DNA of 33,544 nt. It comes from Verrucomicrobiota bacterium. Lineage in GTDB: Bacteria; Verrucomicrobiota; Verrucomicrobiia; Limisphaerales; UBA9464. Below are positions 1-33,544 of the stretch, in pieces. Below the pieces are notes generated by a model. That model was not told the origin of the DNA, searched no databases, and saw only the letters and a program-made list of their open reading frames with translations. The first letter of the stretch is position 1, and each line of letters starts with the position of its first letter. A program made the translations under genes and the position numbers. The DNA is taken from the NCBI GenBank assembly GCA_947471985.1, contig CANIZL010000077.1, positions 1 to 33,544 of the forward strand, read 5' to 3'.

Positions 1-118
1 AAAGAAGCGGCCGGCCGATTTTTTATTCGATGATCTCAATTTAATCACCTCAGCGCGCATTTTTATCGAGTATCACTCGCGGTAGCCATCCTCGCGCTAT
101 TCCGCACAATCTTAATAT
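1..118. other. Non-coding left edge with a possible plus-strand terminator
   Basis: This stretch lies downstream of the minus-strand propeller gene. Positions 8-17 form the palindrome CGGCCGGCCG, followed at 19-24 by six T residues, which on the plus strand resembles the end of a Rho-independent terminator for a gene lying outside the window. The flanking A-rich bases at 1-6 could extend the stem by pairing with the T run. The loop would be small, so this is tentative. A second small hairpin (CGAGT/ACTCG, 67-79) is also present without a T tract. Confidence 0.3.
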
Positions 119-2395
119 TTAGTCTAGCTCACGCGCCAGACACCGTTGGCCATCGCTATCCGTATAGGCCACGCGACGTCCATCCGGGCTGAGCGCCAGA
201 CTGCCGCTATTGAGGGGAAAATCCGCGGCTGGCAGCAGGGTCAGTGCTTTCCGGGGTATATCGTAAACATAAATCGACCGCCCGGAGGACGTTGGGCTGG
301 ATTCGGAGAAGGCCACTGTGGTGCTAGTGGCGGCAAATGTGGCGTGACCGAGTTTCGTGGCGAAAAAGCGATTGGAATTAACCAGGAGGTTCTGATCGGT
401 GACGCGGTCGTACACCAAGAGATTGTTGCCGTTGGGCGATAAGTTGTTCGTCACCAATCCCGTGGCGGCGCTAAAGTAGAGCACATAGCGTCCATTCGCG
501 CTGAGCAGCGGTGCGTCGCTACTTGAGCCCCCCGCCAGGGTCTTATCCGTCTGATGATCCACCAGGACCGTCGTGCCGGCCGCAAAATCGCGCAGGTAAA
601 CATGCGTGATATTGGATCTGGAGACTGGATTAGTGACCCCGGGAACGATGCCCGTGGCCGGGGATAGAAATACGGCGAACTGTCCGTCGTCGGACAACAT
701 CGGCGTCGTTGCCATCTGCCCGGCAGCCAATCCATCGCCGCGGACGGAGGCGAGCAGATTGGACGCGGTCAGGCGATCGTGTCGGTAAATGTCCGCCGTA
801 TCGTTCGAATCCTCCGGTGCCAGGGCGGCGGTCGTATGAAACAAGGTGAACCGTCCGTCCGCGCTCAAGGCGCCGAAGGAATTCAAGGTGCTTTGTCCAT
901 CGGCGGTCCGCGGGGCGGTCATCGGGGGAGGAGCAATCCCGGTGAGGGTGCCGGTCGCGTTCTCCACCAAAAAGAGGGAGTGCTTCAGCTGGGGATCCGC
1001 CGTCACGGACTGTGGGCGAGTGGTGGTGAAGACCGTGTAGCGACCGTCGGCGCTGGATGTGGCGAAGGCTGCGTCCATCGGGAGAGGCTGTCCGGCGGCG
1101 TCGACGCCAACGACCCGTCGGGTGCCCGTAGCGAGGTCCTGGACGAAGAGGGTCGCCGGGGCACCAATGGCCTTGGACGTGCGGGCGGTGAAAAGGAGCC
1201 CGTGAGCATCGGCAGTGAAACTGGCTTCCGATGGCGAGATCGGTTCGAGATAGTCCGGCTTCGGTCCGGGCGGGTTTACCAGGTCAGCCAGGGAGTGGAG
1301 GCCGGTGTCGGCCTGCCAAACCCACAGTTCCGGCCAGCCCAAGGAACTAAGGGGCGGCGAATACTGGAACACCAGGGAGCGGCCATCCGGCGACATCTCC
1401 GGACCCGTCTCGGTGCCGAAAAGGGTGGAGGGTCCGGGCACCACCACGGTGTTGGTGCCCGCCGTCAGATCCCACCAGGCAATCGCGCCCGACTTCGCGT
1501 GGGTTGCCGGAGCGGCGAGGTCGAAAGTGCCGGGGCCGAGACGGGCGGCTAAATATCGGCCATCGGCAGAAAGCCCGGCGTTCAGAGTTTCCAGGGAACC
1601 GGCCGCTTTTACGAGTGTTGAAGCCACGGTGAGTCGCCGCTCGGCGCCGCTGGGTACGTCGACGACGACGAGATCGGTTTCCCACTGATCCGCGGTGGCG
1701 CGGTTGGTTTTGATCGTGAGTCCATAGACGAGGGTCCGGGCATCCTCAGAAAGGCCGATCAAGCGGGCCCCGTTCACGCGCTGCGTGGCGGGTTGGGTGG
1801 TGATCTGGCGGGTAATCCCCGTCGCCATTTCGCGGAGGAAAATCTCCACGGTTCCCGGTTCCCCGCCACTGGCGGTTCCGTCCGTAACACTTTCAAACGC
1901 CAGCCATTGGGCGTCGGGGGTGAGCGCGGCGTTCGGCACGTACTCGACTTCGGCCAGGGGTAGACTGCCGGACGGGGCGAGACGGGTGGACGCGCCGGTG
2001 GCGGCATTCCACTGGTAAAGACTACGAATCGACGGGGAGGCTCCCACGGCGAGACCCGAGGCGTTGCTGACGTAAATTGCGGTCTGCCCATCCCCGGAAA
2101 CGGCGAGGGGCAAGGTTTCGCCATCCACGGTGGTAACCACGGTGGCAACCGCTCCCGACGCCAACTCGCGGCGAAACATGTGGAGGGAGGCCCCGGAGGG
2201 GGCGCTGGCATCCGAGGTGGCAAAAAATAAATACCGACTGTCCCCGGAAAATAGGGCGCTGCCCGCCAGTCCCACGGGGACGCCGGTGCTATGGCTGCTG
2301 GGCGAATTCGTGGAGAGAACGCTGAGGATCAGTCCGGCCGAGGTAGAAATGGGCTGCGCCAGCAGGGCGCAGAGAGCGAAACGAGGGAGTCTCAT
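119..2395 (-). CDS. Secreted TolB/PD40-type beta-propeller protein
   Basis: A 758-residue exported protein of unknown substrate. The N-terminus (basic MRLPRF followed by a hydrophobic run ending near residue 21) looks like a Sec signal peptide. The rest is built from repeated blade motifs of the S-x-D-G-R/Q-x-x-x-F type, for example SPDGRSLVF, SADGRYTVF, SADGRFTLF, SDDGQFAVF, SANGRYVLY and SPDGRRVAY, which are typical of WD40-like PD40 repeats in TolB-like proteins. Roughly a dozen blades can be picked out, so it may form two propellers. No catalytic motif, lipobox or PEP-CTERM-like sorting tail was seen. The ATG at 2393-2395 is the only start that precedes the signal peptide. It stands alone, 312 bp from frr on the same strand. 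The role could be binding of a polymer or protein at the cell surface, but nothing in the sequence decides this. Confidence 0.85.
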   Translation of the reverse strand: MRLPRFALCALLAQPISTSAGLILSVLSTNSPSSHSTGVPVGLAGSALFSGDSRYLFFATSDASAPSGASLHMFRRELASGAVATVVTTVDGETLPLAVSGDGQTAIYVSNASGLAVGASPSIRSLYQWNAATGASTRLAPSGSLPLAEVEYVPNAALTPDAQWLAFESVTDGTASGGEPGTVEIFLREMATGITRQITTQPATQRVNGARLIGLSEDARTLVYGLTIKTNRATADQWETDLVVVDVPSGAERRLTVASTLVKAAGSLETLNAGLSADGRYLAARLGPGTFDLAAPATHAKSGAIAWWDLTAGTNTVVVPGPSTLFGTETGPEMSPDGRSLVFQYSPPLSSLGWPELWVWQADTGLHSLADLVNPPGPKPDYLEPISPSEASFTADAHGLLFTARTSKAIGAPATLFVQDLATGTRRVVGVDAAGQPLPMDAAFATSSADGRYTVFTTTRPQSVTADPQLKHSLFLVENATGTLTGIAPPPMTAPRTADGQSTLNSFGALSADGRFTLFHTTAALAPEDSNDTADIYRHDRLTASNLLASVRGDGLAAGQMATTPMLSDDGQFAVFLSPATGIVPGVTNPVSRSNITHVYLRDFAAGTTVLVDHQTDKTLAGGSSSDAPLLSANGRYVLYFSAATGLVTNNLSPNGNNLLVYDRVTDQNLLVNSNRFFATKLGHATFAATSTTVAFSESSPTSSGRSIYVYDIPRKALTLLPAADFPLNSGSLALSPDGRRVAYTDSDGQRCLARELD

Positions 2396-2591
2396 GAGTC
2401 GGTAGGGCAGGCGGGTCCGGCAATCGTCGCGGAACGACAGTTGGATGGGTACTGCGTCAGCGGGAATGCCCCGTATGGACCGATCCTCCGGGGAGGTCTC
2501 ACGGCGAAAGATCGCGATTTTTCACCGCGCACAGGGGCCTCCCGGAATGGAAATATGCCCGGGCAGACGCCGTAATGACCAGCCGGAAATC

Positions 2592-2621
2592 TACCAAAAG
2601 TTACCAAAATCTACCACCAGA
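2592..2621. repeat. Three tandem 10-bp repeats upstream of the propeller gene
   Basis: TACCAAAAGT, TACCAAAATC and TACCACCAGA follow one another directly, giving one unit per DNA helical turn. They lie about 200 bp upstream of the minus-strand start at 2395. Helical phasing of a short site is common in operators and in bent A-tract DNA, but no binding protein is known here. Confidence 0.6.
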
Positions 2622-2632
2622 CCGGGGCTTCC

Positions 2633-2652
2633 AACAGCCCCTCAACCGCCTA
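2633..2652. repeat. 20-bp direct repeat, copy 1
   Basis: Matches 2691-2710 at 18 of 20 positions (both contain CAGCCCCTCA followed by CCGCCTA with one differing base). It lies between the frr stop codon and the next gene and may take part in a 3'-end structure on the frr message. Confidence 0.6.
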
Positions 2653-2690
2653 CCGCTGCGGATGCCCGTCGCCCATCGGGTGGATTGAGG

Positions 2691-2710
2691 AGCAGCCCCT
2701 CAGCCGCCTA
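2691..2710. repeat. 20-bp direct repeat, copy 2, overlapping the frr stop
   Basis: Second copy of the repeat at 2633-2652, 58 bp away. Its last three bases are the frr stop codon (TAG on the minus strand), so the repeat begins exactly at the gene end. Confidence 0.6.
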
Positions 2711-3268
2711 AACCTTCAAAATCTCGACTTCCTTGTGCGCCAGATGGTCGTCGACCTTTTTGATGTAGCCGTCGGTCAGCTTTTGCACTTCCGCCTCAGC
2801 CGTCTCGATCGCGTCTTCCGAAACACCGCCGTCCGTTTTGGCCTTCTTGAGTAATTCCAACGCCTGACGCCGTTCGGTGCGGACGGCCACGCGTCCGTCC
2901 TCGGCCATTTTCTTGCAGATCTTGACGAATTCCTGACGGCGCTCCGTGCTGAGTTCCGGGAGAATCAGACGCAGGAAGCGGCCTTGGATCGCGGGGTTCA
3001 AGCCCAGACCCGCCTGTTGAATGCCTTTTTCGATCGCCTTCAACGTACTCTGATCGAATGGCGTGACCACCAGCATGCGCGCCTCCGGGGCGGCGATGGT
3101 GGCCAGTTCTTTGAGGCGCATCCGCGAATCGTAGGCCTCGATGAAGACGTTTTCGATCAAGGACGGGGTGGCGCGGCCGGTGCGGATGCCGGCGAATTGG
3201 TGCACCACGTGCTCCTCCGTCTTCAGCATCTTTTCCTCGGCTTCAAACAGGATTTTTTCGATGGTCAT
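2708..3268 (-). CDS. frr: Ribosome recycling factor
   Basis: Ribosome recycling factor, which with EF-G splits post-termination ribosomes in the cytoplasm. The 186-residue length is the family norm. The N-terminal helix ends in the characteristic RTGRATPSLIENVFIEAY stretch, followed by the small domain (LKELATIAAPEARMLVVTPFD) and the conserved QGRFLRLILPELSTERR segment leading back into the three-helix bundle with a C-terminal K-V-D-D-H-L-A-H-K-E-E-like tail. It lies 54 bp downstream of pyrH on the same strand, the usual pyrH-frr order. No Shine-Dalgarno sequence is evident before the ATG at 3266-3268, in keeping with weak leader signals elsewhere in this window. Confidence 0.98.
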   Translation of the reverse strand: MTIEKILFEAEEKMLKTEEHVVHQFAGIRTGRATPSLIENVFIEAYDSRMRLKELATIAAPEARMLVVTPFDQSTLKAIEKGIQQAGLGLNPAIQGRFLRLILPELSTERRQEFVKICKKMAEDGRVAVRTERRQALELLKKAKTDGGVSEDAIETAEAEVQKLTDGYIKKVDDHLAHKEVEILKV

Positions 3269-3322
3269 AAGGTGAATCGGGATCGGTAGGTTGAGGGATG
3301 GAGGCGCGGAGAGGGGCGGAGT

Positions 3323-4066
3323 TCAGGGGACCACGAGGGTACCAACGGGATCGCCGAGAATAACGGCCCGCAGATTGTGCGGCTTGAAGAAGTCGAACAC
3401 CACGATCGGCATCTTGTTGTCCTGGCAGAGGGCGAACGCGGCGGCGTCCATGACCTTGAGCTGCTGGGTGAGGGCCTCCTGATACGTGACCGTGGAGTAA
3501 CGGCGGGCGTCGGGAAACAGCTTCGGATCCCGGTCGTAGATGCCGTCCACCTTGGTGGCCTTGAGCACGACTTCCGCATGGATCTCGTTGGCTCGGAGGG
3601 CGGCGGCGGTATCGGTGCTGAAAAATGGATTACCGGTGCCGGCGGCAAAGATGACCACGCGGCCCTTTTCGAGGTGGCGCACGGCCCGGCGGCGGATGAA
3701 GGGCTCCGCCACCTGACTCATCGGGATGGCACTCTGCACCCGGGTGGGAACCCCCTGTTTTTCGAGGGCGTCAGAGAGGGCCAGGGCGTTGATCACGGTG
3801 GCCAGCATGCCCATGTAGTCGCCCGTGGCGCGTTCGATGCCCCGCGCGCTGCCTTGCAATCCGCGGAAGATATTGCCGCCGCCAACCACGATCACCACCT
3901 CGACGCCGAGTTCGCGGACTTCGGCGACCTGACGGGCCATGTCGTGCACGGACTCCGGATTGATCCCCGCGCCCGCCTCGCCGCCCAGCGCCTCACCACT
4001 GAGTTTGAGCAGGACCCGGCGATATTTTGGGGTGTTCTTCGGAGCAGCAGTTTTTTTCGTCGGCAT
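3323..4066 (-). CDS. pyrH: UMP kinase (uridylate kinase)
   Basis: Bacterial UMP kinase of the amino acid kinase fold: ATP + UMP to ADP + UDP, in pyrimidine nucleotide biosynthesis. 247 residues. Visible motifs are the N-terminal LLKLSGEAL strand-loop, [13 protein letters not shown] for phosphate binding, [15 protein letters not shown] for the hexamer helix, [17 protein letters not shown] for UMP binding, [13 protein letters not shown], and [14 protein letters not shown] near the C-terminus. A 15-residue Lys/Pro/Ala-rich N-terminal extension precedes the domain, so an internal start cannot be excluded, but the ATG at 4064-4066 is the first available. frr follows directly. The rpsB-tsf pair that often precedes pyrH in bacteria is not upstream here; instead an exported propeller gene occupies that place. 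Confidence 0.98.
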
Positions 4067-4165
4067 GATCTCGGAGTAGCAGGCCGGCGGTGAAGGGTCA
4101 ACGTGCTCCCGCGGGGCGGGGGGATGAATTTGGGCGGCACCACCCCGTTGCCCCGATTAACCGGG

Positions 4166-5095
4166 CTATTTCAACGGCATGCCGGGCTCGGGCTTCCCGT
4201 TGGTGGTCAGGATCTGGAAATGATGCACGCCGGCGGCGAGCGGGTGGTCGCTGGTCCAGACAATCCGATGTTCCGGCGTCACTTCCACCAGGGAAATCCC
4301 TGAACTGGCCGCATGACTGCCGACCACGGTGTTACCGTTGGCCAGGCGTTGGGAACCGCAGGGGTCCTTGAAGAGGCCACCGACGTCGTCGTTGGTGATT
4401 TTCCAGTAAACCCGGTGTTGGGGATCCAGCTCGACGACTTTGTTTCCGTGGGTGAGGGACACCAGGGTGTTGCCGTTGTCGAGGCGGATGGCGGTAAAGG
4501 GCCAGTTTTCCGCCGCGCGTCCGCCCAATTCCTTCAGATCGGTTTTGTACACTTTCACGACCTGGCCGTCCGGGGTGTATTCCTTGAGGGCAAACGCCAG
4601 CAAATGCGGCACGAGGAAGTTCCCGTTTCGCAGTTGGCGGGCCATGCGGGTCTGCATGTGGGCGTTGTCGGTTTCGGGCTGCAGGGGGACGGTGCGGACC
4701 ACGGTGCCCTGCGGATTAACCTCCAACAGCCGGGGACGCGCCCCGAGTTCGGTGACCAGGGTGTTGCCGTTGTACAGGCGCTGGGTCGTGCCGATTTCGC
4801 TGTTTTCCGGGCTGCGCTGGTAGGTGAACACCACGGTCTTGTCCCGGGTCACTTCCTCGACCTTGTCGCTGAAGGCGATCAAAACGTTGCCGTTGGGCAG
4901 GACGAAACCATCGCGGGAACCGCCGCGGTATTCCCAGGAGGGTTGCTGGTCCTCGCCGATGATGGCCGTCTTGCCCCCCATCACCAGGTAGGAATGCCGG
5001 AAGGTGTTGGCCGGGACCTCCGCCGCGGACAGGGGGAGCGATCCACCAACCAACGTCAGGACGAGGCCAACGGCGGGCGCAATCGAGGAATTCAT
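4166..5095 (-). CDS. Exported beta-propeller protein with five L-x-N-G-N repeats
   Basis: A 309-residue protein read from the ATG at 5093-5095; an upstream in-frame ATG at 5179 would add 28 charged residues ahead of the signal peptide and is less likely. Residues 1-26 (hydrophobic, ending LPLSAAE) form a signal peptide. The mature part repeats the motif L-x-N-G-N-x-L/V five times (LPNGNVLIA, LYNGNTLVT, LRNGNFLVP, LDNGNTLVS, LANGNTVVG), each before a strand such as LLEVNPQG or VVELDPQHR. This is the pattern of PQQ-like or arylsulfotransferase-like propellers. The arylsulfotransferase catalytic histidines cannot be assigned, so enzymatic activity is not claimed. It diverges from the cytochrome-type gene at 5211 across 115 bp, so the two may share regulation. 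Confidence 0.85.
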   Translation of the reverse strand: MNSSIAPAVGLVLTLVGGSLPLSAAEVPANTFRHSYLVMGGKTAIIGEDQQPSWEYRGGSRDGFVLPNGNVLIAFSDKVEEVTRDKTVVFTYQRSPENSEIGTTQRLYNGNTLVTELGARPRLLEVNPQGTVVRTVPLQPETDNAHMQTRMARQLRNGNFLVPHLLAFALKEYTPDGQVVKVYKTDLKELGGRAAENWPFTAIRLDNGNTLVSLTHGNKVVELDPQHRVYWKITNDDVGGLFKDPCGSQRLANGNTVVGSHAASSGISLVEVTPEHRIVWTSDHPLAAGVHHFQILTTNGKPEPGMPLK

Positions 5096-5152
5096 GGCGG
5101 GACGCTCGGCGGCGGGCACGGAGGGACGAAAGTCTTTTTCCGGTTGAGCGTG

Positions 5153-5164
5153 AAGGAATTCCTT
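5153..5164. promoter_or_regulatory. 12-bp perfect palindrome in a divergent intergenic region
   Basis: AAGGAATTCCTT is a perfect inverted repeat placed between the divergent starts at 5095 (minus) and 5211 (plus). The position is right for a dimeric repressor or activator. No regulator gene is adjacent and the assignment is inference from symmetry and location only. Confidence 0.35.
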
Positions 5165-5210
5165 TCCCCAGCGTCCCAATTCGTCGTTACGTTTCCCGGT
5201 AAATCACGGA

Positions 5211-8200
5211 ATGAAGCCCGCAGCATGGATGGCAGCGCTCGTAGTGGCGTTTTTCTCAACGTCGCGGGGAGTGTGCGCCGACGTCGCCCCCAGTGGCGGC
5301 GAATTCTTCGAACGCCGAATCCGGCCCGTGCTGGTGGAGCACTGCTACGAGTGCCACAGCGCGGCGACGAAGACCAAGGGGGGGCTTCGACTGGATTCCC
5401 GGGCGGACCTCCTCCGGGGCGGCGACAGCGGGCCGGCGATGGTGGTCGGGCAGCCGGACGAGAGCCGGATCATCGCGGCGGTGCGGCATCGGGATCCGGA
5501 TCTGGCGATGCCGGCGAAGAAACCCCAACTGCCCGCGGCGGTGATTGCGGACCTGGCGCAGTGGATCCGCACCGGCGCGGAATGGCCCGGATCCGTGGTG
5601 ACGGCGCCGGCATCCGGGATCGATCGCTTCAATCTGGCCGCACGGAAGGAACGGTTGCCGTGGATTTGGCAGACCCCCCAACGCCAGGCGGTTCCGTCGA
5701 CGGCGGGCGTGCCGGCGTCGACTGAGGTGGATCGTTTTCTGCGGGCGAAGTTGGCGGAGAAGGGACTGACTCCGGCGTCGCCGACCGACGATCGCACCTG
5801 GCTTCGCCGGGTGTATTTCGCCCTTACGGGCCTGCCGCCGACCCGGGAAGCGATGCACTCCTTCGCCGCGGATACGTCCCCGGAACGCCGGGAGCGCGTG
5901 GTGGATGCGCTGCTGGCGTCGCCCCATTTCGGCGAGCGTTGGGCCCGGCACTGGATGGACTTGGTGCGCTATGCGGAATCGCGGGGGCACGAGAGTGATT
6001 TTCCCATCGCCAATGCCTGGCGCTATCGCGATTACCTCGTCCGCGCCTTCAATGCGGATTTGCCGTACGATCGGTTTGTCGCGGAACACGTGGCGGGGGA
6101 TTTGTTGCCGCCGCGGTTGCATCCGGCGACGGGAGCGAATGAATCGGTGCTGGCCACCGGATGGGCGTTTCTGGGGGAGGAAAACCACAGCCCGGTCGAC
6201 ATCCGCCAGGACGAGTGCGAGCGCGTGGATAACAAGGTGGACGTCTTTTCGAAGACGTTCCTGGGACTGACGGTGGCCTGTGCCCGCTGCCACGATCACA
6301 AGTTCGACGCCATTTCACAGCGCGACTATTACGCGCTGAGCGGCTTTGTCCTGGGCTCCAGTTTTCGCCAGGTGCGGTATGAAACCATGGAACAGCATGC
6401 GCGGGCCGCGAAGGAACTCGCGGACTTGCGGGCGCGGCAAACCGTTCCGGTGGTGCGGGCCTTTGCGGCGGCGGTGACGCCGGCCCTTGCGTCGATGAGC
6501 GACTATCTGGTGGCGGCCCAGCGGACGCTGCGCGGCGAGACGGCGGAAGCCGTGGCCGGTTCGCTCGGGTTGGATCCGGTCCGCCTCACGGCTTGGACCG
6601 GGCATTTGCGTCAAGCCGCCGGAGTGTCGGCGCACCCGTTGCATTGGGTCGCCACGCTGGCGCTGGAAACGAACTCAGCGGCGGCGACGCGCCGGTTGGA
6701 TGAAGTGGCTCGCGCCGTGGCGGTTCCTTTCTCGCTGCCCGCCAGCAATCGTGTGGTGGCGGACTTTCGAGTCCCGGGGCAAACGCCGTGGAAGGTGGAT
6801 GGTCCGGTGTTTGGCTCCCGCCCGCTCGCGTTGGGTGAGGTTGTGCTGGGAACCAATCGCAACGGCGTGGGTCCGCTCGCCGCGGTCATGGGGTACGGCG
6901 CCGCCCGACGGGATGAATTCTGGAATCGACTCGCGTTGACCCCGGGCACGGAATCGGACGCGGGTTCCCTGGAAGCGACGGCGCGGGCCGGGCGCATGGT
7001 GCGTACGCCCACCATCACGCTGCAATCCGGTCGCCTGCACTATCTGTTGCGCGGGAAGGCCCGGGTTTATGCCGCGGTGGATTCCCATATCATGGTCGCC
7101 GGACCTTTGCACGGGGGACTGGTGTCGGGCTTCGACAGCGGAGCGCAGGTGGGTTGGGTGAGTCAGGATCTTTCGGCTTACAGCGGTCATCGCGTGCACT
7201 TGGAGTTTGCGCCCGATGGGTCCAATCCGCTTGAAATTCTGCTGGTGGTGGAGTCCCCGGAAAAACCCACCGCGTTGCCGGTGATGGCGTGGCAACCGAC
7301 CGGTCAACCCGGGTCCTTTGCGGCGGTGGCGGCGCAATGGCAGGCGGACGTGTCGGCGGCCGCGCAAAAATTGGGCGCGGAAAACCTGGGCGCAGACGCC
7401 CGGTCGGCTGCCCTCGCCGATTGGCTGGTGCAGAACCACGGATGGTTGGGCGCGGATGAAACCGCCCTGGCCGCGGCGGCAGCCACCTGGACGCGCGATC
7501 AACAGGCGCTGGCCCAATCGTTGCGTTGGGATTCACACACCGCGGTGTCGTGGTTTGACGGCACCGGCGTGGATGAAAATGTGCTGCTGCGCGGCAAGCC
7601 CTTCCGGCCCGGTGAACTGGCCCCCCGCGGTCTGCCGGCGGCCTTGGGGACGCCCGTGATCCATCGCCCGGATTCCAGCGGACGCGCTGAGTTGGCGCAG
7701 CAATTGATGGATCCGGCGAATCCGCTGGTCGCCCGGGTGATGGTGAATCGCGTGTGGCAGCATCTATTCGGACGCGGCATTGTGGCGACGCCCGATAATT
7801 TCGGATTCCTGGGCGAACGCCCGACGCATCCCGAATTACTCGATCATCTCGCGTGGCAGTTCGTGCACCAGGATCGGTGGTCGCTGAAGCAGTTGATCAA
7901 GCGTCTGGTGCTGACGGACACCTTTGCGATGAGCAGTCAGAGCACGAATGCCCGGGCGGCGGAAGTGGATCCGGCCAACGTCTGGTGGCATCGCATGCCG
8001 GTGCAACGATTGGAAGGCGAGGCCATTCGCGATGCTCTGCTGGTGGTGTCGGGACGTTTTGATCCGACGCCCGCCGAAGCCCCGATTCTGGTGCACCTCA
8101 ATGAATTCATTGTGGGTCGCGGTCGCCCCGACAAGGGCGGTCCGTTGGATGGCGAAGGCCGGCGCAGTCTGTACACGGCCATTCGCCGCAATTTCCTGCC

Positions 8201-8555
8201 GACGATGATGGTGGTGTTCGATTATCCCACGCCCTTCAGCACGGTCGGACGTCGCAATGTCACCAACGTTCCCGGACAAGCCCTGGCGTTGATGAACGAT
8301 CCCTTCGTGCACCAGCAATCCGGCGTCTGGGCCGAACGATTGCTGCGCGAATTGCCTACAGCTGGGGATGCGCCGCGGGTGGCCTGGTTGTTTGAAACGG
8401 CCTACGCGCGGCCGCCGAGTGCGGCGGAATCCCGGGCCTGTCTCGATTCCCTCGGGGAATTGCGGACCCTGCATACCGGGGAAGCCGAGGTCGCCGTGTG
8501 GAGCGATTTCTGCCACGCACTGGTCAACGCCAACGAGTTCATTTACCTAAACTGA
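5211..8555 (+). CDS. PSCyt1-DUF1549-DUF1553 cytochrome-type exported protein
   Basis: A 1,114-residue exported protein. A signal peptide (residues 1-24, ending GVCADV) precedes a Planctomycete-type cytochrome domain (PSCyt1, about 28-125) with a haem c motif C45-Y-E-C48-H49. DUF1549 (PSCyt2, about 172-385) follows, with ALTGLPPT, HWMDLVRYAESRGHE and a second CxxCH, C357-A-R-C360-H361, inside CARCHDHKFDAIS. Residues about 515-690 look like an inserted beta-sandwich with no family I can name. DUF1553 (PSD1, about 820-1114) closes the protein with NPLVARVMVNRVWQHLFG and the usual ANEFIYLN end. These families are confined largely to Planctomycetes and Verrucomicrobiota; an electron-transfer or polysaccharide-related role is suspected but unproven. 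The DUF1501 gene starts 3 nt after its stop, indicating co-transcription. Confidence 0.92.
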   Translation: MKPAAWMAALVVAFFSTSRGVCADVAPSGGEFFERRIRPVLVEHCYECHSAATKTKGGLRLDSRADLLRGGDSGPAMVVGQPDESRIIAAVRHRDPDLAMPAKKPQLPAAVIADLAQWIRTGAEWPGSVVTAPASGIDRFNLAARKERLPWIWQTPQRQAVPSTAGVPASTEVDRFLRAKLAEKGLTPASPTDDRTWLRRVYFALTGLPPTREAMHSFAADTSPERRERVVDALLASPHFGERWARHWMDLVRYAESRGHESDFPIANAWRYRDYLVRAFNADLPYDRFVAEHVAGDLLPPRLHPATGANESVLATGWAFLGEENHSPVDIRQDECERVDNKVDVFSKTFLGLTVACARCHDHKFDAISQRDYYALSGFVLGSSFRQVRYETMEQHARAAKELADLRARQTVPVVRAFAAAVTPALASMSDYLVAAQRTLRGETAEAVAGSLGLDPVRLTAWTGHLRQAAGVSAHPLHWVATLALETNSAAATRRLDEVARAVAVPFSLPASNRVVADFRVPGQTPWKVDGPVFGSRPLALGEVVLGTNRNGVGPLAAVMGYGAARRDEFWNRLALTPGTESDAGSLEATARAGRMVRTPTITLQSGRLHYLLRGKARVYAAVDSHIMVAGPLHGGLVSGFDSGAQVGWVSQDLSAYSGHRVHLEFAPDGSNPLEILLVVESPEKPTALPVMAWQPTGQPGSFAAVAAQWQADVSAAAQKLGAENLGADARSAALADWLVQNHGWLGADETALAAAAATWTRDQQALAQSLRWDSHTAVSWFDGTGVDENVLLRGKPFRPGELAPRGLPAALGTPVIHRPDSSGRAELAQQLMDPANPLVARVMVNRVWQHLFGRGIVATPDNFGFLGERPTHPELLDHLAWQFVHQDRWSLKQLIKRLVLTDTFAMSSQSTNARAAEVDPANVWWHRMPVQRLEGEAIRDALLVVSGRFDPTPAEAPILVHLNEFIVGRGRPDKGGPLDGEGRRSLYTAIRRNFLPTMMVVFDYPTPFSTVGRRNVTNVPGQALALMNDPFVHQQSGVWAERLLRELPTAGDAPRVAWLFETAYARPPSAAESRACLDSLGELRTLHTGEAEVAVWSDFCHALVNANEFIYLN

Positions 8556-8557
8556 TC

Positions 8558-9974
8558 ATGTCCCCCAGCGAACACCTGCCGCTGCCCCGGCTCTCCCGCC
8601 GTCGCATGCTCGCCCGTGCCGCGAATGGGTTCGGGGCCTTTGCGCTGTCGGCCCTGCTGGGGTCGCCGGCCCGGGCGGCATTGACCCGCCCGCTGGCCCC
8701 GAAATCGCCGCACGCCCGGCCGCGCGCGAAGAATGTCATCTTCCTGTTCATGGAGGGCGCGGTCTCGCAGGTCGACAGTTTCGATTACAAACCCCTGCTG
8801 GAGCGGCTTCACGGCCAGGATCCGCGTCAGGCCATCGGTAAACTCGAGAAAACCCAATTCGAGAACATTGGCAAGGTTTTGAAGTCGCCGTGGAAATTCG
8901 CCCAGCACGGTCAGAGCGGATTGTGGGTCAGCGATCTGTTTCCGCACGTGGCCCAGCGCGCGGATGATTTGTGCGTCTTGAAGTCGATGACTTCCGCGTT
9001 CCCGGAGCACACCAGTGCCAATTATTTTCTGCACAGCGGACTCGGCTTGCAGGGGCGGCCAAGCATGGGCGCCTGGGTGGCCTACGGACTCGGCAGTCAC
9101 AACGAAAATCTGCCCGGGTTCGTGGTGCTTAACGGCGGTCAGATTCCGTCGGGCGGACTGGACTGCTTTGGCAATGGGTGTTTGCCGGCGACGTATCAGG
9201 GCTCACTGCTCAACGCCAACGGAACGCCGCTGGCCAATGTGGTGCCGGGTGAAAAGGCGCCGGCCCAGCAACTCGCGAAACGCCGGCTCGTGGAGCGGCT
9301 GAATCAGGCCAATCTCCTCGCCAGCGGCGGCAATGACGCGTTGGAAAGTGCCATCGCCAACGCCGAACTGGCCGCCCGTATGCAGTCGACGGTGCCGGAA
9401 TTGATGGACCTCTCCGGGGAATCCGCCGCGACCCGGCGGCTCTACGGTCTGGACGCCGACTTTGTGCACACGCGCACCTACGGACGCCAGTGCCTGCTGG
9501 CGCGTCGCATGGTGGAACGCGGGGTTCGCTTCATTGAACTTACCATCCCGATGGTCGATGGCTATTCCCGCTGGGACGCGCACGGGGGGCTGGTGAAGAA
9601 CCACGGGGATAACGCCCGCGCGGTGGATCAGCCCATCGCCGGTCTGCTGCAGGATCTCAAGCAACGCGGTATGCTGGACGAAACCCTGGTGGTGTGGGCG
9701 GGCGAATTCGGCCGCACGCCGTTTGCGCAGGGTTCGGACGGGCGGGACCACAACGAATACGCCTTCAGCGTCTGGCTGGCGGGTGGCGGTGTGCGGCCCG
9801 GCATGGCCTACGGCGCGACGGACGAGTTTGGTTACAAGGCGGTGGATCACGTGCTGGAGATGCACGATCTGCACGCGACGATGCTGCATTTACTCGGCAT
9901 GGATCATACGCAATTGACGTTCCGTTTTGGCGGGCGCGACATCCGGCTCACGGACGTTCATGGGAGGGTTATCG

Positions 9975-9991
<17 letters not shown>
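8558..9991 (+). CDS. DUF1501 protein, Tat-exported, sulfatase-like fold
   Basis: 477 residues from the ATG at 8558, two bases after the preceding TGA; an upstream in-frame ATG at 8498 lies inside the previous gene and adds no signal. The N-terminus has a twin-arginine signal (S-R-R-R-M-L-A-R followed by an Ala/Leu-rich stretch ending SPARA, about residues 13-38), so it is probably exported folded, perhaps with a metal cofactor. The body has the DUF1501 hallmarks: VIFLFMEGAVSQVDSFDYKP near the start, FPEHTSANYFLHSGLGLQGR, and the conserved GEFGRTPFAQGSDGRDHNE block near residue 381. Family members are distantly related to alkaline phosphatase/sulfatase-type enzymes, but no substrate is established. 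In PVC genomes DUF1501 genes typically sit beside DUF1549/DUF1553 genes, as here on both sides. Confidence 0.92.
9962..9967 (+). promoter_or_regulatory. Shine-Dalgarno site deciding the start at 9975
   Basis: GGGAGG lies 7 nt before the ATG at 9975 and inside the coding end of the DUF1501 gene. It is one of the few clear ribosome binding sites in the window and favours 9975 over the upstream in-frame starts at 9927 and 9960. Confidence 0.6.
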
Positions 9992-12704
<2,713 letters not shown>

Positions 12705-12761
12705 GGCGGGAAGGCCGGTATTCGAGTTGAGTTTTCCGGGGCTGCCGGTCAATCTCGCCGC

Positions 12762-15700
12762 ATGAATCTCCCTGGTGCGGCCCGCCTCATGGCGTGCGGA
12801 TTTCGGACGCCCCGTGTGAATCCGCCCGCGACTTCCGGCCGTGGGGCCGCGTCGTGGCGCGGCGATTTCTTGCGGATCGCCTGCCTTTTGCTGTTCACGC
12901 TGCTGCCGGTGAACGGCGGTGAATCGATAGCGCTGCACACCCGCGCCCGGGCACGATCCGCGGCCGATACGAATTCCTTTCCGATCGTGGAGCAGTCCGT
13001 GAACTGGGACGCGTCCCGCACGGCGGTGGTGATCTGTGACATGTGGGACAAGCACCATTGTCCCGACGCGACCGAGCGGGTGGGGGAGATGGCCCCGCGC
13101 ATGAACGAAGTCATCAAGGCGGCCCGGGCCAAGGGCATGCTCATCATCCACTGCCCCAGCGATACGATGGGCTTTTATCAGGATCATCCGGGCCGCAAAC
13201 TGGCGCAGGCCGCACCCAAGGTGGAAACGACCGTGCCGCTGCAAGGCTGGTGCTCGTTGACCGGCGTGAAGGAGCCAGCCCTGCCCATTGATGATTCCGA
13301 CGGCGGTTGCGATGGATGTCCCGAATGTCCGGGATACGGCGCGTGGACGCGGCAGCATCCGGCGTTGGAAATCCGCGACGGCGACGCGATTACCGATTCG
13401 GCCGAGGCGTTTTATCTGATGCGGCAGCGCGGGATCACCAACGTCATCGTCATGGGGGTGCACATCAACATGTGCGTTCTCGGCCGACCGTTTGCGATCC
13501 GCCAATTGGTGGCCCAGGGACAGAACGTCGTGCTGATGCGCGATCTCACGGACTCGATGTATAATCACCGGAAGGCGCCGTACGTGTCACATTTCCGGGG
13601 CACCGAACTCGTGGTGGAGCACATCGAGAAGTTCTGGTGCCCCAGTATCACGAGTGCCGATTTTCTGGGGGGCGAGCGGTTTCGTTTTCAGGGGGATACC
13701 CCCAAGCGGATCGTTTTGGTGATCGGAGAGAATGAGTATCACACCTGGGAGACACTGCCGGAATTTGCGCGTCAGGAACTCGCGTGGCGCGGGTACGAGA
13801 TCGCCACCGTCCAGGCGTCGCCCAACGACGGCGATCCCAACTTTCGGGATATTGGGGAAATCCGGAAGGCCGATTTGATTGTGCTCAGCGCACGGCGGCG
13901 GACGCCCCCGAAAGCCATGCTGGAGCTGTTGCGGGCGCACGTGGCGGCGGGCAAGCCCGTGGTTGGACTGCGTACCGCAAGTCACGCCTTTGCCGCCGAA
14001 CCCACGGATGCCGCGTTCGCCGCGTGGCCGACATTCGATGAGGAAATTCTCGGTGCGAAGTATGGCGGTCACCATGGCAACAAGCCGCCCACCGCCCCGC
14101 TGACGATCATCGAACAGGTTCGCTCCAATGCGTCGCACCTTGTGCTCACCGGGGTGAAACCGGGGCCGATTTCGGTGACCTCGCACCTCTACAAATACAG
14201 CCAGGTCGCTCCCACCGTGACGCCACTCCTGCGCGGATGGGTGGAGGGTCGGGATGTTCTCGAGCCGGTGGCGTGGGTGAATACCGCGGCGAATCGCCGG
14301 GTCTTCTACACGTCGTTGGGCAATCCTGATGATTTTCAACTGCCGTTCTTCCGCCGCCTGTTGCTCAACGGAATTTTGTGGTGCCTGCATGATCCGGTGC
14401 CGCCGGCCCAGGTGAGCCTCGGTAGCCTGGCCGGTAGGGAATCCGCTAGTGCCGGGGCCACTGCTGCGCGGGTGGTCGCTCCGGTCGTCGTCGCCGCGGC
14501 ACCGGCGCCGGCGCCGACACCCGATGCGGTCGTCACCTCGCCCAAGGCGCCGGTCCCGGACCTGCCGCAAGAGGCCAAGGCGCCCGCGTTGAGTCCGACG
14601 GAGGCCGTTCGACATTTCCAGGTCGCGGAGGACCTGCAGTGGGAACAAGTGCTCGCGGAGCCCACCATTACCCAGCCTGTATTTCTCAACTTCGACGAAC
14701 GGGGCCGGATGTGGGTGGTGGAGTATCGGCAATATCCTTCGCCCGCCGGATTGAAAATGATCAGCCGCGACAGCGTTTGGCGCGCCGTTTACGACCGGGT
14801 GCCGCCGCCGCCGCCGCATCACTTCAAGGGGGCCGATCGGATCACGATTCACGAAGACACGGATGGGGACGGAACGTTTGATTCCCATAAAACCTTTATC
14901 GACGGGCTTAACATTGTCACCTCGGTCGAGCGCGGTCGGGGCGGCGTCTGGGTTTTGAATCCGCCGTATCTGCTGTTCTATCCGGATGCGAACCATGACG
15001 ACGTGCCGGATGGGGATCCGGAAGTGCGGCTTTCCGGATTCGGTTTGGAAGATACGCATAGCGTGGCGAATTCCCTGCGGTGGGGGCCGGACGGCTGGCT
15101 TTACGGGGCGCAGGGCAGCACGGTGACGGGCAACATTCTCACGTACGGCGCCGACGGGAAGCCGCTGCATCCGAAGCCGATCTATTCCCAGGGACAAAAC
15201 ATCTGGCGCTATCATCCCGAGAAGCGGATTTACGAGGTGTTTTCCGAGGGCGGGGGAAATGCGTTCGGCTGCGAGATCGACAGTCAGGGACGTATTTTCT
15301 CCGGTCATAACGGCGGTGACACGCGAGGCTTTCATTATCAGCAAGGCGCGTATCTGCAAAAGGGCTTTGAGAAACACGGGCCGCTGTCGAACCCGTACGC
15401 CTTTGGTTATTTCCCGGCAATGCCCCAGGGCAGTGTGCCGCGGTTCACCCACAATTTCATCATCTACGATCACGGTGCGCTGCCCGCCCATTACGCGGGG
15501 CGGATCTTCGGCGTGGAACCCATCCAGGGCCGGATCGTTGAAACCGAGATGCTGCCCGATCAATCGTCCTACCGGACCCGCGACATCTCCCGGCCGGTGA
15601 CCAGTGATGATCGTTGGTTCCGCCCGGTGGATATCAAGGTCGGCCCCGACGGCGCGATTTATGTCTGCGATTGGTACGACCAGCAGGTGAATCATTTCCG

Positions 15701-17543
15701 CAATCACGAAGGCCAGATCGATACCAGCAATGGCCGCATCTACCGACTCAAGGCGACGGGAGCCAAGGCCCAACGGGCGGAGGATTTCTCGCGCCTCAGC
15801 TCGGTGGAATTGGTGCAACGCCTGGCGCATCCCAATCGCTGGGTGCGGCAGACGGTCCTGCGTCTGCTGGCGGATCGGCGGGATGCCTCGCTGATACCCA
15901 TCCTGTCTGCGGCGGTCGCGCAAGGCGCCGGTCAGATCGCGCTGGAAGCCCTGTGGGCCTTGAATTTGTCCGGTGGCTTCACGGACGCCGCCGCCCTCCC
16001 GGCCTTGGCGCATCCCGACCCCTTCGTTCGTCTGTGGGCCGTCCGGTTGTTGGGGGATGGTCGTCGGGTGTCACCGGAGGTTGCCGAGCGTCTGGTGGCA
16101 CTCGGCGGGCAGGAACCGAATTTGGAGGTGCGCAATCAACTGGCGGCCACCGCCCGACGGCTGCCGGCAGCGGAGGGACTGGCGATGGTTCGCGGGCTCG
16201 TGCGACGGGTTGAAGATGCCCGGGATAACCGGATGCCGTTGCTCCTCTGGTGGGCGATGGAAACCCAGTGCGAAGAGCATCGTGATGCGGTGGTGCATCT
16301 TTTTGAGGAGCCGGCGTTCTGGTCGAGCCCCTTGGTGGAGGCGCATCTGCTGGAGCGCATCGTCCGGCGTTTCGCTCAGGCCGGGACGCGGCGCGATCTA
16401 TTGACCTGCGCCCGGCTGTTTGCGCTGGCGCCGTCGGTGGAGCACAGCCGTCGTTTGATGAACGGTTTTGAAACCGCGTTCAAGGGACGAACCCTGGCCG
16501 GGCTTCCGGCGGAACTGGTTCAGGCGATGGCCCGTCACGGTGTGGGTTCGCCGGCTTTCGCCCTGCGTCAGGGCGATCCCCGGGCCGTCCAGCGGGCCTT
16601 GGCGGTGGTGGCCGACGAGACCGCGGCCCGGAACGAACGCATGGAATTTCTCGGGGTAATGAGCGAAGTGCCGGTTCCCGGCGCGGTGCCGGTTTTGAGT
16701 CGGGCGTATCGCGGAGTGGTGCAGGACGATGGTTTGCGCAAGGCCATCCTCTCGGCGTTTCAGATTTATGACGATCCCGCCATCGCGGACGTGGTCTTGA
16801 GCGCCTATTCGGCCCTGGGGTCCGAATCCCGGCCCACCGCACAGATGCTGCTGGCGAGCCGGTCGAGTTGGGCGCGGAAATTGGCGCAGGCGATCAACAA
16901 GAAGCAGTCCGGCTGGGCGGGCCCCGCCATCAAACCGGAATCCTTTCCACTGAATATCGTCCGCAAATTGAAGCAGCTGCGGGATCCGGAATTGGTGACG
17001 GTGCTGAACCAGATCTGGCCGAACAGCGGAAGTCCAACCACGGCGGAGATGGATCAAAAGATTCATCAATTGGCGGAGGTAATCCGCGGCGGGAGCGGTG
17101 ATCCCTATCAGGGCCGGACGCTGTTTCAAAACACCTGCGGCGGCTGCCACAAACTGTTCACTCAAGGAGCCGATATCGGGCCGGATCTGACGGTTTATAA
17201 TCGGGCGGATCTGGAATCCATGCTGCTGGCGATCGTGAATCCCAGTGCGGAGATCCGCGAAGGCTACGAAAATTATTCGGTGGAGACGCGGGATGGGCGT
17301 TCGCTCTCGGGCTTTCTGGCCGAGCAGGATGATCGCACGATCGTGTTGCGCGGACTGGACAATCAGAATGTGATCCTGCCCCGAACGGATTTGGTGGAGT
17401 TAAAGCCAGCGGGCGTGTCGCTGATGCCGGAAGGCTTGCTGGAGGGCTTCGATGCGCAGCAAACGCGGGATCTGTTTGGGTACCTGCGCAGTACACAACC
17501 GCTCGTGGGTGAGCCGCCCCGTCGGGCCGCTTCAACCAAGTGA
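12762..17543 (+). CDS. Isochorismatase-ThuA-dehydrogenase-HEAT-cytochrome c fusion
   Basis: A 1,593-residue exported multidomain protein. A hydrophobic segment at about 37-50 (IACLLLFTLLPV) is the likely signal peptide, after an unusually long basic n-region. Residues about 85-295 are isochorismatase-like: D93 in VVICDMWD and the Cys nucleophile C238 in HINMCVLG, with a C183-x-x-C186-x-x-C189 cluster. About 315-545 resembles ThuA (IVLVIGENEYHTWETLPEF, PVVGLRTASHAF). An Ala/Pro linker (about 550-615) leads to a membrane-bound-dehydrogenase-type propeller (about 621-1000; compare TIGR02604) with VFLNFDERGRMWVVEY and HEDTDGDGTFDSHKTFIDGL. HEAT-like repeats fill about 1010-1430, and a C-terminal haem domain (compare TIGR02603) has C1459-G-G-C1462-H1463 and a candidate axial Met in SLMPEGLLEGF. 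It begins 57 nt after the preceding gene. A periplasmic sugar or polyol oxidation role is inferred. Confidence 0.9.
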   Translation: MNLPGAARLMACGFRTPRVNPPATSGRGAASWRGDFLRIACLLLFTLLPVNGGESIALHTRARARSAADTNSFPIVEQSVNWDASRTAVVICDMWDKHHCPDATERVGEMAPRMNEVIKAARAKGMLIIHCPSDTMGFYQDHPGRKLAQAAPKVETTVPLQGWCSLTGVKEPALPIDDSDGGCDGCPECPGYGAWTRQHPALEIRDGDAITDSAEAFYLMRQRGITNVIVMGVHINMCVLGRPFAIRQLVAQGQNVVLMRDLTDSMYNHRKAPYVSHFRGTELVVEHIEKFWCPSITSADFLGGERFRFQGDTPKRIVLVIGENEYHTWETLPEFARQELAWRGYEIATVQASPNDGDPNFRDIGEIRKADLIVLSARRRTPPKAMLELLRAHVAAGKPVVGLRTASHAFAAEPTDAAFAAWPTFDEEILGAKYGGHHGNKPPTAPLTIIEQVRSNASHLVLTGVKPGPISVTSHLYKYSQVAPTVTPLLRGWVEGRDVLEPVAWVNTAANRRVFYTSLGNPDDFQLPFFRRLLLNGILWCLHDPVPPAQVSLGSLAGRESASAGATAARVVAPVVVAAAPAPAPTPDAVVTSPKAPVPDLPQEAKAPALSPTEAVRHFQVAEDLQWEQVLAEPTITQPVFLNFDERGRMWVVEYRQYPSPAGLKMISRDSVWRAVYDRVPPPPPHHFKGADRITIHEDTDGDGTFDSHKTFIDGLNIVTSVERGRGGVWVLNPPYLLFYPDANHDDVPDGDPEVRLSGFGLEDTHSVANSLRWGPDGWLYGAQGSTVTGNILTYGADGKPLHPKPIYSQGQNIWRYHPEKRIYEVFSEGGGNAFGCEIDSQGRIFSGHNGGDTRGFHYQQGAYLQKGFEKHGPLSNPYAFGYFPAMPQGSVPRFTHNFIIYDHGALPAHYAGRIFGVEPIQGRIVETEMLPDQSSYRTRDISRPVTSDDRWFRPVDIKVGPDGAIYVCDWYDQQVNHFRNHEGQIDTSNGRIYRLKATGAKAQRAEDFSRLSSVELVQRLAHPNRWVRQTVLRLLADRRDASLIPILSAAVAQGAGQIALEALWALNLSGGFTDAAALPALAHPDPFVRLWAVRLLGDGRRVSPEVAERLVALGGQEPNLEVRNQLAATARRLPAAEGLAMVRGLVRRVEDARDNRMPLLLWWAMETQCEEHRDAVVHLFEEPAFWSSPLVEAHLLERIVRRFAQAGTRRDLLTCARLFALAPSVEHSRRLMNGFETAFKGRTLAGLPAELVQAMARHGVGSPAFALRQGDPRAVQRALAVVADETAARNERMEFLGVMSEVPVPGAVPVLSRAYRGVVQDDGLRKAILSAFQIYDDPAIADVVLSAYSALGSESRPTAQMLLASRSSWARKLAQAINKKQSGWAGPAIKPESFPLNIVRKLKQLRDPELVTVLNQIWPNSGSPTTAEMDQKIHQLAEVIRGGSGDPYQGRTLFQNTCGGCHKLFTQGADIGPDLTVYNRADLESMLLAIVNPSAEIREGYENYSVETRDGRSLSGFLAEQDDRTIVLRGLDNQNVILPRTDLVELKPAGVSLMPEGLLEGFDAQQTRDLFGYLRSTQPLVGEPPRRAASTK

Positions 17544-17983
17544 CGAGGTCGCGTGGAAGGGGCGTTGAATGATTGCGGGTCGGACGCCCGACGTTCTGTG
17601 GGCTGTTTTGCGGTCGTTGGTGAAGGGTGCAGCAGCGAGGGTAGGGTGGGGCGGCGATCCCGGGGGCGTCCGATTATCCCAATTTTGCAATGAAGTTGTT
17701 CTTATGGGGAGAGTGAGAAAATTGCGGGAATAATTGCGCGATCACCGTTAAGCGATTGTGTTGGTAGATATGCATCGGCTCGTACATGACCGACGGCAAC
17801 TCGCGAGCGACCGCAGCGGATTTGGGCGCCCGTCGGAGGTGTCGTCGTGGGCGAAAATTTCGGTAATGGATCGTTTTCCGGGCGAGCGATCGGGGATGGT
17901 GATCGGGCGGGTGATACCGCGATGAAGGCCCTTTTCGACGCACTGTTGAGTGCTGCGACAACGCGGGCGGAAACTCCGTGACC
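17544..17983. other. 440-bp intergenic region before the histidine kinase
   Basis: No credible gene on either strand. A small stem-loop (GTCGG 17579-17583, CCGAC 17588-17592) lies about 40 nt after the stop of the fusion gene but has no strong T tract. The hexamer ATTGCG occurs twice 12 bp apart (17721-17726 and 17733-17738) in an AT-richer stretch (about 17676-17770), which is the most promoter-like part. TAGATA at 17765-17770 could be a -10 box, but no matching -35 box was found. Confidence 0.5.
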
Positions 17984-20803
17984 ATGCCAACTGACTGTAA
18001 CGAGGACTTGGCGGGAATCGCACCGCGGGATCGGCCGGTGCGTGCCGGCGCCTGCTGGAGGGCGGTTGGAGCCGTATGTTTCCAGGCGGTTTGGCTCACG
18101 TGTCTGCTGGCTGTCCGGTTGGGCGCCGCGGAATTGCCGACCCTCACCAATTGCGTTTCCATCAAAAGCCTGTCGGTGGACGGCGCGGCCCAAAAATTTC
18201 CCGTCCGCGTGCGCGGGATCATCACCTCGGCAAATTACGATTTTGGCCCACCCGGCGAGGCGGATTTCTTCCTGCAGGATGAAACGGGCGGGGTCTACGT
18301 CGAAGCCATTAAACCGAAGTCTCCGGTGGCTGTCGGTGACCTGGTGGAAGTCTCCGGGGTGACCGATCCCGGGGGGTACTCGCCGATGATCGTTCCACAA
18401 AGCATGGAGCGGATCGGGACGGCGGAGTTGCCAACGCCCCATCCGGCGATGGCCCTGCCGTTGTCGATCGGCCGATGGGATGCCGAGCGGGTGGTGATCG
18501 AAGGCACCGTTCGTGGGGTCAGCGTTTACGCTAAGCATGCGGAGCTCCGGCTGATGTTGCCCGATGGACCGGTGGTTCTGGCGGTTCAGCGACGCACCCC
18601 GGGTCCGTTGCCGCCACGTCTGCTGGGCGCGCGCGTTCGGATCAGCGGCATCGCGGCACCGGTGTTTAATGAGCGCCGGCAGGCTACCGGGGCGGCCATG
18701 GTGGTGACGCCCAGGGATGATTTTCATATCTTGGCGTCAGGTTCGGAGGACTATACTTCCGTGACGGCTACTCCGATCTCGCGGCTTCTGCAGTTCAATC
18801 AACTGCGACGGGACGACCAGTTGACGCGGATTAGTGGTACGGTGACCGCCAAACTCTCCAGCGAAGCAGCGGGGCACGGTGACCGCCTTTCCCATGAATC
18901 CTTCTATGTTCAGGATACCTCGGGCGGTGTCCTGGTGCGCCTGCGCAAGGACACTGTCGTGAAGGCGGGCGACCGCGTGGATTTGCTGGGATCCCCCATG
19001 GCCGAGAACCGATCGGTGGTCTTCATGGCGGATGAAGTCATTTCGCTGGGAAACGGTAAATTGCCGATGGCCTTGCACGTGAGTCCGGATACCATTGAGG
19101 ATCTCGAATTTCATGAACGCCGGGTGGCGGTCGAAGGCCGCGTTCTGGCGGTGGGAAGTTCGCTGCCCCCGGCACCGATGGAGGTAGCGATCGAGTTCGG
19201 TAAGAACTCCATGGTGGTCAACCTGCCCGCCGTCCGGAAGCCTGGACGCGCCCTCGCAGTGAACAGCCGGATTCGCGTGATGGGGGTCCTGGATAACCGG
19301 GCGACGGCCGATCGGGATTTTCTGGGCTATACGATCCATGTGGCCAGTCTGGATGATATAGTGATGCTGAGTGGCCCGCCGATGAATCCCATTCGCCCGC
19401 TGTTCTGGGCGTTGGGGACTCTCGGTGCGCTGGCTTTGAGTTGGGGCTTTGCTTTGCGCGCCCGGGTGGCCGCCCGAACGGCTCTGCTCTCCACCGCCAA
19501 TACGGAGTTGCTGCGGGAGATCGTGCAGCGGCAGGAAACCGAAAACGAATTACGCAAAGCCAAGGACGAATCGGAACAGGCCTTTCACGAATTGCAGGTG
19601 ATCAGCGAGGAATTACAGCGGGCGCATAGTCGTACGGAGCAGCTCGTCATCCGGGCCGATGCCGCCAACCGCGCCAAGAGCGAGTTTCTCGCCATGATGA
19701 GTCATGAAATCCGGACCCCGATGAATGGCGTGCTGGGCATGACGGAATTGCTTCAACAATCGCGGCTGGATGCCCATCAACGGGTGTGGGCGGACACCAT
19801 CGCCCATAGCGGCGAAGCCCTGATGACGATCATCAATGACATCCTGGATCTCTCCAAGATTGAAGCGGGCCGATTGACGTTGGAGGAAGTGGATTTTGAG
19901 TTTCGGCCCCTGGTTCAGGCAGTGGTGCTGCTCGTGGGGCATTCGGGCCATGGCAAACCGGTTACCGTTCAACTCGAATGTTCTCCCGGCGTGCCTGCGT
20001 GGTTTCGGGGGGACGCCGGCCGACTCCGGCAGATCCTGCTGAATCTCGTGGGAAATGGTTTGAAATTCACCACCGCGGGCGTGGTCCGGGTCCGGATGCA
20101 GTCGACGCCCGTGGGGGAGGATCGCGCCCGGCTTCGGTGCGAGGTGATCGATACCGGGATTGGCATCCCGGCCGACAAATTGGCGCTGCTCTTTCAGCCC
20201 TTCCAGCAAGTCGATTCCTCGTTGGCACGGCGTCACGGCGGCACGGGCCTGGGTTTGGCGATCTCCAAACGTCTGGTGGATCTGATGTCCGGCAACATGG
20301 GGGTGGAGAGTGAAGTCGGCCGCGGCTCCACGTTCTGGTTTGAAATCAACCTCGCGGTAGCCGCGGAGATCGCCGCGCCGCTGACCCGCCCGCCGGTCCC
20401 CGTGGCGTTCGACCAATTGAACGGGCTGCCCGTCCTGGTGGTCCAGGGCCAACCGGTGCAACGTCGCTTGGCCACGTTGTTGCTGACCAAATTGGGGTGC
20501 CAGGTGGCGAGCGTGGCGACGGGAGGTGAGGCGTTGGAACATCTCCGCACCGAGGGACGCGCCGTCGTCTTGTTCGATTCGCAGCTGCCGGATGTGGATG
20601 GGATTGAACTGGCGGGTGCCATTCGGGAGTGGGAGCGGTCCCGGACCGCGAACGGAGTGCGGCCGGTCGGGTTGATCACGCTGGTATTGGGCGAGAGTCC
20701 GGAGGATCACCAGCGAGCGATCCAGGCGGGCATTGCGGCAACGGTGACCAGCCCGCTAACCCTTGTGCAACTTCGGGAAGCGCTGGTGGCCTGCGTTGGC
20801 TGA
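17984..20803 (+). CDS. Hybrid sensor histidine kinase with OB-fold-like sensor and altered receiver
   Basis: 939 residues from ATG 17984 (an in-frame GTG lies 6 nt upstream). A hydrophobic N-terminal segment (about 25-48) probably exports a sensor region (about 50-465) made of repeated OB-like units, each with V-R-G-x-I/V and [14 protein letters not shown] or [15 protein letters not shown] transmembrane helix at about 472-496 is followed by a coiled coil (about 500-555). The kinase core is intact: H574 in [12 protein letters not shown] box [18 protein letters not shown], and [14 protein letters not shown]. The C-terminal receiver (about 815-939) keeps the phospho-acceptor-like D865 ([11 protein letters not shown]), but the acidic pair is Q821-G822 and the conserved Lys is S923. 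It may therefore not accept phosphate normally. No separate response regulator is adjacent, so the output partner is unknown. Signal sensed: unknown. Confidence 0.93.
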
Positions 20804-21074
20804 ACTGTGACCCAACAGGCTGTGAAGTCTATCGATCGTGCTGCGGCCGATGAGACTGACGATGGTGACGTGCGGTTGGGCGGTCTTGATTCTTAAAGGA
20901 TTGTCCTTGGCGGTCGTTGCGAAGTGGCGATTGCCGGTGCAGGGGTTCGCCTGGATCGGTGTCGTCAGCGACTCATTCTACGCACTTCACGAACCAATTT
21001 ACCTGTTTCTCCGAGCTGAATTTCTTCACGGCCGCCCGACCGGAAACATTCTGGTGCTGATACCCGTGGTAGTC
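20804..21074. other. Leader region of the asparagine-synthetase-like gene
   Basis: The frame of the following gene stays open back to a GTG at 20838, but codon third positions turn A/T-rich at about 20990-21050 (for example TCA, GCA, CTT, GAA, CCA, ATT), unlike the GC-ending codons of the gene body, and the translated product has no recognisable domain. I therefore treat this as a probable untranslated leader and promoter region. Confidence 0.5.
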
Positions 21075-22667
21075 ATGGGGCGGGTGGGAGCACTGGACGG
21101 GTTGACTGGACCGCTGGGGCATCACGAATATCGGGTGATGTTTTCCGTGCCCGAACGTCCGTATCTCCACCTGATCCGAAAGGAAAATCAGGTGGATTGC
21201 CTCGGCGTGCCGCGAGTTGGCCTCTATCAGGACATCGCCTCGCCAACCTGCCACGACGGGGTGTTTTTGGAGTGGTCGTGGGATGGTGCCGTTTTGCGGT
21301 TTCAAAACTGCCTTTTCGGGCTTTATCCGCTTTATTATCACGCCACTGCGGAGGAGATCTGTCTTTCGACGGATTTGATGCGCCTGCTGGCGGAGGGTGT
21401 TTCCGCGGAACTGGACGACGCCGCTTTCGCCTTTTTCCTCCGTCGAGGTTTCTGTGCGGGTAACGACACACCCTTCCGCAGCATCCGTATCCTGCCACCC
21501 AATTCCACGGCGGAATGGCGGCCGGGCAGGGGGCTGCGGATTTCCGGCGGCCCGCCCGTCGTGCGACGCCAGAACCGGACTCGTTCCCAGGCGATGGAGG
21601 GGCTCAATACGGAGTTTCGATCCGCCATCCGTCGTCGCGCCCCGCGCGGGGAGTTTGTCGTGCCCTTGAGTGGCGGACGTGATTCGCGGCATGTGTTGCT
21701 GGAACTCGTCGAGGCCGGATATCGCCCCCAACGATGCCTGACGGCACGGCATTTCCCCCCGTTGGCGAATGAAGACGCCCGCATTGCGGCGCTGGTGGCT
21801 GCCGCCGTCGGGGTGGAACACACGGTGCTCGACGCCGCACCGTCCCTGGTGGAGCGGGAACTGCGGAAGAATCCGCGCATGAATTATGCCACGGATTGGA
21901 GTGCGTGGCACCTGGCGGTGTTGGACGCCCTTGGGGATAACACCTCCCACCTTTATGCCGGGTACGGCGGGGATACGGTAACGCGCGGAATCATTCTGGA
22001 ACCGAAGCGGATGGAGCTCTGGCTGGCGGGTCAGTTGGAGGAACTGGCCACCTACATGATGGGAGTTCATTCGGGGATTGAGCCGGCCTTGCGGGAATTG
22101 CTGAAGCCGGAGGTTTACGAGCGCTTTAGTCTCGATCTGGCGCGGGACCGCCTGCTGGAAGAATTGCATCAGCATGTGGATCAACCCAATCCGGATCTTT
22201 CGTTTGTGGTGCAAAATGCCCTGCGCCGCCGGACGTGCCCACAGTTGTTCCCCCTGACGGCCGAGGTCACTCATGTCTATGTTCCCTTCATGGATGCGTC
22301 CCTCTATGCGTTCCTGGCTTCGCTGCCGTTGGAACTGCTCCTGGACAAGACGTTTCATACGGAGGCGATTCATGCGGCGTATCCCGCCTACCGACACGTA
22401 CCCTTCGAAGCCCCCAGTCAACCCGGGGTATCCGATCAGGAATTTTTTCGCCGGTTTGCCCGGGAGTCCTCGGCGTTTGTTTTGTGTCGCGGCCATTCCG
22501 ACATCTTTGATATCCGCCGGATTTTGGAGCGATTCAGTGGCTGTCGTACCTCGGGTGATCACCGGATGGTGAATTGGTTCGCGCCGCAACGGATTCTGGG
22601 ATTGCTGCAACTGGAGGCGGCTGTCGAGCTCAATGTGCGCCCGTCTCTGCCGTCATCTTTGCCATGA
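21075..22667 (+). CDS. Asparagine-synthetase-like protein without a glutaminase cysteine
   Basis: About 530 residues from ATG 21075; starts at 20850 (ATG) or 20838 (GTG) would add up to 79 residues of unsupported sequence. The C-terminal part is an AsnB-type ATP-pyrophosphatase domain with the PP-loop SGGRDSR at about residues 199-205, a variant of SGGLDSS. The N-terminal 120 residues keep the shape of the class II glutaminase-like domain (FGLYPLYYH corresponds to the D-x-x-G-x-x-P-L-Y-Y signature; STDLMRLLAEG) but no catalytic N-terminal Cys is present, so ammonia from glutamine is unlikely. Such proteins often lie in surface polysaccharide or natural-product loci and may form amide bonds on sugars or other substrates; true asparagine synthesis is less likely. 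Its TGA overlaps the ATG of the next gene by 4 nt, implying translational coupling. Confidence 0.88.
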   Translation: MGRVGALDGLTGPLGHHEYRVMFSVPERPYLHLIRKENQVDCLGVPRVGLYQDIASPTCHDGVFLEWSWDGAVLRFQNCLFGLYPLYYHATAEEICLSTDLMRLLAEGVSAELDDAAFAFFLRRGFCAGNDTPFRSIRILPPNSTAEWRPGRGLRISGGPPVVRRQNRTRSQAMEGLNTEFRSAIRRRAPRGEFVVPLSGGRDSRHVLLELVEAGYRPQRCLTARHFPPLANEDARIAALVAAAVGVEHTVLDAAPSLVERELRKNPRMNYATDWSAWHLAVLDALGDNTSHLYAGYGGDTVTRGIILEPKRMELWLAGQLEELATYMMGVHSGIEPALRELLKPEVYERFSLDLARDRLLEELHQHVDQPNPDLSFVVQNALRRRTCPQLFPLTAEVTHVYVPFMDASLYAFLASLPLELLLDKTFHTEAIHAAYPAYRHVPFEAPSQPGVSDQEFFRRFARESSAFVLCRGHSDIFDIRRILERFSGCRTSGDHRMVNWFAPQRILGLLQLEAAVELNVRPSLPSSLP

Positions 22668-23704
22668 ACATGTCCGATATTTCCGCGCCGGCGATTCCGG
22701 CAACCGGTCCGAGCCGGGAGTGTTCGGAGTCCTGGCTATCCGACCGTGATGCGCAGGCGGCCGCGCTGGTGATGGAGTTGGATCGGGTTTTGCCGCCCAG
22801 CGCGGGGTTGCTGGTGGTGGATGAGGGTTACCTCGATCTGAGTCGTTGGGTCGCCCGCCGAAAGTTTTTCCGGCTCGACTACGGAGTGCATGGGCCGCCG
22901 GCCGAGGCGGTGGTAGTTCGGCAGTATCAACAGCACCGTCAGGCGGGTGCCGACTTGGTGTTGGTGGCTTGGCCCGCCTTGGGATGGCTGGAGCGGTATC
23001 CCGCCTGGAATGCCCTTTTGCTCTCCAGCGCCGAAAGTGTTCGTGCTGGCGACGGATTTGTCGTGTTGGATCTCCGGCCCGGCCCGCGGACAGAACGTGA
23101 GCGGATGCAGACGGTCGGGGAGGAGTCCCTGCGGTCGGAAATTGGGCGGCTTCAGACCGAAATTGCCGGGATCGGAAAGGTTCGTCAGACGGAGCACACC
23201 CGCGAAATCGAACGACTGCGGGCGCTGGAACTCATCGCGCAGAAATCACTCGAGCAACTGACCCGGAAATGTGCTGATCTAAAACAGCGCTGCCATCAGT
23301 TGGAATTGCTTAACGATCAGCAGAATTGGCGGCTGCGGGTTGGCCGATTGATCCGGGCGAAAGTCTCGCCAGTGTCGAGATTGGTGATCGCGACGGGTGG
23401 CGATGATGCGTTGCTGGAACTGAGTCCCCAGCCGGGTTGGCATTTTCCTCAGCTTCCGGACGGAGCGCACGGTGGGTCGCCCGCCGACGGCTTCGAACTG
23501 GTCACCCAAATCGAAGCCCTCCGTGAACGAGGGGCAACCCATTTACTCTTGCCTGCCTGGCTGGACTGGTGGTTGGCGTTTTACCCGGAGTTCCGCGACC
23601 ATTTGCGGGCGGTGGGAGTTCCGCTGGTGAGCGATGCGGATGCCCTGCTGTTCGCGCTCGCCGACAAAGCCGCCCCCGAAAGTCCAACGCCGATGCCGGC
23701 CTAG
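22664..23704 (+). CDS. Coiled-coil protein with two similar alpha/beta domains
   Basis: 346 residues from ATG 22664, chosen because it forms an ATGA overlap with the preceding stop. No signal peptide. The N-terminal domain (about 30-130) has LLVVDEGYLDL and later ADLVLVAWPALGWLERYPAWNALL-type sequence. A long coiled coil follows (about 143-226, rich in E, R, L and Q). The C-terminal domain (about 237-342) has LVIATGGDDALLEL, GWHFPQLPDG, and ATHLLLPAWLDWWLAFYPEF. Both domains share a pattern of hydrophobic strand with D, then a GAxxLLxPAxxxWWLxxYPxF-like strand-helix, which suggests internal duplication. From memory, a domain of this pattern is found attached to bacterial glycosyltransferases in polysaccharide loci. 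With the AsnB-like neighbour this points to glycan synthesis or modification, but the activity is not known. Confidence 0.8.
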   Translation: MNMSDISAPAIPATGPSRECSESWLSDRDAQAAALVMELDRVLPPSAGLLVVDEGYLDLSRWVARRKFFRLDYGVHGPPAEAVVVRQYQQHRQAGADLVLVAWPALGWLERYPAWNALLLSSAESVRAGDGFVVLDLRPGPRTERERMQTVGEESLRSEIGRLQTEIAGIGKVRQTEHTREIERLRALELIAQKSLEQLTRKCADLKQRCHQLELLNDQQNWRLRVGRLIRAKVSPVSRLVIATGGDDALLELSPQPGWHFPQLPDGAHGGSPADGFELVTQIEALRERGATHLLLPAWLDWWLAFYPEFRDHLRAVGVPLVSDADALLFALADKAAPESPTPMPA

Positions 23705-23709
23705 TTACA

Positions 23710-23744
23710 CGGGCCGATCGGAACTGCAAGGGCTGACCGGCCCG
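23710..23744. terminator. Inverted repeat between convergent genes
   Basis: CGGGCCG (23710-23716) and CGGCCCG (23738-23744) form a perfect 7-bp stem with a 21-nt loop, starting 6 nt after the plus-strand stop and lying in the 99-bp gap before the convergent esterase gene end. There is no T tract, so termination activity is only suggested by position. Confidence 0.35.
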
Positions 23745-23803
23745 GCTCAGAAGACGTACTCGTCCCCGGGAAGGCGGCGAATTGGCGTCGGTGCTGGTAC
23801 GCC

Positions 23804-24871
23804 TCAGTCGGCGTGGTAGCCGTGCCAGACCCAGACCAGGGTGTCCGCCAGGGTCTCCTCGAAAACCCGGCGGTCGCAATGGCCGGTTCCGCGGCTGAAA
23901 ATGTAGCGCTGGCTATAACCCTTGGATTTCAGCGCCGCAGCGGTCCGGTCGCCCGCCATCACCCAGTTATGATGGGTTTCCTCCGGGTCCTTCGCCCGAA
24001 GGTCGTTTTCGGAGACGTGCGTAAAGATGCGTAGCGGTTTGCGCTGGCTCGTCAGCAGCAGCTTCATGCTGGAGTGGTATTCCCAGGCCCCCAGCGGATA
24101 CTTGGCTTCCTCCGGCGCATCATCGTCCTGCTGATCGACAAACGTGCCGGAGTAGGCGATGACCCGGCGGAATAAATCGGGGCGGAACCAGGCCATGGAG
24201 AGGGCGGCTGCGCCACCGGAACTGCAGCCCATGGTGGCCCGGCCCCAAGGATTGTCGGTGATGGCGATTCCGGGATAGGCCGCCTTGATTTCCGCATTGT
24301 TTAACACTGCCGGCAGCACCTCTTCGTTGATGAAGCGGGCCAGCCGGTCGGACATGGTATCGTACTCAAGTCCGCGCTCGCTATTCTTGCCGTCATTGCC
24401 GCCGTTTTCGACGGCGATGGTGATGAAGGCGGGCAGCCGGCGGTTCGGATCCTTGGAAATGGTCAGATTATCCAAGGCATTGCGCACCAGGTTGAGCTGG
24501 CTGGGTCCATCGTGGGTGACGAGGATGGGGGCCTTGGTGCCATTGCGGTAGGCGGCGGGAATGTAGACGAAGATTTTCCGTTCCGTCCGCACGGCCTTCT
24601 TCGCCGGTTCCAGTGTGACATCGTCGCCGCGGAAGATCTTGCTATCGGCCAGACGCAGGGAGAACTCGAAGCTGCGGCCCTTGGGATTGCCGCGGTCGGT
24701 GAGGTCCGGATCCACGTGGTACTCCGGCCCAATGGTGACGCTTCCGTCGCCAATTGTTCCGGGATGCTCGGTGTACAAGCGGGTGGCGCAGCCGCCGAGG
24801 GACAGAAGACCGGCGAGGCTGAGTCCACCCAATGCACGGGCACGACTGAAGACAAGAAAACGCAATGGCAT
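23804..24871 (-). CDS. Lipoprotein esterase of the enterochelin-esterase/esterase D type
   Basis: A 355-residue alpha/beta hydrolase. The N-terminus has a basic region and hydrophobic core ending in the lipobox L-G-G-C28, so it should be a lipid-anchored envelope protein. A strand-rich N-terminal part (about 40-110) precedes the hydrolase domain with IFVYIPAAYRNGTKAPILVTHDGP, the nucleophile elbow G-C-S217-S-G in ATMGCSSGGAAALS, a candidate acid in SENDLRAKDPEE and His in RGTGHCDRRVF near the C-terminus. This matches the putative esterase family (PF00756), which includes enterochelin esterase, esterase D and carbohydrate esterases such as feruloyl or acetyl-xylan esterases. The substrate is unknown; the secreted-propeller neighbours and the DUF1549/DUF1501 block suggest carbohydrate-ester cleavage (inference). 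It diverges from the gene at 25331. Confidence 0.9.
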   Translation of the reverse strand: MPLRFLVFSRARALGGLSLAGLLSLGGCATRLYTEHPGTIGDGSVTIGPEYHVDPDLTDRGNPKGRSFEFSLRLADSKIFRGDDVTLEPAKKAVRTERKIFVYIPAAYRNGTKAPILVTHDGPSQLNLVRNALDNLTISKDPNRRLPAFITIAVENGGNDGKNSERGLEYDTMSDRLARFINEEVLPAVLNNAEIKAAYPGIAITDNPWGRATMGCSSGGAAALSMAWFRPDLFRRVIAYSGTFVDQQDDDAPEEAKYPLGAWEYHSSMKLLLTSQRKPLRIFTHVSENDLRAKDPEETHHNWVMAGDRTAAALKSKGYSQRYIFSRGTGHCDRRVFEETLADTLVWVWHGYHAD

Positions 24872-25004
24872 GGCCTGTGGTTAATGGCTGGCAGCGACGA
24901 TTCAAGGGGAAAACTTGGGGGCGAGGATGCCGGGTGTGAGACGAAAAACTTCTACCCCCCGTTCTTTCCCTCGGGCGGCGGTTGGAAGTTTTTTGTCCCA
25001 CACC

Positions 25005-25034
25005 GTCACGCGGCGTCACGCGCTGTCACTCGGT
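25005..25034. promoter_or_regulatory. Three tandem 10-bp operator-like repeats
   Basis: GTCACGCGGC, GTCACGCGCT and GTCACTCGGT follow head to tail, one per helical turn. The last unit is also part of an inverted repeat, TCAC-TCG-GTGA (25026-25036). A TTGACC hexamer lies 8 bp downstream. The position between two divergent genes and the phasing suggest a cooperative regulator site; the binding protein is unknown. Confidence 0.45.
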
Positions 25035-25082
25035 GATGGGTTTGACCGACTGTAACGGGTGTGTCATTTGGGAGCCTATTCC

Positions 25083-25325
25083 ATGACCATGAAGCCCCGG
25101 ATCCAGCGCGAGAGTTGGTGGGTTTCGCCGTTTGTCCGGCAGCGCGGTCTCGCAGTTGGTGATCATGCGGCGATTGATCCGGGCACGCTCACTCTGTGCG
25201 CACCGGATCGATTTCAACTTTCTGGCAACCCGGGCGGAAGCCCCGGTGTATTTTCCGGGAAGCCACGCTCGCGAGCCCCAAGATCCCTCGGGGTCTCCGC
25301 CGGTGATGTTCATCCTTTCGACTAA
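25083..25325 (+). CDS. Possible small hypothetical protein upstream of the propeller gene
   Basis: An 80-codon frame that begins with ATG 25083 preceded by a good Shine-Dalgarno-like GGGAG at 25070-25074 (8-nt spacing) and ends with TAA five bases before the ATG of the next gene. The product (starting [13 protein letters not shown]) has no domain I recognise, no signal peptide or membrane helix, and its third-position GC falls in the second half. It may be a leader peptide that couples translation of the next gene, or chance. The downstream gene at 25331 lacks its own ribosome binding site, which mildly favours coupling. Confidence 0.22.
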
Positions 25326-25330
25326 CAGTT

Positions 25331-26857
25331 ATGCCCATCGTTTCTTCTTCAAGAGCCGCCTGCCAGGGGCCGTACCGGCGATTTCAGCGCGCTGCCGCCT
25401 TGATTCTGGGCGGATCGTCCGGACTTCTAGTCGTCCACGCCGCCGCCCGTGGGCTTTTTGAGAATGAGACGGAAATCGGCGCCCCTAAACGACCGGGGGC
25501 GGTGGAGTGGGATGCCGGGGCGGGCACGTATACGGTTTCCGGTGGTGGCGCCAACATGTGGTTTACCAACGATGTATTTCACTTCGTTTGGAAGCGGGTT
25601 TCCGGCGACGTGTCCCTGTCGGCGGATATAGCCCTTCTCGGTGCCGGTGGCGATCCCCACCGCAAAGCCTGTCTCCTCGTGCGGCAGAGTCTGGCCCCGA
25701 ATTCCGCCTATGCCGATGCGGTGTTGCATGGGGATGGCCTGACCTCCCTGCAGTATCGGGCCGGCACGGGTGAGCGGACTTACGAGATTCAGTCCAGTGT
25801 TGTGGCCCCCCACCGCCTGCGCATCGAAAAGCGCGGGCGCTATGTCTCGATGTCCGTGGCGGGCACCGACGGGGTGCTGCACCCCGCGGGTGGTTCCTTC
25901 CGTCTGGAATTGAACGAGCCGTACTACGTGGGATTGGGGGTCTGTGCCCACAATAATGAGGACCTGGTGAAGGCGGCCTTTTCGCGGGTGGAATTGACCG
26001 GTGGCACTGCGCCGCGAATTCTCAGCACCCTGGAGACGGTGCCGATTGCGTCCAAGGATCGGCGGGTGGTCTGGACAACCACCCATCACATTGAAGCCCC
26101 GAACTGGTCCCGCGATGGGCAGTCCTTGGTTTTCAATGGGCGTGGACAGATGTACCGCATTCCGGTGGCGGGTGGCGAGGCGGTGCCGATTGACACGGGG
26201 TCCGCCCAGCGCTGCAATAACGATCACGGGCTGTCGCCGGACGGTGCGACCCTGTTCATCAGCGACCAATCCCTGACCGATCGCAAGTCGCGCATTTACT
26301 CCCTGCCATGGGCGGGGGGCACCCCGAAGCTGATCACCCCGGTTGGCCCATCGTATTGGCACGGGGTTTCGCCGGACGGACGGACCCTGGCCTATTGTGC
26401 CGAACGGAATGGCGAATTTGATATCTATACGCTGCCGGTGGACGGGGGAACAGAAACCCGGTTGACCACGTCTCCGGGACTTGATGACGGTCCGGATTAT
26501 TCGCCCGATGGACGCTGGATCTATTTCAATTCTGACCGCACGGGCCGGATGCAGGTCTGGCGCATGCATCCGGACGGTACGCAGCAGGAAATCGTCACCA
26601 ACGATGACTTCAACAACTGGTTCCCCCATCCGTCTCCTGACGGCAAATGGCTCGTCTTTCTCTCGTATGAAAAAGACGTGCTCGGTCACCCGGAATATAA
26701 GGACGTCACGCTGCGCCTGATGCCCCTGGCGGGCGGCAAGATCGAGGTGCTGGCCAGGCTTTTTGGCGGGCAGGGGACTCTTAACGTACCATCGTGGTCC
26801 CCGGACAGCCGACGGATCGCCTTCGTCAGCTATCAGGTGCTCCCTGAGGGGCCCTAG
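25331..26857 (+). CDS. Exported TolB-like protein with N-terminal beta-sandwich
   Basis: 508 residues. The N-terminus carries a signal peptide with an R-R-F-Q-R motif before a hydrophobic run (about residues 17-42), so Tat or Sec export is possible. About 45-205 form a beta-sandwich with [21 protein letters not shown] and ACLLVRQSL, similar to DUF1349/laminarinase-like modules. About 240-508 are six PD40 repeats: [61 protein letters not shown] and [12 protein letters not shown], which should form a six-bladed TolB propeller. No catalytic residues could be assigned. The start ATG has no clear Shine-Dalgarno sequence. The next gene begins 27 nt after its stop, so the two probably form a transcription unit. 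Its role is likely ligand or polymer binding outside the cytoplasm. Confidence 0.88.
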
Positions 26858-26884
26858 GCGGGTTAATTTTGTCGTAAATATATT

Positions 26885-28162
26885 ATGAAATACTCCGTAC
26901 AAAAATCGCGGTTCGGCGCCACACTTCTGCCGTTGGCGGGCGTGTGCGTCTGCGCGCTGCAGCTTTCGGCTGCGGATTGGCCTCAGTGGCGGGGCCCTCA
27001 GCGCGACGGCACCTCGGTGGAAAAGGGATTGCTCCGGGAATGGCCCAAAGCGGGTCCCCGACTCCTGTGGAAAATCAAGGAGGCCGGTTCCGGGTTTTCC
27101 ACGCCTGCGGTGGTGGGGGATCGGATTTACCTTCTGGGCAATGAAGGCGTGGAGAATGAATCCGTGCGCTGTTTCTCGGTGACCGATGGAAAACAGCTGT
27201 GGACGACCCAATTGGGAAAGGTCGGGAATCCGGATCAGAAGCCGAGCTATCCCGGCTCGCGATCCACTCCGACCGTCGACGGCGATCGCCTCTATGCGCT
27301 GAGTTCCGATGGGGACCTGGCCTGTCTGGATGCCGCGAAGGGGACCCTGCGGTGGAAGAAGAGTCTGCGGGGCGATTTTGCCGGCAAACCCGGGCAATGG
27401 GCGTATTCGGAGTCCCCGTTGGTGGACGGCCAGGCGGTGATTTGCACGCCCGGCGGTAGTGCGGCGACATTGCTGGCGCTCAACAAGCAGACGGGTGAAG
27501 TGCTTTGGAAGACGGCCCTGCCGGACGGCGATGAAGCGGGGTATGCCTCGCCGGTTCAGGTGGAGACCGGCGGTGTCCGGCAATATGTCCTGGTCACCCA
27601 GAAGGGCTTGGTGGGGGTTGAGGCCAAGACGGGAAAAACCTTGTGGCGTTATGCCAAGGCGGTGAGTCGTTTTGGGGCGAACATTCCGAGTCCGGTCGTG
27701 AGCGGTGATTCGATTTATACGTCAGGCGCCGGCACGGGTGGGGCCATCGTGAAACTGACGGGCAAGGATGGGGGGGTGACGGCGGAACAGTTGTTCTTTG
27801 AGGCCAAGTATCCCGTGTCCATCGGCGGCGCGGTCAAGGTGGGTGGCTATCTCTACGGCACCACGGGTCAGGCTCTCCAATGCATTGATTGGGCCACCGG
27901 AAAGATTCAATGGGAGGAGCGGGCGCTGGGTGCCGCGTCCATCTGTACCGCGGACGGCCTGCTTTATCTGCACGGAGAAAATGGCGAAATCGCCCTCGTG
28001 GAGGCTTCGCCGGAGGGGTATCGCGAAAAGGGTCGATTCACTCCGCCGGAACTGCCGGCACGGGCCAACCAGATGGAGAAGGCCTGGGCGTATCCGGTAT
28101 TGGCCAACGGGCGTCTTTACGTGCGCGACACCACGACGCTGTGGTGTTTTGCCGTTAAGTGA
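26885..28162 (+). CDS. Exported PQQ-like (BamB-type) beta-propeller protein
   Basis: 425 residues with a signal peptide (residues about 1-30, ending QLSAAD) directly followed by the WPQWRGPQRDGTS motif, which marks a large family of secreted outer membrane protein assembly factor BamB-like/PQQ-binding-like propellers in PVC bacteria. Blade motifs include LLWKIKEAGSGFSTPAVVGDRIYLLG, GKQLWTTQLG, GTLRWKKSL, GEVLWKTAL and GKTLWRYAK, the usual A-x-D-x-x-T-G-x-x-x-W pattern. It has no lipobox, unlike true BamB, and no PQQ dehydrogenase catalytic motif, so it is best regarded as a propeller of unknown ligand. A short AT-rich stretch (26864-26886) precedes the start and could hold an extra promoter. 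Confidence 0.9.
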   Translation: MKYSVQKSRFGATLLPLAGVCVCALQLSAADWPQWRGPQRDGTSVEKGLLREWPKAGPRLLWKIKEAGSGFSTPAVVGDRIYLLGNEGVENESVRCFSVTDGKQLWTTQLGKVGNPDQKPSYPGSRSTPTVDGDRLYALSSDGDLACLDAAKGTLRWKKSLRGDFAGKPGQWAYSESPLVDGQAVICTPGGSAATLLALNKQTGEVLWKTALPDGDEAGYASPVQVETGGVRQYVLVTQKGLVGVEAKTGKTLWRYAKAVSRFGANIPSPVVSGDSIYTSGAGTGGAIVKLTGKDGGVTAEQLFFEAKYPVSIGGAVKVGGYLYGTTGQALQCIDWATGKIQWEERALGAASICTADGLLYLHGENGEIALVEASPEGYREKGRFTPPELPARANQMEKAWAYPVLANGRLYVRDTTTLWCFAVK

Positions 28163-28170
28163 TGGCGGTC

Positions 28171-28218
28171 TCGGTCCGCCGTGATCGCCCGAAATTCGGC
28201 GTCACGGCGGGAAACCGA
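28171..28218. terminator. Strong stem-loop between convergent genes
   Basis: CCGCCGTGA (28176-28184) pairs with TCACGGCGG (28202-28210), the stem continues inward through CGCC/GGCG and CGAA/TTCG with single-base bulges, and outward through TCGGT (28171-28175) and ACCGA (28214-28218). It lies in the 39-bp gap between the propeller stop and the methyltransferase stop, and includes the latter codon. There is no clear T tract, but position and stability fit a bidirectional transcription end. Confidence 0.55.
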
Positions 28219-29053
28219 AACTGAGTTTAACTGCGCTGTATTCGGGATGCACGGTCCCGGTGGCGGTGCGGATGGTGAGCGGCGGTTCGGCCCAGGTGTG
28301 GCCGCGGAACCACCCGGGCAGATCCGCGGCGCGCCATAAGGCGAAGAGCCCCAGCAGAGGAGCGTTGCCTTCGCGCAGCACCACCGGACGCCAGCGGACG
28401 ATGGCCAATCCCTGAGCCGCCACCGCCGCCTTGACCCGTTGATGTTGGGCCGGGGGATCCACCGGGAAGACACACGCAAAGATCCCGCCCACAGCGAGAT
28501 GCCGGGCCGCAGTGGCGCAATAATCCTCAATCCCTCCCCGTACTTCAAAGCGACAGGCAATTTTCTGCGGGTGATCCCCTTCGGGTCCCGTGCCTGGGGG
28601 GAAATAAGGCGGGCTGCCTAGAATCAGATCGAACCGCTCGTCGGGGCCCAGAACGGCAGGATCCCGCAAGTCCCCCAGGCGGATTTCGTAGCGATCGCCC
28701 AGGCCATTCCAAGCGGCGGATTTGCGGGCCAGTCGGACGCTTTCCGCCTGCGCCTCCACGGTGACAAAACGGGCCCCGGGCATCCGCCACGCAGCCAGCA
28801 TACCGACGGTTCCGATGCCCGATCCCAGATCCAGCACCGTGGCCGCGCGGGGAGAATGCGACGTGCCGTACCACGCGGCGAGCACGTCATCGGTGGAGAA
28901 CCGATGTCCCTGACTGAGTTGGAAGAGGCGAAAGTGTCCCGCAATCGCGTCGAGCGATTCACCCGATTCCAATTCGGGCCCCGATCCGAGCGCTCCCGGG
29001 GGCAGTGGGCCGGGCTTGGCCCAGCCTTTGAAATGCGTGTCGGGTGGGTTCAT
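28202..29053 (-). CDS. TrmN6-like N6-adenine methyltransferase
   Basis: 283 residues from ATG 29053, which overlaps the preceding stop as ATGA; a longer frame to 29266 would add a low-complexity Arg-rich stretch. A Rossmann-fold S-adenosylmethionine-dependent methyltransferase: motif I VLDLGSGIGTVGMLAAW, an acidic strand-2 end in FVTVEAQAESV, and motif IV LILGSPPYFP. The order and the RLFQLSQGHRFSTDDVLAAWY segment match the tRNA1(Val) (adenine37-N6)-methyltransferase TrmN6/YfiC group. The canonical N-P-P-Y is S-P-P-Y here, a permitted variant in the wider amino-methyltransferase superfamily but one that makes the exact substrate uncertain; protein or rRNA methylation is possible. It is the last gene of the minus-strand cluster. 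Confidence 0.82.
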   Translation of the reverse strand: MNPPDTHFKGWAKPGPLPPGALGSGPELESGESLDAIAGHFRLFQLSQGHRFSTDDVLAAWYGTSHSPRAATVLDLGSGIGTVGMLAAWRMPGARFVTVEAQAESVRLARKSAAWNGLGDRYEIRLGDLRDPAVLGPDERFDLILGSPPYFPPGTGPEGDHPQKIACRFEVRGGIEDYCATAARHLAVGGIFACVFPVDPPAQHQRVKAAVAAQGLAIVRWRPVVLREGNAPLLGLFALWRAADLPGWFRGHTWAEPPLTIRTATGTVHPEYSAVKLSFGFPP

Positions 29054-29529
29054 GCCACGGAGACGACGCGCCCTTCCTTGGCCTGTCCGCCGAGGTCCAA
29101 CGCGAGCCGCTCGCCGGCGCCATGGCCGGTCAGTTGTTTGCCGAGCGGTGATTGCGAGGTGATGACGAGGATCTCCTGGCCGTCCACAGTGACCTCGGTG
29201 CCGCCCGCACGGGGGCCGATGAAATAACGGGCCGTTTCGCGTCCGATTTTCAGTTCCACGAGACAACCTACGCCGATGACTTGCGGTGTGGCGGGAGGTT
29301 GGCGGAGGAGGACGGCGAATTGTTCCAACGCCGTTTCCGTTTCGCGGGCCTGCCGGGATTGTCCCCGCGCGAGGTAGGATGCCTCCAGTCCCCGCGTGTC
29401 GTATTTGTTCTCGGCCTTGCTCTGTTCGTCCGTGGCCTCGGCACGCGCCGAGTCGGCGGCTTTGGCGTAGAGCGCCAGATCCGCCTGGAGTCGTTCCACG
29501 ATGGCTTCAAGTACCGCGGCTTTATTCAT
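29050..29529 (-). CDS. GreA/GreB-family elongation-factor-like protein
   Basis: 159 residues from ATG 29529 (the TTG at 29532 is the only earlier start). An N-terminal coiled coil (about 1-75) with an unusual tip, ATDEQSKAENKYDTRGLEAS, precedes a C-terminal FKBP-like GreA/GreB domain (about 85-159) that keeps VGCLVELKIG and the signature ITSQSPLGKQLTGHGAGE. Gre factors insert the coiled coil into the RNA polymerase secondary channel to stimulate transcript cleavage, using acidic tip residues. The tip here has acidic residues but does not have the standard D-L-S-E-N-A-E-Y spacing, so it may be a divergent Gre paralogue with changed activity. It overlaps the TrmN6-like gene by 4 nt (ATGA), so the two are translationally coupled. 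Not assigned greA because the canonical gene is probably elsewhere. Confidence 0.8.
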   Translation of the reverse strand: MNKAAVLEAIVERLQADLALYAKAADSARAEATDEQSKAENKYDTRGLEASYLARGQSRQARETETALEQFAVLLRQPPATPQVIGVGCLVELKIGRETARYFIGPRAGGTEVTVDGQEILVITSQSPLGKQLTGHGAGERLALDLGGQAKEGRVVSVA

Positions 29530-29613
29530 CAACGTCGGGCAATGAGGAGGTTGAACGCCCCTTCGGCAATCAAACCGACACCTGAACCGGGCTTCGGTCC
29601 CGTGGCCGCTGGG

Positions 29614-30204
29614 TTAGGCGGAATAACGTTCGATGATCGACGCCCAGCGATCCTGTGCCTTGAGCACGAGGTCGACCACTTCGCGAACGGCTCCGCGTCC
29701 GCCGGCGAGGTGGCAGACGTAATGGGCGCAGGCGCGCGCTTCCGCGATGGCGTCCGCCGGTACGGCAGCGACGCCGGCCCGTTTCAGAGCACCCAAGTCC
29801 ACCACGTCATCGCCCATATAAAGGGTCTCCGCCCACGTCAGGCCCGTCGCCGCATGGATCGATTCGATGGCGGCGACTTTGGAACCCGAGGATTGGTGCA
29901 GGAAATCGACCTTCAGATCTTCTGCGCGCAGGGTGGTGGCGTCGCTCGGTCGGGCGCTGACCCAGCCGACCCGGATCCCTTCGCCTTGCAGCAGGCGCAG
30001 GCCCAAGCCATCCCGGATATGGAAGGTCTTGGTTTCAGCCGAGCCGCCCATGGAGATTTGCGCCTCCGTGAGGACCCCATCGACGTCACAAAGGAACAAG
30101 CGGATGCGGCGCAGGGAGGGGGTGAGATCCATGGGATGGCTGATCGCGGGAGGAGTTGCGGTGGTCGGAGCTTGGTTTGGAGGCAATGCCCGGGATTCGC
30201 TCAC
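29614..30204 (-). CDS. kdsC: KdsC-like 3-deoxy-D-manno-octulosonate 8-phosphate phosphatase
   Basis: A 196-residue HAD phosphatase that hydrolyses KDO 8-phosphate to KDO for lipopolysaccharide inner core. Motif I is D40-V-D42-G-V-L-T, motif II W-V-S-A-R, the Lys is in SGSKVAAIE, and motif III YMGDDVVDL; the C-terminal tail GGRGAVREVVDLVLKAQ is typical of KdsC. The GTG start at 30204 overlaps the upstream stop as GTGA; a start at ATG 30132 would remove 24 Pro/Ala-rich residues and bring the length closer to the family norm, so the start is not certain. Neighbouring KDO genes (kdsA, kdsB, kdsD) are absent. Because the family grades into CMP-sialate-linked and other sugar-acid phosphatases, the substrate should be regarded as likely rather than sure. 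Confidence 0.88.
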   Translation of the reverse strand: MSESRALPPNQAPTTATPPAISHPMDLTPSLRRIRLFLCDVDGVLTEAQISMGGSAETKTFHIRDGLGLRLLQGEGIRVGWVSARPSDATTLRAEDLKVDFLHQSSGSKVAAIESIHAATGLTWAETLYMGDDVVDLGALKRAGVAAVPADAIAEARACAHYVCHLAGGRGAVREVVDLVLKAQDRWASIIERYSA

Positions 30205-31283
30205 GGGGCCAGCTTCACGGTGCGTTTGCTGGCGGCGCTGCGGACGGCGGCGTCGACGATCTCCTGTCCGATGCGACTGATACGGAGGGAAACCGGGCCT
30301 TCCAGCGGAACCCCGCGGTCCAGACAGTGGAGCAAATATTGCACGGGATTTTGGAAGGGAGCCTTCAGCGGGGCGACGCTGATCTTGCGGGGCTTCGGGT
30401 GTCGACGGGTTTGGACGGTGATGAAATCATCGTAGTCGTAGGTGCTGAGCGTCCCCTCCGTACCGGCGATGATGAAACCGCATTTGGGCTGCGGTTGGAG
30501 GATCCAGGGATCGGAAAAGGTGCCCCAGCGGGTTTCAAATTTGGAAAGGCCATGCGCATAACGCGCCACTACGATGCTGTGCTCGTCCACTTCCAGACCG
30601 GGCGGGGCATCGGTGACGGCGGTCACTTCCAGGGGACGTCGTCCGCCCTGATACCAGGTGCTCAGCGTGGTGCCATACCCTAGATAATCCAGCAGCGAAC
30701 CACCCCCGTGCGCCTTCTTGTAGAACCAGGAGTTGGGTTTTTCCGCGGCCACTTGGGCGGCGGTCTTTTCGTCCTTGTCCGCGCCATGCCAGAGCGGCCC
30801 GCGATTGCCGCCAAAATGCCAGACGTTCAGGACCTCGCCGATGGCTCCGTCGGAGACCAGCGCGTATCCCTTTTGATGGGAGGCCACCCATTGAAGCGGC
30901 CAATTGATCATGAGCGTGCGGTCCGCGGGCATCGCGCGAATCATCGCGTCGGCTTCCTTGAGCGAGGCGGCAAAGGGCTTTTCCACCATCAGGTGCACGC
31001 CATAGGGGGCGACCTTTTTAACCCACTCACCGTGACGAGCGGCGGCGGGGCACAGAATCACGACGTCGGGCTTGGTTTGTTCCAGGCACTGGCGGTAGTC
31101 CTGAAAGACCCGTTCCCGCGGCAGGCGGAACTTGCGGACGGCCTCCTCCATTCGGGCCGGTTGTTCGTCGCTGATGCCGACGAGTTCGACGTTCGGGTGC
31201 TCGTGGGCATACCGCAGGAGATCGCCCATGTGGAAATGGTCAAAATTGATGCCGGCGATTTTCCAGGTGCGCTTCCGTTTCAT
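30201..31283 (-). CDS. Gfo/Idh/MocA-family oxidoreductase
   Basis: 360 residues, ATG at 31283. Two-domain NAD(P)-dependent oxidoreductase of sugars and sugar derivatives. The N-terminal Rossmann strand has G-I-N-F-D-H-F-H-M-G-D in place of the usual G-x-G-x-x-G, followed by VELVGISDEQ, VILCPAAARHGEWVKK and the family marker VEKPFAAS. The C-terminal alpha/beta domain has HGGGSLLDYLGYG, where the Asp and surrounding residues occupy the place of the catalytic region in GFOR-type enzymes. The missing Gly-rich loop may alter cofactor binding or indicate a subfamily variant common in PVC bacteria (recalled, not checked). No signal peptide, unlike many PVC members. Its TGA overlaps the start of the KdsC-like gene by 4 nt. 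Substrate unknown. Confidence 0.88.
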   Translation of the reverse strand: MKRKRTWKIAGINFDHFHMGDLLRYAHEHPNVELVGISDEQPARMEEAVRKFRLPRERVFQDYRQCLEQTKPDVVILCPAAARHGEWVKKVAPYGVHLMVEKPFAASLKEADAMIRAMPADRTLMINWPLQWVASHQKGYALVSDGAIGEVLNVWHFGGNRGPLWHGADKDEKTAAQVAAEKPNSWFYKKAHGGGSLLDYLGYGTTLSTWYQGGRRPLEVTAVTDAPPGLEVDEHSIVVARYAHGLSKFETRWGTFSDPWILQPQPKCGFIIAGTEGTLSTYDYDDFITVQTRRHPKPRKISVAPLKAPFQNPVQYLLHCLDRGVPLEGPVSLRISRIGQEIVDAAVRSAASKRTVKLAP

Positions 31284-31344
31284 GTTGGCGGGACTGACGG
31301 CGAGCGGAGCCGGGGAATCAAGTTTGGGTTCCCGGGGAAGGAGC

Positions 31345-31851
31345 TTAAGCCGTGCGCAGTCGGGGCCAGAGGGGTTCCAGATCCGTGTCTTTGAGTCCCA
31401 TTTCGCGGGTTAACCGCCAACTGCCGGCGCGCGCGGCGTGTTCCAGCCACTCCCAGGCGGAATCCAATTGCCCGAGTTGGGCGGCGTAACAGGCCAGATT
31501 GAAGGGAATGGTTGGGGATTTCGGAAACCGGTCCACCGCGGGGAGCAGCAATTCCTGAGCGAGGAGAAGTCCTCCGCCGGGGCGCCTGCGGGCCGCGTAG
31601 GCGCGATGGATCCAACCGCCCTCCGATTGGGGGTGCAGATCCACGGATTGTTGGGCTACGGCGAAGGCTGCGTCCCAGTGGCCGCGTTCGGCGAAGAGCA
31701 GCCATTGCACTTCGAGTCCGTCGGCTCCATTGCGCAATTCCGGCCCCAGTTCGGCGAGTTCCGCCCGCGCCTCTTCGAGCAACCCCAATTCGATCCAACC
31801 TTCGGCCGCCCGCAGTCGCTGCAGGTTTTGCCAGGATTCCGGTTCCGCCAT
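31345..31851 (-). CDS. Small tetratricopeptide-repeat protein
   Basis: 168 residues, no signal peptide. Helical repeats can be read as TPR units: LRAAEGWIELGLLEEARAEL (about 12-31), WLLFAERGHWDAAFAVAQQSVDLHP (about 50-74) and NLACYAAQLGQLDSAWEWLEHA (about 118-139), followed by the tail LKDTDLEPLWPRL that matches the end-of-group segment of small TPR proteins in PVC bacteria. Such proteins are adaptors; nothing shows the partner. It lies between yraN (118 bp upstream) and the oxidoreductase gene (61 bp downstream), so it is probably part of the same transcription unit. Confidence 0.78.
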   Translation of the reverse strand: MAEPESWQNLQRLRAAEGWIELGLLEEARAELAELGPELRNGADGLEVQWLLFAERGHWDAAFAVAQQSVDLHPQSEGGWIHRAYAARRRPGGGLLLAQELLLPAVDRFPKSPTIPFNLACYAAQLGQLDSAWEWLEHAARAGSWRLTREMGLKDTDLEPLWPRLRTA

Positions 31852-31944
31852 CCCGCGAAATGGTGCGTCCCGTGGCGGGGCGCAAGTATCGCACCGGCAA
31901 ATTCTCAGGGGCGTGCCGGTGTTGTCGGGGCAGGAGCGGAGAGG

Positions 31945-31961
31945 CGGGTTGGGGCAACCCG
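31945..31961. terminator. Short hairpin after yraN
   Basis: CGGGTTG (31945-31951) and CAACCCG (31955-31961) form a perfect 7-bp stem with a 3-nt loop, beginning 8 nt after the yraN stop on the minus strand. No T tract follows, so it may attenuate rather than end transcription, or simply protect the 3' end of the upstream message. Confidence 0.35.
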
Positions 31962-31968
31962 GGCCCGG

Positions 31969-32421
31969 CTACAGGTACTGATAACGTTCGTCGACGGGAA
32001 ACGCGTTGGGCAGGTGGCGAACTTCCCGTACCTGCCCGTCGACCAGCAGCACCTCGACGATATCAAAGCGCCAGCGAACCTTCCGAGTTTTCAGCTGCCG
32101 AAGGTAGGCCACGGCAGTGGCGCTCAGCAGGCGGCGTTTGCGCCGATCGACGGCGTTGGCCGGGCGGACCCAGCGCTCGCTCGAACGGGCCTTTACCTCG
32201 ACGAAGGCCAGGCAGTCGGCGTCACGGAAGATGAGATCGATCTCACCCCGGCCGGCCCGTGGGTCGCGGAAATTGGCGGTGATGAATTTGAGGCCGGCCG
32301 CTTGGAGGTGTGCTTTGGCGGCGGTTTCACCCATCCGACCCCGCCGCAGATTCTCCGGCTCGTCCGGTGGTGGGCTGGGACTTCGCCGCCAGGCTGCTGG
32401 AATCCAGCGCTGCCAATTCAT
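31969..32421 (-). CDS. yraN: YraN/UPF0102-family nuclease-like protein
   Basis: 150 residues from ATG 32421, which overlaps the rnhB stop as ATGA; an earlier in-frame ATG at 32481 lies well inside rnhB and is less likely. The PD-(D/E)XK-type core is intact: G-R-G-E60-I-D62-L in AGRGEIDLIFRD and E75-V-K77 in LAFVEVKAR. A Pro/Arg-rich N-terminal stretch of about 28 residues precedes the domain's MGETAAKAHLQAAG start. YraN proteins resemble Holliday-junction resolvases and are thought to act on DNA, but the biological role is unsettled. Placement directly after rnhB is common across bacteria and supports both calls. Confidence 0.92.
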   Translation of the reverse strand: MNWQRWIPAAWRRSPSPPPDEPENLRRGRMGETAAKAHLQAAGLKFITANFRDPRAGRGEIDLIFRDADCLAFVEVKARSSERWVRPANAVDRRKRRLLSATAVAYLRQLKTRKVRWRFDIVEVLLVDGQVREVRHLPNAFPVDERYQYL

Positions 32422-33074
32422 CGGAAAAGGTCGGGTTCGGGTTGGCGCAACGGGGCAAAGCTGCGGCGATGAATTTCGCACGGTCCGTGCTGGGCCACGG
32501 CGGCCAAATGGTCGGGGGTGGGATACCCTTTGTTTTGGGCAAACCCATAGTGGGGCCAGCGTTGATCGGCGGCGACCATGATTCGGTCCCGGGTCACCTT
32601 GGCGAGCACACTGGCGGCAGCGATGGAGTAGCTACGACCGTCACCCTTTACCAGGGGGGTCTGTGGGTAGACGAGCGATTTCACCCGTAGACCGTCCACC
32701 AACACATGCTGCGGTCGCCGGGCGAGCTGCTGCAGGGCGGTGTTCATCGCCCGATGCGTCGCTTGCAGGATGTTGATGTGGTCGATGATGGCTGGGTCGA
32801 CGATGGCGACGGCGTGGATGATCGTGGAGTGGGCGCAAATGTAGGCAAAGAATGCCTCGCGTTGGGCCGCGGTAAGTTGTTTGGAATCGTTCAGCCCGGC
32901 GAGTTCGGCGGGCAATCCCTCGGTCAACCACGCGGCCGGCAGGATGACGGCGGCGGCCACCACTGGACCCGCCAGTGGACCGCGCCCGGCCTCGTCGACA
33001 CCTGCCAGCACGGTCAGACCGCGGGCGACGTGAGCCCGTTCCTCCTGAAACCGATCCGCAACCGTTCGTGGCAT
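32418..33074 (-). CDS. rnhB: Ribonuclease HII
   Basis: Ribonuclease HII, which cuts RNA in RNA:DNA hybrids and initiates removal of single ribonucleotides from DNA. 218 residues, a normal length. The catalytic acidic residues are visible: D and E in GVDEAGRGPLAGPVVAAAV, the LNDSKQL motif, D in HVLVDGLRVKSL, and the following SIAAASVLAKVTRDRIM with the final conserved Asp. The first 20 residues (MPRTVADRFQEE) are a short family-typical extension. It is the first gene of the seven-gene minus-strand cluster and overlaps yraN by 4 nt. An AT-rich stretch (33088-33101) lies about 15-27 bp upstream of the start and is the likeliest promoter element. Confidence 0.97.
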   Translation of the reverse strand: MPRTVADRFQEERAHVARGLTVLAGVDEAGRGPLAGPVVAAAVILPAAWLTEGLPAELAGLNDSKQLTAAQREAFFAYICAHSTIIHAVAIVDPAIIDHINILQATHRAMNTALQQLARRPQHVLVDGLRVKSLVYPQTPLVKGDGRSYSIAAASVLAKVTRDRIMVAADQRWPHYGFAQNKGYPTPDHLAAVAQHGPCEIHRRSFAPLRQPEPDLFR

Positions 33075-33187
33075 TGAGGCAGCGTAGCGTTTGATTTTTT
33101 ATGCGCGAGGCGCACCGATGGGATGCGTGGCATTGCGGTTATTGCCTCCAGGTTGCGTTCTTGGGTCGTGCCGTGTTGGCCACCGCG

Positions 33188-33224
33188 GTGCCGGGTAATT
33201 TCTGTCAGAGCGTGGGTGCCAGAC
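33188..33224. repeat. REP-like direct repeat, copy 1
   Basis: Contains GTGCCGGGTAATTT at its start and GCGTGGGTGCCAGAC at its end. Both blocks recur in the same order and spacing at 33294-33332. The copy looks diverged, as expected for an old mobile repeat. Confidence 0.5.
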
Positions 33225-33225
33225 G

Positions 33226-33253
33226 ATTGAAGTGAGGCAATTGAAGTGCGTGC
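33226..33253. repeat. 14-bp tandem duplication
   Basis: ATTGAAGTGAGGCA (33226-33239) is followed by ATTGAAGTGCGTGC (33240-33253), matching over the first nine bases. A short local duplication inside the repeat-rich region. Confidence 0.45.
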
Positions 33254-33267
33254 GGGCAAACCGGGTG

Positions 33268-33318
33268 GCCCCACCGCGAGTCTGTGACAGATCGTGCCAG
33301 GTAATATTTTGGTGGGGC
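33268..33318. repeat. Inverted repeat enclosing the second REP-like copy start
   Basis: GCCCCACC (33268-33275) and GGTGGGGC (33311-33318) are a perfect 8-bp inverted repeat separated by 35 nt that contain a second small palindrome TCTGT-G-ACAGA. The transcript would fold into a nested hairpin. Confidence 0.5.
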
Positions 33319-33332
33319 GTGCGGTGTCAGAC
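33294..33332. repeat. REP-like direct repeat, copy 2
   Basis: Contains GTGCCAGGTAATAT (12 of 14 matches to copy 1) and GCGTGCGGTGTCAGAC, whose end is part of the perfect palindrome GTGTCAGACAC (33324-33334). Palindromic GTGTCAGACAC-type ends are reminiscent of repeats mobilised by REP-associated Y1 transposases (recalled, not checked). Confidence 0.5.
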
Positions 33333-33544
33333 ACGTACGGCTGGTGGAAGGGCGTTGTTCGGAAATTTCGCTTTAGGGGTGTAACAGTTGGCGGAATTTT
33401 TCGTAGCACGGGTATCGGTTGGGGTTGGACGTATGAGGTTGCCTGATTGGGGCGATCCCGGGCGGCAGCCTTCAACCGTTGATCAACCCGTTCATGAAAC
33501 CCTACCCCGGAATCTCCGGCAATTGCTGAGCAATGCGTGCCCCA

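Follow-up and report, generated by a model that had tools for sequence, protein, structure and literature searches.

What might a protein do that carries an isochorismatase-fold domain, a ThuA domain, a propeller, HEAT repeats and a heme domain on one chain? The question is raised by a gene at 12762..17543 (+) of a 33,544-nucleotide stretch of DNA from a Verrucomicrobiota bacterium (contig CANIZL010000077.1; the whole stretch is referred to here as the window), which forms a single frame open over 1,593 amino acids. An earlier note on this DNA had suggested that the fusion hydrolyses a substrate and then oxidises it in sequence, outside the cytoplasm. We asked whether the modules are what they seem, whether the fusion recurs, and what its individual parts might do.

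A five-module frame that recurs in the lineage

The domain search of the full protein that the earlier note had proposed returned five modules in the order it had given, each above its curated cut-off. In Pfam these were isochorismatase PF00857 (34.1 bits, cut-off 27), ThuA PF06283 (51.3 bits, cut-off 33.4), DUF7133 (238.3 bits, cut-off 27), HEAT_2 (32.0 bits, cut-off 27.7) and Cytochrom_C (23.5 bits, cut-off 21.3); in NCBIfam they were TIGR02604 (247.6, cut-off 122.2) and TIGR02603 (115.9, cut-off 68.15). Together with AlphaFold models and fold searches, these matches place the isochorismatase-fold domain (hereafter ISO), which is further delimited by alignment, at residues 59-310 (12936..13691, +) and the ThuA domain at residues 313-546 (13698..14399, +). 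An Ala/Pro-rich linker recognised by its composition (residues 547-604, 14400..14573, +; 15 A and 11 P in 58 residues) separates ThuA from the TIGR02604/DUF7133 propeller (residues 605-1005, 14574..15776, +), which is followed by a HEAT-repeat helical array seen in Pfam and in the structure model (residues about 1006-1400, 15777..16961, +) and by the TIGR02603 heme domain (residues 1446-1577, 17097..17492, +), assigned from NCBIfam and from its match to 7zs0. The last three modules had been described as a known PVC unit, and this is borne out by the TIGR02604 and TIGR02603 scores and by the presence there of a CxxCH motif.

The frame also encodes a hydrophobic N-terminal stretch, detected by hydrophobicity at residues 36-48 (12867..12905, +), which is a probable export signal and agrees with the signal peptide that had been placed ahead of ISO. 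A stretch of this kind lies directly ahead of ISO in 60 of the 61 ORFs tested at a threshold of 1.6 (the window's own ORF is counted, one gene is present twice and L067 is excluded). The sole ORF under the threshold, L070, reached 1.52 and has an N-terminus that by eye resembles a Tat signal. The fusion protein is therefore probably exported, as judged from its N-terminus, and its true start probably lies downstream of the ATG at 12762; TTG 12870, or another start close to the hydrophobic stretch, is a plausible candidate. Surprise had been expressed at an exported isochorismatase domain, and we consider it justified, although the architecture recurs in the lineage.

The genome is a 180-contig assembly, a point in favour of an assembly or frame artefact that joined neighbouring genes. 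However, the complete five-module frame is present in 26 of the 57 named loci, as 26 distinct sequences from genomes other than the window's, and ISO-ThuA frames of at least 1200 aa occur in 32 of the 50 genomes of the family. We reject the artefact on this recurrence in other genomes; its chance is negligible. Among the remaining named loci, the fusion is cut at the locus end in four, 21 have a two-domain ISO-ThuA gene, one such gene is cut at the end and one is broken, and four have ISO alone (L071 in part). The record titles of several of these loci read 'Akkermansia muciniphila' or 'Prosthecobacter'; they resemble labels given to metagenome bins after the closest reference, and no weight is placed on them.

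With ISO-ThuA as the query and an E limit of 1e-20, a match was obtained in 46 of the 50 genomes of the family. The 32 genomes with a long frame were counted by hand (in G004, where the frame meets a contig start, the match sets in at query residue 82), and frame length serves in this count as a proxy for the fusion: of the 30 loci retrieved, the window's own included, 26 show a propeller after ISO-ThuA. As for the rest of the family, the fusion in G027 is cut at a contig end, ten genomes have the two-domain form only, three have pieces or single domains and four have none. Of the 195 genomes searched in the order, 115 had a match at an E of 1e-60 or better; among the matches listed, with at most seven candidates scored per genome, hand counts gave 28 of the 195 genomes with a frame of more than 1150 aa spanning both domains and 32 with only the shorter two-domain form. 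A search at E up to 1e-30 through the 288 genomes of the phylum sample gave six with a match, the window's own counted, and among the matches listed (at most five candidates scored per genome) both domains were found in the window's own genome only. L061 belongs to genome G525, which is titled Planctomycetaceae; when 199 genomes from the phylum of G525 were searched, 20 gave a match at an E of 1e-60 or better, and none of the matches listed, with at most seven candidates scored, has a frame of at least 1200 aa; one locus titled Planctomycetota (L058) carries the full fusion. We conclude that the fusion is a recurrent feature of the lineage, and the idea of a unique architecture is rejected. 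The survey called for in the earlier note thus shows the architecture to be recurrent, yet we found no description of an ISO-ThuA fusion in the literature on isochorismatase with ThuA, including Verrucomicrobia, or on ThuA with Planctomycetes; in PMC5615132, ThuA, isochorismatase and TIGR02604 are all absent from the main text.

To relate the fused and two-domain forms, a quick tree was made of 45 ISO-ThuA rows (25 fused and 20 two-domain, L067 excluded). The state changes nine times on this tree, six of the changes being forced by well-supported branches, and the label is nevertheless more clustered than in all but one or two of 500 shuffles. The C-terminal halves of the fused proteins, and of the split genes at L036 and L040, share 51 to 79% identity with that of the window; for three other TIGR02604 proteins of the window's genome the figure is 30 to 33%. 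The best fit, on a tree that does not separate gain from loss, is one ancient fusion that was later split or lost several times. The window's own genome additionally holds a two-domain ISO-ThuA gene of 67% identity (L002/L012) and an ISO gene to which CHB_HEX_C and NPCBM modules are joined (L011).

The isochorismatase-fold and ThuA domains

The first 300 residues, on whose fold the earlier note had staked its reading, match the isochorismatase fold. When ISO alone was compared with PDB chains by sequence search there was no match, and ThuA gave one match at chance level; profile and fold searches did find relatives of ISO. The ISO-ThuA part was modelled by AlphaFold over 506 residues with a mean pLDDT of 91.9, and a fold search with this model aligned 176 residues of ISO with RutB (8blm) at Z 17.8 and rmsd 3.0. 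RutB and the triuret and biuret hydrolases are the closest solved folds, with Z of 16 to 18. PF00857 was matched by all 30 members of ISO alignment A3 at E up to 0.01; the ISO relative L011 scores 18.3, below the Pfam cut-off. For ThuA, the same search gave the ThuA-like protein 4e5v (Z 21.4, rmsd 3.0, 222 aligned), and the domain shares its fold with the ThuA-like proteins 4e5v, 4jqs and 1t0b (Z 19 to 21) as well as scoring above the PF06283 cut-off; it differs from them in sitting behind an isochorismatase-fold domain.

Is the active site of ISO also that of the family? The catalytic triad is Asp24-Lys129-Cys162 in TrtA (PMC7948467) and Asp36-Lys142-Cys175 in BiuH (PMC5806882). It can be seen from the alignment that Asp93 (13038..13040, +) lies at the catalytic Asp of TrtA, BiuH and RutB, and Cys238 (13473..13475, +) at the nucleophile, Cys162 of TrtA and Cys175 of BiuH. 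The 30 domains of A3 were later widened to 40 with the fusion partners found subsequently, and Asp93 and Cys238 are kept in all 40 sequences, down to about 29% identity. Trp95, Arg106, Arg122, Asp208, His234, Arg260, Asp261, Asp264 and Glu289 are likewise invariant in 40/40. Trp95 left aside, this invariance is as expected for a working site.

The lysine of the triad is a different matter. No column between Asp93 and Cys238 holds a conserved Lys. In the profile alignment Lys133 of RutB falls on residue 213, a Ser beside an eight-residue gap, and in the 40 rows this residue is S in 21, T in 7, N in 5, D in 2, R in 2, K in 1 and others in 2; at residue 205, the ungapped alternative, Lys is present in 5 of 40. 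We conclude that ISO, as judged by alignment, has the isochorismatase fold and the catalytic Asp and Cys without the full Asp-Lys-Cys triad, the catalytic Lys not being conserved. Standard isochorismatase catalysis was accordingly discarded, since Lys is conserved in neither possible alignment, and because no Lys is conserved at its usual position ISO cannot be read as a standard member of the family. The description of a complete isochorismatase-like cysteine hydrolase thus stands for the fold and for the Asp and Cys, and fails for the triad. To our knowledge, no activity has been assigned to any isochorismatase-fold domain of this group.

Candidates for a substitute are present. Six columns hold a basic residue, Arg or Lys, in 28 or more of the 30 rows, mainly Arg in all six, and residue 290, C-terminal to Cys238, is Lys in 33 of 40. 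Judging from these columns, a conserved Arg or Lys290 may do the job of the absent Lys. In BiuH the Lys can be replaced by Arg alone, with an approximately 25-fold loss that leaves about 1/25 of the activity (PMC5806882).

ISO therefore shares with RutB, BiuH and TrtA the fold and the catalytic Asp and Cys, but departs from them in more than the Lys. The residue two positions after Asp93, Gln in the biuret/triuret-hydrolase group, is Trp in 40/40, and the residue five positions after it, Phe in that group, is His in 39/40; in addition, ISO has a hydrophobic export-type N-terminus and is fused to sugar-related modules. These differences bear on the proposal that ISO hydrolyses small nitrogen compounds (ureide or amide) outside the cytoplasm, unrelated to sugars, with the fusion serving co-regulation only. 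The proximity of its fold to RutB and to the triuret and biuret hydrolases is what recommends this proposal, which we regard as highly improbable: the signature residues differ, and the recognisable partners of ISO, described below, are mostly sugar enzymes or carbohydrate-binding modules.

The propeller, HEAT and heme unit

The rest of the chain was modelled over 997 residues with a pLDDT of 81.3. A Foldseek search with this model placed large helical or WD-type assemblies on top (8hmf, E 4.6e-5); third in rank was a glucose dehydrogenase (7cdy, E 1.1e-4). When the Foldseek chains were re-aligned with VIA-align, PQQ-type sugar dehydrogenases and AA12 came to the top with Z of about 21 (3a9g, a PQQ sugar dehydrogenase in its apo-form: Z 21.1, rmsd 3.3, 290 aligned; 6h7t: Z 21.0), followed by HHIP, NHL and SMP-30-type propellers with Z of about 17 to 19.4. 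The predicted sugar-dehydrogenase fold of the propeller rests on this re-alignment.

In the Acinetobacter enzyme His144, Arg228 and Asn229 are important around PQQ (PMC6881810). The equivalent positions were assigned by motif reading, a profile comparison with E. coli YliI having aligned just 61 C-terminal columns at a probability of 6.8%. By this reading His and Asn are each kept in 29 of 30 rows, but at the Arg position 27 of the 30 rows have Gly and none has Arg. The propeller would thus share with sGDH and AA12 its fold (Z about 19 to 21) and the His and Asn, but would differ in the Gly at the PQQ-facing Arg and in having a covalent-heme-type domain and a HEAT array on the same chain. All six pqqE matches in the genome of the window fall under the cut-off (best 40.4 versus 381.35 bits), which is a weak test, as none of 14 control genomes exceeded the cut-off either; pqqC gave 0 matches in 49, with the control also silent. 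With the PQQ-facing Arg apparently replaced by Gly, a dependence on PQQ should not be taken for granted.

In their three modules and the order of these, the C-terminal 1,000 residues agree with PVC-type heme-binding CxxCH proteins, of which Lac161_ORF7 (AGW45552) is an example. This TIGR02604-HEAT_2-heme protein from a Verrucomicrobia cosmid was expressed in E. coli and purified, and hydrolysed lactose as a beta-galactosidase with a Km of 1.8 mM and a kcat of 13.2 per s in a glucose release assay (PMC5342196). Its likeness to the present protein is one of description, in place of a measured sequence distance, and its three described domains include neither isochorismatase nor ThuA. Paludisphaera borealis is reported to have eighteen homologues of Lac161_ORF7, with a remote relationship to a putative family of glycoside hydrolases (PMC5352709); PMC7823827 cites Lac161_ORF7. 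PQQ dependence as a given was rejected on the Gly of the motif reading and on this lactose hydrolysis by a protein of the same three modules; on the same two grounds, the sugar oxidation that the earlier note had offered as one role of this module is only a possibility.

The heme domain itself appears intact. The sole CxxCH of the protein is CGGCH at residues 1459-1463 (17136..17150, +), its C, C and H are invariant in the 30 rows of alignment A2, and Met1555 falls on M292 of Kustd1711, which 7zs1 and 7zs2 carry in mutated form. The domain is homologous to this diheme cytochrome (7zs0, E 3.6e-11), from which the fusion differs in having only one CxxCH, at the end of a long chain. The intact motif and Met position argue for some redox role. 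An intact heme motif sits uneasily beside the glycosidase-type hydrolysis of lactose by Lac161_ORF7. The DUF1080/3-keto-glycoside pathways (PMC9007349) were considered as a model of redox-assisted glycoside cleavage.

We can now return to a relay in which a canonical cysteine amidohydrolase step is followed by oxidation of the sugar product by a PQQ-type dehydrogenase, with electrons passed to the heme. Such a relay would account for the fold and Pfam matches of ISO, for the best VIA-align matches of the propeller, for the retained PQQ-site His and Asn, and for a heme with its Met position. However, it requires a triad Lys that is not conserved and sits poorly with an Arg228 equivalent that by motif reading is never Arg and, as far as that weak test goes, with the low pqqE scores; moreover, the modules occur apart in other genes. 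We consider it distinctly improbable. The other module combinations, together with the nine switches on the quick tree, imply no obligatory relay, and the proposal of hydrolysis and oxidation in sequence is not upheld.

Partners of the domain and a possible carbohydrate role

Which other proteins does ISO join? Twelve further regions were picked from the order and related searches by unusual frame length, and they give no frequencies. In four, ISO is fused to an alpha-L-fucosidase GH29 and its C-terminal domain (L112, L113, L118 and L119), and in two, ISO-ThuA is fused to an SMP-30/gluconolactonase-like propeller (L108 and L109). One has ISO with propeller-HEAT-heme and no ThuA (L114), and two have ThuA with the propeller and no ISO (L115, complete to the heme, and L117, where the frame is broken). 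In the remainder, ISO accompanies a weak esterase match just below the cut-off (20.9 versus 21; L110) or lies behind a long stretch that has no Pfam match (L111 and L116). A further type of ISO gene carries CHB_HEX_C and NPCBM carbohydrate modules in both of the genes scanned with Pfam (L011 and L019), and in 7 of the 57 named loci (L019-L023, L052 and L072) the gene immediately upstream, in the same orientation, is an NPCBM-type ISO gene, with the Pfam composition checked in L019 only. As ISO recombines with ThuA, GH29, NPCBM, SMP-30 propellers and the heme unit, it seems tied to carbohydrates and not to one fixed relay of hydrolysis and oxidation.

Separate genes for the modules are in some cases adjacent in fusion order, with propeller-HEAT-heme on the same strand 231 bases (L040) or about 2.2 kb (L036) downstream of ISO-ThuA. 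The adjacency that the earlier note had wished to see surveyed is thus found in these two loci and is lacking in most of the 21 two-domain loci, whose flanks are often short; in another of them (L028) a propeller-HEAT frame lies divergently upstream. In the window, the fusion gene is preceded by genes for a PSCyt1-PSCyt2-PSD1 protein (5211..8555, +), a DUF1501 protein (8498..9991, +) and a PSCyt2-Laminin_G_3-PSD1 protein (9927..12704, +), all assigned with Pfam. The last ends 57 bases before the fusion gene and from this spacing is likely to be in the same operon. A DUF1501 match is present in 17 of the 57 named loci. We set aside this neighbourhood as proof of function, as the 6.4-Mb genome of the window alone has 58 DUF1501 matches, 57 of them above the cut-off, and the flanks compared are unequal.

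Partner swapping of this kind could also be expected if ISO and ThuA were catalytically silent and served as binding or oligomerisation modules for the fused enzyme. Isochorismatase-fold proteins are often oligomers. BiuH, for example, is a tetramer (PMC5806882), and the lack of conservation of the catalytic Lys points in the same direction. Nevertheless, Asp93 and Cys238 are invariant in all 40 ISO sequences, and ISO is often found alone or with ThuA only, which is left unexplained if its role is purely accessory. We regard silent modules as unlikely.

The explanation that we tentatively prefer, and to which we give a little less than an even chance, is an exported modular carbohydrate-processing protein in which ISO and ThuA are tethered by the Ala/Pro linker to a propeller, a HEAT scaffold and a c-type heme. 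In such a protein Cys238 would attack an acyl, amide or lactone-type bond of a substrate derived from a glycan; the part of the absent Lys would fall to a conserved Arg (106, 122, 145, 247 or 260), to Lys290 or to another residue. ThuA would hold or process the sugar, the propeller would cleave or oxidise a glycoside, and the heme would pass electrons on if the reaction is oxidative.

Several observations stand on the side of a carbohydrate role: the same ISO is fused to GH29, to SMP-30-type propellers with ThuA and to CHB_HEX_C/NPCBM modules; a TIGR02604-HEAT-heme protein of Verrucomicrobia hydrolyses lactose (PMC5342196) and has homologues in Paludisphaera (PMC5352709); the upstream neighbour contains Laminin_G_3; and the split genes keep the same order. 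On the other side, the catalytic Lys is not at its place, and the substrates of RutB and the biuret and triuret hydrolases are ureides and not sugars; being fused to a sugar enzyme shows an association but does not reveal a substrate, and the lactose result comes from another protein; just 2 of the 21 two-domain loci have propeller-HEAT-heme downstream, and L111 and L116 have no Pfam partner.

A broader reading, which we put forward as a rather doubtful possibility, is that PVC bacteria possess a subfamily of exported enzymes with the isochorismatase fold, to which ISO belongs and whose active site has been rebuilt. Asp93-Cys238 would work there with invariant Arg, His and Asp and no Lys at the usual place. 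This would be an undescribed class of carbohydrate-active cysteine hydrolase, a plug-in module that joins fucosidases, NPCBM modules or heme-linked propellers. A single PVC genome encodes propeller-heme, DUF1501 and PSCyt/PSD proteins by the dozen. The occurrence of ISO both on heme-linked propellers and on a recognisable glycoside hydrolase offers a concrete handle on the function of such PVC proteins: in the ISO-GH29 fusion the substrate class of the partner is known, and an answer obtained there could carry over to the heme-linked version.

Genes flanking the fusion

Upstream of the fusion, which joins isochorismatase-fold (ISO), ThuA, propeller, HEAT and heme modules, lie three overlapping genes (5211-12704) that encode PSCyt1-PSCyt2-PSD1, DUF1501 and PSCyt2-LamG-PSD1 proteins, and it is likely that these three genes and the fusion form one operon. 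A hybrid histidine kinase/response regulator (17978-20803) is encoded on the same strand, 434 bases downstream of the fusion, and is a possible regulator. It is followed by a protein with a weak asparagine-synthase domain (20838-22667; Pfam score 23.9 bits, cut-off 21) and, overlapping this, a 376-residue frame (22574-23704) for which no Pfam match exceeded the cut-off.

Other partners of the ISO domain

A single gene combining ISO with CHB_HEX_C and NPCBM modules was found at locus L011 in the window's own genome (3945-5543, minus strand) and at L019 (8283-9926, plus strand). Seven of the 57 named loci have, immediately upstream of the fusion or the two-domain ISO-ThuA form, an ISO gene that falls in this size class. 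Among regions chosen for unusual frame length, four (L112, L113, L118 and L119) join alpha-L-fucosidase GH29 and its C-terminal domain to the same ISO as in the fusion. In two others (L111 and L116), approximately 470 to 540 residues without a Pfam match precede ISO in the frame, which may represent upstream read-through or a new partner.

Genomic setting

Across the window's own 6.4-Mb genome, the modules of the fusion gave 75 match segments, and DUF1501 gave 58 matches, 57 of them over the cut-off. The window encodes ribosome recycling factor together with a member of the amino acid kinase family (2708-4066), as well as RNase HII (32418-33074); this is an ordinary chromosomal setting.
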